Source of the DNA: Solirubrobacter ginsenosidimutans
Lineage (GTDB): Bacteria; Actinomycetota; Thermoleophilia; Solirubrobacterales; Solirubrobacteraceae
Assembly: GCF_027587205.1 (NCBI RefSeq)
Contig: NZ_JAPDOD010000001.1
Coordinates: 186,001-250,000 of the forward strand
DNA length: 64,000 bases
Reading direction: 5' to 3'
Shown here: piece by piece, positions 1 through 64,000 of the stretch
Layout: every line of letters begins with the position of its first letter
How positions within the stretch are numbered: position 1 is the first letter of the stretch
Translations under genes and position numbers: made by a program
The notes under the pieces: model-generated
The model's input: only the letters and a program-made list of their open reading frames with translations
What the model was told of the DNA's origin: nothing
Database searches by the model: none

Positions 1-1185
1 CTGGTGGAGAAGCTCCGCGAGGTGGCCACGAGCGGCGCGATGATCTCGACGTCCGGTGCCGCCGCCAGCTGGCTGACCGGGCGGGCGCCCGTGCTTCGCC
101 CCGACCACTCGGCCCGGGCGCGCCGGATCGCCGCGGTGGGCGCGCGGGCGGCACGTGGCGAAGCCGGACCGCTGCTGGGACTGCCTACGCACGTCGGCGC
201 GTGGATCGACCCACGCGTGCTGGTCGAGCGCGTCGTCGCGTCGGGGTCGGGAGTGGACGAGGTCGAGTTCACGCAAGCGCTGCTCCGGCTCGCCCCGGAC
301 GGACGTGCGGAGGCGCTCGCCATCGCTGTCGGCGTGCCCGGCGATGTCGGCACGGTGCTGCGCTGCGCGCTCGGGGGCGAGCCCGTCGAGGATGAGGGGA
401 TGGCCGCGACCGCCGCGCGGGCTGCCGCCGGGCTCACGCCGTTCCTGATCGACGTCGCGCATCGCGCGGAGATGCCGCGCCCTGACTCCAGGCTGCAGGT
501 GCGCCTGGCCGAGCCGCTCGCGCCGTTCGGCGGTGGCCCACTCGGCGACCTCCTCACCGCGGTGAGCAGCAGAGACCGGTCCGACTACGCCGATCCTGAC
601 ACCTTCCCGGCGCGCCGTGAGCTCCCCGCGGCTGCGGTGCTCGCGAACATCGGCCGGGGCCTCCAAGACGAGGCCGCGCCCTTCGGCACCGGGGCGCTGC
701 TGCGGCGGCTGCTTCCCCCGTGGGAGCCGATCGCGCCGCTGTCGCTGCGGGTCGCGGTGCTCGCGCTGGGCTCGCGGGAGCCCGTCGATCACCTGCTCGC
801 CGTGGACCTGCTGATCGCCGCGATCGACGACGGTCGCGTCGACGCGCTGCCGCCCGACGACGTCGGGTTGCTCAAGCCGAACCGGCTCGCGGTGAGCCTC
901 ACTCGGATCGCTGAGTCCGGCCCACTTCGGCGCGTGGTCGTGCGGGAGCTTCTCGACGCGTCCATCCACCTGGTGCCGGCCCGGTTCGGCCCGCTGCTCG
1001 TGCTCTTCGACGAGCTGTGCGCGCAGACCGGTACCGGGCCGCGGACCTCGCGGGACCATCTGGCCACGCTCGGGCACAAGGCGGCGAAGGCGCTCGTGAA
1101 GCGCGGCGGCGAACCGGCGGAGCAGGAGGCGCAGCTCGCGTTCGCCGCCCGCGTGCGCCGGGCACGACGCTGGAGCGACGCATGA
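1..1185 (+). CDS. Large helical-repeat-like protein of unknown function, C-terminal part (5' end outside window)
   Basis: The frame is open from the first base, so the true start lies upstream and about 394 residues are visible. The sequence is Ala/Leu/Arg-rich and mostly helical in character. Its blocks RAARGEAGPLLGLPTHVG, LRLAPDGRAEAL, LRCALGGEPVED and GPLLVLFDELCAQTGTGPR recur almost identically in the C-terminal half of the next gene, so the two are tandem paralogues. The stop codon overlaps the next ATG (ATGA at 1182-1185), indicating translational coupling. Linkage to a SWIM zinc-finger gene resembles actinobacterial loci that pair SWIM proteins with DUF6493/DUF5691-like proteins; that family name is a guess. 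No catalytic motif is visible. Confidence 0.8.
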   Translation: MVEKLREVATSGAMISTSGAAASWLTGRAPVLRPDHSARARRIAAVGARAARGEAGPLLGLPTHVGAWIDPRVLVERVVASGSGVDEVEFTQALLRLAPDGRAEALAIAVGVPGDVGTVLRCALGGEPVEDEGMAATAARAAAGLTPFLIDVAHRAEMPRPDSRLQVRLAEPLAPFGGGPLGDLLTAVSSRDRSDYADPDTFPARRELPAAAVLANIGRGLQDEAAPFGTGALLRRLLPPWEPIAPLSLRVAVLALGSREPVDHLLAVDLLIAAIDDGRVDALPPDDVGLLKPNRLAVSLTRIAESGPLRRVVVRELLDASIHLVPARFGPLLVLFDELCAQTGTGPRTSRDHLATLGHKAAKALVKRGGEPAEQEAQLAFAARVRRARRWSDA

Positions 1186-3716
1186 CGGCGCTTCCCACGA
1201 ACCTCTCCGAGCTGATCACCGGACTGCACGGCCTTCCGGAGCCCGAACGACGCAAGCACGCCCCGGGGCTGCTGCGGTCGGTGCGTGCAATCACGACCGA
1301 CTCGAGCTCGGACGCGCACGTCCGCTGGGGCGAGATCGCGCTGCTGCAGGTCGCGCTCGCCGGAACCGCGACGTTCACCGAGATCCGCCGGCTCGGCCGC
1401 TGGTGGGCGGTGCAGATCGATCCTGAGCTAGGCGCGGCGGTGCTGCTCGACCGGCGTCCGGCCTGGTTGGCGGACTACGTGGCTTGGCTGCTCGGCGCCG
1501 ACGAGACCAACCCGCCGTGGACGTTGGTGCGGGCGCTCGTGCAGGCCGGAGCGATCGAACGCCCACCGGCGCCGCTCTATCTGAACGCGCTGGTCACGCA
1601 CGGGAGAGACATCGGCGCCCGCCGCGCCGTGCAGCGCGACCCTGCGCTGCTCGAGCACGAGTTCTGGGCGCTGCTGACGGCGGACACGGGCCAGGAGTCG
1701 CTGCGTGCCGCCGACGTCAGCAACGAGTGGACGAAGGGCGCCGGCTTCAACGCGGTGATCGCGGAGTGCGCGGCGGACGGCCGGATGCCGCGCGAGCGCG
1801 TGCTCGACGCGCTGCTCGACGGGCTCGCCAACGACATGATCGCCTACCGGGCGACCTGGCACACGAAGCTGTGGAAGGACCTCGCGCCGACCCGCGCCGA
1901 GCGCATCGCCCGCGTGGACCGGCTGCGCGTGCTGCTCGGCGCGGCGGTCGAGCCGATCGTGGGGTTCGCCGTCGAGGAGCTCGCCCGGTCCGGCGTCGCG
2001 GTGCCCGCGGCCGATCTGACCCCCGCGCTGGCCGCCTCCACGAAGAAGACCGTCCGCACGGCGCTGAAGCTGCTCGACGAGGCGCCCGCCCAGGCCGCGA
2101 TCGCGCTGGGCCACCCTGACGCAGCGATCCAAGGCGAGGTCCTGGACCGGCTGGAGCGCTGGACGCTCGACGCGGCGGGGCGCGACGCGCTCCTGCTCCA
2201 GCTGGACGTGATGGCGGCGACCGTCCGGCCCCGCGCCGAGGCGTTGCTCGGGCTCGCGCTGCCGACGACGCTCGAGACCGTCGAGGTCGACCTCGACGAC
2301 ATCCCGCAGCCGATCCAGGAGGCGTTGAACTTCGGCGGCGCGGTGCCCCTCGCGCCCGTGCCGGGCGAGCCCGTGCTCGGCGAGCCGCTCGACGCGGCGA
2401 CGCTGGACGAGCTCGCGGAATCCCTCGGCACCAAGTGGACGCGCGACGAGCGCCTCGTGGACCTGATCCTGCGCGAGTGCGGGTCACGCGCACCGTTCGA
2501 GGGCCCGCTCGCCGCGCTCGTCGAGCGCCTGCCCTGGTTCGTGGAGCACCAGCACTGCGAATGGCCGATCCACGTTGCCGGCGCCTGGCTGACGGGCACG
2601 GTGGCGGACCTCAGTGATCGTCCCGAGACGTGGCACCGGCGCCTGTTCGCGGCGAGCCGGCGCGCCGCGCGGGGGGAGGCGGGACGGCTGCTCGCGCTGC
2701 CGACGCACGTGGGCGGCTGGATCGAGCCGGCCGTGCTGGTGACCCGGCTGCGCGAGGCCGCGGACGCCGACGAGGAGGAACTCGCGACGGCGCTCTTACG
2801 GATCGCCCCTGACGGTCGCGCCCCTGCGCTGGACGCCGCGGCAGACGTCGAGGGCCGGCCGGGTGCGCTGCTGCGCTGCGCGCTGGGCGGCGAGCCGATC
2901 GAGGACGCCGGGCCCGCCGCTGCCGCCGCCCGCGCCGTCGCGGGGGTTGCGCCGGTCACGGTGGAGCTCACGCTCGACCTCGACGGCGTGCGGCCGATCG
3001 ACCGGTTCGTCCTGACGCACGACGGCCCGACGGGCGACGGCCCGCTCGCGGATCTGCTGGCCGTGACGGAGCCGTCCGAGCGAGAACGCTGGCACCAGAC
3101 GCCGGATCAATTCGTCTATCCCGGCCGGCGGGACCTCGGCGCCGCCGGGGTGATCAACCGGCTCGGCTGGAACCTCGACACCGAGTACACGATGCTCTCG
3201 GGCGCGCACGAGCTGTTCCCGCCCCTGCTGCTGCCGACGGAGCCGATCGCGCCAATGACGGCGCGCTGCCTGCTGCTCGCCCTCGGCTCGTCCGTTGCGG
3301 ACGAACACCTGTTGGCCGCCGACGTCCTGATTGCCGCCATCGAGGACGGTCGCGTCGACGCGACCACGCTCGCCCACGGCCGTGCGGACCTGCCGGCGAT
3401 CAAGCCCAACCGGCTCGCTCCGCGTCTTCAGGCGATCGCCGAGGCCGGTCCGCTCCAGCGCGCGGTCGTCCGCGACCTGCTCGACCTGACGATCGAAGCG
3501 GCCCCCGCTCGCTCGGGGCCGCTGCTCGTGCTGTTCGACGAGCTCTGCGCGCAGACCGCCACTGGGCCGCGGGCCTCGCGGGAGCACCTGGGCACGCTCA
3601 AGCACAAGGCGGCGAAAGCGCTCGCCAAGCGCGCAGGCGACCCGCCCAAGCACGAACGGCAACTCGCGCTCGCTGCCCGCGTGCGCCGCGCACGTCGCTG
3701 GATGGAGAGAACATGA
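1182..3716 (+). CDS. Large helical-repeat-like protein, paralogue of the preceding gene
   Basis: This 844-aa protein starts at ATG 1182, inside the stop of the upstream gene; a longer frame upstream of it is only overlap with that gene. It is rich in Leu/Ala/Glu helices, probably HEAT/ARM-like. Its C-terminal half (about residues 480-840) matches the preceding protein block by block, including GEAGRLLALPTHVGGW, LRCALGGEPIEDAG and SGPLLVLFDELCAQT. No signal peptide, membrane segment or enzyme motif is seen, so a cytoplasmic scaffold or partner role is likely. Its stop again overlaps the ATG of the downstream SWIM gene by 4 nt. Function is unknown; co-function with the SWIM protein is inferred from the coupling. 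Confidence 0.82.
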   Translation: MTALPTNLSELITGLHGLPEPERRKHAPGLLRSVRAITTDSSSDAHVRWGEIALLQVALAGTATFTEIRRLGRWWAVQIDPELGAAVLLDRRPAWLADYVAWLLGADETNPPWTLVRALVQAGAIERPPAPLYLNALVTHGRDIGARRAVQRDPALLEHEFWALLTADTGQESLRAADVSNEWTKGAGFNAVIAECAADGRMPRERVLDALLDGLANDMIAYRATWHTKLWKDLAPTRAERIARVDRLRVLLGAAVEPIVGFAVEELARSGVAVPAADLTPALAASTKKTVRTALKLLDEAPAQAAIALGHPDAAIQGEVLDRLERWTLDAAGRDALLLQLDVMAATVRPRAEALLGLALPTTLETVEVDLDDIPQPIQEALNFGGAVPLAPVPGEPVLGEPLDAATLDELAESLGTKWTRDERLVDLILRECGSRAPFEGPLAALVERLPWFVEHQHCEWPIHVAGAWLTGTVADLSDRPETWHRRLFAASRRAARGEAGRLLALPTHVGGWIEPAVLVTRLREAADADEEELATALLRIAPDGRAPALDAAADVEGRPGALLRCALGGEPIEDAGPAAAAARAVAGVAPVTVELTLDLDGVRPIDRFVLTHDGPTGDGPLADLLAVTEPSERERWHQTPDQFVYPGRRDLGAAGVINRLGWNLDTEYTMLSGAHELFPPLLLPTEPIAPMTARCLLLALGSSVADEHLLAADVLIAAIEDGRVDATTLAHGRADLPAIKPNRLAPRLQAIAEAGPLQRAVVRDLLDLTIEAAPARSGPLLVLFDELCAQTATGPRASREHLGTLKHKAAKALAKRAGDPPKHERQLALAARVRRARRWMERT

Positions 3717-4927
3717 TCGAGCACGCCTACGTCTACACCGCCCCGTCGACCGCGACCACCGACGCGCTGAACCTCGCCACGAGCGGCGGGGTCGCCGCGC
3801 ACCCGCAGCTCTTTCGCGGTGAGCTGAACCAGCCGGCGATTCACGCGAGCGCGGTCCTCGCCGTCGCGCGGACGGCCCGTGCGCAATTCTTCGAGCACGG
3901 CAAAGTGATGACCGACCCGGTCGTGACCTGCCACGCGGACCAGCTCCGGTTCGAGGCCCTGAGCTCCTGCGCCGGCGTCTACGCGCGCCACGACGCGCGG
4001 CTGAGCGGCGCCGACGGCGAGGTGCTGCGCGTTGGCGTGACCAACGTCGACATCAACGAGGCCACGCGAGCGGTACTCGCGCGCGTCGGCGGCTCGTCCG
4101 GGTGGCTGCACCTCGACGTCGGCGACGACGGCCTGCAGCTCGCTTCGCCGGGCGGGGTGGCGATCGAGCGAAAGGTCGCGCTGCCGACGCGCTGGGTGAA
4201 GGGCTTCGGAGAGGTCGGCGTCGCGGCGCGCGCTCTGCAGGCCGGCTTCGAGCTGCCGGGCGCGCTCGCGCAACGGTTCCTGCGGGCGAGCATCCCGCGC
4301 ACGCGCGAGGTCTACCTGACGCCCGCCGGGCGCTGGTCGGCGGCGGGCGGCCCAGGCGCCGTCGCGGTGCGCGACCCCGAGCGGCTGAAGCTGCTCGTGC
4401 CGCTCGCCCGCTTCGGCACGGCACTGCGCGTCTGGGGCGGCTCGACCGGCATCAGCGCGTTCACGCTCACGCTCGGCGACGCGGGGACGTTCACGCTCGT
4501 GCTCAGCCCAGCCAAGTCACGCGGCTTCAGCGGCGAGGGCCAGACGCTGGCGCCACTGGCCACCGAGGCGCTCCAGCCCGCCGCCGACGATGCCGAGCTG
4601 GACCTCGCCTGGCAGCCGCGCCTGATCGGGGACCCAGCCGTGCTCGACGTCCTCGCCGCGCGCGGCCGCGCAGGTTTTGACCTCGAAGCCGGCACCCACT
4701 TCCACCGCGACCTTCCCTACGACCTCACGCAGGTCGAGGCGCTACACCCGCGACTGCTCGCCGCGCGCAAGCTCGTCCCGCAGGTGCGCTGGGAGGGCGA
4801 CCACGCGTTCGTCGGCGCCCACCGCGTCACCCCACCCACCTGCACCTGCGAGTGGTGGTCGCGCTACCGCGGTGAGCGCGGTCCATGCAAACACGTGCTC
4901 GCGGTCGAGCTCGCGCGTACCGCCTGA
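3713..4927 (+). CDS. SWIM zinc-finger domain protein
   Basis: A 404-aa protein whose last 30 residues contain a CxCx(n)CxH SWIM zinc ligand set: Cys377, Cys379, Cys392 and His394. SWIM domains are zinc-dependent nucleic-acid or protein binding modules; actinobacterial members of this size are often encoded with large helical proteins and sometimes with MoxR ATPases, as in the E. coli yehLMPQ cluster. The remainder (residues 1-370) is an alpha/beta domain with no recognisable enzyme motif. The ATG overlaps the preceding stop (ATGA), making this the third gene of a coupled operon. No ATPase or VWA gene follows in the window, so the operon is either compact or has its other members upstream. Confidence 0.85.
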   Translation: MIEHAYVYTAPSTATTDALNLATSGGVAAHPQLFRGELNQPAIHASAVLAVARTARAQFFEHGKVMTDPVVTCHADQLRFEALSSCAGVYARHDARLSGADGEVLRVGVTNVDINEATRAVLARVGGSSGWLHLDVGDDGLQLASPGGVAIERKVALPTRWVKGFGEVGVAARALQAGFELPGALAQRFLRASIPRTREVYLTPAGRWSAAGGPGAVAVRDPERLKLLVPLARFGTALRVWGGSTGISAFTLTLGDAGTFTLVLSPAKSRGFSGEGQTLAPLATEALQPAADDAELDLAWQPRLIGDPAVLDVLAARGRAGFDLEAGTHFHRDLPYDLTQVEALHPRLLAARKLVPQVRWEGDHAFVGAHRVTPPTCTCEWWSRYRGERGPCKHVLAVELARTA

Positions 4928-5378
4928 AGCGCAACACGGGCCGCCGGGCCCGGCGTGGATGCCTCCCGCGACGACCACGAGAATGGCAGAACCGTCGAAA
5001 CTCGAGACTCTTGCTTCTCGTTGAAACCGGCGACGTTCAGCGACGGCAGCCGCATCCGGTCGTCGTCGTTTCCACACGAAGTAGCAGCCGAACACCCCCG
5101 GGATCCACGCTTGCTGTAGACGACTGCAGGCCCGGACGGCGGTCGCCCGCCGCCACTGAGGCTCCGCTTGAACGAGACGGCTCGCACGCAAGGAGACGTT
5201 TGCTGCTGCGCTCTGCGCACTGGAACTGCGGCCTTCTATGGAGATCAAACTGAACCACCAAGACCATGAAGCGACGTCACGTCGACTACACGCGTCGTCT
5301 CCTTTCCAACCCTCGGCTTGTGCGTACCATCCGCGTCCAGTAGGACGCGGGATTCCGTTGCCGTTCGGGATGGGAGTC
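4928..5378. other. Intergenic gap with one dispersed-repeat copy
   Basis: No convincing gene is seen here. The gap holds one copy of the polarised repeat at 4993-5020. The short frames present have shadow-like, Arg/Pro-rich translations. Confidence 0.5.
4993..5020 (+). repeat. Dispersed polarised repeat, copy 1
   Basis: It begins CGTCGA, has ACTCT exactly 14 nt after the first base, and ends TTGCTTCTCG. Its first 19 bases are identical to the copy at 15373. Confidence 0.6.
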
Positions 5379-5789
5379 ATGGCTGAGGAGCACACCATTG
5401 CTGGGCCGGCCAAGGGCGAGCCCTTGCCCCAAGGTCGCGTCGGGGTGCGTCTGCGCATCCCCTTGTCAGGCGGCCCGAGTGGCCGCTGGTCGCGTGACTT
5501 GAGCGCGCGACTGACCGCAGAGTTGACCGGGCATCCGAGCGTCGGTCATCTCGTCCTCAATGAGATCGTCCAAGGTCAGGAGATCGTGCTCGACGGGGTC
5601 GAATCCGAGGAGGCAGACGCGCTCGCGGGCGCGGTTGAGCGTGCGGTCGATGCGACCAATCGAGCCTGCGCGGACGCGCCGGACAACTCCGTTCCGCTCA
5701 AGGCCTGGGAGGAGGCCGATGCCATCGCTCGCACGGTCGCGAAACACCAGCGCCTCGGTGGCCAAGGGATTCCGGAGGGACACGAATAG
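5379..5789 (+). CDS. Small protein of unknown function
   Basis: A 136-aa acidic soluble protein. I chose the ATG at 5379, preceded by GGGAG; an in-frame ATG at 5370 is possible and the frame stays open further upstream. No signal peptide or membrane segment. The middle (about residues 25-75) alternates hydrophobic and charged residues like an alpha/beta fold (RVGVRLRIPL, VGHLVLNEIVQG, EIVLDGV) and is followed by a helix rich in Ala and acidic residues. It lies between two copies of the dispersed repeat and has no obvious operon partner. No family recognised. Confidence 0.55.
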   Translation: MAEEHTIAGPAKGEPLPQGRVGVRLRIPLSGGPSGRWSRDLSARLTAELTGHPSVGHLVLNEIVQGQEIVLDGVESEEADALAGAVERAVDATNRACADAPDNSVPLKAWEEADAIARTVAKHQRLGGQGIPEGHE

Positions 5790-6281
5790 CCCGGAACCGC
5801 TTGTCTGCGCCACAGGGCAGTCGCCGAATCGGACACCGGCACGCGTACGACCGCCTGCGCATGGCCAAATCAGCGACAGCGGCAGCATGATTCTCGAAAC
5901 CGTCGATAAACGACTCTTTCGCTTCTCGTTCCGCTGCGGGTAGCGCGCGCCGTGGAGGGGCGCTACCGCGGGGACCTGCGTGCCGAGAGCACTAATCGCG
6001 TGATCGGGACGCGCCGACCGCGGCCTGACGATCCGATGATGCTTTCCGATCCTCCGCTGCTTCTAGGACCGCGCGTACACCCCCTGACGTCGCCGCAGAT
6101 ATTGCCCCGCCAAGCAGCGAGCCGCAAACCGCAGCGCCAGCGACACCGCCGGCGATAGTGAATCCGGTGGTCTTCGCGGCTTTAGGAGGTGGTTCGGAGC
6201 GAGATGGCGCCGAAGCCGACGGCGGCGAGGTCGAGCCAGAGCGAGATCCGGGCGACCTCGTCGCGCATCGCGATGAGCGTG
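5790..6281. other. Intergenic gap with repeat copy, hairpin and short gene remnant
   Basis: The gap holds a repeat copy (5901-5928) and an 8-bp inverted repeat GGTAGCGC/GCGCTACC at 5939-5946 and 5960-5967, a possible terminator-type hairpin. On the minus strand, 6187-6275 reads as about 30 coherent residues (TLIAMRDEVARISLWLDLAA and on) ending in a stop. This may be the tail of a lost gene. Nothing else is supported. Confidence 0.4.
5901..5928 (+). repeat. Dispersed polarised repeat, copy 2 (shorter spacing)
   Basis: CGTCGA is followed after 12 nt, rather than 14, by ACTCT and then by TTCGCTTCTCG, the best-conserved right end of the family. Confidence 0.55.
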
Positions 6282-8405
6282 TCAGACGGAGCTGAACTTC
6301 AACAATTGGTGCACCGTCGTGCCCACCGACACGAGGTCGTTGCCGGCCTTGGTGTCGATAAAGAGCGAGTCCAGGGTGGGGTCGCTGAAGCGCGTGGTGA
6401 CGATCGCTGCGAGCCCGGTCTCGCGCACCTCCGGGCCGCTGGCGGCGACGCTGATCGCGTCGTTGCCGAACGTGCCGTTCACCGTCAGGCTGTCGGCCGC
6501 CTTGTCGCTCGCGGTTGTGGCTCGGCCGATCGCCAGGTCGAAGTCGACGTGGTCGGTGTCCGTCCCGCTGAGGTCGTCGACGCGCATGGTGTCCGCGCCG
6601 CCGCCCGGCAGGATGTCCAGGCGCTCGACGCCGCCGAGGTCGGCACGCACGTTGCCGACGTCCACGTTGACCGTCGTGCGGCCGCCGACCGGGGACGCGG
6701 TGAAGCGCTCGTTGGCGCTGCTGCCGTCCATGCGGAGGAAGTCGGTGCCCGCGCCGCCCTCGACGATGTCGCTGCCGTCGCCGGCCGCCCAGTTGAACGT
6801 GTCCAGGCCGCCGCCCAGGAGCGCGACGTCGACGCCCGTGCCGCCGGTGATCACGTCCTGGCCGGGCGAGCCGACGATCAGATCCTTGCCGCCCGCGCCG
6901 AACAGGAACGGCTGCGTCTTGTCCTTGGTCATGGCGGACGCGTCAATCGTGTCGTTGCCCTCGTCCCCGCCGATCGCGAGCTTCTGGCCTGGGTCGGTGG
7001 AGCGCATGATCACTGTGGCCGCGAGCCCGGTCACGGTGTGCGCGTCGGTGCCGCTCGCCGCGACCTTGATCGAGTCGTCGCCCGGCGTGCCGGCGACCGT
7101 GAGCGTGTCGAGGCGCTGGTCCGGCCGGCCGAGGTCCACGTCGACGCTCTTGATCGCGGAGCCGGCGAGGTCCTGCACAGACACGATGTCGGTGCCGCTG
7201 GCCGGGCTGGGAGCGACCGTCTCGACGCCGCTGAGCGCGGCGCGGCCGGCGCCGCTGCTCACCGCGCCGGCGGATACGTCGATCGTCTCGTCGGCGCTTG
7301 AGCCCTGCGCGAGCAGGCGGTCCTCGCCCGCGTCGCCGCTGATCGTGTCGTCGCCGTCCAGCGGCCGCCACACCGCGGTGTCCGCACCGTCGCCGAGCTC
7401 GATCGTGTCGTCGCCGCCGTTGCCGCGCACGGTGTCGGCGCCCGCGCCGCCGCGCAGTACCTCGCCCGCCGCCGCGCCGGTGATCGCGTCGTTGCCGTCG
7501 CCGCCGTCCAGCGTGAGCCCGAGCTGTCCGCCGACGGCGCCGATCGCGGTCAGCGTGTCGCTGCCGCCGAAGCCGAAGATGGTCAGCCGGTCGTTTGCGC
7601 CGGCATTGTCGACGCGCAGCTCGCCGCTCACCGCGACGGTGTCCCCGCTCGCGGAGGCCTGCAGCTTGTCGCCGCTGTCGGTGCCCGCGAGGAAGACACT
7701 GTCGGGCGCGTCGTCGGCGAGCCCGAGGTCGGCGTCGACGCGCGCGAGCGAGGTGCCGGTGAGGTTGCCCACGTCAACGAGGTCCTGCTCGCCGCCGGCG
7801 TCGAGCGCGAGCAGCTCGACGGCGATGGTGTCGGCGGGCGCGAACGCCGTGTCGCGCGATACCCGCGCCAGTGCGCCGACGGCCTGCACGGTGAATTCCT
7901 CGGACTCGCCCGAGCCGTTTTCCTGCAGCGTGTCGTTGCCGCTCTGGCCGTCGATCTTGTCGGCGCCGTCGCCCCCGGCGTGGATGGCGGTGTCGTCGCC
8001 CGCGCCGAGGAAGACGCTGTCGTCGCCGGGGCCGGCCAGGACTAGGTCGGCGTCGACGCCGCCGGAGATGACCTCCGCGCCGGGACCGCCGACCACGACG
8101 TCGGCGCCCGGGCCGGCGTCGATCGTCGTCGTCTCGCGCAGCAGCGCCTCGACCCGGATCTCGTCCGCCCCCGCGCCGGACTTGATCGCGATCTTCGAGA
8201 AGGTCGAGCGGTCGAAGGAGCGGACGCTCGCGCCGTCGTCGACCGCGAGCACCTCGGGCGCGGACAGCCGCAAGGTCAGATGATCGGGCGCGGCGTCGCC
8301 GGTGATGGTCAGCGTGTCGCCGGAGACGGCGGACAGGACGGAGGCGTGGGCCGCGGTGGGGAACGCGGCCATCGCCAGCAGCAGGGGGAGCAGGAGTCGG
8401 CGCAT
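6282..8405 (-). CDS. Secreted RTX-like calcium-binding repeat protein
   Basis: A 707-aa protein starting at the ATG at 8405, immediately followed by a signal peptide (MRRLLLPLLLAMAAFPTAAHA). The longer upstream frame is Arg-rich and unlike a signal sequence. The body is built of glycine/aspartate nonapeptide-type blocks such as GAGADEI, GPGDDSVFLGAGDDTA, GQSGNDTL, GGDGNDAI and GGAGADTVRGNGGDDTI. This is the RTX/hemolysin-type parallel beta-roll that binds calcium outside the cell. Repeats run nearly to the C-terminus with no protease, lipase or adhesin catalytic domain and no sortase or membrane anchor. It is monocistronic. A 7-bp inverted repeat at 8460-8479 lies 55-74 bp upstream of the start and may be regulatory. 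Confidence 0.85.
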   Translation of the reverse strand: MRRLLLPLLLAMAAFPTAAHASVLSAVSGDTLTITGDAAPDHLTLRLSAPEVLAVDDGASVRSFDRSTFSKIAIKSGAGADEIRVEALLRETTTIDAGPGADVVVGGPGAEVISGGVDADLVLAGPGDDSVFLGAGDDTAIHAGGDGADKIDGQSGNDTLQENGSGESEEFTVQAVGALARVSRDTAFAPADTIAVELLALDAGGEQDLVDVGNLTGTSLARVDADLGLADDAPDSVFLAGTDSGDKLQASASGDTVAVSGELRVDNAGANDRLTIFGFGGSDTLTAIGAVGGQLGLTLDGGDGNDAITGAAAGEVLRGGAGADTVRGNGGDDTIELGDGADTAVWRPLDGDDTISGDAGEDRLLAQGSSADETIDVSAGAVSSGAGRAALSGVETVAPSPASGTDIVSVQDLAGSAIKSVDVDLGRPDQRLDTLTVAGTPGDDSIKVAASGTDAHTVTGLAATVIMRSTDPGQKLAIGGDEGNDTIDASAMTKDKTQPFLFGAGGKDLIVGSPGQDVITGGTGVDVALLGGGLDTFNWAAGDGSDIVEGGAGTDFLRMDGSSANERFTASPVGGRTTVNVDVGNVRADLGGVERLDILPGGGADTMRVDDLSGTDTDHVDFDLAIGRATTASDKAADSLTVNGTFGNDAISVAASGPEVRETGLAAIVTTRFSDPTLDSLFIDTKAGNDLVSVGTTVHQLLKFSSV

Positions 8406-8459
8406 CGCGGCATCCTGCCGCCGGGCGCGCGCCGGCGAAAGGGGGGAATCCCCGGACCC

Positions 8460-8479
8460 GTCCCTGAACTTGCAGGGAC
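8460..8479. promoter_or_regulatory. Inverted repeat upstream of RTX-like gene
   Basis: Perfect 7-bp arms GTCCCTG and CAGGGAC are separated by 6 nt, upstream of the RTX-like start. This is an operator candidate; no regulator is known. Confidence 0.35.
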
Positions 8480-8578
8480 AGCCCGCACGTTGGGGTCGCG
8501 TGTTCGTCCTCGAAGCGGCGGAGGCCGGGGATCTCGACGCGCTCCGCGCGGCGGATCTCGCCGTCTGCAAAGCCCCCC

Positions 8579-8966
8579 ATGACCGAGACCTACGAAGTGC
8601 GCGAAGGCGAGCTCGAGCTGCTGATCAACCGCTCATGGCTCCGCCTGCGACCCGGGGATCGCACCCGGGTCGAAGCCGGCGCCGTGCACACATTCCGGCT
8701 CAGGCCAGTGCCCGCCCGGCGTCCGCAATGTGCACCGGCCCGCGTGCGACTTCGAGCCCCACATCCGCGCGTTGCGCTCCACCGCGAACGCGCGTGATCT
8801 GGGCGACCTGGGTGGCCCCCGCGCACTGCTCTACATCGCCATGCTCGTCGACGAGTTCCCCGAGCACTCGCGAGCGGCAGGGCGGGCGCTCGACCTTGCC
8901 ACCGCTCCCCATGCCAGCCTGGCGCGCTTCCTCGGGCTCGGGCCCCTACACGCGCCGACGTCATAG
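8579..8966 (+). pseudogene. Cupin-domain protein, frameshifted remnant
   Basis: The first part reads as a cupin strand pair (ETYEVREGELELLI, LRPGDRTRVEAGAVHTFR) in the frame opening at 8579. Cupin-like sequence then continues in another frame from about 8730 (VHRPACDFEPHIRAL, then a helix LLYIAMLVDEFPEH). One frame change near 8705-8730 therefore separates two halves of one protein, and the N-terminal beginning of a typical cupin is missing. It is a decayed single-domain cupin with no obvious partner. Confidence 0.6.
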
Positions 8967-9033
8967 CCCCGACGGCTCCCGCCACCCCCCGTGTCCTTGC
9001 GCGTCTATGCAAGGCCCGCCGGCGTTGCGAGTT

Positions 9034-9061
9034 CGTCGAAAAGAGAGACTTTGAGTTGGTC
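9034..9061 (+). repeat. Dispersed polarised repeat, copy 3
   Basis: GAGTT precedes CGTCGA, and ACTTT follows at the standard 14-nt offset. The right end (GAGTTGGTC) is diverged. Confidence 0.5.
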
Positions 9062-9093
9062 CCACGTGCGCCAGGCGTTGCGTTAGGCTGGGA

Positions 9094-10010
9094 CGCCTCG
9101 CCGTGGGTGGCCGTCAGGCGATGGCCAACCTGCGCCGCTGTGACCTCGACCACAACTATCGCGGGCCGCGCCCGGATCAACGCACCGGCTACGCGCTCAG
9201 GATCTTCCCCGGTAAGAGGCTCGACCCGACGTTCGCGCGCCGGAAACCGATCCCGGACGAACTCGGCGTGATGATCGAGACGTGGCTGGTCATGGTCGAC
9301 AAGCTCCACGAGTACAAGACAGGCGCGAAGTACCCGACGACGTGTCTGTCACCGACGGCGAGGACGAGGTCAAGCGCAAGAAGAGCGGTGCGCTGCTCCC
9401 GGCCAACGTGAAGTCCTCGAACGGACTGACGGCCGTATACCTCTCGCATTACTTCTCCGGCTGCTTCCCGACGCCTAAGACGATGCACCAGTCAACGCGC
9501 GGCATCCCGGCGATGGTCACGCGCGCATTCGACGAGCTCCCCGGCGAGATCGTCGAGGACTACATCGAGCGCTACACGGAAGCGGCAACGCAGCAAGGAA
9601 CCGAGCTGCCGTCGGAGGAGCACATCAAGACAGTGCTCGCCCGCTGCTTCGGCTACTCGCCGAACGAGTATCGACATTCGCGTTCCAGCTCGCCGAGCGC
9701 GCCGGCGTCATCTGGAACGAGCGTGTCGCCGGCAAGATGCAGAACATCGTCGAGCCGAGGCTCTACGCGCACGCAATCGCCGACCACGAGAACCTGCGGA
9801 CGATCGGTCAGGTCGCGGCCGCTACAAGGACCTCAAGACCAGTAGGTCTTTCGAGCTGTTTCCCGGACGCGCCATCGAGCAGATATGGCAGTTCCCCACC
9901 ACGGACGACGGCGCACGCAAACGTCCCGACGTCGCCAAGTACGTCGAGACGCTGCATCGGCTGCGCGCCGCCGTGGACGACTCCCAGACGCTCGTGACGC
10001 GAGCTCATGC
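9094..10010 (+). pseudogene. Multiply frameshifted gene remnant, possibly from a mobile element
   Basis: Coherent protein-like segments follow one another on the plus strand in changing frames. About 9115-9345 reads RRCDLDHNYRGPRP to KLHEYKTGAKYPTT. About 9345-9670 reads DGEDEVKRKKSGALLP to CFGYSPNEY. About 9675-9825 reads FAFQLAERAGVIWNERVAGK to RTIGQVAA. About 9825-10010 reads YKDLKTSRSFELFPGRAIEQ and on. Together they suggest one gene of roughly 300 residues with at least three indels. The composition is less Ala/Arg-biased than the neighbours, consistent with acquired DNA. I do not recognise the family; integrase or plasmid origin is only a guess. Confidence 0.45.
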
Positions 10011-10083
10011 TCTACGGATGCGTCCGCCGGTGCGTCAGCCAGCGCGGCGTACTGTCCGAGATCCCTGCGTCCCAGGCTGACCA

Positions 10084-10761
10084 GGACACGAAGCTCGACT
10101 TCCTGTTGCTGCATAACCACAGCTTGCATCAGGCCGTCGGGACGCTGATTGCTCAGGTCGAGGACTTGCGCAAGATCGCGCTGGAAGGTCACGATCTGAC
10201 GTTCGAGGCGGTAAAGATCAGCGCTCAGCGCGACGAGCTCGTCCGCCAGCTCGACGAGCTGCGGCACAACCAGGACACGTGGCTGGCGGTTCTCGACAAC
10301 AAGGTCCACGAGGAAGTCGTGGAGCGCGATCGAGCTCGGCGAGCTCGGCTACAGCATCGCGCCGCAGCTCGAAGCCCCAAGCCGCTCCGCGACTGGATGA
10401 CGCCAGAGGAGCTCCGCCGGGCCGCGGTCGCCGAGAACCGTGCGACCGTCAGCCGCTGGCTGAAGGGGAAGAACCTGCCTCGCCGGCGCGAGTTCTGGCC
10501 CTGGGAACACCCCCGCGGTTCCCGTCGACGAGTCGCTGCCGAAGCGTCGCCGCATCTGGGTCCCCGGCATCAACCCGGGGTTCTGGCAGACCGACTTCAT
10601 GCGTCAGGAGCTTGACGCGATCCTCACCGTCTGGCCGAAGTGAACGCGGCTGGACCGACCCGGACACCAGGGAGCCGCGCGGGATCTGCTTCGCGCCCCT
10701 GGTGCTCCCCGAGCCGTTTGAGTCCGAGTGCGCCGAGGTGCTCGTGCCCGACGAGCTCTAG
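10084..10761 (+). pseudogene. Frameshifted remnant with coiled coil and HTH-like segment
   Basis: The first frame (about 10084-10330) encodes a coiled-coil stretch (LDFLLLHNHSLHQAVGTLIA, then QRDELVRQLDELRHNQD). About 10390-10500 encodes an HTH-like stretch (MTPEELRRAAVAENRATVSR, WLKGKNLPRR). Sequence then shifts frame to read RRRIWVPGINPGFWQTDFMR up to a stop near 10643, and shifts again to a segment ending PFESECAEVLVPDEL at 10761. These look like one or two genes broken by several indels, continuous with the remnant just upstream, and are probably a decayed mobile island. Family not recognised. Confidence 0.4.
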
Positions 10762-10821
10762 GCGGCGTAGGGCTGGCGGGCGGTGTCCACTGCGGCACCC
10801 TAGGGCGCCGGCGGATGCCGG

Positions 10822-11997
10822 TTAGAAGTCGAGCGCGTCCGGATCTTCGTAGTCGCAGGCGTTGAAGTCGCTGGCCGGCCAGTAACGGGGCTTCGAGCTG
10901 CCGATGTCCTCTAGCTCCTTGTAGCCGGACTTGACCGCGGCCCAGTCTCCCGCGTAGTAGGCGTCGGCGAGGCCGTGCACCTTCGTCAGGACCGTGTCGC
11001 CGCGGTTCCAGAACGCGTCGAGCTGAGCCTCGTCGCCCGTCGGGCGCGGCAACGTGCGGAGCTTCGCGACGGTCGCGAGCCCGCGCTCGGAAGCGAGCTG
11101 GAAGAACGACACCGTCTCGGGTACATCGAACAGCCCGCTGTCGCCTTCGAGGGCCTCCGAACGACGAGAGAGCTCGCCGTCGGCGTCGATCTGCCTGCAG
11201 ATCTTCTCGGCCGCGGCGACGTACCCAGCGCGCGTGACCTCTGTGCGAACGACCGGAACTCTGGCCGAGTAGACAGTGCGGGTCTTCTTCGAACGCGCGT
11301 TGTACGCGTCGCGAGTGCCGTACAACACGGCCTTCACGCGGTACTCGACGGGAGCTCCGTCCGGGCTGGAGATTCGCTTGGTGAAGCGGCCGCGGCTGTC
11401 GAACTTGGCGCTCGCGACGCTCCGCCACTTGCCGTTGCAGGCGCTGCGACGCTGAACCGTAGCCTTGAAGCCCTTGCGCGCAAAGTACCCACCCTGGTTG
11501 CCCTTGAGTGTGATGTAGCCGCGGACGTTCTGCGCGGTCTTGAGGATGATGCGGCGCTTCACCGAGACCTTCGCAGAGGTGACGCTGCCGAGGCGCGCGG
11601 TCAGCTCGCCGAGGCGTTCGTTCTTGCTCGCGATGATGCTGGCGCGGAATGAGCCGTCCGGCTCGACGGTCGCGACGCCGATCGCGCGAGTGCGGGCCGA
11701 GTCCATACGCACGATCTTGCCGACGTCCGCCGGGGTCGCCTCGCCCTGGATGATGATGTAGTGGTATTTGAAGTAGAAGCCGGGCCCCTGGTCTCCCTCT
11801 GGGACGTAGTAGGCGTCGCGGATGACGAGCGGCGAGCTGTCGCAACGCAGCGGCATCGGCGTCTCACCCCGGAGGACTGCCTGCGAGCCGTAGCTGGTCC
11901 AGATCCTGGCGGAGGCGCCGGATGCAAGGGCGAGTGAAACGGTGAGCCCCAGCACGCAGTTCGTGGCGATCAGACGGAGGCGGTTGTGCGAGAGCAT
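10822..11997 (-). CDS. Secreted protein of unknown function
   Basis: A 391-aa protein from the ATG at 11997; codons upstream in the same frame belong to other sequence. The N-terminus has a signal peptide (about residues 1-30: basic start, then VLGLTVSLALASGASA). Residues 30-270 are beta-rich with many Lys/Arg and alternating Val/Thr. Residues about 195-270 resemble a surface Ig-like stress-tolerance fold (FKATVQRRSACNGKWRSVAS, FDSRGRFTKRI, YRVKAVLYG). The last 120 residues are helical with two Cys (EKICRQIDADGE, DFNACDYEDPD). No enzymatic motif. It is transcribed toward the degraded region, apparently as a single gene. Confidence 0.75.
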   Translation of the reverse strand: MLSHNRLRLIATNCVLGLTVSLALASGASARIWTSYGSQAVLRGETPMPLRCDSSPLVIRDAYYVPEGDQGPGFYFKYHYIIIQGEATPADVGKIVRMDSARTRAIGVATVEPDGSFRASIIASKNERLGELTARLGSVTSAKVSVKRRIILKTAQNVRGYITLKGNQGGYFARKGFKATVQRRSACNGKWRSVASAKFDSRGRFTKRISSPDGAPVEYRVKAVLYGTRDAYNARSKKTRTVYSARVPVVRTEVTRAGYVAAAEKICRQIDADGELSRRSEALEGDSGLFDVPETVSFFQLASERGLATVAKLRTLPRPTGDEAQLDAFWNRGDTVLTKVHGLADAYYAGDWAAVKSGYKELEDIGSSKPRYWPASDFNACDYEDPDALDF

Positions 11998-12113
11998 GGC
12001 TGCAGAGTGCCCGCATGCGAACCCCCGCAGTCGGAATCCCGCTGGGCGGCGCTCCTTGGCGGGGCTGTATTCGGCGGGCAAGCCCTCGCGAGAGGTAGCC
12101 CTCGGGTTCCGGT

Positions 12114-12395
12114 GTACGCCGGCAGGCGCTCCACGCCTTCTCGGATCGCGGCGCGCGCGACCCCGGTGGCGTCGATGACGTCTGATTTGCCGCGCTCAAG
12201 GGCCGAGCGCCGCGCGCCTGCCATCAACTTCGGCGCGACCCGAACCACCATCTCCCCACGCGCGACCAAGAACCGTTCCATCCGGCCCGAAACATGTCGG
12301 CAATCCTCAATGGCCCACACCCGCTCGCGTCCTAGCGCGCGTCCCCACACCAACGCGCGGTGCATCCCGTTCAGCGACGACGCCGCCTCATGCAA
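12114..12395 (-). pseudogene. IS110-family transposase fragment
   Basis: The minus strand reads VWAIEDCRHVSGRMERFLV, VRVAPKLMAGARRSALE and GKSDVIDATGVARAAIRE. This is the N-terminal DEDD region of IS110-type transposases, in which the conserved order is an acidic 'IE(D/G)' strand, an 'R-P-x-K-x-x' segment and a 'K-x-D-x-x-D-A' helix. Only about 90 residues are left; the true N-terminus, the rest of the catalytic domain and the C-terminal Ser domain are missing. It is a dead fragment of a mobile element. Confidence 0.7.
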
Positions 12396-12435
12396 CGCGA
12401 CAGCGCGCTTGGGTCGCCAGCCAGAGTTTCGGAAA

Positions 12436-12463
12436 CGTCGAAGAGCAGCACTTTACGTCCGAT
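12436..12463 (+). repeat. Dispersed polarised repeat, copy 4
   Basis: CGTCGA with GCAGCACTTT at the standard spacing; the right end is diverged. It lies 40 bp from the IS110 remnant. Confidence 0.45.
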
Positions 12464-12644
12464 GGCACCTCTCAGGTCGCCGGTGGCCCTGGTGCGCGAG
12501 TCGGTCGTCGCGAGCGCCGTGCTGCCGGCCAAACCTTGTGTCAAGCTCGTTGACCAGCCCGAAGTACGGCGGCCCACGCCGTAGGGTTCGTTGGGGCGAC
12601 CTTCGGGCAGCACATCGACGCTGAACCCGCGCGGGCTCATCGGC

Positions 12645-13421
12645 TTACCGCTCGTCCCCCCTCGTGAAGTCACGGACGGTGGCGCCTGGGTGCGAGGACA
12701 TCGTGAGGTCATCGCTGGCTTGGTCGGGAGGGAGGGTCTCGGCCTGCAGTACGTCGGTGACGGTCGTGCCGAATTCGAAGCGAACGGGAAGCGAGGTCCG
12801 CTTGTCGATGTAGTAGACCCGCTCCGGGACGGGATCCTCGCCGGCTGTCGTGGCGGACAACGCGATGACGTGAACGGGGATGCCACGGATCGTGGTGTCG
12901 TCGCGCTGGGAGACGCCGGGCTCACCGGCGCCGGCCTTGCTGAGGAGCTCGAGCGGATCGTCGTCCGATGCGGTGTTCAGGCTCCGGTAGAGGACGTTGT
13001 CGTTGGCGTTCCAGGAGGACGAGATGTCGCCGTCCAGGGTTACTTCGCCGATCAATGTGCCGCCGGCGGACCGCACCAGCGTGCGCTGGTCGCCGTTGGG
13101 CGCGTGCCAGGTCTCGGCACGGCTGGACGGACGGCCGTCCGGGCCGAGGGTGACCGTGACCGTATGCAGGACGCCGGGACCGCTGAGCGCGGCGGCGGCC
13201 TGGGCGATCACGTCGCGGCCGTTCGCTCCGGGGAGCGCGAGCGAGAGGGCGGCGGCGACCGCCAGCAGCGTGCCGCCGCTGCCGACGCGCGCGACGTTGC
13301 GGGTCGCCCGGCGCCGGCGGACGGCGGCGACGCGCTCGAAGGACGGCGGCGACGCAGCGGGGTGCGCGCCGGCCGGATCGGCGACGCGGACGCGCTCGAG
13401 GATGCAGTCGTCTGAGGTCAT
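12645..13421 (-). CDS. Membrane-anchored partner of ECF sigma factor (putative anti-sigma or MucB-like)
   Basis: A 258-aa protein whose ATG (13421) overlaps the stop of the upstream sigma gene by 4 nt, so the two are coupled. Residues about 45-65 form one transmembrane helix (GTLLAVAAALSLALPGANG), leaving a short basic cytoplasmic N-terminus and a large exported C-terminal domain. The C-terminal part (HTVTVTLGPDGRPSSRAETW, RGIPVHVIALS, VYYIDKRTSLPVRFEF) resembles the LolA/MucB-like outer-surface lipoprotein-sensor fold. A zinc-finger anti-sigma motif (HxxxCxxC) is not visible. Control of the sigma factor is inferred from gene order. Confidence 0.7.
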   Translation of the reverse strand: MTSDDCILERVRVADPAGAHPAASPPSFERVAAVRRRRATRNVARVGSGGTLLAVAAALSLALPGANGRDVIAQAAAALSGPGVLHTVTVTLGPDGRPSSRAETWHAPNGDQRTLVRSAGGTLIGEVTLDGDISSSWNANDNVLYRSLNTASDDDPLELLSKAGAGEPGVSQRDDTTIRGIPVHVIALSATTAGEDPVPERVYYIDKRTSLPVRFEFGTTVTDVLQAETLPPDQASDDLTMSSHPGATVRDFTRGDER

Positions 13422-13981
13422 GCTTGGGTCTCCACGTTCAGGGTCGAGGGGATTGGGCGGGGCTCTGCGGGGGGCGGCGGCGGGGGATCGAGCGCGGCGG
13501 CGAGCCGAGCCTTCGCGCGTGACAGCCGGACGGCGAAGGTCGCGGCCGAACAGCCCGCGACCTTGGCGGCCTCGGTGTTGCTGAGCCCTTCCCAGGCGAT
13601 GAGGCGGATCGCTTCGCGCTCGCGCTCGCTGAGCTCCGCGAAGCCGCGGCCCAACGCCGGATCGCCGACGACGAACTCGGCGGGATCCGCCGAATACCGG
13701 TCGCCGCCGCGACTCATCAACCGCTGGATCAGCGCGTCGCGGCGTGCGTGGCTGCGCCGGTGCCCGTGCACGACGCGCCGCGCGACGCCGTACAGCCACG
13801 GCAGCGGGTCACCCTGCGCCGGGAGTCGGCGCCATGCGATGGCGAACGTCTCGGCGACGATGTCGTCGACGGCATCGACCTCCACGCGTCGGGCCGCGTA
13901 GGCCCGGATCGCCGGGGCATACCGCTCATAGGCGAGCGCACGTCCCTCGGAGCGGCCGGCCTTGCGATCTGAACTGGTCAC
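13418..13981 (-). CDS. ECF (sigma-70 family, group 4) RNA polymerase sigma factor
   Basis: A 187-aa protein with a GTG start at 13981. Region 2 is at about residues 18-85 (YERYAPAIRAYAARRV, DDIVAETFAIAWRRLP, PWLYGVARRVVHGHRR). Region 4 is at about 118-168 (LSEREREAIRLIAWEGLSNT, then AAKVAGCSAATFAVRLSRAK, a helix-turn-helix). There is no region 3, as expected for ECF factors. The C-terminus has a Pro-rich tail. It is the first gene of a two-gene operon with the membrane partner; such pairs normally respond to envelope stress. The regulon cannot be read from the window. Confidence 0.9.
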   Translation of the reverse strand: MTSSDRKAGRSEGRALAYERYAPAIRAYAARRVEVDAVDDIVAETFAIAWRRLPAQGDPLPWLYGVARRVVHGHRRSHARRDALIQRLMSRGGDRYSADPAEFVVGDPALGRGFAELSEREREAIRLIAWEGLSNTEAAKVAGCSAATFAVRLSRAKARLAAALDPPPPPPAEPRPIPSTLNVETQA

Positions 13982-14232
13982 ATCTCATTTCTGCCGCCTC
14001 GGCCGCGGACATTACGTCGCCGCGCCAGATGAGGCTGGATGCGTACGGCGAGGTCGGCGACCCGGGCCGTTCCTCGAGGCCCACGACCTCTACGAAAGCG
14101 ACCGCGCAGCCCGTCGCATAAGGCCGTCGAGCCGGTCGCGCACCTCGCTCGACGGTCCCAGGTCGCCGGGAAAGTCCGCGAGTGCGGAGTGCAACGCCGG
14201 CTCTACCGAAAGCACAGACTGGGACCGCTAGT

Positions 14233-15264
14233 GTGCCGCCGGTGTTGCGCCGCCCGCAGGACGTCCACGCTTCCGACGATCAGCCGCCTCGGTTGGCGGG
14301 CTATCGCAAGTCGGCCGAGGAGTACGCCGCACGGTATGAGCGGGCGCTGGCTCGGGGCAAGGATGCTGCCGCGTGCGACGCGCTCTGGGGGCTGGTCGCT
14401 CGGGGGACGGAGAGCGTGGGGTGGTGTGAAGGCGCCTTGCGCTCAGGCGATGACCTGAGAATCTCCGACGCGGCCGGCGTGTGCCTGTGGATCGGCCCAC
14501 CGTCGACGTTGATCGAGACGCTCCGGAGCCTGGTGGAAACGTTGCCGGACTCCGAGGGGCGCGACTCGGCCGCTGCGGCTCTGCCGGCCGAGGTGCGCGC
14601 CGAGATGACCCGCGAGGAGGACGATGCGGCGCCGGACATCGCGCCGGGGGACAACCTGCTCGAATGCACGATCGTCTGGTACGTGGAGGCCCCGCTGGAG
14701 CGGGTCGTGGCCGACCACGAACAGCGGCCTGCCAGGCAAGACGCGTCCGAGCCCGCCACGCGACACTCGGCGCCGCTGATCGAGCTGGGGCCGTTGCTGG
14801 AGTGGTCTGCTGAGACCCCGTGGCGGAGGCCCTATCTGATGGTGAGCGCCGGGGACCGGTGGACGGCGGTCTTTTCTCGGACCGCCGACCACTCGTGGGT
14901 GGACTCTTTCTCCCGGCGGCTGGACACCCGGGTGCTGCGCACGAGCTGCAGCTCCGAGGATCCCTATCCCGGGGTGGCGTTCTGGCTCACCCTGCCGGGA
15001 GGCAAGGAGTGGCGCTCGATCCAGGTCGGCAAGGACGACTCGGGCTGGTTCTGGCATCTCCGTGGGTCCGAGCAGGCCTTCGAGGAGCCCGAGCGCTACC
15101 AGGAACGGCTCAAAGCCAAACGCTTCGACGTCCAGATGCTCGATCGGTATTGCCTGGCGCTCAGGATCGACCGAAACAACCCGGATTTCTACGGTCCAGA
15201 CGCCGTCCTCTTCGTCGACGGATCCCCCGACCGACCCAGGCGGCGGCGACGCTGGTGGCGATGA
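14233..15264 (+). CDS. Protein of unknown function
   Basis: About 343 aa if read from GTG 14233 (GTG 14242 is also possible; the frame stays open to an ATG at 14182). No signal peptide or membrane helix. The first 120 residues are helical (SAEEYAARYERALARGKDAA, LIETLRSLVETLPDSEGR). The C-terminal 190 residues are alpha/beta with many aromatic residues (PWRRPYLMVSAGDRWTAVFS, GVAFWLTLPGGKEW, DSGWFWHLRG, QMLDRYCLALRIDRNNPDFY), a pattern seen in immunity-type or cargo-binding domains. It heads a run of small unknown genes separated by the dispersed repeat. No family recognised. Confidence 0.6.
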   Translation: MPPVLRRPQDVHASDDQPPRLAGYRKSAEEYAARYERALARGKDAAACDALWGLVARGTESVGWCEGALRSGDDLRISDAAGVCLWIGPPSTLIETLRSLVETLPDSEGRDSAAAALPAEVRAEMTREEDDAAPDIAPGDNLLECTIVWYVEAPLERVVADHEQRPARQDASEPATRHSAPLIELGPLLEWSAETPWRRPYLMVSAGDRWTAVFSRTADHSWVDSFSRRLDTRVLRTSCSSEDPYPGVAFWLTLPGGKEWRSIQVGKDDSGWFWHLRGSEQAFEEPERYQERLKAKRFDVQMLDRYCLALRIDRNNPDFYGPDAVLFVDGSPDRPRRRRRWWR

Positions 15265-15372
15265 GCGCAAAGGAGATCAAGGCGCTCCTCGATCTCGGCT
15301 AGACCTCGTTGCACTCGGAGCCGTCGACTTCGACACGTCGCAGCGCTGTGCAGAAGTCGAGATGGATCCCTT

Positions 15373-15401
15373 CGTCGAAACTCGAGACTCTCGCTTTGTC
15401 G
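15373..15401 (+). repeat. Dispersed polarised repeat, copy 5
   Basis: CGTCGA, with ACTCT at the 14-nt offset, then CGCTTTGTCG. It is 109 bp after the preceding stop and shares 19 identical bases with the copy at 4993. Confidence 0.6.
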
Positions 15402-15551
15402 TCTGAAGGGGCGGCGCGCCGAACCGCGGATTGTCGCCAGTTCGGCTAAAAGGCCACTCGCGATTCGTCCAAACGACTGCACACCCGCATGTGTGACGCG
15501 CCTGTCCGTTCAAGTTGGCGTCGTCGTTGAGGCCCGACGCGCGCGGATGAG

Positions 15552-16142
15552 TTAGCGCAATCGCCGGTCGTAGAGGCCGTTGGACCTGCCGTGACCGCCG
15601 GGGTGTTGACGACCGAGGAGGCGATCTTGCGCGTCCCGCGCCACGATGCTGGTGGGCTTGAGCATGATCGCGTCCGCTTCGGCCGCGTCGAAATGCCAGG
15701 CGAACACGCGCTTGGTCGGGTCTCCCGGCATGGGCTCGGTCGAGACCCGTACATCGCCGCGCCGGTCGCCGAAGGACACCGAGGCCGCGTCCGGGATCGT
15801 GACGCCCGCGACCGCCATCCCGTTCGCCGTCCGATACCAGCTCGCCTCCACGGCCCATTCGGAGGTGAACGCCTCATCGGAGTCATAGCCCGGGCCAACG
15901 AGGAGCAGTCTGGGCCGGCCCTGCGAGTCCCGAGACCACGCGACGTCCAGCCCGTGATGCTCGAGCACGAGGCTGGACCACGGCGAGATCGAATCCTCCT
16001 CGACGTTAAACGCCTCGGCCATCTGCGCCCGGTCGCTCTTGTGGACCTCGACGTCGAACCAGAATGTGAGCCGGTTCGATGCGACCAACGCAACCACGAC
16101 CATCACGACCATCGCAACCAATCCCAGCACGGCGCCTTTCAT
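15552..16142 (-). CDS. Membrane-anchored protein of unknown function, paralogue of the divergent gene
   Basis: A 196-aa protein from ATG 16142. Residues 1-25 are a signal anchor (MKGAVLGLVAMVVMVVVALV). The exported domain has short beta strands with Asp/Gly turns and ends in LLGRQHPGGHGRSNGLYDRRLR. That tail, the central WAVEASWYRT/WAVEVAFRSV region and the DAASVSFG/EAAFVRFG strand match the protein encoded divergently at 16393-16992. The two are therefore an inverted paralogue pair. The conserved HGxxxxxYDRRL tail may be a binding or processing site. Function unknown. Confidence 0.7.
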   Translation of the reverse strand: MKGAVLGLVAMVVMVVVALVASNRLTFWFDVEVHKSDRAQMAEAFNVEEDSISPWSSLVLEHHGLDVAWSRDSQGRPRLLLVGPGYDSDEAFTSEWAVEASWYRTANGMAVAGVTIPDAASVSFGDRRGDVRVSTEPMPGDPTKRVFAWHFDAAEADAIMLKPTSIVARDAQDRLLGRQHPGGHGRSNGLYDRRLR

Positions 16143-16268
16143 GGCACGCAGTGTCGCGCATGCGCGGGGAAGGTGAACTAGTTCATTCGGCCAAGAAGGC
16201 GAGTAGGCGCGCGGTGAGCTGCGTGGCCAGCGGCTGGTGTCGAGCCGGCACCGTCGAAAGCGCGAAAC

Positions 16269-16296
16269 CGTCGACAAGCAGCACTTTGGTGCCCGT
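16269..16296 (+). repeat. Dispersed polarised repeat, copy 6
   Basis: CGTCGA with GCAGCACTTT at the standard offset, in the 250-bp space between the divergent paralogues. Confidence 0.5.
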
Positions 16297-16392
16297 TGCT
16301 CGATCGATCCGTAGTACCGCACCATCCAAGCCGAACGCGTCCTGCCTTGCAGCGCCTCGACGAGTCACTCGACATCGCGTAAGTTGCGCCCC

Positions 16393-16992
16393 ATGAAGCG
16401 CGCCGTGGTTGTGGTCGCTGGATTCGTAACCGGCATCGGAGTCCTCGTCGCCGCTGGGCTACTGTCGGTGTCGATGACGCGCGGGCCGTCGGCCACCGAC
16501 AGGTCGAGCGATGACCCTCAGAAGGTCGCTGAGGAGTTCGGGTGGGTCGATTCCGGCGCGCAGCGCTGGTCGCCGCAGTCAATGGCGGGCAGCGGCATCC
16601 GATTTGCCATCGGGACCCAGCGCGGTGCGCCGTGCATCCTTTTCATCGGTCCGGGCACTGGGGCGCCGTGCTTCGGGTCTGGGTGGGCGGTAGAGGTTGC
16701 GTTCAGGTCGGTGCAAGACCAGACGTTCGTCCTCGGGTCGACGATTCCGGAGGCCGCGTTCGTGCGCTTTGGAAAGAGTCGTGACGCATTTCGTGTCCCG
16801 GTTGAGCGGGTACCTGGCCGCGCTGAGGGCTTCATCGCGTTCGTCCTACCGGATGGGGCCCTTGACCGAGTGAAGACCAACGACATCGTCGCGCTCGATA
16901 GACGCGGCCGTCTGCTGGGCCGACAGCACGCAAACGATGGGCACGGTGGCTTCGGGGCGATGGACGGCATCTACGACCGGCGGCTCAAGTAG
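16393..16992 (+). CDS. Membrane-anchored protein of unknown function, paralogue of the divergent gene
   Basis: A 199-aa protein from ATG 16393, with an N-terminal signal anchor (residues 1-28, VVVVAGFVTGIGVLVAAGLL). The exported part has a Cys pair near the middle (APCILFIGPGTGAPCFGSGW) that the paralogue lacks. The C-terminus reads RGRLLGRQHANDGHG and then DGIYDRRLK, matching the divergent protein at 15552-16142. The shared interior strands (PEAAFVRFGKSRDAFRVPVE) confirm common ancestry by duplication and inversion. No enzyme motif. Both genes may be transcribed from the same 250-bp intergenic region. Confidence 0.7.
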   Translation: MKRAVVVVAGFVTGIGVLVAAGLLSVSMTRGPSATDRSSDDPQKVAEEFGWVDSGAQRWSPQSMAGSGIRFAIGTQRGAPCILFIGPGTGAPCFGSGWAVEVAFRSVQDQTFVLGSTIPEAAFVRFGKSRDAFRVPVERVPGRAEGFIAFVLPDGALDRVKTNDIVALDRRGRLLGRQHANDGHGGFGAMDGIYDRRLK

Positions 16993-17029
16993 TTCCGCGT
17001 CGTAGCGCGCTGTCCGAACGGTTCGCGCT

Positions 17030-17140
17030 CCGACGCCGGCGCCCGCGGCGCAGCCACTCGCCGTACAGCAGGTGCGCTCGCGCGAGCTCCGCCTGCACGC
17101 TGGTGCCGCCGAGCCGTTCGATCGCCTCGCGATAGAGCGC
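17030..17140 (-). pseudogene. Fragment of a LuxR-family ATPase regulator
   Basis: The minus strand encodes ALYREAIERLGGTSVQAELA followed by RAHLLYGEWLRRGRRR. This matches the segment LHREAIERLARTRRRPELAR followed by AHLLYGEWLRRENRRR of the full LuxR-type regulator at 60690-63470. Only about 37 residues of the TPR-like region survive, without the ATPase or the HTH. It is a scar of an ancient paralogue. Confidence 0.65.
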
Positions 17141-17268
17141 CGTGGCTCTAACCGCGTGCGTCGACACGCTTACGATCTGGAACACGTTGCTCGATCACCC
17201 GATCCCGATCGAGATCCGCGGCCAATCGTCTGTGCGAGTCACCGGCGGGTGAACCGAAGAGCAGGATT

Positions 17269-17296
17269 CGTCGAACGCAAGACTCTGCGGCCCCTG
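17269..17296 (+). repeat. Dispersed polarised repeat, copy 7 (13-nt spacing)
   Basis: CGTCGA followed by ACTCT after 13 rather than 14 nt; the right half is GC-rich and diverged. Confidence 0.4.
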
Positions 17297-17349
17297 GCAC
17301 TGGCTCGACTGCGCGTCGTCGCGCCGCGCGCGAAGTAGCCTTCGCGGGT

Positions 17350-17808
17350 ATGCGGAGCGTGGACGCCGAGGCTGAACTGATGGCCCGCCTGTCGACGTTT
17401 GGGGCGAGTGCTGAAGGGCCCTCGTATTCCGACGTCGAGCGGACGTGGCAGACGCTACGCGCCTTCGCGGATGAACCCGTGGACGACCTGGACGCGCGCG
17501 ATTCGTCGGCTGACACGTGGCTTGCCCAACACGGCCCGTACGGAGGCGGAACCTTCGTCCTCGACATGACGCGCGAGTTTCGGTTCGTGGACGAAGAGGG
17601 CCGCTACAGCCACTCGGCGGTCTTGAGTTGCGGCCTCTACTTCGCACCGTTCCTGGCGTTGAAGGGCCTCGAGGCGGCTGACCTCTCGTCGGCCGGGCTC
17701 AGTCTCGACGATTTCTTTCGCCAGGCGCTCGAACTCCCGGGCTTCAAGCGAGTGCGCGACCACCAGCCGGCACCGAACGGGCTGAGAGTCTTCTACACGG
17801 ATGTCTAG
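17350..17808 (+). CDS. Small soluble protein of unknown function
   Basis: A 152-aa protein from ATG 17350. No signal peptide or membrane helix. It contains helical (VERTWQTLRAFADEPVDDLD) and beta segments (GGTFVLDMTREFRFVDEEGR, SCGLYFAPFLALKGLE) and ends RVFYTDV. Size and composition resemble immunity or cargo proteins of polymorphic toxin systems, but no toxin gene is nearby, so this is only a suggestion. It ends 45 bp before an IS1182-type insertion. Confidence 0.6.
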   Translation: MRSVDAEAELMARLSTFGASAEGPSYSDVERTWQTLRAFADEPVDDLDARDSSADTWLAQHGPYGGGTFVLDMTREFRFVDEEGRYSHSAVLSCGLYFAPFLALKGLEAADLSSAGLSLDDFFRQALELPGFKRVRDHQPAPNGLRVFYTDV

Positions 17809-17852
17809 AGAGGCGGCCGGAGCGCCTCCATCCGGAAGTCTTCTCTTCGTCG

Positions 17853-19442
17853 GGGGCTGTCGCGTAAGTCCGTCGATGACTGCGGCGGTGCCGCGGCGGT
17901 GTGGCAAGTCGGCCGCGGCGGGCCGTGGGGCCGGCGGCCGTCAGGCCGCCGTGTTGGCGAGTTGGTGGTTGTGGAGCTTGAGCAGGTTGTGGGTGGCCAT
18001 GCAGAGGCGCCATTCGGTGCGGACGGCGGTTCTTCCGCGGCGGTGGAAGCGGGTGATGCCGCGGTTGTGTTTGGTGTTGCCGAATACGGATTCGATGATG
18101 TGTTGTCGCTGCTTGTAGAGCGCCTTGCCGTGTTCGGTCGCCAGGACGTTGCGCATGAAGTCATAGATTCCGCCGCGCCAGCCCGGCCGGGGCGTGGTTC
18201 GCAGGCCGGACTCGGGCCGGATCAGGACCGGGATGCCGTCGCCGGTGAGCCGGTGGATCTGCTTGGTGTGCCAGTAGCCGGAGTCTGCGACAACGACGCT
18301 CGGGAGTTCGGTGATGCCCGCGGCTGTGAGCTCTCGGCGGACCGCCGCGACGGTCCGTTCGAGGTGGCCGAAGTCGGGGGAGATGACTTCGATCTCGGCG
18401 GCGATGACGATCTGGTGCTCGTTGGCTGCGGCCTGGGCGTTGTAGCCCTGCAGGAACCCGTGTTGGCCTTTGACCATTCGCGAGTCCAGGTCGGTGGTGT
18501 TGATTTCGCCCTCGGGGACCTCGGGTGGTGTGTAGGGCTTGGGGACCGTCCCGGGTCCGAGCCGCCAGCCGCGGTGATCCTTGCCGCCGGCGCGGGAAGC
18601 GTTCGTAGGCGTCGTTGGCGCGCGCCTCGATCCAGAGTTGCTCATCCATGCGCTCTTTGGCCTCACGCAGCCGTGCTGACCGATCGCGCGGAATCGGCGC
18701 GCCCTCGGCGGCGCGCTGATCGTCCAACCAGCGCTTGGCCTCCTTGAACCACTGCCTGCGCCCTCCGTGCGTCGAGATCTCCGGCGGCAACTCATCTCCC
18801 CGGCGATCACCGAAACGCTCGTCCTCCTCGGCGTCGATTGCTCGAGCGTCTTCGATCACCTCGCGGGCCAGACGTTCGTAGTCTCGGTTGGCCGAGCGGC
18901 TCGCGTTGGCGGCGACCTTGCTGCCGTCGACGGCGACGACGCTCAGGCCGACCAAGCCAGCCTTCGCGCACAGCCCGAGAACGCCGCCGAAGAGCTCCGC
19001 GAGCGCGTCCTGGTGGCGCTCGACAAAGCGCGCGATGGTCGCGTGATCGGGCTTGCTCTGCGCCGCGATCACGCGGTAGGCGATGTCCTCGACGCACGCT
19101 CGCTCGATCGCTCGCGAGGACCGGTTCCCGCGCGCGTAGGCGTAGAGGATCAGCGCGACCATCATCGCCGGATCAAACGCGGGCCGGCTGCGCCCGACGG
19201 CTCGATAAGCGCCATAGAACGCGTCGAGTTCCATGGACTCGACCGCGCCGAGCACGAACCACGCGAAGTGGTCTTCGGGCAGCCACTCGCGCACGTCGGG
19301 TGGCATCAAGAACGACTGCTCGCGATCACACGCGATGAACCGTTGCGCCATGCCCGGAATCGTCTTAAACGCGCCGGACGGGACGTCGCCACGCGCATCC
19401 ACGCAAAAGCAAGCGCCAATTCCCGACTTACGCGACAGCCCC
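17853..19442 (-). mobile_element. IS1182-type insertion sequence, copy 1 (frameshifted)
   Basis: A 1590-bp element bounded by perfect 18-bp terminal inverted repeats, GGGGCTGTCGCGTAAGTC at 17853-17870 and its complement at 19425-19442. It contains one transposase gene on the minus strand, broken by a one-base insertion. The flanks reconstruct a copy of the dispersed repeat: the left flank ends TTCGTCG and the right flank begins TTCGAGGAGCGGCACTCT. The element therefore inserted inside the repeat. A short, degenerate 4-bp GTCG-type target duplication is possible. Confidence 0.85.
17941..19351 (-). pseudogene. IS1182-family DDE transposase, broken by a frameshift
   Basis: Read from ATG 19351 (MAQRFIACDREQSFLMPP). 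The N-terminal frame runs to about 18600 and the C-terminal frame (GGKDHRGWRLGPGTVPKPYT to HNLLKLHNHQLANTAA) ends at 17941. Alignment with the intact copy (41169-42578) shows one extra G in the run after GCCGGCGC near 18595, between 'ERF' and 'RAGGKDHRG'. Catalytic-type acidic motifs survive on both sides (VVAVDGSKVAAN, VVADSGYWH, IIESVFGNTKHNRG). The protein would normally be about 469 aa. IS1182 elements are not known for programmed frameshifting, so I read this as inactivation. Confidence 0.85.
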
Positions 19443-19469
19443 TTCGAGGAGCGGCACTCTGCTCACGGC
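19443..19469 (+). repeat. Dispersed repeat half, right flank of IS copy 1
   Basis: TTCGAGGAGCGGCACTCTG is the right part of the repeat, separated from its left part (TTCGTCG at 17846-17852) by the IS insertion. Confidence 0.5.
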
Positions 19470-19572
19470 CTGGAGCGGTGAGCAGCGCTGCACCATCAGC
19501 GAAGCGGGCGAGTCGCATGCCCGACGCACCGAAGGGCGTCCAGCCCGCCGGTCGACAAGTAGGGTTTGCAAA

Positions 19573-19890
19573 GTGCGCCGTCTCCTCCTGCCACTTGGAG
19601 CGACCTTCGTCGCATGGCAGATCGTTCAGGCTGACTGGCCTTCCGCCGTGTTGGTTGCGGTGCTCGTCGTCTGGCTCGTCTGGCGCGACATTCCGCCGCG
19701 GTTGTTTCAAGCAACGTCCGTGATTGCGTGCGCCGCGGTGGTCGCTGATGCCGTGCGGTCAGGCCTACCGTGGTGGATGATTGTGCTGGCCGCCGCTAGT
19801 GGTGTAGCGCTCGTCTTCATCTTCGTGCTTGCGTTCGCCTTGCGGCATGGGATCCGTTCGCCCGCCGTTCCGCCGTCCGCCCCGCGCTGA
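19573..19890 (+). CDS. Small integral membrane protein
   Basis: A 105-aa protein with a GTG start. Three hydrophobic helices at about residues 5-35, 45-62 and 65-92 (MRRLLLPLGATFVAWQIVQA, VLVAVLVVWLVWRDI, MIVLAAASGVALVFIFVLAF), then a short polar Pro-rich tail. It follows the IS by 130 bp. The N-terminus has a positive start typical of insertion. No family recognised. Confidence 0.6.
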   Translation: MRRLLLPLGATFVAWQIVQADWPSAVLVAVLVVWLVWRDIPPRLFQATSVIACAAVVADAVRSGLPWWMIVLAAASGVALVFIFVLAFALRHGIRSPAVPPSAPR

Positions 19891-20335
19891 GCGCCCTCGT
19901 GGCTGCGCGGACCGGCGGAGCGCGGGTCTGTCTCCATCGCCCCGAATGGTCCGGTTGCCGGTTGCGTCGAAGGTGTCGCGTGACTACGGCGATTCCGTCT
20001 TAGAGCCACCGCTGCCAGCCGACAGAGGCTCGCGGAGCCCAGGAGACGATCAACCAGACCTTGCTGTTGCAGAGAACCGGAGACGGCGCCGGGACCGTTT
20101 CGTTACAGGCTTTCCGAAGTGCCGGAAGAACAGAATGCCCGCTGAGAGAGCGACAAGACCCAGGCTGCCGCACGGCCCGACCGCGACCCCGACCCCGACG
20201 AGTCCGGTCACGGACGCGCCGCCGCCGGTCTCCGACGACGCCGTCACCCCCCGTCATGCCCGAAAAGCAAACCTTCACTAGATCATTCGTCGAAGGGTGC
20301 CGGCGGGTTGGCGCCTCGCGTCTAGAGTCCGCGCG
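19891..20335. other. Intergenic gap
   Basis: About 445 bp between two small membrane protein genes. Frames on both strands are shadow-like (Arg/Pro-rich). A CGTCGAAGG sequence at 20289 resembles the start of the dispersed repeat but lacks the ACT box. Nothing else is supported. Confidence 0.4.
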
Positions 20336-20779
20336 ATGAAGGCTGCCCGCGCGACTGTGGAGCACCGGCTTCTCGCCGTTGTGAATCTCGTCGGCGGCAG
20401 CGTCGCGCTCGCGCTCGCGCTCTCTGGCGACAAGGCGGCGTTCGACACGTTCGCCGCGGTCTTCGTCGCGTTGATGGCGATCGCGATCGCGCTGGCCACG
20501 TTTTGGATGCTGCGGAGCCTGCGTCGCGCTGAGCCATTTCCCGACTGGGCGACGCGCGCACGTGGCGTCGGGCCGAGCCAGTTCCTGAGCGCCGCGATGT
20601 CCGCGGCCGTGACCGTCTTCATCGCCACGGCCCCGTCGCCGAGTACTTGGATCGTCGCCGTCGCCCTCCTCGCTATCGGTCTGTTGCATCTCTGCACTGC
20701 CATGCTTGCCGCGCGGGTCGAGCGGCGCATGGGCTCGGACGTTCTGCGCTTCGAGAACCGGTATTTCCTTGCCCACTAA
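20336..20779 (+). CDS. Integral membrane protein, four predicted helices
   Basis: A 147-aa protein from ATG 20336. Hydrophobic helices at about residues 12-30 (LLAVVNLVGGSVALALALS), 38-58 (TFAAVFVALMAIAIALATFW), 80-100 (FLSAAMSAAVTVFIATAP) and 103-122 (TWIVAVALLAIGLLHLCTAM). Short charged loops; the C-terminus reads DVLRFENRYFLAH. No transport or enzyme motif. It is one of several small membrane proteins in the 14-22 kb unknown-gene cluster. Confidence 0.65.
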   Translation: MKAARATVEHRLLAVVNLVGGSVALALALSGDKAAFDTFAAVFVALMAIAIALATFWMLRSLRRAEPFPDWATRARGVGPSQFLSAAMSAAVTVFIATAPSPSTWIVAVALLAIGLLHLCTAMLAARVERRMGSDVLRFENRYFLAH

Positions 20780-20921
20780 CTAGCCCGGGTGCACGCTGGC
20801 TTACCAAGGACAGCGTGTCCGAGCGCTCTGCTCGGTCCGGATCCCGCCGCCGCCGCCCGCCCCCGCTGACGGGCTGACACAAACGCACGCAAACCACCAT
20901 CTACGCCGAGAGGCTCGAGTT

Positions 20922-20949
20922 CGTCGAGAAGCGGAACTATCGTCGCGTG
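20922..20949 (+). repeat. Dispersed polarised repeat, copy 8, abutting a gene start
   Basis: GAGTTCGTCGAGAAGCGG, then ACTAT at the 14-nt offset; the copy runs directly into the GTG start at 20947. Confidence 0.5.
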
Positions 20950-21294
20950 ACGATGGATGCTCTGCCGATCGAGGAGTTTGCGCGGTGGTGGCGCGAGACG
21001 GGCGAACACGAGCTTCGCCAAGTACTCCTTTGGCGATGGGATCCGATCGGTGTCGCTGACTGGTTTCCGAGCGCCGCTGACGAGTACGACAGCTACGCGC
21101 CCCAACTCGTGCAGGTACTCCGCAACGGCGGAGACACGGATGCGGTCATGACCTGCCTTCGCAACGTTGAGCTCGACGCGATGGGGCTGCCAGGAACGTC
21201 GCCCGAACGTCTTCGGGAGGTGGCGAGGGTCATCGACGAGTGGTACGGCAACTCGCAGAAACACTGGTCTGAGTTCGGCCCGATTCCTCGCTGA
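20947..21294 (+). CDS. Small protein with DPIGV...DEYD motif, unknown function
   Basis: A 115-aa protein with a GTG start (ATG two codons later). The sequence LLWRWDPIGVADWFPSAADE followed by YDSYAPQLVQVL, and later LRNVELDAMGLPG, is a pattern I recognise from a widespread family of 90-120-aa cytoplasmic proteins. Members are often annotated hypothetical and are sometimes found in immunity-gene clusters. I cannot name the family with certainty. All-helical, no signal or membrane segment. The start lies within a copy of the dispersed repeat. Confidence 0.6.
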   Translation: MTMDALPIEEFARWWRETGEHELRQVLLWRWDPIGVADWFPSAADEYDSYAPQLVQVLRNGGDTDAVMTCLRNVELDAMGLPGTSPERLREVARVIDEWYGNSQKHWSEFGPIPR

Positions 21295-21372
21295 GGCGGA
21301 ACGTTGTCCGCCAGCGGCGGCGCCCGCAAGCCGCCGGCGCCCCGTTCTGTGGCGATCGCGTTCTGCCGCTCC

Positions 21373-21400
21373 CGTCGAGGAATGAGACTTTGAGAGCCTG
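21373..21400 (+). repeat. Dispersed polarised repeat, copy 9
   Basis: CGTCGAGGAATGAG, then ACTTT at the 14-nt offset and GAG; 79 bp after the preceding stop. Confidence 0.5.
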
Positions 21401-21472
21401 CAACGCCGCGCAAGCCGCAATGGACAAACGTCTGCTCGATCGCGCCGACTGCTTCTGAAAGAATGATCAGCG

Positions 21473-21853
21473 ATGCCTGATCGAGTCGTCTATTCGGCCC
21501 TGGGACTGTGGGCCCTCTCGCTCGCGGCACTTCTTGTCATCGGGCGGGAACTCGGCGAAACCGTGGTGCTCGTCCTGTTCTGCCTCATGATGGGCTGCGC
21601 GGCCTTCATCGTGGCTAGCTGCTACGGCCTCGTCGGACTGCTTCGTTTGCTCGCGCTCGCGTTGCTAGGCGGTGTCTGCGTCGCTGCCGTGACGCTCGTC
21701 CTGCCCGAGGGCGTAGACGAGGTCGTCGCGTGGCTTGGTCCGATCGTTCTCGGTGTACTCGTCGCTGCGGTCGAGCGCCGCAAGCGGCGCCGCCAGCGCG
21801 TCATCATATTGACGACGAGCGAACGCACGGTCGTCTTGACGACAGATGGCTAG
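21473..21853 (+). CDS. Small integral membrane protein
   Basis: A 126-aa protein from ATG 21473. Four closely packed hydrophobic helices (residues about 7-24, 28-50, 52-75 and 83-98; GLWALSLAALLVI, LVLFCLMMGCAAFIVA, LLALALLGGVCVAAVTLVLP, LGPIVLGVLVAAVE) followed by a basic cytoplasmic tail (RRKRRRQRVIILTT). No motif of known transporters. It stands alone between repeat copies. Confidence 0.6.
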   Translation: MPDRVVYSALGLWALSLAALLVIGRELGETVVLVLFCLMMGCAAFIVASCYGLVGLLRLLALALLGGVCVAAVTLVLPEGVDEVVAWLGPIVLGVLVAAVERRKRRRQRVIILTTSERTVVLTTDG

Positions 21854-22328
21854 GAAGCGTCCGGAAGCGCGTCATCGTGGAATTGACCGACAACCGACGA
21901 CGAGCGCCAGTCGGCCGACCGTCTCATTTGTGCCTGCCACTGCTGCGCGCGATCGAGCGTCAGTTCTACGCCGTGGCCGACCTCGGCGTTGGCTCCGGGC
22001 GCCTGCCCAAATCGTCGAATAGGGGCACTGTGACGTGGTGCCCGCGCGCAACTCCGTTTCGGATATCGCGAGAGCGACGGCGTTCGAGTTCGATCCTGTC
22101 GGAGCACGCACGCGTGCGCCACGTCGTGCCTATGCACCGCATCGTTTCACTCGAGCCGCGTGGCACTTCTGCTGTTCGTCGCGTGTTCGGTTCGGCCGGG
22201 AACCTCGCTCCCATTGCCGCGCAAGAGCGAGGGGCTCGGTTCGTCAGAACGGCGCAGCGGACGGCGACAGGCCGGCGGCGTTGACCTCTGCTTCGGTCGC
22301 CGGCGCGAGGCGATCAAAGGTGTCAGCG
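21854..22328. other. Intergenic gap with one repeat copy
   Basis: About 475 bp between a small membrane protein gene and the convergent SARP gene. It contains one repeat copy at 22013-22040 and no gene I can support. Confidence 0.4.
22013..22040 (+). repeat. Dispersed polarised repeat, copy 10
   Basis: CGTCGAATAGGGGC, then ACTGT at the 14-nt offset; the right end is diverged. Confidence 0.4.
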
Positions 22329-25300
22329 TCAGGCGGGCCGGCAGATGGTTCGGTGGGGCTGGCCGGGGAGTGCGTCCTGCCACTCGCGCGATGTGAGGTC
22401 GCGACTCGCGACGAGGCACGCGTGCCGTTTCCATGTCTGCGGGGAGATGTCCAAGCGGAGGCCGCCGTGCCGGTCGGAGACTGCGAACAGTCGCGAGCCG
22501 TCGGGGGCGAGGACGGCGGCGGCGAACGTGTCCGGTTCGACCGTGAGAGGCGGTCCGATGGGGTTCCCGGTGCTGACGTCGTGCAGCCCAACCGTCCCGT
22601 CGGCGCCGCCGGTGACGAGCACCCGCCCGTCGGGGGTGAATTGCATCGACACAAACCGCTGCACGCCGTGGCCCTCGAAGCGAGGCCCGACCGGCTTCCA
22701 GCTACGCGTCGACCACAGCTGCGCCGTGCCATCCATGTGCCCCGTAGCGAGCCGGGTGCCGTGGGGAGAGAACGCCAGCGAACGCCCGCCGTCGGGCGTC
22801 ACAAGCCGCGCGACGAGCCGGCCGGTGCGTGCGTCGCGGACCTCGGTGGGGCCCTCGCGGGCGGCGGCGGCGAGCAGCGTGCCGTCGGGACTGAAGGCCA
22901 CCGAGGCCGACGTCACTGCGAAGCGCACACGGGTGAGGGCGCGCCGGCGGACGTCCCATACGCGCACGGTGCCGTCGTCGGCTGCCGTGTCGTCGGTCGG
23001 CGTGCCGATTTCTGCGGCGGCGAGCAGGCTCCCGTCGGGCGAGAAGGCGAGTGCCTGTGACGTCGTCGACAGTCCACTCAGGTCGCCCACGGGCTGCAGT
23101 GAGCGCGCGTCCCGGAGCGTCACCTGTCCGCGTCTACCGGCGATCGCGAGCAGTCGCCCGTCGGGACTGAAGGCGACGGCCGCGGCGAAGCCGTCCAGCG
23201 CATGCACGCTGCGGCGCGGGCGCAGCGTCTGCGCGTCGATCAGATCGACGGTGCCGTCGGTCTGCGTGACGGCGACGGTGCGACCGTCGGGGCTGACAGC
23301 AATGCCGCGCGGCGACCTGTCGCCGGGATCCACGAGAAACGGCGGTCCGGCGTCGAAGCGCCGGATGAGCCGGCGATCGCCGGCGAGGTCCCACACGAGC
23401 GCGCGCTCGTCCTCGCCCGCGCTGTAGAGGGTGCGTCCGTCGGCGGAGATCTGCAGTCCCCATATATGCCCGCGGTCGTGCCCCTGCAACCGCTCGCGCA
23501 GTTCTGCGCGCGCGACGTCCCAGACGAGCAGTTGCCCGTCGTCGTGGGACGTGACGAGCGTCCGCCGATCGGGCGTGAACGCGAGCCGCGAGACGGCCGC
23601 GGCTTTCCCGCCGGTGAAGCGCCGGACTTGTCCGGAGCGCAGGTCGAGCACGCGGACCGCGCCGCGCGGCGAGCCGAGCGCGAACAGGCGTCCGTCGGGG
23701 CTGACGCTCCCGGTAGCGTCGCCCACGGGCCAGCGGCGCAAGGGGCGCAGCCGCTCGGTGTCGATCATCACCGTCTCGTTCCGCGGCGCGCTGGTCATGA
23801 CCAGGCGCCGGCGATCCGCCGTCGTTGTCAGGCCGAACGCGGCCTGGGGCAGACGCAGCGCGCGGCCCTCGGCGGCGCCGGTCGTCGCGTCGAAACGGCG
23901 CAGCACGACCGCGGCCTCGATCGACGGCGGGTTGAGGATCTGCTCGATCAGGAGATCGCGGCCGTCGGGCAGGAACGCGACGCTCGCGGCGCCGTACCTC
24001 GACGGGTCGAGCGCGATCCGCAGCCGCCGCGTGCGCGTGCGGGGGTCGATCAGGTCCACCACTGGCCCGGACGGCAGCGTTATGGGCGCGGCGAGCGTGG
24101 CTCCATCCGGCGAGAACCTGAGCGGGCCGACGTCTCCGTCCGCGACCCGGTAGGGCGCGCCGATCGAGCGGCGGCTTGCGACGTCAAAGACGCTGACCGC
24201 ACCGAGAATGCCTCCGACGGCTGCCAGGCGCCCGTCCGGACTCACGACCACAGAGCTGAGGGGCCAGCCGTCGCCTGGAAGCACGCCGATCACCGCCGAG
24301 TTGCGCGCCAGCACCGAGAGCAGGTTGCCGCGCGTGGCGGCGGAGTCGTGCAGCTCTACGCCGGCGCGCGCGAGCAGGAGCGCGTGGTCGAGGTGCTCGC
24401 GGCCGACCGCGTCGGCGCCGACGCGCTGTGCGTCGGCGACCACGGTGGCGTCGCGAGCCTGGCCGCGCTGGGCGACGGCGATGGCACCTGCCGCCACCGC
24501 GAGCGCCAGCAAGGCTCCGACTCCGGCCAGGAGGACCCGCAGGCGGCGATTCGCACGGCGCTGCCGCTCGCCCTCGCGCTCCGCCTCGGCGCGGCTCGCA
24601 GCGACGAACGCGCGCTCGAGCCCGTCCAGCTCGGGCTCATGCTTCGCAGTCCAGTCGAGCGTGGAAGCCAGTCGGGCGCCTCTGTAAAGCTCCGCCGGGT
24701 CACGATCGGCGGATTGCCAGCCGCGGGCCGCGTTCATGAGGTGCAAGTGCAGCCGGCGCCCGTCGGCGTCTTCCTGGAGCCATGTACGCAGTCGCGGCCA
24801 CTCGCGCAGCAGGGCTTCGTGCGCGACCTCCACCTCGCCCTCGCTGATCGAGATCAGCCGCGCCTCGGCGAGCACGTCCAAGACGTACGCGACGTCAGTG
24901 CCCTCGAACTCGGTCAGCCGGGCCCGGCGTCGCACAACGGCGTCGCCCTCGCCGTCCCCGGCCAGCCGCAGCAGGACGCGCCGTGCGAGCCGCCGGCCCG
25001 CAAGGTCAAGCCGCTCGTAGGCCTGCTCGGCCAGCCGCGCGACCGCCCCGCACACTCCCCCGGCCTTCTCGTAGTCGGACAGGCGCAGCGACCCGCCCCC
25101 GCGGCGCTGCCACAGCTCCAGCAAGGCTGAGGAAACCAGCGGCAGCGCACCGGGCTGCCCCTGAACGTCGGCGACCAGCGCGTCGACCAGCTCGCTCTCG
25201 ACCGGCACGCCGGCCCGGCGCGCCGGCAGCTCGATCGCACGGCGCAGCTCCTCGCGGCGCATCGGGCCGACGAGCACGTGGCCGGCGCCCAGCAGCCGCG

Positions 25301-27212
25301 ACAGCTCCGTATAGGCGGCGCAGCGACCGTAGAAGTCGGCGCGCACGGCGACGACCACCAGCGCGGGCCGGCGCACGTCTCGCACCGAGGCCATGAGCGC
25401 GTCGACGAACGCCGCGCGCTCTGACTCCTCGCCGCAGATCGTGAACGCCTCCTCGAACTGGTCGACCGCCACGACCAGCCGGCCGTGACTCGGCGCCCGG
25501 GCAAGCGCCTGCTCGAGCGCGCGCAGCGGACGCTCCCCCGGCCGCAAAACGGCGAGCGTCCAGCGCTCGCTGCCGGGAATTACATCCGCCGCGAGCGCGG
25601 CGAGCAGACCGGCATGCAGCACCGAGGACTTCCCGCTGCCCGAAGGCCCGACGATCCCCAGGAACGGGGCGCCCGTCAACCGGGCGACCATCTCTGCCAC
25701 CAACCGCTCGCGCCCGAAGAAGAAGTCCGCATCGCCGGCCTCGAAGGACGCCAGCCCCTTGTAGGGGCAGACGGCTTCGACCGCACGCGACTCGGTTCGC
25801 TCCCTGGCGACCTGCAGCTTGACGATGCTTCCGACGAGGTCGTCCTCCGCGGCGCGCAGCCCGGACCGATCCCCGTTGATACGGCCCACCGAATCGGCGA
25901 GGCGACGTAGCTCCAGCATGCGCGCCCACTCCGACGCCACACCGTGCAGCGACCGCGGCAAGCCGCCGCTGGCGACCAGAAGGCGCTCGACCGGCACCGC
26001 AACCTTCGCGCCCGCATAGAGCCGGGCGAACGCGCGGGCACCGTCGGCGTTCAACGGAGCCAAGGCGAGCGTCCCGGCCGCCCGCAACGAGGGCACCACC
26101 TGCTCCGCGGTCGCCACCACGAGCACCGCCCCGGCGAATCGCTCGTCGAGCGGATCGAGGTCGCGCGCGACGTCGTCGAGCACCAGCAGGGTGGGTCGGG
26201 AAGCCATGCGAGCGGCGGCCAGCGCATGCGACGCGTCCGCCGAGCGGCGAGCGGACACGTACAGCACGGCTCCGCGGTCGCGCAGCACCTCTTGCGCGAG
26301 CTCGGCGACCAGACGTGTCTTGCCGATTCCGCACTCGCCCACGACAAGGACGCACCGGCCGTCCCCGGCGAGCGCGCGCTGCCAGTGCCCACGCAGCCAG
26401 TCCAGATCGGCCTCTCGGCCCAGGAGCGGTGTCGCCGTGTCGAGCTCGGGCGCCAATCGGGTCGCTTCGACCAGAAGTGGTGGCTCGAGCCGGGGATCCT
26501 GGCGGAGGATCGCCTCGTGCAGGTGGCGCAGCTCGGGGCCGGGCTCCACGCCGATCGCGTGCACGAGCGCCTGGCGAGCTTCGCGATAGGCCTCCAACGC
26601 CTCCGCTTGCCGGCCTGAGCGATACAGCGCGAGCATGTATTGCCCGCGCAGCCGCTCGCGCAACGGCTCATCGGCGATCAGCGACCGCAACTCGGGCAGG
26701 ACCTCGCAATGGCGGCGCGCGCCCAGGTCGGCGTCGATCGCCAGCTCGGTCGCCTGCAGTCGCAACTCCTCCAGCCGCCGGATCGCCGCGCTCGCGAACG
26801 GCTCATCAGCTACGTCGGCGAGCGGGCTGCCACGCCACAACGCGAGCGCCGCCCGTGCTTCCCCGTTCGGCGCCCCGCCGGCCTGCTCGGCGGCGTGAAC
26901 AAGCCGCTCGAACCGGACGGCGTCGACGCGATCGACCGCCAGCCGGAGCTCGTAGCCGCGACCGCGCGTGACGATCTCCGCCACGCTCCCGCGCAACAGC
27001 TTGCGCAACTGGGACACGTACAGCTGCACCATCTTGGGAGCCGAGGCCGGCGCGCGCTCGCCCCATAACCCCTCACACAGCCGATCGGCCGACACGGTCC
27101 GGTTGACCTGCAGCGAGAGCATTGCCAGCACGGCGCGCTGCTGGGGCGCCCCGAGGGCTACCGGGCGGCCGTCAAGGCTCGCCTCGACCGGCCCGAGGAG
27201 ACGGATGTCCAT
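22329..27212 (-). CDS. SARP/BTAD - ATPase - STAND NTPase - WD40 giant regulator
   Basis: A 1627-aa protein from ATG 27212. Domain order is as follows. An OmpR-type winged helix plus BTAD (about 1-245; LLGPVEASLDGRPVALGAPQ, VGVEPGPELRHLHEAIL-like end). A first P-loop ATPase (about 260-440; GECGIGKT). A second, nSTAND-type P-loop NTPase (about 487-880; CPYKGLASFEAGDADFFFGR, GPSGSGKSS). One transmembrane helix (about 893-915; VLLAGVGALLALAVAAGAIA). Then WD40 repeats to the end, with many 'FSPDGRxLA' strands. Such proteins couple a DNA-binding head to ligand or protein sensing; here the helix would put the propeller on the other side of the membrane. The gene at 55882 is a full-length paralogue. 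It is divergent from a PD40 gene 123 bp away. Confidence 0.9.
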   Translation of the reverse strand: MDIRLLGPVEASLDGRPVALGAPQQRAVLAMLSLQVNRTVSADRLCEGLWGERAPASAPKMVQLYVSQLRKLLRGSVAEIVTRGRGYELRLAVDRVDAVRFERLVHAAEQAGGAPNGEARAALALWRGSPLADVADEPFASAAIRRLEELRLQATELAIDADLGARRHCEVLPELRSLIADEPLRERLRGQYMLALYRSGRQAEALEAYREARQALVHAIGVEPGPELRHLHEAILRQDPRLEPPLLVEATRLAPELDTATPLLGREADLDWLRGHWQRALAGDGRCVLVVGECGIGKTRLVAELAQEVLRDRGAVLYVSARRSADASHALAAARMASRPTLLVLDDVARDLDPLDERFAGAVLVVATAEQVVPSLRAAGTLALAPLNADGARAFARLYAGAKVAVPVERLLVASGGLPRSLHGVASEWARMLELRRLADSVGRINGDRSGLRAAEDDLVGSIVKLQVARERTESRAVEAVCPYKGLASFEAGDADFFFGRERLVAEMVARLTGAPFLGIVGPSGSGKSSVLHAGLLAALAADVIPGSERWTLAVLRPGERPLRALEQALARAPSHGRLVVAVDQFEEAFTICGEESERAAFVDALMASVRDVRRPALVVVAVRADFYGRCAAYTELSRLLGAGHVLVGPMRREELRRAIELPARRAGVPVESELVDALVADVQGQPGALPLVSSALLELWQRRGGGSLRLSDYEKAGGVCGAVARLAEQAYERLDLAGRRLARRVLLRLAGDGEGDAVVRRRARLTEFEGTDVAYVLDVLAEARLISISEGEVEVAHEALLREWPRLRTWLQEDADGRRLHLHLMNAARGWQSADRDPAELYRGARLASTLDWTAKHEPELDGLERAFVAASRAEAEREGERQRRANRRLRVLLAGVGALLALAVAAGAIAVAQRGQARDATVVADAQRVGADAVGREHLDHALLLARAGVELHDSAATRGNLLSVLARNSAVIGVLPGDGWPLSSVVVSPDGRLAAVGGILGAVSVFDVASRRSIGAPYRVADGDVGPLRFSPDGATLAAPITLPSGPVVDLIDPRTRTRRLRIALDPSRYGAASVAFLPDGRDLLIEQILNPPSIEAAVVLRRFDATTGAAEGRALRLPQAAFGLTTTADRRRLVMTSAPRNETVMIDTERLRPLRRWPVGDATGSVSPDGRLFALGSPRGAVRVLDLRSGQVRRFTGGKAAAVSRLAFTPDRRTLVTSHDDGQLLVWDVARAELRERLQGHDRGHIWGLQISADGRTLYSAGEDERALVWDLAGDRRLIRRFDAGPPFLVDPGDRSPRGIAVSPDGRTVAVTQTDGTVDLIDAQTLRPRRSVHALDGFAAAVAFSPDGRLLAIAGRRGQVTLRDARSLQPVGDLSGLSTTSQALAFSPDGSLLAAAEIGTPTDDTAADDGTVRVWDVRRRALTRVRFAVTSASVAFSPDGTLLAAAAREGPTEVRDARTGRLVARLVTPDGGRSLAFSPHGTRLATGHMDGTAQLWSTRSWKPVGPRFEGHGVQRFVSMQFTPDGRVLVTGGADGTVGLHDVSTGNPIGPPLTVEPDTFAAAVLAPDGSRLFAVSDRHGGLRLDISPQTWKRHACLVASRDLTSREWQDALPGQPHRTICRPA

Positions 27213-27335
27213 GTCAGACCCTGCGAGCGACCCTACTCCGGTGCGCGCCGCGGATCAATCCGCCCATTGACCGCACATATACCGGCGTCGGCAACGGTGC
27301 AGAGCGTTCCCACCCCAGCGTCCCGAAAGGCCAAA

Positions 27336-28391
27336 ATGCCCTGTTCCTTCCGACCCATCAAGCGTGCGCTTGTCATCGTGGCGGCGGTCTCCGTGGGAGG
27401 CCTCGTAGCGGGCGCAGGAACGGCGCTAGGCGCCTTTCCGGGCGCGAACGGCAAGATCGCGTTCGGCAGCGACCGCCCGGTCGCAGGCCAGCCGCCCAAC
27501 GACAACATCTGGACCATGCGCGCGGACGGACGCAAGCTCGTCAACCTGACGCCGGATTCGCCGACCAGCGACGACAACCCGAACTGGCGGGCAGACGGGC
27601 AGCAGATCGTGTTCGAGAGCGATCGCCGGACGCCGGGGAATCCGATCCCGAAGGGGTTCGAAGGCCCGGATTTCGAGATCTTCTCCATGAACGCCGACGG
27701 GTCCGACGTGCGGCAGATCACGTTCAACGAGCTCGACGACGAGGACCCCGCCTGGTCGCCCGACGGCCGGCACATCGTCTTTGTCCGGGACTTTGACCCG
27801 GTCCGAGGCCAAGTCAACTACGACATCTTCACGATGCGGGCCTCCGGGGGCGACGAGCGGAACATCACGAACCATCCGGATCCCCTTGACCAGGTTCCCA
27901 ATTGGTCGCCGGACGGCGAGCGGATCGCGTTCACCAGCAACCGTGGCGGCGGCGACGGGGTCGAAGCCGCTGAGATCTACACGATGCGCGTCGACGGCTC
28001 GCGCGTGCAGCAGCTCACCGACAACGACACGTTCGACGGTGCGCCGAACTGGTCACCGAGCGGCCGGAAGCTCTCCTTCCAGAGCCATCGCGAAGGGCAG
28101 CTCTCGATCTACACGATGCGCCGTGACGGCGGCCGCCAAGAGCGGTTGACGTTCGACGTACCTGGCGCCTTCGGGTCAGCCTGGGCCCCGAACGGTTGCC
28201 GCGTCGCTTTCTCGAGCTTCGCGAATCCCGAGATCTTCACGATCAACGTCGACGGCACCGGTCCGCGCAACCTGACCAACAACCCGGCGTTCGACTTCGC
28301 GCCCGACTGGCAGCCGCTCGACGACCACCACGGCGACGACGACGACGAGGTTGCCCGCGACCAAGTGGACCGCTCGATCTGCCGGGACTGA
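27336..28391 (+). CDS. Secreted TolB-like (PD40) beta-propeller protein
   Basis: A 351-aa protein from ATG 27336 with GAAAGG 5 nt upstream; earlier in-frame codons lack a good site. Signal peptide at residues 1-33 (KRALVIVAAVSVGGLVAGAG). Six or so PD40/WD40-like blades follow, each with 'DGS/DGR...LT...D..P.WSPDG..I.F.S' (PNWRADGQQIVFES, PAWSPDGRHIVFVR, PNWSPDGERIAFTS, PNWSPSGRKLSFQS). This is the exported TolB C-terminal propeller type, a protein-interaction platform. The C-terminus is a polar Asp/His-rich tail (DDHHGDDDDEV), a possible metal-binding stretch. It is divergent from the 1627-aa SARP and may be its target or partner. Confidence 0.85.
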   Translation: MPCSFRPIKRALVIVAAVSVGGLVAGAGTALGAFPGANGKIAFGSDRPVAGQPPNDNIWTMRADGRKLVNLTPDSPTSDDNPNWRADGQQIVFESDRRTPGNPIPKGFEGPDFEIFSMNADGSDVRQITFNELDDEDPAWSPDGRHIVFVRDFDPVRGQVNYDIFTMRASGGDERNITNHPDPLDQVPNWSPDGERIAFTSNRGGGDGVEAAEIYTMRVDGSRVQQLTDNDTFDGAPNWSPSGRKLSFQSHREGQLSIYTMRRDGGRQERLTFDVPGAFGSAWAPNGCRVAFSSFANPEIFTINVDGTGPRNLTNNPAFDFAPDWQPLDDHHGDDDDEVARDQVDRSICRD

Positions 28392-28925
28392 CCGAACCGG
28401 CCGGGCGGGCTACCCGCTGCACCCGTCAACCCAACGTCGGCCGTCGCGCTCAGCGAGAGACCCTCGACACGCGCCGCGCGGCACTGCGACCGAAGCGAGC
28501 CGCCCCTCAGGCACGCCATCGGTGCGGTGCGTGTACAGGTGGAGGAGCGCTACGGCCGGCGTGAGCGCGCGAGCGTGAGCCCCCGCGCCGGCCCACGGAG
28601 GCGATCCATGGCTGGCTTCTCGACCGCAACAAGCCGTACGCTGCCACGCTGATCTCGCTGGTCACGTATCGCTTCGTAGTTCGAGTGCCATGGATCCGTC
28701 GCTCCACCGCCCGCGCTGGACAACCAGGAGCACCGCACAGCTCCAGGGAGGAACTGCGGTGCATACGCACGACGTCAGCGAGCGGGAAGTCCTGCAAGGA
28801 CGGAGCCGGACGGCTGTCGCTCTCGCAATCGCTCGCAAGCGGCGGCCGACGAAGCGCACCGCTCGCCCGTGCGAAAGTTCCGAAATCGCGGAACGGCGAA
28901 CTCCCTCGGGCGTCCGAGACCCCGG
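28392..28925. other. Long intergenic gap
   Basis: About 530 bp between the propeller gene and the recombinase remnant. No coding region is supported on either strand. A small inverted repeat GTTCCG/CGGAAC near 28876 is the only structure noticed. Confidence 0.4.
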
Positions 28926-29642
28926 TTACGGTCGGCGTCGCGGCAACGTGAGGCCGACGCTGGCCGGGATCATCGGTGGCCGGCGGCCGTGCACGGTCTG
29001 GATGATCTCGTCCGGATCGATGCCCTGCAGGTAGATCGAAGTCACGCCGAGGTTGCGATGACCGAGCTGGCGCTGGATGACGTTGAGCGGCACGCCCTCT
29101 CGGGCGAGCTCGATCGCGTGCGCGTGACGCAGCTGGTGCGGAGCGAAGCGACGCCGCACTCCGGCCCGGGCGGCCCGTCGCCGCAGCGCGGCGCGGGCGG
29201 CCGAGGCATACCAGGCACGCCCGCGGGTGCGCCCGTCGATGACGCGGAACAGCGGGCCGACCGGCGTCCGCTCGCGCACCACGAGCTACGGCTCGAGTTG
29301 TTCAAAGCCCCAGTCGTCCATACCGACTTCTCGTCGGCGCCCGCCTTTGCCGCGCCGGACCAGCACCGAGCCGCGACGACGGTCGAGGTCGAGCTCGCTG
29401 AGGTCGAGCGCCTCCTGGATCCGCAGCCCGGCTCGCCAGAGCACCACGATCAACCCACGGGCACGGGCACCGTGGACACCGTCGCCGCAACAGCGCATGA
29501 CGGCGACGATCTCCTCGGTGCGCGGCGGATCTGGCGGATACCGTCGGCCCTTGTTTCGTGACGGACGGCCAGCGAGATAGCCGGGCACCGAAGCTGGCGA
29601 GCGGCGCCGCCCAAGCGAATCCAACGGCAGTGAAGCGGTCAT
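28926..29642 (-). pseudogene. Tyrosine recombinase (XerC/D-like) interrupted by one stop codon
   Basis: Read from ATG 29642, preceded by GGAGAG. The first half ends WGFEQLEP, then a TAG (29286-29288), and the same frame continues LVVRERTPVGPLF to the end at 28926. The position suits a Trp (TGG to TAG), so a single nonsense change splits the gene. Catalytic set visible: Arg in GLRIQEALDL, Lys in RRGKGGRRREV, His-x-x-Arg in HQLRHAHAIELA, His in QLGHRNLGVTSIY and the Tyr nearby. The length, about 238 aa, is short for an integrase (a reduced N-terminal SAM-like domain). It could be a former element integrase; no attachment site was found. Confidence 0.8.
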
Positions 29643-29669
29643 GTTCTCTCCGATCACTCGACGCGCCAT

Positions 29670-29969
29670 CTACTCGCGTCGTACCACTGCCAACTTCAGG
29701 GCCGATGAGGACGCTATGCACCCGCGCCCGACTGTGCCCCTGGCGTCGAGAGAAGAGACTTGCCTCTTAGGCGGGACTTGCTGCGTATAGCGGCGTCCCG
29801 TCAAGCTTGCCGACGGCTGTCGTAGCCGCTCGCCGCGCCTACGGTTGTCTGATCTGCTTCGTCGTCGCCCGTTGGGAAGCGCGTCTCCCAGATCGCTGCG
29901 CGCTCGCATGGATAGCCGCCGCCGTGTGCTCACCGCCCGCCGCGGGCCGCTCATCGATCGGCCGTGACG
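29670..29969. other. Intergenic gap with one repeat copy
   Basis: About 300 bp upstream of the recombinase remnant, holding one repeat copy (29744-29771). No gene is supported. Confidence 0.4.
29744..29771 (+). repeat. Dispersed polarised repeat, copy 11
   Basis: CGTCGAGAGAAGAG, then ACTTG at the 14-nt offset, followed by CCTCTTAGG. Confidence 0.45.
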
Positions 29970-30740
29970 CTACGCCATAGCGGCCTCGAGGTACGCGAGT
30001 GAGGCGACGCTGTTAGCGGTCGGGCGATACTCCAGTCCGACGTAACCCGAGTAGCCGGCCTCGTTGAGCCGGCGCAGCACCGTCGACCAGTCGATGACGC
30101 CCGTCCCGGGCTCGTGACGGCCTACGTGGTCGGCCACATGGACATGGCCGATCAGGTCGGCCTTCCCGGCGATCGGAACGCCGGGATCCTCGCCCATCAC
30201 CGCCGAGTGGTAGACGTCGTAGAGCAGCTTCACGCCCTGTAAGCCGGCCTCGTCGACCAGCCGGAGACCGTGGTCGGTACCGGTCACGAAGCAGTGCGGA
30301 TGGTCGGTGTCATTGAGCGGCTCGAAGAGCAGAGTGAGCCCGTGGCGCCCCGCGATCTCGCCGCCCGCGCGCAGCGCCGCGACGATGGCCGTGTCCTGCT
30401 CCGCGACCGGCACCTCGGGCAGCCTCTCACCCGAGGCCACCACCAGCGTCGCACAGCCGAGCGTCGCGGCCGCCCGCGCGGACTCCTCCGCGGCCTCGGC
30501 GAACTCGGCCAGCCGCCTGGCATCCACGATCGGAACCTGCGGTTCGACCAGCATCATCACGATCGCGAGCCCGCCCGCATGCGCCGCCTCGCCGACCGCC
30601 TCGAGGTCCTTGTCGCGCCAGTGCCAGAACTCCACCCCATCGAGCCCCGCTTCCGCGGCGCGACGGATCCGATCCGTGACCGGCGCGTCGTCCTCGGCGA
30701 ACAACCATTCGATGCAGGCCGACCGTGAGAATCTCGTCAT
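29970..30740 (-). CDS. Hydroxypyruvate isomerase-like / sugar-phosphate isomerase (TIM barrel)
   Basis: A 256-aa protein from ATG 30740 (MTRFSRSACIEWLF). It matches the xylose isomerase-like TIM barrel in length and order: RAAEAGLDGVEFWHWRDKD near the N-terminus, LLFEPLND (metal-binding Glu), LLYDVYHSAVMGED (metal-binding Asp and His), GHVHVADHVGRHEPG and YVGLEYRP (metal-binding Glu). These are the typical metal ligands of hydroxypyruvate isomerase or 2-oxo-tetronate isomerase (Hyi/OtnI). The substrate is likely a C3-C4 hydroxy-keto acid, which cannot be settled from sequence. Cytoplasmic. No pathway genes adjoin it. Confidence 0.85.
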   Translation of the reverse strand: MTRFSRSACIEWLFAEDDAPVTDRIRRAAEAGLDGVEFWHWRDKDLEAVGEAAHAGGLAIVMMLVEPQVPIVDARRLAEFAEAAEESARAAATLGCATLVVASGERLPEVPVAEQDTAIVAALRAGGEIAGRHGLTLLFEPLNDTDHPHCFVTGTDHGLRLVDEAGLQGVKLLYDVYHSAVMGEDPGVPIAGKADLIGHVHVADHVGRHEPGTGVIDWSTVLRRLNEAGYSGYVGLEYRPTANSVASLAYLEAAMA

Positions 30741-30837
30741 GAGGAGAGGATCGTCGCGGCACCACAAGAGGGCAAGCTCCGGTGGTTCGCGCCCGCCCCG
30801 CGCGTTGTCTACGACGCAAGACCGGGGCTCTTGAGTT

Positions 30838-30865
30838 CGTCGAATATGAGCACTCTCGCTTCTCG
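30838..30865 (+). repeat. Dispersed polarised repeat, copy 12
   Basis: GAGTT, then CGTCGAATATGAGC, ACTCT at the 14-nt offset and CGCTTCTCG: a near-complete copy. Confidence 0.65.
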
Positions 30866-30910
30866 CATGCCACGCAGCCGCTGCGTGGACGTCGCTGAGC
30901 GTGCTGCTCC

Positions 30911-30932
30911 CGTCGAGAAGAGAACCTTCTCG
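30911..30932 (+). repeat. Dispersed polarised repeat, copy 13 (palindromic variant)
   Basis: CGTCGAGAAG, AGAAC and CTTCTCG form a 7-bp perfect hairpin (CGAGAAG/CTTCTCG). It is a shortened copy 45 bp after copy 12. Confidence 0.5.
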
Positions 30933-30974
30933 TCCGCCTGCGGGTGGGGCAGCGGTTGCGTCGTTCAGCCGGCG

Positions 30975-31271
30975 CTACGTCGCGATGTCATACACCAAGA
31001 CTCGTTCTGAGAGTTGCTGCGCCAGCGCGCTAATCGGGGAGTGCTCCGGGTGGGGTAGGTAGTGGTCGCGGGCGTGCTCGTCGGTGAACGTGATCAGGAA
31101 GCCGTAGCCGTAGCCCTGCTCTAGGCCTTCAGGGCTGTTGCTGGTTCCGAAGCGTACGGACTCGATTCCCTCGATCCGCTCGGGCAGTCCGGCGAGCAGT
31201 TGGCCAAGGCTCAAGAGGTCGGTCTCAGTGACGCCGGCGCGCAGGGCGAGCAGGACGACGTGATCGGTCAT
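30975..31271 (-). CDS. Dabb-family (stress-responsive A/B barrel) protein
   Basis: A 98-aa protein from ATG 31271. The sequence MTDHVVLLALRAGVTETDLL, the central FGTSNSPEGLEQGYGYGFLI, and TFTDEHARDHYLPHPEHSPI have the layout of the dimeric ferredoxin-like Dabb fold, including the conserved 'GY/F...F.....YLPHPEH' segment. Members range from polyketide cyclases to proteins of unknown role; no catalytic assignment is possible. Cytoplasmic. It may share a transcript with the downstream isomerase, but 234 bp separate them. Confidence 0.85.
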   Translation of the reverse strand: MTDHVVLLALRAGVTETDLLSLGQLLAGLPERIEGIESVRFGTSNSPEGLEQGYGYGFLITFTDEHARDHYLPHPEHSPISALAQQLSERVLVYDIAT

Positions 31272-31647
31272 CCGGCAACCGTATGACAACCGACGCCGGC
31301 TCGGCGGCCACCACGAGGCCGCCTCCACGAAGCGTCGGATCGTTGAGAGGCAGATGATCGTCCTCCGCATGTAAGACCTGGCGACGGTTGTTCTCTCGAA
31401 CTCCCGGCTATCCCTTATCAGCCCTCTACGGGATAGCCCTTACCGGCTGTCGGCCAGAGGACCCACGGTACCCGGGATCCGAGCGGCTGAAGATTGCTGC
31501 GATCGTCGAGAAGCACCACTTTCGCTTCTCGTTCTGGCCCCAATGACGCCGACGCGATGCCGGCCGCTGGTTGTGCCTCTAAGGAACAGTGCGGCGAGCG
31601 GCAACGGAGCTACTCGGCGCGCTGCGCCGTATCGTCCCAAGCGCTGG
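31272..31647. other. Intergenic gap with one repeat copy
   Basis: About 375 bp holding the best copy of the dispersed repeat (31504-31531). A short tandem-like run, GGCTATCCCTTATCAGC then CTACGGGATAGCCCTTACC, lies at 31407-31443. No gene is supported. Confidence 0.4.
31504..31531 (+). repeat. Dispersed polarised repeat, copy 14 (most symmetric copy)
   Basis: CGTCGAGAAGCACC, ACTTT and CGCTTCTCG: the arms CGAGAAGC and GCTTCTCG pair perfectly over 8 bp around a 9-nt loop. Confidence 0.7.
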
Positions 31648-32544
31648 TTAAGGACCCCCGCGCTGTCGACGCTGAGCGGCGGCGTCTGGACCCACGGCCC
31701 CGAGCGGGCCGAGCTTGTCGATCAGCCACTCGCCCGTCGCGATACGTCGCAGCTGGACGATCTCGTCGTTCGAGAGAATGGCGGCCGCTCGGTCGCCGCT
31801 AATGGCGATTGCGTGGACCGTCGCGCCGCGGAAGTACGTTCCCCACTCCGGCGTGGCCGCCCTGCAGTCCGGGATGGGCGTCCCCCCTGCCCGTTGGCAC
31901 GTCACCTGCTCGCAGGCGGTCCGGGTCATGTAGTCGGTGCAGGTCTGAGGGCTGGAGGCGAAGTGTCGCGCCCACTTGTTGGCGGTCTCGGCGATCGGCC
32001 CCTTTGCCCCTGGCGACGCGCCCAGGAAGCTCACGAACGCGACGAGGTTGCCGGACTGGTCGTAGAGCCGGCACCAGCTCGAGACGTCGCGCGGGAAGCG
32101 GTAGCTCAGGCTCGTCTGGCCGTCCGGCCAGCGCCGGGTGAGCGTGGTCTCGCGCCGCGGATCAGCGACGTTCGCGCCGCAGGTCGCGCTGATCCGCGCG
32201 CCGCTGACCGTTGCGAAGGTCTGGTTGCGCACAGGAGGAAGCAGCTGCACCGTCAGTACCCGTCCGTCGAGGCTGAAGCGCACGCCGGCCTCGACGTCGG
32301 TAGCGACGACCTTCTTGCCCGGCGGCGTCGCCGGCCGTTCGACGTCAGACTCGCGCGTGACGGTCAGGACGACCGCGACGAGGGCGGCGACCACGGCGAG
32401 CGCGACCAGCGCTCGCAGGCCGGTCGCGGGAAGGACCGGCAGCCGCCGCCGCAGGTCGAAGACACGTGAGCGCGTATGGCTCTCGGTGTCGCGACGGTGC
32501 GCCCGGCGCAGCTCACGTTCGAGGTCGTCGAAGAAGTCGGTCAA
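31648..32544 (-). CDS. Membrane-anchored partner of ECF sigma factor
   Basis: A 298-aa protein, TTG start at 32544 overlapping the sigma stop by 4 nt. The N-terminal 40 residues are acidic then basic and cytoplasmic (FFDDLERELRRAHRRDTESH). One transmembrane helix follows at about 41-62 (GLRALVALAVVAALVAVVLT). The exported part has six or more Cys (ATCGANV, SWCRLY, TCTDYMTRTACEQVTCQR, IPDCRA), suggesting disulfides, and includes ATVHAIAISGDRAAAILSND, an SnoaL-like strand pair. No zinc anti-sigma motif. A sigma-regulatory or sensor role is inferred from the coupling. Confidence 0.75.
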   Translation of the reverse strand: MTDFFDDLERELRRAHRRDTESHTRSRVFDLRRRLPVLPATGLRALVALAVVAALVAVVLTVTRESDVERPATPPGKKVVATDVEAGVRFSLDGRVLTVQLLPPVRNQTFATVSGARISATCGANVADPRRETTLTRRWPDGQTSLSYRFPRDVSSWCRLYDQSGNLVAFVSFLGASPGAKGPIAETANKWARHFASSPQTCTDYMTRTACEQVTCQRAGGTPIPDCRAATPEWGTYFRGATVHAIAISGDRAAAILSNDEIVQLRRIATGEWLIDKLGPLGAVGPDAAAQRRQRGGP

Positions 32545-33080
32545 GGGGTCCGCTCTTCCAGCTTGCGTCGCAGGCTCGCGAGCCCGCGCGAAACGCGCTT
32601 TCGGATCACGGCCTCGGACGTGTAGGTGGCGGCGGCGATCTGCTCGTACTCCTGCTCGTCGAGGACGCGGGCCTCGATCGCGTCGCGCTGGTCAGCCGGC
32701 AGCCGTTGCAGGAGCTGGACGACGTCGCCGTCCGTGGTCACCACGAGCTCGATCGCCTCATCATCGAGCGCGAGCGGCACCATGCCGAGCGCCCGGCGGG
32801 CGCGGTCCTCGACGCGCCCGTGCTCCAGCGTCCGCGCGAGCTTGTGCCGCGCGATCCCGTACAGCCAGCCGATCGCCGGACCCTTGGCGGGGTCAAAGCT
32901 GCGGCGCGACGCGAGCGCCGCGGCGAACGTCTCCGCGGTCAGGTCGGCCGCCAGCTCGCCGTCGCCGGTGCGCCGCATGAAAAACCCGGCCAACGGCCGC
33001 GCATTCCGCCGGTAGAAGGCGGCGAAGGCCTCCTCGTCGCCCACGGAGGCGACCAACAGCTCCTCGTCGGAGACCGTCAT
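32541..33080 (-). CDS. ECF (group 4) RNA polymerase sigma factor
   Basis: A 179-aa protein from ATG 33080 (MTVSDEELLVASVGDEEAFA); the upstream in-frame extension is not protein-like. Region 2 (about 12-80): FYRRNARPLAGFFMRRTGDG, ADLTAETFAAALASR, IGWLYGIARHKLAR. Region 4 (about 118-175): LLQRLPADQRDAIEARVLDE, YEQIAAATYTSEAVIRKRVS, a helix-turn-helix with AVIRKR as recognition helix. Followed with a 4-nt overlap by a membrane partner gene. The target promoters are not evident. Confidence 0.9.
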   Translation of the reverse strand: MTVSDEELLVASVGDEEAFAAFYRRNARPLAGFFMRRTGDGELAADLTAETFAAALASRRSFDPAKGPAIGWLYGIARHKLARTLEHGRVEDRARRALGMVPLALDDEAIELVVTTDGDVVQLLQRLPADQRDAIEARVLDEQEYEQIAAATYTSEAVIRKRVSRGLASLRRKLEERTP

Positions 33081-33460
33081 CAACAGATCATTGCCGGGCC
33101 TGGCCGCGTTTGTGACCGAATCGCAAAACGTGATGTCCAGCCGATCCGAACCGGGAGCGCGCGGGGCCGTCGGTCGAGTAAGCCGCTGACGTGCAGAACA
33201 TGGTCCCATACGCGACACGGCCCGGCTCGTCGCGAGCCAGTGCTCCCATCGCCTCGGACCTGCGGCGACTGGAGGCGACTTGCCGACGGCCGCAATGTTG
33301 TCGAGTCCGTCGATTTAGGGCACTTTCGCCGGCCATGCGTCGGCGCCGCTCCGTTCGGACGAAGAACGACGACTGTCGAGGCGCGTCTCTGCGCACTAGC
33401 GGGCTGTGGCTCGTCGCTCGACCCAGGCGAAGCTGGCGTGGTGATTTGCGCTTTCGAGGT
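33081..33460. other. Intergenic gap with one repeat copy
   Basis: About 380 bp upstream of the sigma gene, reaching the end of kinase A, with one repeat copy (33308-33335). No gene is supported. Confidence 0.4.
33308..33335 (+). repeat. Dispersed polarised repeat, copy 15
   Basis: CGTCGATTTAGGGC, then ACTTT at the 14-nt offset and CGCC. Confidence 0.45.
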
Positions 33461-35008
33461 TCAGATCGGGAGGCGGGCGTAAATCGTCGTGGGGCCGCCG
33501 GCGGGGCTGTCGACCGTGAACGTCCCGGTGAGGGCTTCGATCCGATCGGCGAGGCCGCGCAGGCCGCGGGTCGGGGTCGCGCGTCCGTGGCCGTCGTCGC
33601 GGATCTCGATCAGCAGGGTTGTGCTGTTCACCTGGACGGTTACGGTCGCGTGCCTCGCGCGGGCGTGGCGGGCGACGTTGGCCAGTGCCTCTGAGCACAC
33701 GAACCAGGTCGTCGCGCGCAGCTCGTCGGTCAGGATCTGGAGGTCGCCCGTGATGCGGAGCGTCGTCGACACTGGCGAGCGGCGCGCCATTTCCTCCAGT
33801 GCGCCGGGGAGGTCGGCGCGGGTGAGCGCCGGCGGGTACAGGCCGTGGCCCAGGTCCGTGAGCTCCGCGGTCGCTGCACGGAGCTCGTCGCGCAGCGCGC
33901 CGGTCAAGGTCCCGGGGGATTCGTCGAGCAGTCGGTCGACGCGGCGCAGTCCCGCCAGGGGTCCGTCGCTGAGTCGCTGTTCGAGTGCACGGCGTTCGGC
34001 GTCGGCGGCGGTCAGCAGCCGTCGGCGCGAGGCGCGCACGTCGGCGGCGTGCGTCTGCACCGCGGCCTCGAGGCGGGCGGAGTCCAGCGCCAGCGCGGCG
34101 GCCGCGGCCGCCGCGGCGGCCAGCCGCAGGTCCCCGGGACCGACCGCGCCGTGGAGGAGCGCGACCTCGCCGCCGCCGGGCACCGCGGCGCGCGTCACGG
34201 GGTGCCCGTCGGGTGCGGGTACCGCGTGTCCGCGCTCGTCGACCCAGCCGACGTCGGGAACCCCGTAGCGCAGATCGAGGTCGGGGTCGCCGAGGGCGCG
34301 CGCGAGTTGCGCGGTCACCGGCCGATCCGGGCGACGATCGGCGGCGAGCTCGATGACCAGCTTGCCGGCGGCCTGGCGCTCCCACGCGCCGGCGCAGGCC
34401 GCCAGAGCGACCACGCCGGCGCCAAGCACGATGACGTCGTTGAGCACCAGCAGGGTGGTGTGGCTTGCGAGGTTGAGCGCGGCGAGCCACCACATCGCGC
34501 TCAGTCCGGCGGCGGCTGCGGCCGTGGCGAGGAGCGCTTGCCGCCGGCCCGCGGCCGACCGCCTGGCGCGCGCGAAGAGCACCGCGGCGACGGTCGCCGC
34601 GATCCCCGCCGTCGCGGGGCCGGCGACGACGGGGCCGAGCAGCCCGGCGATCCAGGCCGCGGTGGGCAGCGCGCGCCCCCGGGCGCCCGGGACGCGCCCG
34701 GATGGCACCGACAACAGCAGATGCAGCAGCGGGCCGCGGTAGGCGAGGACGCAGACGGCGGCGAGCGCGCCGGTGCTCGCACCCGCTAGCGTGCCGAGGT
34801 ACCAAGTGATCGCCGCGAGCAGCGCGAGCCGCCCGGCGGCGGGCGCCCGGTCCAGCAGCCACGCGCCACCACCGCCCAGCGCCGCGCCGACGGCCCAGTC
34901 GAGCGTTGTCGCGAACGGCGTCGCCGCCGGCGCGACCGCCTCCGCGGCCGCGCCGAGGGCGAGGATGCCGACGCCCGCTGCCGACCGGGTCAGCGCACCT
35001 TGCGCCAT
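33461..35008 (-). CDS. Histidine kinase-like protein A: intact ATPase, phosphoacceptor His replaced by Ser
   Basis: A 515-aa protein from ATG 35008, which lies 19 nt inside the end of the upstream DctP gene. The first 220 residues hold about six hydrophobic helices (GVGILALGAAAEAVA to NDVIVLGAGVVALAACAGAW). The dimerisation helix reads AADAERRALEQRLSDGPLAG, where the NarX/LytS (HisKA_3) family normally has LHDG; Ser347 occupies the His site. The HATPase domain is complete: N-box SEALANVARHA (Asn444), G1 DDGHG (471-475), then TRGLRGLADR. It should bind ATP but cannot autophosphorylate in the standard way. Coupled to DctP; kinase B and a response regulator are encoded divergently 1.5 kb away. 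Confidence 0.85.
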   Translation of the reverse strand: MAQGALTRSAAGVGILALGAAAEAVAPAATPFATTLDWAVGAALGGGGAWLLDRAPAAGRLALLAAITWYLGTLAGASTGALAAVCVLAYRGPLLHLLLSVPSGRVPGARGRALPTAAWIAGLLGPVVAGPATAGIAATVAAVLFARARRSAAGRRQALLATAAAAAGLSAMWWLAALNLASHTTLLVLNDVIVLGAGVVALAACAGAWERQAAGKLVIELAADRRPDRPVTAQLARALGDPDLDLRYGVPDVGWVDERGHAVPAPDGHPVTRAAVPGGGEVALLHGAVGPGDLRLAAAAAAAAALALDSARLEAAVQTHAADVRASRRRLLTAADAERRALEQRLSDGPLAGLRRVDRLLDESPGTLTGALRDELRAATAELTDLGHGLYPPALTRADLPGALEEMARRSPVSTTLRITGDLQILTDELRATTWFVCSEALANVARHARARHATVTVQVNSTTLLIEIRDDGHGRATPTRGLRGLADRIEALTGTFTVDSPAGGPTTIYARLPI

Positions 35009-36468
35009 GGCTGCCGCAGGATGACGCGCTCGCCCGCGCCGGTTACGTCGGCCGGCTCGAACCGCAGTACGCCGTCGAAGTAGCTGAACTCCATCGTCTC
35101 TGGCGCCGGGAGCGGCGGTGGCGTCGGCGGCTCCCAGACCAGCGTGAGCCGGTTGCCGTCGACGTGATAGCTGCCACTGCAGGCCGGGTGCGACGGGGTA
35201 GGGACGTCGGCGCACTGGTCCGGGAGGGTTGGGGTCACGGTCTGCGTCCAGCGACCGCGCCTGAACGTGGTCGTGAAGACGGTGTCCTCGTCGTACGGAA
35301 CGGGAGCGCCCGCTGCCCGGAACTGCGCCGCGGTGACCTTCGCGACGTAGACGCCCTCCGGGAAGGCGCTGCGCGCGGCTTGATCCTCGCTGCCGCCGGG
35401 CGTGCACGCTGCGGGCAGCGGAGCGGCGAGTGGCTGCGGACCGGCGCCGGGCAGGATCCGCATCGCGTCCAGGACACGAGCGGCCGCCGGGTTGCTCTCC
35501 AACGCGGCGAGCGCCGGCTGAGTGGCCTGCGCGAGCGCGCGCAACTGCTGTGCGCTGGGAACTGCGATCCGGACACCCGCAGCGCAGAGCACGCTCAGGT
35601 CAGAACGCTCCTGGTCGGGGATGCCGGTGCGCGCCGACCTCACCGTTTCCGCCGCGGCCTCGCGCATCGCCGCCTGCTGCGCTTTCGAAAGGCGCCGCCA
35701 GGCCCGCCGGCTCATCGCGATGCTCTCGAACTTCGGGAAGATGCCGTAGCCCGATAGGTGGCGAAGCTGGTTCCAGTAGCTGTTCTCCGCGATGTGTACG
35801 GGGGCCGACTCGGCGGCGTCGAGGCGATCGTGTTCCAGTGCGCGGTTGACGTCGCGCGCTGACAAACCCTGGATGGCCTGCGCGCCGAGTGCCTCGAACG
35901 TCGCCGCGGACTGGGGATCATCGACGATGCGCAGCCGCAGCCGGCTGAAGTCGGCCGGCGTCAGCGGCGGCCGGTCGGCCAGCACGCGCCGGGTCTGGGC
36001 TGGCACCAGAGCCAGGCCGACGACGTCGTGCGGGAGCGTCGCGAGCACGTCGCGCCCGAGCTTGCTCGACGCGAGCGCCTGCGCCGCCTTGTCTGTTGTC
36101 AGCACGAACGGGGCGAGCAGCGCCCTGAACTCGGGTAGGCCCGCGGCGGACCACGCACGCGCCGGCACATAGGCGACGTCAGCCCGGCCGGCTTCGAGCG
36201 CCCGCACGAGGCGCAGCTCGTTGGCCGGCAGCGCGCCCGAATAGCCGTTTCCGAGCTTCAGTTGCACGCTGCCGTTGGAGCGTCGCGCGACGGCCGCGGC
36301 GAAGGCTATCCCGAGCTGATCGCCCTGGTCGGGCATCTCGAGCGTCAGCGTCACCGCGCGGTCAACCCTGGCACCGGACTTCTGGACGGCCTGATCACCG
36401 CATGCGGCCACGCTCACGGCCGCGATCGCGAGAGCCACGGGGCAGCTGAATTGGAGTAATGGGTGCAT
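34990..36468 (-). CDS. TRAP-type (DctP) substrate-binding lipoprotein with extra C-terminal domain
   Basis: A 492-aa protein from ATG 36468. Lipoprotein signal with lipobox VAACGD (Cys near residue 23). Residues about 38-335 are DctP-like: LEMPDQGDQLGIAFAAAVAR, NELRLVRALEAGRADVAYVP, VLADRPPLTPADFSRLRLRI, ENSYWNQLRHLSGYGIFPKF. The C-terminal 130 residues (GVYVAKVTAAQFRAAG, DTVFTTTFRRGRWTQTVTP, CSGSYHVDGNRLTLVWEP, FSYFDGVLRFEPADV) form a beta-rich, lipocalin-like extension not found in transport DctP proteins. No DctQ/DctM permease is present in the window, so a sensory role for the adjacent kinases is more likely than uptake. Confidence 0.85.
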   Translation of the reverse strand: MHPLLQFSCPVALAIAAVSVAACGDQAVQKSGARVDRAVTLTLEMPDQGDQLGIAFAAAVARRSNGSVQLKLGNGYSGALPANELRLVRALEAGRADVAYVPARAWSAAGLPEFRALLAPFVLTTDKAAQALASSKLGRDVLATLPHDVVGLALVPAQTRRVLADRPPLTPADFSRLRLRIVDDPQSAATFEALGAQAIQGLSARDVNRALEHDRLDAAESAPVHIAENSYWNQLRHLSGYGIFPKFESIAMSRRAWRRLSKAQQAAMREAAAETVRSARTGIPDQERSDLSVLCAAGVRIAVPSAQQLRALAQATQPALAALESNPAAARVLDAMRILPGAGPQPLAAPLPAACTPGGSEDQAARSAFPEGVYVAKVTAAQFRAAGAPVPYDEDTVFTTTFRRGRWTQTVTPTLPDQCADVPTPSHPACSGSYHVDGNRLTLVWEPPTPPPLPAPETMEFSYFDGVLRFEPADVTGAGERVILRQPWRKVR

Positions 36469-36533
36469 GCCGACAGCCTCCCGGCTGTTGGGCCTTCGGT
36501 CATCGGGGCGGCCACCGAGCGTGCGCGGATGGC

Positions 36534-36549
36534 TCAGGGTGCACCCTGA
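36534..36549. promoter_or_regulatory. Perfect 16-bp palindrome in the divergent DctP/kinase B promoter
   Basis: TCAGGGTGCACCCTGA lies between the two divergent starts (36468 and 36591). The same TCAGGG-N4-CCCTGA pattern recurs at 38950. Likely operator of the adjacent NarL-type response regulator. Confidence 0.6.
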
Positions 36550-36590
36550 CGCGAGTGGCGATCGCCTGTCAACTCGGGCAGGATCGGACG

Positions 36591-38315
36591 ATGCCGCCGC
36601 GCCGGCGCCTCGTTCTCATACTCGGCCTGCCGCTTGTCGCGGTCCTGGGCACGGCTGCGCTCGTGCAGGCGCGGCGCCATCCGGAGCAGGCGCTGGGCGG
36701 CGCGGGCGCCGGGGCGCTTGCGCTCCAGCTCCTTGCCGGGTTCGGCGCCTGTGCGGCTGGAGCCGATCTCGATCTGCGGCGCTCGATGCGACTCTCAGGA
36801 GGGCTGCTGGCCGCGAGCGGGGTCGCGCTGCTCCTCGGCGCCGTGCCGCTCCATGACGCTGGCAGCGCCGTCCTGTTCACGGCGGCGCTGGCCGGCGGGG
36901 CGTTCGCGCCGGCGTTCGCCGGGGCGGCGGCGGTGTGCCATCCGGTGGCGGGACGGCGGCTTGGAACCGTCGTGGCCGGGATGGCGGCGGCGGCCGTGGT
37001 CGTGCTCGGGGTCGTGCCGACCGCGCTCTTTGACCCGGTGGCGAGCGGGTGCCTCGCGTGCCCGCGCAACCTCCTGCTCGTGCACGGCTACGGTGCGCTG
37101 CAACTTCCCCCGGTGAGCGTCGCGCCCTGGGCACAGGCGCTCCTGTGCGGGGGTCTGTGCGTGCTGGCGGTGGGCCGCTGGGCACGCCGGCCGGCGCTGG
37201 CGCGACGCGCGGGCGCCCCGGTCGCCGTCGGGGGTGCGCTCGTCGCCGCGCTGGGAGCGGCGGCCTTCGTTCACGCGGCGGTGGTGAGCGGGCCGCGCGT
37301 CGACGAGACCGCGCGCTCGCTCTGGCTGGCACAGTGCGCGTTGCTGGCGCTCGTGGCGACGGGCGTCGCGGTCCAGGCGCTGCGGGCGCGCCTTCTGCGC
37401 GGGCAGATCGCAGACATCGTGGTCGCGACGCTGTCGTCCCCGGAGCGGTTGCGCGAGGCGCTGGCGCGCCGCCTGGGTGATCCCGGGCTGGCGATCTGCT
37501 TCCCGGGCGCGCGCAACGGACCGGTCGATGCCGAAGGGCGCCCGTCGCGCGTTCCGTCGCCGGGGGCGGCGACCACCGAGGTGGTCCGCGGGCGGCAGGT
37601 CGTCGCGCTGCTCGCTCACGACGCGGCGCTGACGCACGCGCCCGACCGACTGGCGACCGCGGCGCGCGGCGCCGGCCCGGCGCTCGAGCACGCGTCGTTG
37701 CGCGCGCGCTTACGTGCTGAGCTCGCCGAGCTGAGCGCGTCGCGCACACGGATCGTCGAGGTCGCCGACGAGGAGCGGAGGCGGGCGGAGCGTGACCTGC
37801 ACGACGGCGCGCAGCAGCGCCTGATCGCGCTGTCGGTCGCGCTGGCGCAGGTCGCCCACCAGGACGGCTCGCTGGCGCGCGCTGCGGACGAGCTGCGCCG
37901 TGCGCTCGAGGACCTCCGGGCGCTCGCGCATGGCCTGCATCCCGCCTCGCTCACCGAGGCGGGCATCGCGGCCGCGCTCGGGGAACTCGGCGAGCGTAGC
38001 CGCGTGCCCGTCCGCCTGACGGCGCTCCCGAGCGGCCGCTGGCCGCCACTGGTGGAAGCGGCCCTCTACCGTCTGGTGCTCGATGGCGTCGGCTGCGCCG
38101 AGCGCGCGGGCGACGGCGGGGTCGTCGTCGTGGCCATCGAGCACGTCGGCGCCGGCCTCGGCGCCACCGTCACGCTGCCCGGAGTCCGCGCGGCGACGGC
38201 GTCTCTCGGCCTCGAGCACGTCTACGACCGCATCGCGGCCCTCGACGGCGCGCTGACGCTGCACGAGACAGTCGCCGGAGTGCACCTGGAGGCGCACCTG
38301 CCGTGCGGATCGTGA
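36591..38315 (+). CDS. Histidine kinase-like protein B: His box intact, ATP-binding motifs degenerate
   Basis: A 574-aa protein from ATG 36591. About eight hydrophobic helices in residues 8-275 form the membrane sensor part. The dimerisation helix is canonical for HisKA_3 ([20 protein letters not shown]) with phosphoacceptor His404 followed by Asp and Gly. The ATPase part is eroded: where kinases have an N-box ('EALTNVxKHA') it reads [17 protein letters not shown], and no 'DDGxG' G1 box follows ([21 protein letters not shown] sequence instead), although [20 protein letters not shown] keeps the G2-like layout. It should be phosphorylatable but not bind ATP well. Overlaps the response regulator start by 13 nt. 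Confidence 0.85.
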
Positions 38316-38947
38316 TCGCCGAGGACATGGCGCTGATGCGCGCCGGCCTCGCCCGGCTGCTCGCCGACCGCGGCTTCGAGGTCGTCGGCGAGGCCGAGGA
38401 CGCCGAGACGCTGCTGCGGCTCGTCGAGCGCACGCGCCCTGACGCCGCGCTCGTCGACATCAAGATGCCGCCGACGCACACGGACGAGGGCCTGCGCGCC
38501 GCGGCCGAGATCCGTTCGCGCCGTCCGGACACGGCCGTGCTGCTGCTGTCGAGCTACCTCGACTCCCGCTACGCGGCGACGCTGTTTGCCGACTACCCCG
38601 CCCGCACTGGCTACCTCCTCAAGGAGCGCGTCGGCGACGCGGGCGTGCTCAGCGACGCGCTGCGAAGGATCGCCGACGGCGAGTGCGTGCTCGACCCGAC
38701 GATCGTCAACCGATTGCTTAATCGGGCACGCGAGCCCGGCCCACTCGACGAGCTCTCCCCGCGCGAGCGCGACATCCTCGCGCTGATGGCCGAAGGGCAC
38801 TCCAACGGGCGCATCTGCGAGCTGCGATTCCTCAGCCCGAAGACCGTCGAGAGCCACGTCCGCAACATCTTCCTCAAGCTCGGGCTCGACGACGCAGCGG
38901 CGAGCAGCCGGCGCGTGCTCGCCGTCCTCACCTACCTGCGCGCCTGA
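38303..38947 (+). CDS. NarL/FixJ-type response regulator
   Basis: A 214-aa protein, GTG start at 38303 within the end of kinase B (13-nt overlap, so coupled). Receiver domain at about 1-120: acidic pocket [11 protein letters not shown], phosphoacceptor Asp52 in [11 protein letters not shown], Ser in LLLSSYLDS and Lys in GYLLKERVG. The LuxR-type HTH is at about 150-205 ([38 protein letters not shown]). All phosphorylation residues are present. It is the natural output of the flanking kinase pair. A palindrome matching the one in the divergent promoter lies directly after its stop, suggesting autoregulation and control of the next gene. Confidence 0.92.
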
Positions 38948-38949
38948 TT

Positions 38950-38965
38950 TCAGGGCGTGCCCTGA
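38950..38965. promoter_or_regulatory. 16-bp palindrome TCAGGG-N4-CCCTGA before the beta-helix gene
   Basis: TCAGGGCGTGCCCTGA lies 3 bp after the response regulator stop and 100 bp before the next ATG, followed by another GCCCTGA half-site at 38968. Same arms as 36534-36549. It could alternatively fold as a terminator hairpin, but the loop would be very tight. Confidence 0.55.
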
Positions 38966-39064
38966 ACGCCCTGACCGCGGTTCCGGGGCCACACGGTTTC
39001 CCGCCCAACCGGCGGTGCGTAGCGTCGCTCGGGCTCTGTCGACCAGCGTGAGAAGAGGCAGCAA

Positions 39065-40681
39065 ATGCTTGCAGCGAGCAGACAGCGACGGACGATGCTG
39101 AGAGCCGCGCTCGCGATTGGCCTGTGCGGCACGGCCGCGGCGCCTGCGAGCGCCGCGAACCTGTGCGTCGCCGAGCGCGGCGGCTGCTACCGCAGCATCC
39201 AGAAGGCCGTCGACGCGGCGCGCGACGGCGACTCCATCCGCGTCGGTCCCGGCGTGCACGCGGGCGGCGTGACGATCGACAAGAACGTCCAGCTGCGCGG
39301 CGCCGGCGCGAGCGCGACGCGGATCCGCGGCGGCGGACCCGTGCTCACGCTCGGTACCCCGTTCGCACCCGATCCCCCGACGATCGCGATCAGCGGTGTG
39401 ACGATCAGCGACGGCGTGACAAGCTCGGCGATCCTCGACGGCGTCCCGGTCACTCACATGGCCTTCGGGGGCGGCGTACTGATCCCGTCGTCCCAGGACC
39501 GTGCGCCAGGCGCCGCGGTCACGATCACCGACAGCGTGATCGAGCGAAACGTCGCCGCGCCCAGCGCGACCGTGCCCTCGCCATCAAACAGGCAATGCCC
39601 CGGCGGTCCCTGCCCGTACGCCGGCGGCTACGGCGGCGGCATCTACAACGCCGGCAGCCTCACGCTCACCCGCACGACCGTGGCCGCCAATCGCAACGGC
39701 ACGCGCCCCGGAGCGGCGCCGCTGGCCAGCGACGCCGAAGGCGGCGGGATCTTCTCGATCGGCCCGCTGACGCTGATCGATTCGCAGGTCGTCGACAACG
39801 AGTCGCGCACGTTGCCGCCCAACGCGCGCTACGCCAACGGCGGCGGGGTCTTCTCGCAGTCCGGCGGCGTCACCCTGCAGCGCAGCACGATCTCGGGCAA
39901 CCGAGCGATCCTCGAGTCGTCCTGGCCGGCGAGCGTCGAGCAGCACACCGTCGGCGGCGGACTGTTCGTCGGCGGCGACTCGCCGGCGACGATCGAGCGC
40001 TCACGGATCGAGGACAACGCGCTGACGGCGTTCAACACGGTCGGCGACGCCATCGCCTTCAGCGGCGGCCTTCAGGGCAACGGGCCCGTCATCATGCGCG
40101 ACAGCATCGTGGGTTCCAACCACGTGACGGCCAGCGTGCCGCCCGGATCGACCGGTATGGCATCGGCCGACTCGGGCGCCGGCAACCTCAACGTCGCGAG
40201 CACGATCGCGGGCTCACGCCTCGTCGCGAACACCGCGACCGCCGTGGCCGGCGCCGGGTCCGCGATCGCCGGCGCCGGCGCTCTGTGGGCGTGGTCTGAC
40301 GACACGATCGACGTCCGCGGCAGCGTGATCTCCGGCAACCAGGTCAGCGCGATCGGCAGAGGCACCGTCGCGGCCCGCGGCGGCGGAATCGTGAACGTCG
40401 ACGCGCTCGCGCTGCGCGCTACGGACGTCTCGCAGAACACGGTTCGGGCCATCGGCCGCTCGGGCGAGGCACTCGGCGGCGGCATCTTCAACGGCCGCGT
40501 GCCGGATTCCCAGGACTTCACCCCGCAGTTCAGCGCGGCCGACAGCGAGATCACCGGCAATGCGATCGCGGCCGGCCCGGGGATCGTCGCGCACGGCGGA
40601 GGCCTCTTCACCAGCGAGCCGATCACACTCGACCGCACCCGCATCCGAGGCAACCGACCCGACCAGTGCGCCGGCTGCTGA
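39065..40681 (+). CDS. Secreted right-handed beta-helix (pectate lyase-like) protein
   Basis: A 538-aa protein from ATG 39065 (GAAGAGG upstream). Signal peptide at residues 1-30 (LRAALAIGLCGTAAAPASAA). Then CVAERGGCYRSIQKAVDAAR and DGDSIRVGPGVHAGGVTIDK, the NosD/pectate-lyase entry pattern, followed by many parallel beta-helix turns with Asn/Gly corners (GGIYNAGSLTLTRTTVAANR, GGGVFSQSGGVTLQRSTISG, GGGLFVGGDSPATIERSRIE, GGGIVNVDALALRATDVSQN). No lyase catalytic Asp/Arg cluster can be assigned, so it may bind a polysaccharide or serve as a surface adhesin. It follows the response regulator and a shared operator-like palindrome, so it is a candidate target of the kinase pair. Confidence 0.88.
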   Translation: MLAASRQRRTMLRAALAIGLCGTAAAPASAANLCVAERGGCYRSIQKAVDAARDGDSIRVGPGVHAGGVTIDKNVQLRGAGASATRIRGGGPVLTLGTPFAPDPPTIAISGVTISDGVTSSAILDGVPVTHMAFGGGVLIPSSQDRAPGAAVTITDSVIERNVAAPSATVPSPSNRQCPGGPCPYAGGYGGGIYNAGSLTLTRTTVAANRNGTRPGAAPLASDAEGGGIFSIGPLTLIDSQVVDNESRTLPPNARYANGGGVFSQSGGVTLQRSTISGNRAILESSWPASVEQHTVGGGLFVGGDSPATIERSRIEDNALTAFNTVGDAIAFSGGLQGNGPVIMRDSIVGSNHVTASVPPGSTGMASADSGAGNLNVASTIAGSRLVANTATAVAGAGSAIAGAGALWAWSDDTIDVRGSVISGNQVSAIGRGTVAARGGGIVNVDALALRATDVSQNTVRAIGRSGEALGGGIFNGRVPDSQDFTPQFSAADSEITGNAIAAGPGIVAHGGGLFTSEPITLDRTRIRGNRPDQCAGC

Positions 40682-40846
40682 CCCGGGCCACTCGCGGCGG
40701 CGGTGCTCGCCGCCGCGAGCAGGCAGGGCTGGCCGCAGCGAGCGAAAGAGGGTTCGCACCACTGACTCGCTCAAAGCGCCGGCGCGGGGCCGAGCAAAGT
40801 GTCGAGTTTGTGGGGGGCTGTCGCATAAGTCGCGAGTTGGCGCTTG

Positions 40847-41121
40847 CTTTTGCGTGGGCGCAGGCGCGCGCGGCGATGCCGGCAGGATCGGTCTGCCTCG
40901 GGCGCTAGAAAGGACGTTGAGATGACGTTGGCCACGTGGTTGTTCGATGGCGTGCGGAGGACTCTGGACGCCGTGATTGACGAGCTCGCCCCGCTGGCGG
41001 CGGCCGGATTGGTGGGGCTCGTCGCGACCTGGAGCCTCGAGGTCGGCGTGATCGCCGTGATCGCTGTCGGGCTGGCTGCGCTGTGTCCGTGCGTGCGAAA
41101 TCGCGAGCTCCTTTTGCGTGG
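40847..41121 (+). repeat. Extra 264-bp segment of IS copy 2, bounded by 11-bp direct repeats
   Basis: CTTTTGCGTGG occurs at 40847-40857 and again at 41111-41121. Copy 1 has a single CTTTTGCGTGG at the equivalent place. The segment between them is absent from copy 1 and carries a small membrane-protein ORF. It is either an insertion with an 11-bp target duplication or the ancestral form from which copy 1 lost the segment by repeat recombination. Confidence 0.7.
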
Positions 41122-41131
41122 ATTGACCTGA
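40922..41131 (+). CDS. Small membrane protein carried inside IS copy 2
   Basis: A 69-aa ORF from ATG 40922 with AAAGGA 8 nt upstream. One or two hydrophobic helices (AAAGLVGLVATWSLEVGVIA, VIAVGLAALCPCV) follow an amphipathic N-terminus (TLATWLFDGVRRTLDAVIDE); the C-terminus is RNRELLLRGLT. It lies in the 264-bp segment missing from copy 1 and reads through the second direct repeat into the common IS leader, 38 bp before the transposase ATG. A passenger gene or a chance ORF; the ribosome site and helices favour a real gene. Confidence 0.5.
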   Translation: MTLATWLFDGVRRTLDAVIDELAPLAAAGLVGLVATWSLEVGVIAVIAVGLAALCPCVRNRELLLRGLT

Positions 41132-41168
41132 GAGCGATCGCGTCCGGCTCGTTTAAGACGATTCCGGG

Positions 41169-42578
41169 ATGGCTCCGAGCTTCGTCGCGTGTGATCGCGA
41201 GCAGTCGTTTCTGATGCCACCCGACGCGCGCGAGTGGCTGCCGGAGGATCACTTCGCGTGGTTCGTGCTCGGCGCCGTCGACGCGATGGACCTGGAGGCG
41301 ATCTACGGCGCCTATCGAGCTGACGGACGCAGCCGGCCGGCGTTTGATCCGGCGATGATGGTCGCGTTGATCCTGTACGCGTACGCGCGGGGCAATCGGT
41401 CCTCGCGGGCGATCGAGCGCTCGTGCGTGGAAGACATCGCGTATCGAGTGATCGCCGCCCAGGCCAAGCCCGATCACGCGACGATCGCGCGCTTTATCGA
41501 GCGCCATCAGGACGCGTTGGCCGGCGTGTTTGGCGAGGTCCTGGGGCTGTGCGCGAGCGCCGGGTTGGTCGGGCTGAACGTCGTCGCGGTGGATGGCAGC
41601 AAGGTCTCGGCCAACGCGAGCCGCGAAGTGAATGTCGACTATGAGCGCCTCGCCCGCGAGGTCATCGAGGACGCCCGCGCGGTCGATGCCGAGGAGGACG
41701 AGCGTTTCGGTGATCGCCGCGGCGACGAGCTGCCGCCGGAGGTCTCCACCCACAACGGGCGCCAGCAATGGTTCAAAGAGGCCAAGCGCCGGCTGGATGA
41801 CCAGCGCGCCGCCGAGGGCGCGCCGATCCCGCGCGAACGGGCCAAACGCGTCCGCGAGGCCAAGCGGCGCATGGATGAGCAGCTCTGGACCGAGGTTCGT
41901 GCCAACGAGGCCTACCTGCGCTTTCGCGCCGGCGGCAAGGACCACCGCGGCTGGCGGCTCGGACCGGCCACCACGCCGAAGCCCTATGCGCCACCTGAGG
42001 TCCCGCCGGCCGTGGTCAACACCACCGATCTGGATTCGCGGATGGTCAAGGGCCAGCACGGCTTTCTGCAGGGCTACAACGCCCAGGCCGCGGCCTACGA
42101 GCACCAGATCGTCATCGCGGCCGAGATCGAAGTCGTCTCACCCGACTTCGGGCACCTCGAACGGACCATCGGCGCGGCCCGTCGCGAACTCGCGGCGGCC
42201 GGTGTCACTGAGCTCCCGCGCGTGGTTGTCGCGGACTCGGGCTACTGGCATACGCAGCAGATCCAACGGCTCGCCGGCGACGGCATTCCGGTCCTGATCC
42301 GGCCCGAGTCCGGGCTGCGAACCACGCCCAGGCCGGGCTGGCGCGGCGGGATCTATGACTTCATGCGCCGCGTGCTGGCGACCGAGCACGGCAAGGCGCT
42401 CTACCGGCAACGACAACACATCATCGAGTCCGTGTTCGGCAACACCAAACACAACCGCGGCATCACCCGCTTCCACCGCCGCGGCAGAGCCGCCGTCAGA
42501 ACCGAATGGCGCCTCTGCATGGCGACCCACAACCTGCTCAAGCTCCACAACCACAACCTCGCCACCGCGGCGGCCTGA
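41169..42578 (+). CDS. IS1182-family DDE transposase
   Basis: A 469-aa protein from ATG 41169. N-terminal 'FVACDREQSFLMPPDAREWL' and 'FDPAMMVALILYAYARGNRS' are typical IS1182 (DUF772) blocks, followed by HATIARFIERHQDALAG. Catalytic acids: Asp in VVAVDGSKVSANAS, Asp in RVVVADSGYWHTQQ and Glu in HIIESVFGNTKHNRG (RNase H-like DDE fold). Between them lies a Lys/Arg-rich helical insertion (FKEAKRRLDDQRAAEGAPIP). No frameshift, so this copy is probably active, or recently so. The frameshifted copy at 17941-19351 and the deleted copy at 49795-50226 are its relatives. Confidence 0.95.
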   Translation: MAPSFVACDREQSFLMPPDAREWLPEDHFAWFVLGAVDAMDLEAIYGAYRADGRSRPAFDPAMMVALILYAYARGNRSSRAIERSCVEDIAYRVIAAQAKPDHATIARFIERHQDALAGVFGEVLGLCASAGLVGLNVVAVDGSKVSANASREVNVDYERLAREVIEDARAVDAEEDERFGDRRGDELPPEVSTHNGRQQWFKEAKRRLDDQRAAEGAPIPRERAKRVREAKRRMDEQLWTEVRANEAYLRFRAGGKDHRGWRLGPATTPKPYAPPEVPPAVVNTTDLDSRMVKGQHGFLQGYNAQAAAYEHQIVIAAEIEVVSPDFGHLERTIGAARRELAAAGVTELPRVVVADSGYWHTQQIQRLAGDGIPVLIRPESGLRTTPRPGWRGGIYDFMRRVLATEHGKALYRQRQHIIESVFGNTKHNRGITRFHRRGRAAVRTEWRLCMATHNLLKLHNHNLATAAA

Positions 42579-42670
42579 CGGCCGCCGCCGGCCCGACGGC
42601 TCTGCCGCGGCTGACTTTGCCACACCGCCACAGCATCGCCGCAGTCATCGACCGACTTACGCGACAGCCC

Positions 42671-42698
42671 CGTCGAGAAGCAGCACACTCGTCGCGTC
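42671..42698 (+). repeat. Dispersed repeat, right flank of IS copy 2
   Basis: CGTCGAGAAGCAGCACACTC continues from the last base of the IS. The left part of the same repeat (GAGTTTGTGG) is on the other side of the element. Confidence 0.55.
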
Positions 42699-42907
42699 GA
42701 CAGCAGACGTCAGGTTGGAGTTCGCAAGCTGCCTCGGGCGGTGTGGCGCTTCACTGGCCGCCGGACTGCAATCTGCACGCACACCGGGATCTGGCGCGCG
42801 CTGACATCAATGCTCAGCGCTTCCGCTTGATCACGCAGGTGACGGCCCACGCCTGACTCGCGTGGATCGCTCGCCTCGATGCCGGCAACGCTTAACTCGT
42901 CCCGCGC

Positions 42908-45900
42908 TCAGAGCGCAGCTACGAGCAATCGCTCACACTCGCGGGCGTAGCGCGTTGCGCCCACCCGCGTGAAGAACTCCAGCGCGTGGTGAAGCTGGGC
43001 CGGTTCGCCGCTGCGCAGGCGCGCGAGCGCGGCGGAGCGGGCAGCGCCGTGGGTGTCGTAGATCGCCGCCGCGCGCGGGGCATCGCCGGCCATCAGCGCA
43101 CGGGCGGCCTGAAAGGATGGCCACTCCGCAGCGGCGAGCGCGCGCTGGGCGGGCTTCGTGCGGTCGATCATCGGCGCCGCCCAGGCAACGTCGCCCCCCG
43201 CGTGACCGATGTAACGGAATGCGGCCGGGTCGAGGCTGAGGAGCTCGTCGAAGCGCTCGCGAGCCTTGTCAAGCCGGCCGGTGTCGGCGTGGACGTGCAC
43301 CGCGACGGCGAGCGCGTAGTACAGGTTTTGGGGGTCCTTGGCCACGCGCGCGTGTTCGACCGCGAATGCCTGATCGGCGATTGCGCCGTCGAGGTCGCCG
43401 AGGCCGAGCCGCAGCATGGCCCGGACGAACGCGACCGCGATCGCGTTGTAGAAGACGCCGAGGCGCTCGGACTCCGCAAGGAACTCATCGGCGGCGGGGA
43501 CGGCGAGCTCCCAATCTCCGGCTTCCGCCCACTGCTCGATCATGTTCGTGCGAACGACGCGCCATTGCGAGGGGCTGCCCAAACGCTCTACGGCGTGCAG
43601 TGCTTCATGGTTGGCCTCCAGCGCCTCACGCGCCCGGCCGTGAAAGTTCAGCCCCGAGCAGAGATTAGTAGCGCCCCGGGCGACCGCCCACAGCCAGTTG
43701 CCCGCGCGCGCGGCCTCCAGGCCCTCCGTGAGCTGCTCGAAGCCCTCGTCGTCAGCCTGCCCGACGCGGGCCGTCCCGGCGCTGATGAGCACGTGCGCCC
43801 GCAGCTCGTCCAGCCCGAGCGCCCCGGTGATGTCGAGTGCGGCGCGCACGCGCTCCGCGTCATAGCGCCCCGCGAACATGTCAAAGCGGACGAATTCGGC
43901 GAGCACCCGTGCCTTTACCGGGCTCGCGGGGGCGTCGACCACGAGCTCCCACGCCAGGTTGAGGTGATCCCAACAGCGGTCGTGCTCGCCGGTCAACCAC
44001 CAGACGTCGGCCCGCAGCCGCGCCAGATCGGCCACGAGCACCTCCTCCCCGGAGGCGCGCAGCGCCTCGATGGCCTGATCGAGGGCCTCGCCCCGGTCCT
44101 CCTCACCCCGCTCCGACGCGGCCACAGCGCGCCGGTGGATCAGCTCGGCGCGCTCGTGCTGCGCGTCCTGCGGCCACAGCGCGAGGGCGTCGCTGTAGAA
44201 GCGCTCGGCCGCGGCGAACGCGTAGAGGACCCGGGCGCGGTCGCCGGCGTACGCGAGCGCGGCGCGGGCTTCGGGAACGACGGGGCCGAGGTCGCGTTCG
44301 GCGGAGCGCGACAGGGCCAGCGCCTGCTGGTAGTGGTGGCCGAGCAACTCGGCGTGGTCGTCCGGTCGTCCCAGCGCCTCGATCCAGCCGGCGGCGCCGA
44401 GGTGCTTGACCATGCGTTGGGCGCGCGGGATCTGCTCGTAGGCCACTTCGCGCAGCAGCGCGTGCACGAAGCCGTACTCCGGCTGGCCGGCGATGCTCGA
44501 GCGCCGGTTGCGGCGCACGAGCTGTCGGCGCTCGAGCGCACGCAGCCGCTCCTCGGCGTCTTGCGCCGTGACGGCCGACGGCCAGAACACTTGGCCGATC
44601 ACCGCGGCGTCCTGGAGCAGGTGCCGGTCCGATGCGGGAAGCGCGTCCAGGCGCGCCGCGATGATCGCCCGCACCGTGTCCGGCAGGTCGGGCGTGCCGC
44701 CGTCGCTCTCGCCCAGCGCCTCGACGTACTGCTCGGCGTAGAGCGGGTTGCCGCCGGAGCGCTCGATCAATTCGCCGGTCTGCCGCGGCGTGAGCGATCC
44801 GCGAGCGAGCGCGGCGACGAGCGCGGCCGTGTCGTCCGCCGATAGAGGCCCGAGCGTGAGCGTGGTGCTGTCGGGCTTTCCGCCGCCCCACTGGGGCCGG
44901 CGCTCGAGCAGTTCGGGGCGGGCGGTGGTGACGAGCAGCATCGGCGCCTGCGTGGCCCAGTCGACGAGATGGTCGATGAAGTCCAGCAGGCCGTCGTCGG
45001 CCCAGTGGACGTCCTCGAAGACGAGGATCAGCGTGCGCTCCTCTGCCAGCGCCTCGAGCAGCGTCCGCCAGGCGGCGAACTCCTGCGCCCGCCGGTCGCC
45101 CGCGGGTACGGCATCCGTGGGGCCCGCGCCCACCAGTCCGGTGGCGTGCCGGAGGACCCACTCGGCGGCGCTGGCGTCGCTCACCGTGTCGGCCACGAGC
45201 GCGGCGAGCTTCCCACCGGCGTCGGCAGTGGAGTCGCTCTCCAACACGCCGGCGAGGCGCTTGACCATCTCGCCCAGCGCCCAGAAGCTCAGGCCCGGGC
45301 CGTAGGGGAGCGAGCGGCCCGTCAGCACGCGTGCGCCCTGCGGATCCAGCTCGGCGAGCAGGCGCGACTTGCCGATGCCCGGCGGCCCGACGACGGTGAA
45401 CAGCGCGGGCGCGCGCGTCTCGCACACGCGCTCCAGCCCGGCGGCGAGCAGCGCGAGTTCCGCCCGGCGGCCGGCCAGCGGGGCGCGCGCCGGCGGCCCT
45501 TCGCGGATCCCGGTGCGCGCGGCCAGCGCCTCCCAGCCGTTCTCGACGAGGCGGTACTCGATCGGCTGGCGGGTCGCTTTCCGGGTCCGGTCGTCCACGA
45601 CCACGCTGCCGGCCGAGACGGCGGAGAGCAGCCACGTGGCCGGCCCCGCGAGGTCGCCGGGGTCGCTGCCCTCACCCACCAGGGCCTCGGTCGTGGCCAC
45701 CGCGACCCGCACGTGCACGCTCGGCTCATCGCGCAACTCGTCGCGGATCGCCAGCGCCGCACGAACGGCTCGCTCCGCGTCGTCCTCGTGCGCGGCAGGC
45801 ACGCCAAACGCCGCGGGCAGGGCCCCAGCGCTCAGCGGCCCGGACATCCCACCGAAGCGCTCGACGTGGACGCGCACTCGCTCGCCTACGGCGCCGATGA

Positions 45901-46828
45901 GCCTGCCGGCGTCCTCCGGATCCGCTTCGGCATGCACGGCGGCCAGCAGTGCGATGACCGTGCGGCGGTCGAGCCACGCTGGCGCGCTCGACGCCGCGTC
46001 CAGCGCGTCTGGCGGCGTTGCTTCGCTTGCGGCCGCGATGTCTGGCGCCGCCGACTTCGGCCGCGGCGGCGGGTCCAGCGAGACGTGGTGGGCCAGGATG
46101 GCCTGCTGTAGGCGCTGGAGCTCCTCGCCGGGGTCTAGTCCGAGCTCGTCGACGAGCGTGTCGCGGGCGCGCTGGTACTCGGCCAGCGCGTCGGCCTGCC
46201 GCCCGCATCGATACAGCGCGAGCATGAGCTGGCCGCGCAACCTCTCGCGGTAGGGGTGCTCGGCGATCAGCGCCGCCAGCTCGCCGGGCAGATCGGCGTG
46301 GCGGCCGAGCGCGAGGTCGGCGTCGATGCGCGCCTCCACCGTGCTCGAACGCAGATCTTCCAGCCGAGCCGCCTCCGGCCGGGCGGACGGCTCATCGGCC
46401 AGCTCGCCGAGCGCCGGCCCGCGCCACAGGCTCAACGCGGCGACGAGCTCGCGCCGTGCCGTCTCGGGATCGCCGGCCCGCAACGCCGCGGCACCGGCGG
46501 CGGCGCGTTGCTCGAATTCGCTTACATCGCACGCTTCGGCGGCGATCTCCAGCACGTAGCCGCCGGGCACCGTGCGCAACGGCAGCTCGGAGCCGAGCGC
46601 CTGACGGAGCGCGCGGATGTGCATCTGCAGCGCCGTCCGCGCCGTCGCAGGCGGCCGGCCGACCCACAGCTCCTCGGCCAGCCGGTCGCTCGTCATCAGC
46701 TCGCGCGCATGGAGCACCAGCAGCGCCAGCAGCGCACGGCGACGCGCGCCGGCGAGCGGGACCGGCTCGTCGCCGCGCGTCACCGCAAGCGGCCCCAACA
46801 GACCGAACCGCAGCCCGTCACCGGACAC
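42908..46828 (-). CDS. SARP/BTAD - degenerate adenylate cyclase - ATPase - TPR regulator
   Basis: A 1306-aa protein from ATG 46828. Winged helix plus BTAD (about 1-250; LRFGLLGPLAVTRGDEPVPL, YRCGRQADALAEYQRARDTL). Next comes a class III nucleotide cyclase homology domain (about 285-430; IALLAAVHAEADPEDAGRLI, FGVPAAHEDDAERAVRAALA). Its first catalytic Asp ('FxDLxGFT') and the 'GD' metal site are missing, so it is dead and presumably sensory. An AAA_16-type ATPase follows (about 455-720; VGPPGIGKS, FEDVHWADDGLLDFI). The rest is helical, TPR-like (about 850-1300). The gene is divergent from the micropeptide/TPR cluster, with a SARP-box-like element between them, and is the best candidate for its regulator. 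Confidence 0.9.
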   Translation of the reverse strand: MSGDGLRFGLLGPLAVTRGDEPVPLAGARRRALLALLVLHARELMTSDRLAEELWVGRPPATARTALQMHIRALRQALGSELPLRTVPGGYVLEIAAEACDVSEFEQRAAAGAAALRAGDPETARRELVAALSLWRGPALGELADEPSARPEAARLEDLRSSTVEARIDADLALGRHADLPGELAALIAEHPYRERLRGQLMLALYRCGRQADALAEYQRARDTLVDELGLDPGEELQRLQQAILAHHVSLDPPPRPKSAAPDIAAASEATPPDALDAASSAPAWLDRRTVIALLAAVHAEADPEDAGRLIGAVGERVRVHVERFGGMSGPLSAGALPAAFGVPAAHEDDAERAVRAALAIRDELRDEPSVHVRVAVATTEALVGEGSDPGDLAGPATWLLSAVSAGSVVVDDRTRKATRQPIEYRLVENGWEALAARTGIREGPPARAPLAGRRAELALLAAGLERVCETRAPALFTVVGPPGIGKSRLLAELDPQGARVLTGRSLPYGPGLSFWALGEMVKRLAGVLESDSTADAGGKLAALVADTVSDASAAEWVLRHATGLVGAGPTDAVPAGDRRAQEFAAWRTLLEALAEERTLILVFEDVHWADDGLLDFIDHLVDWATQAPMLLVTTARPELLERRPQWGGGKPDSTTLTLGPLSADDTAALVAALARGSLTPRQTGELIERSGGNPLYAEQYVEALGESDGGTPDLPDTVRAIIAARLDALPASDRHLLQDAAVIGQVFWPSAVTAQDAEERLRALERRQLVRRNRRSSIAGQPEYGFVHALLREVAYEQIPRAQRMVKHLGAAGWIEALGRPDDHAELLGHHYQQALALSRSAERDLGPVVPEARAALAYAGDRARVLYAFAAAERFYSDALALWPQDAQHERAELIHRRAVAASERGEEDRGEALDQAIEALRASGEEVLVADLARLRADVWWLTGEHDRCWDHLNLAWELVVDAPASPVKARVLAEFVRFDMFAGRYDAERVRAALDITGALGLDELRAHVLISAGTARVGQADDEGFEQLTEGLEAARAGNWLWAVARGATNLCSGLNFHGRAREALEANHEALHAVERLGSPSQWRVVRTNMIEQWAEAGDWELAVPAADEFLAESERLGVFYNAIAVAFVRAMLRLGLGDLDGAIADQAFAVEHARVAKDPQNLYYALAVAVHVHADTGRLDKARERFDELLSLDPAAFRYIGHAGGDVAWAAPMIDRTKPAQRALAAAEWPSFQAARALMAGDAPRAAAIYDTHGAARSAALARLRSGEPAQLHHALEFFTRVGATRYARECERLLVAAL

Positions 46829-46985
46829 GCGGACAGTCTATGGCCACGTCGACAGCGGCGCCACACCCGGAAACGGATGCCACGTATGACCCGGCGCGCC
46901 GCACGGACGATGGCCTCGAGCGCGCGATGCCCGCAGCCGCGGGACGGTCGAGCGCGACGCGCCGATGCGCCATTCCTCCCCCACC

Positions 46986-47028
46986 GCCGCGCTAACGCCG
47001 CGTCGCCTTAGCGCGACGTTAGCGCGGC
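46986..47028. promoter_or_regulatory. Inverted and direct repeats resembling a SARP box
   Basis: Perfect 12-bp arms GCCGCGCTAACG (46986-46997) and CGTTAGCGCGGC (47017-47028). Within them TTAGCGCG occurs twice on the plus strand with an 11-bp period (47008 and 47019), plus once inverted. SARP regulators bind direct repeats with 11-bp spacing. The element lies between the SARP gene (start 46828) and the secreted-protein gene at 47099. Confidence 0.6.
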
Positions 47029-47098
47029 ATTCGCGGCGCCCGCGAGGGTGCCCACAGTCGACCGCATCCCGCAGTCGAAATCCCAAGGAGCGACGCGC

Positions 47099-47395
47099 AT
47101 GCGCCCCACCCGCACCATCACCGTCCCGCTGGCCGCCGTCCTGGCCGCCGCGGCGCTGGCCTCGCCCGCGACCGCGCAGCCGATCGACTTTGCCGTTCAC
47201 CTGAGCGACCCCGCCACGCGCACGTCGGCGAACCTCAGCTCAGCGGACCCCCAGCACGCGCCCTGCACTTCCGGCCTTGCCGAGACGACGTCGCGGCCGA
47301 GGCAGAACCCGCGGTCCATGCTCGAGTCCGTTACTCCCCGCGCGCAAGGCGACCGCGTCATGCGTGAGCTGCGCGAGACCACGGTCGCCCCCTAG
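47099..47395 (+). CDS. Small secreted protein, first gene of the micropeptide cluster
   Basis: A 98-aa protein from ATG 47099, preceded by AAGGAG 8 nt upstream. Signal peptide at about residues 1-26 (RTITVPLAAVLAAAALASPA). The mature part (QPIDFAVHLSDPATRTSANL and on) is polar, with one Cys and many Ser/Arg, and shows no known fold. It lies just after the SARP-box-like repeats and 66 bp before the first micropeptide gene, so they probably share a transcript. It may be a precursor or processing partner; function unknown. Confidence 0.6.
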   Translation: MRPTRTITVPLAAVLAAAALASPATAQPIDFAVHLSDPATRTSANLSSADPQHAPCTSGLAETTSRPRQNPRSMLESVTPRAQGDRVMRELRETTVAP

Positions 47396-47461
47396 GGCGT
47401 GCCGCGGCCCGGGCGACCTCCGTCCGTGTCGATCGCCCATCCGAAGGACAAGAAGCAAGAG

Positions 47462-47584
47462 ATGCTCAAGCTCAAGCCCACGCTGTTCGCCATCGCGATC
47501 GCGGCGGCCACGCTCCTGCCCGCCGCGTCAGCCAGTGCGGGACTCGGTCCCAATCACAACGAGACGCTGCTCCTCGATGACTGA
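47462..47584 (+). CDS. Secreted micropeptide precursor 1
   Basis: A 40-aa ORF from ATG 47462. Signal peptide MLKLKPTLFAIAIAAATLLP ending ASASA, then the putative mature peptide GLGPNHNETLLLDD. Two further copies follow in tandem at 47603 and 47747 with the same signal and the same tail NH[N/S]ETLLLD[D/E]. Conservation of the exported tail while the residues before it vary (GLGP, GGTFP, GLVLG) suggests that the tail is the functional part. No modifying enzyme, ABC transporter or Cys is present, so an unmodified Sec-exported peptide is likely. Confidence 0.7.
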   Translation: MLKLKPTLFAIAIAAATLLPAASASAGLGPNHNETLLLDD

Positions 47585-47602
47585 ACCCTTTTGCAGGACG
47601 AC

Positions 47603-47728
47603 ATGCTCAAGCTCAAGCCCACGCTGTTCGCGATCGCCGTGACGGTCGCCACGCTCATCCCCGCCGCTTCCGCCAGCGCGGGGGGCACGTTCCCGAATCA
47701 CAGCGAGACGCTGCTCCTCGACGACTGA
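47603..47728 (+). CDS. Secreted micropeptide precursor 2
   Basis: A 41-aa ORF from ATG 47603. Signal peptide MLKLKPTLFAIAVTVATLIP, predicted cleavage after ASASA, mature GGTFPNHSETLLLDD. It is separated from precursor 1 by ACCCTTTTGCAGGACGAC, nearly identical to the spacer before precursor 3 (ACCCTTTTGGAGGACGAC), which carries the ribosome site. The unit arose by tandem duplication of about 140 bp. The stop codon and spacer positions are conserved, supporting selection at the protein level. Confidence 0.72.
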   Translation: MLKLKPTLFAIAVTVATLIPAASASAGGTFPNHSETLLLDD

Positions 47729-47746
47729 ACCCTTTTGGAGGACGAC

Positions 47747-47866
47747 ATGCTCAAGCCCACGCTGTTCGCGATCGCCGCGACGGTCGCCACGCTCATCCCC
47801 GCGGCCTCCGCCAGCGCGGGCCTGGTGCTGGGGAACCACAGTGAGACGCTGCTCCTCGACGAGTGA
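47747..47866 (+). CDS. Secreted micropeptide precursor 3
   Basis: A 39-aa ORF from ATG 47747 with GGAGG 8 nt upstream. The signal peptide lacks the duplicated LK (MLKPTLFAIAATVATLIPAA); cleavage after ASASA gives mature GLVLGNHSETLLLDE. Its last 26 nt overlap the GTG start of the TPR gene in another frame, so peptide and TPR protein are translationally linked, as in Gram-positive Rap-Phr cassettes where a TPR receptor is encoded with its signal peptide. Confidence 0.72.
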   Translation: MLKPTLFAIAATVATLIPAASASAGLVLGNHSETLLLDE

Positions 47867-48767
47867 TCCGAGCGAGGCGGACGATGTCGGCGCGGCGAGG
47901 TCGGCGAGGCTCCTCCAGAGTGCCGCGGCCCGTTGGGTCGTCCGCCACCAGCGCCTCGCCGCCAAGCACCGCCAAACCGGTGACCTCGACGGCGCCGAGC
48001 GCCACTACCGGCGCGCTCTGGCGCTCGCGGTCCGTGCGCTGCCCGCCGACCATCTCGCCACCGGGAGCGTCTGCAATGACCTCGGCGTCGTGCTCAAGTA
48101 CACGGGCGCCTTCCGTGAAGCCGCCGCGCTGTATGAACGCGCGTACGCGGTGCTCGCGCTGAGGCTAGGGCCTGAGCACCCCGAGGTCGCGACGGTGCTG
48201 CACAACATCGGCGGCCTCGCGCACGCCGCCGGGCGACCCGCCGACGGCGAACAAGCCGCTCGCCGAGCAGTCACGATCCGAGAGGCCAGTCTCGGCGCCG
48301 ACCATCCCGAGGCCGCCGCCGATCGCGCCGCACTGGCCGCCATCCTCGACGCGCTCGGACGCCACGACGAGGCGGCGGAACTGCTCGAGGCCGCTCTCGC
48401 GGTGTTCGAGCGAACGCTCGGGCCCGACCACCACGAGGTCGGGGTGACCCTTGCGAACCTCGGCGCGATCGACGCGCGCCGCGGCCGCCTGGACTCCGCC
48501 GCGATGCGCCTGCGCCGAGCCCTGGCGATCAAGGAGCACACGCTCGGCGACGACCACGTCGAGCTCGTACCCACGATCGGCACCCTCGGCGTCGTCTGCC
48601 GCCGCGCCGGCGACCCGGACGCCGCAAGACAACACACCGAGCGCGCCCTGCGTCTGCTCGAAACCCGCGGGCTCGACGGCCATCCACAGGCCACAACGCT
48701 CCGGGCAAACCTCGCGCGACTCGACGACACGCAGCGCCCAGGCGATCCAGACCGCCGGTCACCCTGA
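47841..48767 (+). CDS. TPR (kinesin light chain-like) protein overlapping the micropeptide genes
   Basis: A 308-aa protein; GTG 47841 is the only usable start (GGGGA upstream), 26 nt inside precursor 3. Five or so TPR_10/12-type repeats, each with 'LGPxHPEVAxxLxNLG' turns: LGPEHPEVATVLHNIGGLAH, LGADHPEAAADRAALAAILD, LGPDHHEVGVTLANLGAIDA, LGDDHVELVPTIGTLGVVCR. No HTH, kinase or phosphatase domain, so it would act by protein or peptide binding, possibly on the divergent SARP regulator. A 111-aa paralogue precedes the SARP at 55882. A peptide-receptor role is an inference. Confidence 0.82.
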   Translation: MRRCSSTSDPSEADDVGAARSARLLQSAAARWVVRHQRLAAKHRQTGDLDGAERHYRRALALAVRALPADHLATGSVCNDLGVVLKYTGAFREAAALYERAYAVLALRLGPEHPEVATVLHNIGGLAHAAGRPADGEQAARRAVTIREASLGADHPEAAADRAALAAILDALGRHDEAAELLEAALAVFERTLGPDHHEVGVTLANLGAIDARRGRLDSAAMRLRRALAIKEHTLGDDHVELVPTIGTLGVVCRRAGDPDAARQHTERALRLLETRGLDGHPQATTLRANLARLDDTQRPGDPDRRSP

Positions 48768-49000
48768 CACGCGTCGGGTCGCACTGGTCCGCTCCGGCTC
48801 GCACCGCCCAGAGCGACGCAATTGTGGAATCTGAAGACTCTTGGGCGCTGCTGCTTTGCGCGAATTTCGAGACTCTGCCGTCGCGTAGTTCGTTGTGGCT
48901 GTCGGAGGAGGCCCCGTTGCGGCGCATCGATCGAGTACGCGCGGAGGACCGGATCTCTGCCCGCGGCAGCGATCCGCCGCGGCGCGTATGACCCCGGGCC

Positions 49001-49777
49001 GTGCGTGGACTCGAGGAGATACGCGATCTGGTTCGCCCGCCGGCCACTCCCGCCGGCGCGCCGTTCGACTGGTCCGCGGCCGAGAGCAGGCTCGGGACGG
49101 CGCTACCTGAGGACTACAAGGCCTTCTGCGACACGTACGGCCACGGCAGCTTCTCCAACGGCTGGTCATGGTCACCGCTCACTCCGTTCGCGCAAGATCG
49201 GGGAGACGACGTCACCTCGACGTTTTGGCGCGACATGGCCATCGACTACGAGCATGGGATGCCGATGTTCCCGGACCCCGGCGGCCTGTTGCCGTTCGCG
49301 ACCGGTGAGCTCAAGTACCTGCTCTGGTGGCGTGTGGCGGGACCGCCGAACGAGTGGACGACCTTGCTTGAGGATGACGGTGGCACCTGGCACCGCTACC
49401 AGCTGACGGCCACGGAACTGCTCGCGGTCGCGCTGCGCGACGAGCTCTTCCGGCCGAGCGAAGTGATCCGCGAAGTGACGTTCTTCAGCCGGCCCGCGCG
49501 GCCGAGGGAGCGACACCAGCCGTTCGTGATCAGCGGCTACGGGATGGCTCTCGGCGTCTATCACGTCGACCTCGACCTCGCTGGTGCTCTGGGCGGGGCC
49601 CGAGCGCAACGGCTCGACGAGCTCCTCGCCGCGCTCGATCCGTCGATCTGTAACCGACTCGCAGGCTCGGTGGCGATGCGGAGCAAAGAGGTGCTCTACG
49701 TCCGCGTCGATGAGGACATCACCCCCGTCCGCGAGGCCGTCCAGGCGTGGGCGGATCGCGTCAGCGGCTGGGTCTGA
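49001..49777 (+). CDS. SMI1/KNR4 (SUKH)-like protein
   Basis: A 258-aa protein with a GTG start. Residues about 22-60 (DWSAAESRLGTALPEDYKAF, CDTYGHGSFSNGWSW) are the SUKH signature, with the conserved 'LPxDYxxFxxxYG' helix and following Gly turn. A second alpha/beta half follows (YGMALGVYHVDLDLAGALGG, KEVLYVRVDEDITPVREAV). Bacterial SUKH proteins are usually immunity proteins against contact-dependent or polymorphic toxins; no toxin is seen next to it. A deleted IS1182 fragment begins 18 bp after the stop. Confidence 0.75.
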   Translation: MRGLEEIRDLVRPPATPAGAPFDWSAAESRLGTALPEDYKAFCDTYGHGSFSNGWSWSPLTPFAQDRGDDVTSTFWRDMAIDYEHGMPMFPDPGGLLPFATGELKYLLWWRVAGPPNEWTTLLEDDGGTWHRYQLTATELLAVALRDELFRPSEVIREVTFFSRPARPRERHQPFVISGYGMALGVYHVDLDLAGALGGARAQRLDELLAALDPSICNRLAGSVAMRSKEVLYVRVDEDITPVREAVQAWADRVSGWV

Positions 49778-49794
49778 AGTGCCCTGGCCAGATC

Positions 49795-50226
49795 TGCCGT
49801 GCTCGGTCGCCAACACGCGGCGCATGAAGTCATAGATCCCGCCGCGCCAGCCCGGCCTGGGGGCGGTTCGCAGCCCGGACTCGGGCCTGATCAGGACCGA
49901 AATGCCGTCGCCGGTGAGACGCTGGATCTGCTGGGTGTGTCAGTAGCCCGAGTCCGCGACAACCACGCGCGGGAGCGCAGTGACACCGGCCGCCGTGCGT
50001 TCGCTGCGGGCCGCGCCGATGGTCCGTTCGAGGGTGTCGAAGTCGGGTGAGACGACTACGCGATGTCCTCACGCACGCGCGCTCGATCGCCCGCGACGAC
50101 CGATTACCCCGCGGGTACGCGTACAGGATCAACGCGACCATCATCGCCGGATCAAACGCCGGCCGGCTGCGTCCGTCAGCTCGATAGGCGCCGTAGAACG
50201 CCTCCAAGTCCATCGCCTCAACGGCA
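49795..50226 (-). pseudogene. IS1182-type transposase fragment with internal deletion
   Basis: On the minus strand, N-terminal sequence (MDLEAFYGAYRADGRSRPAF, then SSRAIERACV) joins at about 50056 directly to C-terminal sequence (VVSPDF-like, then ERTIGAARSERTAAGVTALP, VVVADSGY). About 215 codons of the middle are gone relative to the intact copy. The Trp of SGYWH is a stop codon (TGA), and both terminal inverted repeats are missing. This is an old, dead relic. Confidence 0.85.
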
Positions 50227-50262
50227 CTCTGCCGGGCCAGGACGCGGAGCCGCCGTTGGGCC

Positions 50263-50496
50263 TCAGCTCGTGGCAAGCAAGACGATCCCTAGCGCCATGA
50301 GCGCCAGGCCGGATGCGACACCTCCAATGCGACGACCACGTGTCATCGGGAGCCGGTCTTCGCGATACCCGAACCGCGCAAAGCGAGCTGGCGACCGGTC
50401 GTTCCAGCGATCGTCGTAGTCGGAGGCGCGCAGCGCGTGCCACGCGCCGACGCTCCCGAGCAAGAACAGCAGTATTCCGGTCGCGGCAACGATCAC
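50263..50496 (-). CDS. Small membrane protein, two helices
   Basis: A 77-aa protein from the start at 50496. An N-terminal helix (residues 1-20, MIVAATGILLFLLGSVGAWH) and a C-terminal helix (about 56-76, GGVASGLALMALGIVLLATS) flank a charged loop (RASDYDDRWNDRSPARFARF). Typical of small hypothetical actinobacterial membrane proteins. It lies next to the IS relic; no family recognised. Confidence 0.6.
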   Translation of the reverse strand: MIVAATGILLFLLGSVGAWHALRASDYDDRWNDRSPARFARFGYREDRLPMTRGRRIGGVASGLALMALGIVLLATS

Positions 50497-50656
50497 CCGC
50501 CCAAGCTATCGTCGCGATGAGGCCCCACGCCGACGCCTTGCTCGTCACGGGCAATCGGTAGCGGAAGACGTCGCTGTCGATTCTCGCGCGAGACGGCCTC
50601 GCCGAAGACGCAGCTTTCTCGGATCCGAGGTCGCGTGGGGTGAACTACTGACTCCG

Positions 50657-51382
50657 TTAAGGGCGGGTCACGCGCTCGATCAGCCACGCGGCCAGCGCGA
50701 GGCCGAGCGCGCCCAGCGCGAGCACGATGCCCCAAGGGAGCCCATACCCGAGCGTTGAATCTGTCTGTCCGCTGTAGCGCTTCGCGACGATCGTCGGACC
50801 CGTGAATACGATGCGATCGGCGATCAGCCGCGTGCCGCATCGTGTAGCCGCGATCGAGAGCCGCTGACCGGGGCGGATCGGTTGATACGCGGGCCGATTC
50901 ACGAGCACGGTACGCGCGTCGACCCGATAGAAGCGGCTCCGCCCATCGGCGATCAGCTCGATCGAGTCGAAACCGGCCCTACCCGCGGCGCCCCCGCGCG
51001 TCGACTTGCGCGCGCAACGCCGGCGGGCGACGCGGCCGGTCGACCGGTGCAGTGGGTGTGTCGCGAGTGCGGTGAGTGATCCGTCCGCGATATACACGTT
51101 GGAGCCGTCGACGGAGCGCACCGCTATGTCGGCCGGGACTCCTGCGAACCGCACGACCGTCGTCCTGCCGTCGGGTCTTCTCGGGCCGCCGTCGTTGCAG
51201 GCGGGGTTCACGGCGGAAATCTCTCCGGCCGGGCGCGGCAGCGTCCAATCGGATGCGCCGTAACCGATCAGGACCGCTCCATCGACGATCACCGCCGAAA
51301 GGCAGCTCGCCCGCGCCTCCGGTGTGGACACGCACACGACCGCGACAGACACGCTCGCCACGACCAGCCACACACGCTTCAT
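50657..51382 (-). CDS. Exported membrane-anchored protein of unknown function
   Basis: A 241-aa protein read from ATG 51382 (an ATG 15 nt upstream is possible). Signal peptide at residues 1-25 (RVWLVVASVSVAVVCVSTPE). The exported part starts SCLSAVIVDGAVLIGYGASD and has a paired Cys (VNPACNDGG), a pattern like the DUF6281-type small exported domain. A C-terminal transmembrane helix (about 215-235, LPWGIVLALGALGLALAAWL) with a basic end anchors it in the membrane. Function unknown. Confidence 0.7.
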   Translation of the reverse strand: MKRVWLVVASVSVAVVCVSTPEARASCLSAVIVDGAVLIGYGASDWTLPRPAGEISAVNPACNDGGPRRPDGRTTVVRFAGVPADIAVRSVDGSNVYIADGSLTALATHPLHRSTGRVARRRCARKSTRGGAAGRAGFDSIELIADGRSRFYRVDARTVLVNRPAYQPIRPGQRLSIAATRCGTRLIADRIVFTGPTIVAKRYSGQTDSTLGYGLPWGIVLALGALGLALAAWLIERVTRP

Positions 51383-51481
51383 GTACGTACTACGCACCGG
51401 CTGCGCGGTCCATCACATCGGTCAGAGCTGGTCGAGCGTTCAGGGTACGGGCCGCGTGCTCTAGGTGCGGAAGGACTCGAC

Positions 51482-51811
51482 ATGGTCGTGGTGACTTTGG
51501 CGTTATGGGGTTCCGGCCTCCTCATTGTCTTCCTGGTCGTTCGAGAGGCCGTTCGCTACTGCCTTGCTCACCCGTCGGATGGCGAAGCCATTGGGCTCTA
51601 CCTCCTAGGTGGTGGACTCCTCGCCAGCGCTGCCCTTTGCGGCATCGCTGCTCTCGCCGGATTTCGCGATCGGGAAGTCGCGCGAGCCGCATCAAGGTGG
51701 CTGCTCGCTATCGGAGGCATTTCCGTAGCGGCGTGGCTGACCGGCGCCGCCCTCGTTCTGGGAAACGTGAATCTCGACACCACAGATTGGGGTGCGGGGG
51801 ACGACGGCTGA
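51482..51811 (+). CDS. Small integral membrane protein
   Basis: A 109-aa protein from ATG 51482 (GGAAGG 9 nt upstream). Three hydrophobic helices (about 2-22, 36-60 and 74-95: VVVTLALWGSGLLIVFLVVR, LYLLGGGLLASAALCGIAAL, WLLAIGGISVAAWLTGAALV), then an acidic tail (NLDTTDWGAGDDG). No family recognised. Confidence 0.65.
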   Translation: MVVVTLALWGSGLLIVFLVVREAVRYCLAHPSDGEAIGLYLLGGGLLASAALCGIAALAGFRDREVARAASRWLLAIGGISVAAWLTGAALVLGNVNLDTTDWGAGDDG

Positions 51812-51892
51812 CTTCTGCGACACGTCGGTTAGCGAGCCCGTGTCTCATCCGCGGATGCGCATTGCGCGGACGCCCGCTGCCGGTCGTTCGGG

Positions 51893-52915
51893 TCAGTGGT
51901 CGTCGCCGAACAGCGATCGCGACCCCCAGTCGGGCTTGTTGTCGCTGATGGCGCCGCTCGAGGCGCGTCGCTGCCCGTCGCCGGTCACCCACGCCGTCCA
52001 GATCTCCGACGTGTCTGCGCTGATTCCGTCGGGCAGTAGCGGCCACTTCGCGTAGCTCACCCGGGTCCCGTCCGGCGAGAACGATGGGTTCTGGTAGTAG
52101 CTGTCCTGGGCGCCGCGGACGATGACCTTCTGGTGCGAGCCGTCGGCGAGCATGACCATGATGTGCCCGGCGTTCGGCGCCAGGCCATCGTCATGGGTGT
52201 CAAACGCGATCGCCAGCCCGGTCGGGTGCCAGTCGGGCGCGGACGCGTTCAGCTCGGGCCCGGTGAGCTGCGTCAATTGCGTGCCGTTGGTGCGAACCTT
52301 GAAGATCCGGGTCAGGCAGTCGCTCGGGTCATCGTCGGCGCATTCGACGCTGTAACGGGTGAACGCGATCCAGCGGCCGTCCGGGGAGAACTGGGGCTCG
52401 GAGTCGAACCCGCCGTCGGTCACACGCGTCACCCGCTGTGCGCTGGCGTTCGTCAGCGGCGCGCCGGTGCGGGGCTTCGCGGGGATGAGGAAGATGCCGG
52501 GGTCGGGCGCCACGAAGCTGTCAATCGCCAGGGTGCGACCGTCAGGGGAGAACCCCGGGTCGTACGCCCCGTCGGGGAACGCGGTCAGCTGGCGCGGGTT
52601 GCGCCCGTCCGCGTCGACGAGCCAGAGCTGCGTCGTGTCGGACGCGACGTCGAAGCGCTGGAACGCAACCGTGCGCCCGTCCGGAGCGTAGTCGGGAAAG
52701 TCGCTGAACGTACCGAACCCGAACGCCGTGAGCTGGGACAGACCCGAACCATTGGCGCCGGTCGTGAACAGGTGCCTAACGAAGTTCGGGTCGTCAGCAA
52801 TCAGGCGCCCGAAAGCGATGTTGCCGTTGCGACCGAAGAACGTCGCCTGGGCAGGGCTGGCGACGGCGAGCGTGAGCAGCGCAGCGACAACCAAAGAGCG
52901 GCAAAGCAATCCCAC
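51893..52915 (-). CDS. Secreted TolB-like (PD40) beta-propeller protein
   Basis: A 340-aa protein. Signal peptide at residues 1-24 (LCRSLVVAALLTLAVASPAQ). Then FFGRNGNIAFGRLIADDPNF and blades of the PD40 type: PDYAPDGRTVAFQRFDV, PGFSPDGRTLAIDSF, PQFSPDGRWIAFTRYSV, PDWHPTGLAIAFDTHDD, PSFSPDGTRVSYAKWPL. One blade holds a Cys pair (ECADDDPSDC). Same class as the protein at 27336, probably a periphery-exposed interaction or ligand-binding propeller. Monocistronic. Confidence 0.85.
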   Translation of the reverse strand: MGLLCRSLVVAALLTLAVASPAQATFFGRNGNIAFGRLIADDPNFVRHLFTTGANGSGLSQLTAFGFGTFSDFPDYAPDGRTVAFQRFDVASDTTQLWLVDADGRNPRQLTAFPDGAYDPGFSPDGRTLAIDSFVAPDPGIFLIPAKPRTGAPLTNASAQRVTRVTDGGFDSEPQFSPDGRWIAFTRYSVECADDDPSDCLTRIFKVRTNGTQLTQLTGPELNASAPDWHPTGLAIAFDTHDDGLAPNAGHIMVMLADGSHQKVIVRGAQDSYYQNPSFSPDGTRVSYAKWPLLPDGISADTSEIWTAWVTGDGQRRASSGAISDNKPDWGSRSLFGDDH

Positions 52916-53004
52916 GGGTTCACCTCCGTGTCGGACCTGACGCCTACCGCTAAATCGACCCTATACACAGCCGCGGCGCACGTCCAGCAGACGCCTCACG
53001 GCTC

Positions 53005-53539
53005 ATGATGCGCGCTGCCGTCGTGGTCCAGTCGATCGCATGCAAGGCTGTCCAAGTCGCCCCGGACGAGCTTTGGCCGCACAACCACAGCGGCATTCCG
53101 ATGACGTTCCTGGCGCAGGTCAACTGCGACGAGCTACCGGAGTGGGCTGAGGAATGGACGGCATCCGCATTGCGGCCGCCCGCCGGTTTGCTGCTGCGCG
53201 CGTTCGCCAACCAGCGAGCGTGTCTGCGAGTTGCCCGAAGTGCCGGTACGGCCGACGGGCTTCCTCACCGCGCCGGAGAGCCATCCCGTCCTGAGCCCTG
53301 ACGGCTGGCATCCGTCTGAGCCATTGGCCGAGAACGCGACGGTCGCCGCCTTCCTCGGATACCGACCTGATGCGCAGCTTGCAGACCCTGGCGCCTGGCA
53401 GACCCTGCTGTCGCTGCACAACGACGACAGCTTCGGCCTTGAGATCGTCGACGTCGGGGCTTACACGGTGCTCATCCCAACGGGCGATCTCCGCGCGGGC
53501 ACGTTCCACAGGACGGTCTGCGCGATCCAAAGCTGTTGA
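53005..53539 (+). pseudogene. DUF1963 (YwqG-like) protein, frameshifted
   Basis: The first frame (from ATG 53005) reads PHNHSGIPMTFLAQVNCDEL, WAEEWTASALRPPAGLLLRA, the opening of the DUF1963 fold ('FLxQxNLxEL'). Near 53215-53235 the coding sequence moves to another frame, which reads EVPVRPTGFLTAPESHPVLS, LLSLHNDDSFGLEIVDVGAY and TVLIPTGDLRAGTFHRTVC (a typical DUF1963 end, 'LL.xDsD...WGDxG.lyfxI'). One indel separates the halves, and the N-terminus is also short. Inactivated. Confidence 0.65.
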
Positions 53540-53545
53540 TCCACG

Positions 53546-53947
53546 TCAGGCCATGGCGGCGGGATCGTAGGCGTGTCCAGGTTTGCCGCTCAGCGCCAGT
53601 AGCCGAAGGCCATCGGGGCCCGGCAGAATCTTGCGTCGAGCGGTAGGCCCGACCCGCATGATGTGCGTGTCATCGAGCGGGTACCGGAGGCCGTCGATCT
53701 CCACTTCGGCCGATCCGCGTAGCGCGATGTACACCTCCTCCTGGCCGAGCTGCTGGGCGGGCGGATTGCCAGGGCCCTCTGAAGAGTGATCGTGTGCCGG
53801 ATAGTCAGTCGTTCCGGGCGGCATGTCGATGATCGACATCCCAAACGGTGTGACGTCCAGCTGCGCGCCGGCACGGCGAAACGTGAATCCGTCCAAGAAG
53901 TCGACTGCGGTGAGCTCGTCGATCGCTGCGTGAGAGACGTCAGGCAT
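53546..53947 (-). CDS. Cupin-domain protein
   Basis: A 133-aa protein from ATG 53947. Single cupin barrel: PPGTTDYPAHDHSSEGPGNP gives the first metal-binding box (HxH-like, with Glu nearby), and RKILPGPDGLRLLALSGKPG lies in the second. The Glu-rich strand LGQEEVYIALRGSAEVEIDG and the 'DDTHIMRVGP' strand are characteristic. Probably a small enzyme or a sugar/quorum-sensor-type binding protein; substrate unknown. Cytoplasmic. Confidence 0.8.
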   Translation of the reverse strand: MPDVSHAAIDELTAVDFLDGFTFRRAGAQLDVTPFGMSIIDMPPGTTDYPAHDHSSEGPGNPPAQQLGQEEVYIALRGSAEVEIDGLRYPLDDTHIMRVGPTARRKILPGPDGLRLLALSGKPGHAYDPAAMA

Positions 53948-54085
53948 GGCGTTCGGATTACCCGTCCATACGCCGATCCTGCACGTCGTTGACGAGATCC
54001 TTCGGCGAAGCGACGCGAACGGCGGCTGGGAGGCGCCCGCGTCGGGCGCCTCCCAAGCCAAGCCGAACGGTGATCAGCCGAGTGG

Positions 54086-55432
54086 CTAGAAGCCGTGGTC
54101 GGTGTCGTAGCGGCCGACGGTGTGGCCCAGGTCGGTGCCCACGTCGACGGAGTGGCGGAAGTGGAAGCCGGCGAGGATGCGTGCGACGCCGACGTCGTCG
54201 ACCGCGTCGTGGAGACGGCGGAAGGAGCGTGTCGTGCCCGTGACGCGGCTGTCGAGTGAGAGCCCGACATTGTCGGTGCCGAAGAACGCCTGCAGCGCCG
54301 TGACGACCGCGCTGGTGTGGCAGGCGTGCGCCGCCGGATATTCGGGGTGGTTCGGCGTCGAGCCTAGCGGGCGCCACAACGCGTCCGCGACCGTCAAGGG
54401 ATTGCCGTCCAGGTCAGCCTGCGGGATCGCCTGGTAGGGCCGCCAGGACCAGTAGTGGTACTTCGCGTCGAAGCAGGCGATGATCGCGTCGGCGCCGGAC
54501 ACGTGGGCCATCGCCAGCATGCGGGCGGTCTGCACGAGGTTCAACCCGCGGGCCGCCGCGAGGCGCAGCAGGCCGTCGTTCCACTGCCGGGCGTCGTGGT
54601 CGGTCCAGAACAGCGCCTGGGTCGTCTGGTCCGCGGTTCGGACGCTTGAGACCGCCCCGCCGATCGCCTTCATCTCGTTCACGTCGCGGGCGTACTCGGG
54701 GCTCGCGAGCGCGAAGGGCGGTCCGGGCCGGAACTGCGACGCGCTGCGCAGGACGAGCGGCCGGACCCCGGGGAGGCGCAGGCCGGCAGGTGGTGGCGGG
54801 GTCGTGGCGGGCGGGACGGCCGGGTTCGGTTGCCAGACGCCGATGCCCGGCGCCGGCGGGTTGAGGTCGGAGAGCACCGGGTTGCGCTCCAGCCCGTCGT
54901 TCGCGCGCCACGCGAGCACGGCCGCTGCGATGCGCTTGCCCACCGCGGCCCCAGCCTGCTTGGCGGGGCCGTCCGGCACGGCCGCGAGATACGCGGCGTA
55001 GTCGGCGGCGAGTGTCGCCTGCCCGCCGGGGGCGAGGGCGAGCGTCGGCTGGAGACCGGCGAGGGTGTCGTAGGTGGCTGCCGCGATCGCCGCGGGCGCC
55101 GACGGGCGCCACGAGCGGCGGAAGTGCGCCGACCACGCACCGTGGCGGCCTTCGACGGCCGCCGTCGCGTGGTAGATGGCGACGTGGACGATGCCCATGT
55201 AGACGGCGGCGTCACCCGGGAACTTGTTGCCGAAGTTCTCCGGCCCGGCCGAGGCGGGGACGACGGCGCAGCGCGCCTCGGTGCTCCAGTAGGCGACCGG
55301 GTTCGTCGCGGCCGCGTAGTTGGCGGTGGGCGAGCACTGGGTGGCCGGCGGTGTGGCGGCGACGCTGGGCTCGGCACCGGCCAGGACGGCCGCTCCCACC
55401 AGCGCGGTCAGAACTGCGGATCTCGATTTCAC
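54086..55432 (-). CDS. Vanadium-dependent haloperoxidase / PAP2-type protein, secreted
   Basis: A 448-aa protein from ATG 55432 with signal peptide (residues 1-25, VLTALVGAAVLAGAEPSVAA). All-helical body with the haloperoxidase signatures: WSWRPYQAIPQADLDGNP, STPNHPEYPAAHACHTSAVV (the 'HPEYPSGHA' motif, with Ala for the Ser), and GFHFRHSVDVGTDLG (Arg and the vanadate/phosphate-binding His). The classical Lys upstream is in YHYWSWRP context (AKYHYWSWRP). Extracellular oxidation of halides or acid phosphatase-like activity; the Ser-to-Ala change could alter cofactor binding. It faces the TPR/SARP operon across 109 bp that hold a long hairpin. Confidence 0.85.
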   Translation of the reverse strand: MKSRSAVLTALVGAAVLAGAEPSVAATPPATQCSPTANYAAATNPVAYWSTEARCAVVPASAGPENFGNKFPGDAAVYMGIVHVAIYHATAAVEGRHGAWSAHFRRSWRPSAPAAIAAATYDTLAGLQPTLALAPGGQATLAADYAAYLAAVPDGPAKQAGAAVGKRIAAAVLAWRANDGLERNPVLSDLNPPAPGIGVWQPNPAVPPATTPPPPAGLRLPGVRPLVLRSASQFRPGPPFALASPEYARDVNEMKAIGGAVSSVRTADQTTQALFWTDHDARQWNDGLLRLAAARGLNLVQTARMLAMAHVSGADAIIACFDAKYHYWSWRPYQAIPQADLDGNPLTVADALWRPLGSTPNHPEYPAAHACHTSAVVTALQAFFGTDNVGLSLDSRVTGTTRSFRRLHDAVDDVGVARILAGFHFRHSVDVGTDLGHTVGRYDTDHGF

Positions 55433-55476
55433 AGCCCTCTCCTGTTGTTGGATGTCCGCCCATCAACGCTCATGGC

Positions 55477-55520
55477 GGTCGAAGCTCGGTAGAGGGGCCT
55501 GCCTCTACCGAATCTCGACC
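55477..55520. promoter_or_regulatory. Long bipartite inverted repeat between haloperoxidase and TPR/SARP operon
   Basis: GGTCGA-n4-CGGTAGAGG-n6-CCTCTACCG-n4-TCGACC: a 9-bp inner and 6-bp outer perfect pairing in register. It sits in the divergent promoter region (starts at 55432 and 55542), 22 bp before the TPR ATG. Operator or attenuator-like structure. Confidence 0.55.
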
Positions 55521-55541
55521 GGCGGGCGCCACCGTTCGGGG

Positions 55542-55877
55542 ATGAGCGCCGGGGAGCTCGAGGCAGCGGCGGACCGCGGCGCGCTTGCGGCGATCCTCGA
55601 GGCGCGCGGACGCGATCGCGAAGCGTGGGAGGTCCTCGGCGAGGTCCTGGCGACGCTCGAGCGGGTGCTCGGCCCGGACCACTACGACGTCGCGGGGGTC
55701 CTCGACCGGCTGGCGTCGATCGCGGATCGCCGCGGTGACCGAGTGGCTGCCGCCGAGCTGCTCATCCGCTCGCTGACGATCCGACGGCGGGTGCTCGGGG
55801 CCGAGCACGCCGAGGTGCGGCGCACGGCCGCCGCGCTGGCGCGGACGCGCCCGGAGTGCGAGGATCGCGACGGGTAG
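55542..55877 (+). CDS. Short TPR protein upstream of the SARP gene
   Basis: A 111-aa protein from ATG 55542. Two and a half TPR_12-type repeats: AILEARGRDREAWEVLGEVL with LGPDHYDVAGVLDRLASIAD, and LLIRSLTIRRRVLGAEHAEV. The spacing and turn sequences match the 308-aa TPR protein at 47841 (for example AALAAILDALGRHDEAAELL). It ends 4 bp before the SARP ATG, so the two are co-transcribed. Probably an adaptor or small-ligand partner of the SARP/WD40 regulator. Confidence 0.75.
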   Translation: MSAGELEAAADRGALAAILEARGRDREAWEVLGEVLATLERVLGPDHYDVAGVLDRLASIADRRGDRVAAAELLIRSLTIRRRVLGAEHAEVRRTAAALARTRPECEDRDG

Positions 55878-55881
55878 CCAC

Positions 55882-58800
55882 ATGCACGTCAATCTCCTTG
55901 GGCCGGTCGAGGCCGTCAGCGATGACGGCGCGATCGGCCTCGGCGGCGTCAAGCAGCGTGCCGTGCTCGCGATGCTGGCGCTGCAGACCGGATCGACGGT
56001 CAGCGCGGACCGGCTGATCGACGGCCTCTGGGGCGACCACCCGCCGGCCTCGGCGCTCAAGCTCGTCCAGCTGTACGTCTCCCATCTGCGTAAGGCGTTC
56101 GGCGAAGAGGACGTGATCGCCACGCACGGCCGCGGCTACGAGCTGCGTCTCGCCCGCCAGGACGTGGACGCCGGACGGTTCGAACGGCTGCTCGCGCAGG
56201 GCGCCGCCCGCGAGGCGCTGCGCCTGTGGCGCGGCTCACCGCTCGCCGACGTGGCGGGCGAGCCGTTCGCGGCACCCGAGATCCGCAGGCTCCAAGAGCT
56301 CCACACCGCGGCACTCGAGGTCGCGATCGACCAGGACCTCGACGCCGGCCGCCATCGCGAGGTGCTGCCGGAGATCGATGGACTGCTCGCGGCGGAGCCG
56401 CTGCGAGAGCCGCTCCACGCCCGCCGCATGCTCGCCCTCTATCGCTGCGGCCGCCAGGCCGACGCGCTCGAGGCCTACCGCGAGGTGCGGCGCGCGCTGA
56501 TCGAGGAGATCGGGGTGGAGCCCGGGCCGGCGCTGCGCGCGCTCCACGAGTCCATCCTGCGCCAGGACCCCGCCCTGGACCCGCCGGTTGACGGCTCCCG
56601 CCGCACTCCGCTGTTCGGCCGCGAGCAGGAGCTCGAGCGTCTGCGGGCGCTCTGGCGCCGGGTGCGCGACGGCTCCGCCGCGACCGCGCTGATCAGCGGG
56701 GAGCCGGGGATCGGCAAGACGCGGCTGGCGCTGGCCCTGGCCGACGACGTCCGTCGCGAGGGCGGCGACGTCAGCTGGGGGGACCTCCAGGCGCTGGCAC
56801 CGGGACGGCCCAGCCTGCTCGTGCTCGATGGCGCCGGCGTGGCGCCGCAGCGCGTTCCCTCGGTGCTGGTGCTCATGACCATCGTCGAGCCGGACGGGAT
56901 CGTGGCCGACGAGCGCGTCGCGCTCGGCGCGCTGGGGCCCGACGAGGCCGCGCGGCTCGCCCGCTTCGACGCCGGAGACGATGAGCCGGTCGGCCGCATC
57001 GTGGACGCGAGCCGGTGCGTGCCCGGCCTGATCCGCGAGGCGGCGCGGGACTGGGCCCGCGCGCAGGCGATGGCGCGCGTCGCGGACGCCGCCGCCCGTA
57101 CCTCGGCCGACCGCGCGCAGTTGCAACTCGCCGAGGGCGATCTGACGCTGCGGGTCGTGGAGTTTCAAGGGATCCGCGAACCCGCCTCCGCGACACCCGG
57201 CGCGTGCCCGTACAAGGGCCTCGAGACCTTCGACGTCGAGGACGCCGCCGTGTTCTTCGGTCGCGAGCGGCTGGTGGCCGAGCTGGTGGCGCGCTTGCCC
57301 GGCGCGCGTTTGCTGGGCATCGTCGGACCATCGGGGAGCGGTAAGTCGTCGGCGATGCGCGCCGGGCTGCTCGCCGCGATCGGCGCGGGCGTGCTGCCGG
57401 GCAGCGAGACCTGGGCGCAAGCGGTGATCCGCCCCGGCGAGCGCCCGACGCTCCCGGAGCCCCCGGCGGGTTGGGCGGTGCTGGCCGTCGACCAGTTCGA
57501 GGAGCTCTTCACCGTCTGCCGCGACGAGGGCGAGCGCGCGGCGTTCGTCGCCGCCCTCCTCGACCGCGCGCGCCACGACACGATCGTCATCGTCGCCGTG
57601 CGGGCCGACTTCTACGGCGCGTGCGCCCGCTATCCCGAGCTCTCCCGCCTGCTCGGCGCCAACCACGTGCTGGTGGGCCCGATGCAGCGCCACGAGCTGC
57701 GGCGAGCGGTCGAGCTGCCCGCCGGCCACGCCGGCGTCGCGATCGAGCCCGGGCTCGCGGACAACCTGGTCGCCGACGTCGAGCAGGAGCCGGGTGCGCT
57801 GCCGCTGCTGTCGACGGCGTTGTTCGCGCTCTGGGACGAGGGGCTGACGCTGGACGCGTACGAGCGCACGGGCGGCGTCCGCGGCGCGGTGGCGCGCCTG
57901 GCCGAGGCCGCCTACGCGCGGCTCGACGACGGCGGTCGCGCCGAGGCGCGCCGCATCCTGCTGCGGCTCGCCGGTGACGGCGACGTGCGCACGCGCGTGC
58001 CGCTCGCGGAGTTGGGCGACGGCGCGGTCCTGTCCGCACTCGCGCGCGATCGCCTCGTCACCGTCGGAGAAGGCGAGGCCGAGGTCGCCCACGAGGCGCT
58101 GCTGCGTGAGTGGCCCCGGCTGGTGAGCTGGCTGGAGGAGGACGCCGAGGGACGGCGGCTGCATCGGCACCTCACCCAGGCCGCGCGCGACTGGAACGGA
58201 GACCCGAGCGAGCTCTACCGCGGGCCGCGGCTCGCGGCGGCGCTGGAGTGGGCCGACGCCCACGGATCCGACCTCACCGCCCGCGAGCGGAGCTTTCTCG
58301 CCGCCGGGCGCGCCGCCGGCGAGCAGGCGCAGCGCCGCCTGCGGCTCGTGCTCGGCGGCGTGGCCACGCTCCTGGTGCTCGCGGTCATCGCCGGCGCGAT
58401 CGCGATCAATCAGCGGGGCCACGCCCGCGAGGCGGCGGTGGCCGCCGACGCACAGCGCGTCGGCGCCCAGGCGCTCACCGCGGGCGACCTCGACCGCGAA
58501 CTGCTGCTCGCTCGCCAGGGCGTGGCGCTGGACGACTCGCTGCAGACACGCGGGAACCTGCTCGCCGCCCTGCTCAAGAGCCCGGCGGCGATCGGCGTGT
58601 TGCGCGGCGACGGGGACGGGCTGATCAGCCTCGATCTCAGTCCCGACGAGCGCACGCTGGCGTTCATCGACATCGACGGCACGGTGACCTTCGTCGACCG
58701 GCGCACGCACCGGCGGGCGGCGCCGCCGGCCGCCGTCGGCGGCCAGGAACCCTGCCTCATCGTCGCGCAGGTCAGGCTCGACCACCTGCGCTTCAGCCCC

Positions 58801-60534
58801 GACGGCTCACGGCTCGCCGTCGGCGGGTGCTCTCCGGTCATCCTCGATGCTCGCACCCATCGCGTGCTCGCTCGGCTGCGGGTCCCCGACGAATTCATCT
58901 ACACGCTGCGCTTCTCGCCCGACGGGCGCACGCTGTTCGCTGCCGTCGGGCGCCCGCTGAAGGGCGACACGGCGCTCGTGCGCTTCGACGCGCGCAGCGG
59001 CCGACCGCTCGGCCCGGAGCGGTCCGCCGGCGAGGGCCTCGGGTCGTTCATGCTCACGCGTGACGGACGGCGGGTCGTGACGAGCTTCGAGGGCGCGACG
59101 GTGATCCGCGACGCGGGGACCCTGCGCCCGCTGCGAAGCCTGCCGGTCGGCGCAGAGACGGCGGCCCTGAGCCCGGACGGTCACACCGTGCTGCTCGGAG
59201 GCAGCGACGGCTCCGTGCGCTTCCTCGACCTCGTCAGCGGCAAGGTGCGCACCGGCTCCGGACGCCATGAAGGCGCAGTGGTGAAGGCCACGTTCAACGC
59301 CGACGGCGCCTCCGCGATCACGGCCGGCCAGGACGACCGCGTGATCGTCTGGGACGTCAAGCGGGCGGAGGCCGGCGAGACGCTGGAAGGCCACGGCGGC
59401 CAGGTCACCGGCCTGGCGATCAGCCACGACAACCAGACGCTCTACAGCTCCGCCCTCGACGGCAAGGTCCTGATCTGGGATCTCGCGGGCACCCGCCGGC
59501 TCGGCCGCCCGTTCGGCCTCGGCACCGGCGGCGCGACGCTGCGCTACGCGCTGAGCCCCGACGGCCGCGTCCTCGCCGCCGGACACGCCGACGGCACCGT
59601 CACCCTGATCGACGCCCGGACGCTGACACCGCTCTCCGGTCCCGTCCGTGTGCTCCGCGACGGACCGGTGGGCGGCATGGGGTTCGTTCCGCATAGCCGG
59701 CTGCTCGTCGTCGGAGACAGCACAGGCTTCGTCACCCTCCTCGACAGCGAGCGCCGGCAAGTGATCTGGCGCCGTCGCGCCGGCGACGCCCCGATCTTCA
59801 CGCCCGGCTTCAGCGCCGACGGACGCCTCTTGGCCACGGCCAGCGACGACTTCAACGACCGCGAGGACGGCGTCGTGCGCCTGTGGGCGCTGCCCTCAGG
59901 CCGCGAGATCGGTGGCCCGCTGAAGTACCCGTCGGTCGAGGACGTGTCGCTCAGCCCCGACGGGCGCACGCTGGCCATTACCGCGGGGATCGATCGCAAG
60001 GACCTCGACAAGGGGGATGTCGAGATCGTCGACGCGGGCACGCACCGGCGCCGCGCCTCGCTCCCGGAGACCGAGACCGTGACGGATCTCGCACGCTTCA
60101 CCCCCGACGGGCGCTTCATCGTGGCTGGAAGCTGGAAAGGCTGGGCAAGGTTGTGGTCCACCAAGACCTTCAAGCCGGCCACCCGCCCGTTCGTCGGGCA
60201 CGCCGGACGCGTGGAATGGGAGTCGATCAGCCCCGACGGCCGCACGCTCGCCACCGGCGGCCCGGAGGGCGCCATCCGGCTCTGGGACCTGCCCACCCAA
60301 CGGCCGCTCGGCGCCCCGCTCCCCGCGCTGCCCAACCACGAGGCGGTTCCGCAATTCACGCCCGACGGCAACTACCTGTTCGCCATCACCGACGCCGGAA
60401 GGGCCTACCGCTGGGACATGCGCGGCGCTTCATGGGCGCAACATGCCTGTGACGTCGCCGGCCGCACGCTCACCCGGACCGAGTGGAACGCCGCACTGCC
60501 CGACCGCGCTTACGCACCGGCCTGCGCCCACTGA
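55882..60534 (+). CDS. SARP/BTAD - ATPase - STAND NTPase - WD40 giant regulator
   Basis: A 1550-aa protein from ATG 55882. The same architecture as the 1627-aa protein at 22329: winged helix plus BTAD (about 1-235; LLGPVEAVSDDGAIGLGGVK, LWGDHPPASALKLVQLYVSH), first ATPase (about 245-430; SGEPGIGKT, residues near 271), nSTAND NTPase (about 440-800; CPYKGLETFDVEDAAVFFGR, GPSGSGKSS near 482), one transmembrane helix (about 820-843; LVLGGVATLLVLAVIAGAIA), then WD40 blades with 'FSPDGRTLFAAVG'-type strands to the end (about 906-1530). Preceded 4 bp upstream by a TPR gene, which its paralogue lacks. Likely a membrane-linked transcriptional sensor. Confidence 0.9.
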   Translation: MHVNLLGPVEAVSDDGAIGLGGVKQRAVLAMLALQTGSTVSADRLIDGLWGDHPPASALKLVQLYVSHLRKAFGEEDVIATHGRGYELRLARQDVDAGRFERLLAQGAAREALRLWRGSPLADVAGEPFAAPEIRRLQELHTAALEVAIDQDLDAGRHREVLPEIDGLLAAEPLREPLHARRMLALYRCGRQADALEAYREVRRALIEEIGVEPGPALRALHESILRQDPALDPPVDGSRRTPLFGREQELERLRALWRRVRDGSAATALISGEPGIGKTRLALALADDVRREGGDVSWGDLQALAPGRPSLLVLDGAGVAPQRVPSVLVLMTIVEPDGIVADERVALGALGPDEAARLARFDAGDDEPVGRIVDASRCVPGLIREAARDWARAQAMARVADAAARTSADRAQLQLAEGDLTLRVVEFQGIREPASATPGACPYKGLETFDVEDAAVFFGRERLVAELVARLPGARLLGIVGPSGSGKSSAMRAGLLAAIGAGVLPGSETWAQAVIRPGERPTLPEPPAGWAVLAVDQFEELFTVCRDEGERAAFVAALLDRARHDTIVIVAVRADFYGACARYPELSRLLGANHVLVGPMQRHELRRAVELPAGHAGVAIEPGLADNLVADVEQEPGALPLLSTALFALWDEGLTLDAYERTGGVRGAVARLAEAAYARLDDGGRAEARRILLRLAGDGDVRTRVPLAELGDGAVLSALARDRLVTVGEGEAEVAHEALLREWPRLVSWLEEDAEGRRLHRHLTQAARDWNGDPSELYRGPRLAAALEWADAHGSDLTARERSFLAAGRAAGEQAQRRLRLVLGGVATLLVLAVIAGAIAINQRGHAREAAVAADAQRVGAQALTAGDLDRELLLARQGVALDDSLQTRGNLLAALLKSPAAIGVLRGDGDGLISLDLSPDERTLAFIDIDGTVTFVDRRTHRRAAPPAAVGGQEPCLIVAQVRLDHLRFSPDGSRLAVGGCSPVILDARTHRVLARLRVPDEFIYTLRFSPDGRTLFAAVGRPLKGDTALVRFDARSGRPLGPERSAGEGLGSFMLTRDGRRVVTSFEGATVIRDAGTLRPLRSLPVGAETAALSPDGHTVLLGGSDGSVRFLDLVSGKVRTGSGRHEGAVVKATFNADGASAITAGQDDRVIVWDVKRAEAGETLEGHGGQVTGLAISHDNQTLYSSALDGKVLIWDLAGTRRLGRPFGLGTGGATLRYALSPDGRVLAAGHADGTVTLIDARTLTPLSGPVRVLRDGPVGGMGFVPHSRLLVVGDSTGFVTLLDSERRQVIWRRRAGDAPIFTPGFSADGRLLATASDDFNDREDGVVRLWALPSGREIGGPLKYPSVEDVSLSPDGRTLAITAGIDRKDLDKGDVEIVDAGTHRRRASLPETETVTDLARFTPDGRFIVAGSWKGWARLWSTKTFKPATRPFVGHAGRVEWESISPDGRTLATGGPEGAIRLWDLPTQRPLGAPLPALPNHEAVPQFTPDGNYLFAITDAGRAYRWDMRGASWAQHACDVAGRTLTRTEWNAALPDRAYAPACAH

Positions 60535-60689
60535 GCGACCCTCACATGCGGTGCGCGAGGGGGCGTAGTGTCTCCGTGTCCGGGAGTTCATCGGACCATG
60601 CGACGATCACGACCCCGGCCCGCACCATTTCCTCGTACAACGCGTCGCCCGGCGGCGCCGTCGGCGCGCGCGGAGCGACGGGATCCGCG

Positions 60690-63470
60690 ATGACGGCGGA
60701 GAGCCATTTCCGCGGACCAGGCGGCCGTCCACGCCTGCGAGGCCGGGCGAAGGAATGCGCGCTGCTGGATGACCTGGTCGCGGCGATCGGGCGCGGTGAG
60801 AGCCGGTCGCTGGTGCTGCGGGGAGAGGCCGGGATCGGCAAGACGGCGCTGCTGGAATACCTGATCGCGGCGGCGCCGGATGCGACCGTCGTCCGGGCGG
60901 TGGGGGTCCAGTCGGATATGGAGCTGGCCTTCGCCAGCCTGCATCAGTTGTGCGGGCCGCTGCTCCACCGCCTCCAAGGGCTTCCGGCGCCGCAGCGAGA
61001 GGCCATGGAGATCGTGTTCGGGCTCACCGCCGGCGAAGCCCCGGATCGGTTCTTCGTCGGGTTGGCGGTGCTGAGTCTGTTCTCGGAGGTGGCCGAGAAG
61101 CGTCCGCTGCTGTGTGTGGTCGATGACGCGCAGTGGTTGGATCAGGCGTCGGCGCTGACCTTGGCGTTTGTCGCACGTCGCCTGCTGGCGGAGCCGGTGG
61201 CGATCGTGTTCGCCGCACGCGAGCCTGGCGAGGAGCTTCTCCACGTGTCCGAGTTGGTGGTCGATGGCGTCCGGAATAGGGATGCCCGCGCGCTGCTGAA
61301 CTCGGCGGTGCGGTTCAAACTGGACGAGCGAGTCCGAGACCGGATCATCGCGGAGACACGCGGGAATCCGCTGGCGCTGCTCGAGCTCCCGCGGGGCTTG
61401 ACGGCGAGGCAGCTTGCGGGCGGCTTCGGCCTCGTGGAGGCGCAGGGGCTTGCGGGGCGGATCGAGGAAAGCTTCGTTCGCCGGGTGGAGACGCTCTCCG
61501 ACGCAGCACGCTGTCTGCTGCTGGTCGCGGCGGCCGAGCCGGTCGGCGATCCGCTGTTGCTGCTGGCTGCGTCCGAGCGACTCGGGATCGCGGTTTCGGC
61601 GGTGGACGCGGAGACGGACGGGTTGCTCGCGTTCGGAGAGCGCGTGACCTTCCGGCATCCGCTGGTGCGCTCCGCCGTCTACCGGACAGCGACCAGAGAG
61701 CAACGCCAGCAGGTCCATCTGGCCCTGGCGGAGGCGACCGACCGCAGCGTCGACCCCGACCGTCGCGCGTGGCATCTGGCCACCGCCGCAACGGGGCCCA
61801 GCGAGGCGGTCGCCGCGGCGCTCGAGCAGTCCGCCAGCCGCGCGCAGGCGCGCGGCGGCCTGGCCGCGGCAGCGGCGTTCCTGCATCGCTCCGTCGTTCT
61901 GTCCGGGGACCCGAAGCAGCGGGTGCGGCGTGCGCTTGCCGCTGCCCAAGCGAGCTTGCATGCCGGTATCTACGAGAGTGGGCTCGAGCTTCTGGCGTTG
62001 GCGGAGGCCTCGGCGCCGGACGATTTGCAGCGGGCGCAGGTGGAATGGCTCCGCGGCCAGATCGCATTCGCATCGAGCATGGGAAGCGCAGCGCCGCCGC
62101 TGCTCTTGGACGCAGCCCAACGCCTCGAGGGACTGGACCCCGAGCTTGCGCGCGAGACCTACCTCGACGCGTGGGGAGCTTCGTTCTTCGCCGGTCGCTT
62201 CGCCTCCGCCGGCAGCCTGGTCGACGTATGCCGTGCCGCCAAATCGGCTCCGCGGCCGACGGGCCCGCTCCGTCCATCCGACCTGCTGCTCGATGGCCTC
62301 GCCACCATCGTCACGGACGGACTCGTGGCGGCCGCGCCACTGCTCAGGCGGACGGCGGTCGTATTCGCGGACCAAGCGTCACTCGCCCAGGAGAACTTCC
62401 GCTGGGGCTGGCTGACGACCAACCCGTGCAGTCTCGTCTGGGATGAGGACAGCTGGCATGCCATCAGCGCGCGCAACCTCAAGGAGGCCCGCGACGCCGG
62501 CGCGCTGGCCCGTCTGCCGATCGACCTGGCCGACTGGGGCATCTTCTGCGCGTGGTGCGGCGACTTCAGCGGTGCCGCCGCCGCGATCGCCGAGACCGAA
62601 GCGATCATCACGGCGACCGGGACCTACATCGCACCCTATGCCCAGCTGTTGCTCTCCGCGCTCCGCGGCCAAAGCGACGCCTTGCCGCTGGTCGAGTCCA
62701 CGATCCGGAACGCCGAAACAGGCGGTCAGGGGCTCAGCGTCACGTGGGCTCAATGGACGAGCGCGATCCTGTTCAACGGACTCGGCCGCTATGACGAGGC
62801 GCTCGCCGCGGCCCGGCGACCGGCCGAAGGCACGCCGCAGCTCCAGCACTCCTGGTGGGCATCGATCGAGCTGATCGAAGCGGCGACCCACGTCGGGCGG
62901 CCCGATCTCGCGATCGGTGCGCTCGAGCGCGTGCTGGCCGCCACCGCGCCCGCCGACACCGACTACGGCCTGGGCATGCGCGCGCGCTGCCGGGCCCTGT
63001 TGAGCGAAGGTGAGGATGCCGACCGGCTGCATCGTGAGGCGATCGAACGACTGGCAAGGACCCGGCGGCGTCCTGAACTCGCCCGGGCCCATCTGCTCTA
63101 CGGGGAGTGGTTGCGCCGCGAGAATCGCCGGCGCGATGCCCGCGTCCAACTTCGCGCCGCCCACGACCGGTTCGCGTCGATCGGGATGGAGGGATTCGGC
63201 GAGCGGGCCAGGGGTGAGCTGCTGGCGACGGGGGAGAAGGTGCGCAAGCGAACGGTCGCGACGCGCGACGTTCTCACCGCCCAGGAGCGGCAGGTCGCGC
63301 GTCTGGCCCGGGAGGGCCTGTCGAACCCGGACATCGGCGCGCGGCTCTTCCTCAGCCCGCGCACCGTGGAGTGGCATCTGCGCAACGCGTTCATGAAGCT
63401 CGGGATCCACTCGCGCCGGGAGCTGACCGACGTGCTGTCGAGCACTGGGTCAGAGCTGATCACCGCCTGA
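60690..63470 (+). CDS. LuxR-family regulator with AAA ATPase and TPR-like domains (LAL-type)
   Basis: A 926-aa protein from ATG 60690; codons upstream in this frame are not protein-like. P-loop near residues 48-55 (GEAGIGKT) after the usual 'LRGRAKECALLDDLVAAIGR' lead. Walker B-like region at about 150 (CVVDDAQWLDQASAL). Long TPR-like helical middle (about 420-820; the AHLLYGEWLRRENRRR motif recurs in the fragment at 17030-17140). C-terminal LuxR HTH at about 855-915 (LTAQERQVARLAREGLSNPD, SPRTVEWHLRNAFMKLGI). This is the LAL/MalT-type of large ATP-dependent activator. Target unknown; the next gene encodes an epoxide hydrolase. Confidence 0.9.
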   Translation: MTAESHFRGPGGRPRLRGRAKECALLDDLVAAIGRGESRSLVLRGEAGIGKTALLEYLIAAAPDATVVRAVGVQSDMELAFASLHQLCGPLLHRLQGLPAPQREAMEIVFGLTAGEAPDRFFVGLAVLSLFSEVAEKRPLLCVVDDAQWLDQASALTLAFVARRLLAEPVAIVFAAREPGEELLHVSELVVDGVRNRDARALLNSAVRFKLDERVRDRIIAETRGNPLALLELPRGLTARQLAGGFGLVEAQGLAGRIEESFVRRVETLSDAARCLLLVAAAEPVGDPLLLLAASERLGIAVSAVDAETDGLLAFGERVTFRHPLVRSAVYRTATREQRQQVHLALAEATDRSVDPDRRAWHLATAATGPSEAVAAALEQSASRAQARGGLAAAAAFLHRSVVLSGDPKQRVRRALAAAQASLHAGIYESGLELLALAEASAPDDLQRAQVEWLRGQIAFASSMGSAAPPLLLDAAQRLEGLDPELARETYLDAWGASFFAGRFASAGSLVDVCRAAKSAPRPTGPLRPSDLLLDGLATIVTDGLVAAAPLLRRTAVVFADQASLAQENFRWGWLTTNPCSLVWDEDSWHAISARNLKEARDAGALARLPIDLADWGIFCAWCGDFSGAAAAIAETEAIITATGTYIAPYAQLLLSALRGQSDALPLVESTIRNAETGGQGLSVTWAQWTSAILFNGLGRYDEALAAARRPAEGTPQLQHSWWASIELIEAATHVGRPDLAIGALERVLAATAPADTDYGLGMRARCRALLSEGEDADRLHREAIERLARTRRRPELARAHLLYGEWLRRENRRRDARVQLRAAHDRFASIGMEGFGERARGELLATGEKVRKRTVATRDVLTAQERQVARLAREGLSNPDIGARLFLSPRTVEWHLRNAFMKLGIHSRRELTDVLSSTGSELITA

Positions 63471-63596
63471 ACGGCGAGCGCAGCCCAGCATGCAACCCCG
63501 TGAGCAACCCCAGGGTTCGCTACGGGGGCGACGTGCGGACGACACGAGCAGGCTGCTGGGCGTCACCTCACCACCGTCCCCAGCAAGGAGGACCCC

Positions 63597-64000
63597 ATGG
63601 CTGCCATGGTCGAACGCCCGGCGGGCGCCACCACGATCCGGCCGTTCACGATCGAGATCCCCGAGGCGGATCTCGAGGACCTCCGGGCGCGCGTCGCGGC
63701 GACGCGCTTTCCGGAGAAGGAGACCGTCGAGGACGACTCGCAGGGCGTGCCGCTCTCGGTCATGCAGGACCTCGCTCGCTATTGGGCGACCGAGTACGAC
63801 TGGCGCAAGTGCGAGGCGCGGCTGAACGCCGTCCCGAACTTCATCACCGAGATCGACGGGCTGGACATCCATTTCGTCCACGTTCGCTCCAAGCATGAGG
63901 ACGCGCTCCCGATCGTCGTCTGCCACGGCTGGCCCGGCTCCGTCGTCGAGCAGCTGAAGCTCATCGGCCGCCTCACCGATCCGACGGCGCACGGCGCGAG
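63597..64000 (+). CDS. Epoxide hydrolase (alpha/beta hydrolase), N-terminal part (runs off window)
   Basis: The open frame continues past the window end; 134 codons are visible. ATG 63597 with AAGGAGG 5 nt upstream (in-frame ATG 63606 as alternative). EHN-type N-terminus: IRPFTIEIPEADLEDLRARV, RFPEKETVEDDSQGVPLSVM, YWATEYDWRKCEARLNAVPN, then the core strand FITEIDGLDIHFVHVRSKHE and the oxyanion motif HGWPGSVVE. The catalytic Asp and His lie beyond the window. Soluble epoxide hydrolases hydrate epoxides to diols. It follows the LuxR-type ATPase regulator by 126 bp. Confidence 0.88.
   Translation, partial: MAAMVERPAGATTIRPFTIEIPEADLEDLRARVAATRFPEKETVEDDSQGVPLSVMQDLARYWATEYDWRKCEARLNAVPNFITEIDGLDIHFVHVRSKHEDALPIVVCHGWPGSVVEQLKLIGRLTDPTAHGA

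What the first reader, a model, noticed from the sequence alone, without database searches (positions are those of the whole stretch)
47462..48767. Three tandem secreted micropeptides leading into a TPR gene: a possible new peptide-signalling cassette
The sequence shows three 39-41-aa ORFs in tandem, each with a ribosome site. The signal peptide is shared (MLK..PTLFAIA...ASASA) and so is the exported tail NH[N/S]ETLLLD[D/E], while the residues between vary. Spacers are nearly identical. The third ORF overlaps the GTG of a 308-aa kinesin-light-chain-type TPR protein. In Bacillus, Rap/Phr and related RRNPP systems pair secreted peptides with TPR receptors; no actinobacterial equivalent of this form is known to me. 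A SARP regulator with its own TPR-like region is encoded divergently. The peptides lack Cys, modification enzymes and a dedicated exporter. A signal or ligand role is inference.
Basis: partly seen in the sequence, partly recalled or inferred. Interest (0 to 1): 0.85.

Follow-up and report, generated by a model that had tools for sequence, protein, structure and literature searches.

The report
Secreted NHNETLLLD micropeptides beside TPR protein
A high-GC bacterium carries three tiny, probably exported peptides in a row, members of a family of such peptides with a nearly fixed tail, right before a gene for a peptide-binding type of protein, so it could be a new form of bacterial peptide signalling, although no function has been shown.

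Summary
Three ATG-started ORFs (40, 41, 39 aa) lie in tandem at 47462-47866; the last overlaps the 308-aa TPR ORF by 26 nt. They belong to a protein family: 118 of 118 listed relatives from the profile search (120 of 486 listed, two the window's own) carry NH[NSD][ED][TSPA]LL behind a signal-like sequence. One hit of the first search lacks the tail (P0026). Copies cluster: 44 of 121 hits share a contig length with another, 3.2 expected. Pairing with this TPR family is supported but modest: 4 contig-length matches against 0.59 expected (P 0.002), and one relative with tail and TPR part in one frame. The TPR protein resembles kinesin light chain by sequence and, among others, Rap-pheromone structures by fold. 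The pair meets five published RRNPP criteria (signal peptide by pattern only), but kinship to RRNPP receptors was not found and the tail is nearly fixed. A peptide-plus-TPR-receptor role is my best reading (0.4); binding, re-import and effect are untested. Two window peptides had no passing Pfam or NCBIfam match; the tail string had no hit in the paper library.

The parts
47099..47395 (+). ORF for a 98-aa protein with a signal-peptide-like start, 66 nt upstream of the array; no Pfam or NCBIfam match; membership of the unit not established
47462..47584 (+). micropeptide 1, 40 aa; predicted mature part GLGPNHNETLLLDD (coded at 47540-47581)
   Evidence: family
47603..47728 (+). micropeptide 2, 41 aa; predicted mature part GGTFPNHSETLLLDD (coded at 47681-47725)
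   Evidence: family
47747..47866 (+). micropeptide 3, 39 aa; predicted mature part GLVLGNHSETLLLDE (coded at 47819-47863)
   Evidence: family
47585..47602 (+). 18-nt spacer with ribosome site, 17 of 18 bases as in the second spacer
47729..47746 (+). 18-nt spacer with ribosome site
47841..48767 (+). TPR protein, 308 aa from GTG; kinesin-light-chain-type repeats; candidate peptide receptor; overlaps micropeptide 3 by 26 nt in the +1 frame
42908..46828 (-). SARP-type regulator, 1306 aa (Trans_reg_C, BTAD, AAA_16); neighbour, possible target, link not shown

Best explanation
The locus makes three Sec-type propeptides that signal peptidase would trim to 14-15-residue peptides ending in NH[N/S]ETLLLD[D/E], and a cytosolic kinesin-light-chain-type TPR protein that reads such a peptide in its groove, after re-import, and so changes what it binds. 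It would work like a Rap/Phr-type RRNPP pair: no DNA-binding domain was found in the receptor, which would act through a partner, perhaps a SARP-type regulator. Inferred: cleavage, export, re-import, binding, partner, outcome.
Confidence: 0.4

Rival explanations
1. The micropeptides are exported peptides with a job outside the cell (envelope component, antagonism, nutrient or metal capture) and the TPR gene next to them is an accessory or incidental neighbour.
Against: TPR linkage exceeds chance (P 0.002) and covers micropeptides with different signal sequences (P0011, P0211, P0040); the overlap of frames suggests translational coupling.
Confidence: 0.3
2. The TPR protein binds the precursor in the cytosol (export pilot, chaperone or quality control); the peptide never signals.
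For: Solved TPR relatives hold short motifs (entry titles of KLC and APPBP2 complexes); the two frames overlap.
Against: Short Sec substrates are not known to need a dedicated TPR partner (recalled, not tested).
Confidence: 0.12
3. The micropeptide ORFs are translational leaders that set the expression of the TPR gene.
For: 26-nt overlap of ORF 3 with the TPR ORF and near-identical 18-nt spacers.
Against: Amino-acid-level conservation of signal and tail in 118 listed relatives and dN/dS of 0.44 or less; RNA folds no better than shuffles (z +2.24); no Rfam match at gathering cut-offs.
Confidence: 0.08
4. The last micropeptide and the TPR protein are made as one exported protein by frameshifting or fusion.
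For: P0040 and P0033 read a signal-like start and the TPR part as one frame; in the window the TPR frame is +1 to ORF 3.
Against: By my reading, 11 of 18 aligned TPR relatives have a called start shortly before the conserved part and no signal-like stretch; P0040 appears to have another frame disturbance in its middle and its joint looks like a one-base change from the usual tail; no DNA was available for either.
Confidence: 0.05

Closest known systems
RRNPP peptide signalling (Rap/Phr, NprR/NprX, PlcR/PapR, AimR/AimP) of Bacillota and their phages
   Same: small Sec-type propeptide, TPR receptor of 250-500 aa, adjacent or overlapping genes (criteria from PMC10075063, passages); the TPR model aligns with Rap and NprR structures over most of its length. 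Several pheromones inside one propeptide are known there (PMC11343458, abstract and outline seen)
   Different: receptor sequence is of kinesin-light-chain type; copies are separate tandem genes; near-fixed tail with a varying head; 70.9% GC and SARP-type regulators point away from Bacillota, not proven; binding unproven
Kinesin light chain TPR domains (and BtubC, a bacterial KLC-like protein)
   Same: closest solved relatives by sequence and in Foldseek; bind short tryptophan-acidic and Y-acidic peptides (entry titles; start of an abstract in a search listing)
   Different: no motor or tubulin partner seen here; the tail has no tryptophan or tyrosine
FxSxx-COOH system (TPR protein with small peptides)
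   Same: best NCBIfam match of the TPR protein; pairing of a TPR protein with peptides that share a C-terminal motif (the system's make-up is recalled)
   Different: 105.7 bits against a cut-off of 300; tail is not FxSxx; no radical SAM enzyme in the Pfam families shown for 25 window proteins
AfsR/SARP regulators with a C-terminal TPR sensor
   Same: the TPR profile matches AfsR chains (1.1e-10); a SARP-type gene lies nearby
   Different: here the TPR protein stands alone; no DNA-binding or NTPase domain matched

Membership tests
RRNPP | propeptide of 10-100 aa | tested here: met
   39-41 aa; criterion from PMC10075063
RRNPP | Sec signal peptide on the propeptide | tested here: met
   by pattern only: hydrophobic core, A-x-A end, and K or R before the last 18 residues of the signal part in 119 of 121, 11 of the 121 rows miscut by the script; SignalP not available
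RRNPP | receptor of 250-500 aa with TPR repeats | tested here: met
   308 aa from GTG, start unproven; TPR_12 9.2e-50
RRNPP | genes adjacent (-60 to 400 bp) | tested here: met
   26-nt overlap
RRNPP | sequence kinship of the receptor with known RRNPP receptors | tested here: inconclusive
   none among the 60 shown of 93 PDB sequence matches at 1e-5; fold similarity only
RRNPP | mature peptide re-imported and bound by the receptor | not testable with these tools
   no whole genome held; no complex modelling offered
FxSxx-COOH system | TPR protein passes NF040586 | tested here: not met
   105.7 bits, cut-off 300
FxSxx-COOH system | peptide ends in FxSxx | tested here: not met
   tails end LLLDD or LLLDE
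FxSxx-COOH system | radical SAM maturase nearby (recalled feature) | tested here: inconclusive
   none in the families shown for 25 window proteins; the tables of two proteins were cut at 25 families and not every ORF was scanned

The most novel reading that the evidence does not exclude
A peptide-signalling family outside Bacillota, in a high-GC actinobacterial-type lineage for which no confirmed relative was found among GTDB species genomes: tandem arrays of exported propeptides with a public, nearly fixed NHNETLLLD tail and a variable head, read by stand-alone kinesin-light-chain-type TPR receptors that could act on SARP-type regulators.
Probability: 0.3. Interest if true: 0.85.

Novelty: new variant of a known kind. 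Interest (0 to 1): 0.7.

Why it matters
Signals in Actinomycetota are typically small molecules made by enzymes (PMC10075063, passage). A family of presumably exported 14-15-mers with a near-fixed tail, in clusters and linked to peptide-binding-type TPR proteins, would be a genetically encoded peptide language in that kind of bacterium, and gives ready-made synthetic peptides to test. Even if it is not signalling, more than a hundred uncharacterised micropeptides with one shared tail call for a function.

Tried and rejected
Chance ORFs: rejected by 118 of 118 listed relatives with the same tail in an open frame. RNA leader or structured element: z +2.24 and no Rfam match at gathering cut-offs. 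Phage or plasmid origin: no exact match of the tail pattern in viral contigs, none in phages, only a signal-part match at E 2 in plasmids; L001 matched only residues 7-27 and was read as chance after looking at its DNA. The TPR protein itself has matches in 33 plasmid records, all under 60% identity. Relatives in GTDB species genomes: 98 pattern stretches for the micropeptides, none confirmed; 17 for the TPR family, none confirmed. In my imitation of that confirmation on artificial DNA 67 to 90 of 118 members passed, so the negative tells for near relatives but is not complete; the tool's own settings are not known to me. Defence-system library: only a general TPR model rang, 34.1 bits. Tail docking in P0040: no ordered tail. 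Promoter scan: none found, one terminator-like site on the minus strand, 0.6 expected. Literature: the string NHNETLL had no match; searches on RRNPP or RNPP with Actinobacteria or Actinomycetota, on peptide pheromones with TPR and Streptomyces, on AfsR with TPR and peptide, on Solirubrobacter and on Thermoleophilia showed no described case in the listings and passages I saw.

Dropped before counts: P0026 (29 aa, no tail) and the window's own P0001 and P0012 from the 118; P0066 and P0120 (no contig given) from the 120 listed TPR relatives. The 121 is the 118 plus P0001, P0012 and P0026; the 121 is the 118 plus the window's three peptides. The 92 distinct joining stretches of 118 rest on a cut after the last A-x-A. 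In one search the script failed to cut 11 of 121 rows; 3 of these fall in the 27 within-array pairs, and by eye they differ from their partners, so 0 of 27 pairs share the stretch.

Full report
What is there. Three ATG-started ORFs of 40, 41 and 39 aa stand in tandem at 47462-47584, 47603-47728 and 47747-47866, with two 18-nt spacers that differ at one base. The third overlaps a 308-aa TPR ORF (47841-48767, GTG) by 26 nt in the +1 frame. Upstream, 66 nt away, is an ORF for a 98-aa protein with a signal-like start (47099-47395); further upstream, on the other strand, a 1306-aa SARP-type regulator with Trans_reg_C, BTAD and AAA_16. Downstream is a SUKH-domain protein (49001-49777).

The micropeptides are a real family. 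A search with micropeptide 2 gave 26 proteins including two of the window's own; a profile search gave 486 at E up to 10, of which 120 are listed. The 118 listed ones outside the window all carry NH[NSD][ED][TSPA]LL, most often as NHNETLLLDA (30), and 92 distinct stretches join the last A-x-A to it. P0026, a 29-aa hit of the first search, has the signal part but no tail and is not counted. The list is ranked by similarity, so the constancy is that of the best-scoring part of the family; the other 366 were not seen. With the window's three (121 in all), tail positions 1, 2, 6 and 7 never vary, while the joining stretch follows G-hydrophobic-x-L-x, L at its fourth place in 64 of 75 five-residue stretches. 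Codon comparison of the window copies gives dN/dS between 0.19 and 0.44, on few sites. Neither of the two window peptides scanned with Pfam has a match over its cut-off, nor have micropeptide 2 and P0191 in NCBIfam.

Clusters and linkage. I used equal contig length as a proxy for sharing a contig; the contigs themselves could not be fetched. Of 121 hits 44 share a length with another (21 groups, one of them the window), against a mean of 3.2 and a maximum of 14 in 2000 jittered sets; pairs on contigs of 545 and 546 nt would place copies side by side. In 27 within-group pairs none shares its joining stretch (three pairs judged by eye). Against 118 TPR relatives, 4 matches occur (21226, 2791, 1012, 4649) where 0.59 are expected, P 0.002; the 4649 match involves a more distant TPR protein and is the weakest. 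P0040 joins a signal-like start and GMNLGNHNETLL to a TPR protein of this family in one frame. Since similar micropeptides such as P0191 end NHNETLLLDT, I read it as a one-base change next to a TPR gene that follows at once; this is inferred from protein alone. The other 117 of 121 micropeptides have no length match with a listed TPR relative, on capped lists, so pairing is supported but not shown to be general.

How it most likely works. Exported peptide, trimmed by signal peptidase to 14-15 residues, re-imported and read by the TPR protein, in which no DNA-binding domain was found and which would act through a partner. The pair meets the five criteria of RRNPP_detector (PMC10075063, passages; signal peptide by pattern), a method shown there on genomes of Firmicutes and viruses. 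The near-fixed tail argues for a public rather than strain-specific signal, or for another extracellular role. The model of P0040 does not order the tail. I put the signalling reading at 0.4 and a non-signalling exported role at 0.3.

Where it occurs. No relative was confirmed in GTDB species genomes; none in phages or, for the tail pattern, viral contigs; only chance-level matches and in plasmids. My imitation of the confirmation step passed 67 to 90 of 118 members. A hint at lineage is a TPR relative labelled Solirubrobacterales (P0050; another, more distant one is labelled Polyangia). With 70.9% GC and SARP-type regulators I take the host to be actinobacterial; this is inference, as no genome was held.

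Noticed in passing
22329-27212 (-) and 55882-60534 (+): Two giant regulators of 1627 and 1550 aa that join a BTAD (SARP-type) part to an nSTAND1 NTPase and WD40 repeats.
   Followed up: no
41169-42578 (+), 49830-50276 (-), 17941-18810 (-): Transposase gene (DUF772 with DDE domains); the second stretch repeats its peptide patches and the third shares a short similar stretch, so they are probably remnants of the same kind of element.
   Followed up: partly
49001-49777 (+): SUKH-domain (SMI1/KNR4) protein just downstream of the TPR gene.
   Followed up: no
P0033 and P0040 (protein search hits): TPR proteins with a signal-like start in the same frame; either frame disturbances in the assemblies or real fusions.
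   Followed up: partly
47747-47866: Micropeptide 3 is not among the database proteins returned, although 2 and (with an earlier start) 1 are, so family counts are likely too low where gene callers skip such ORFs.
   Followed up: partly
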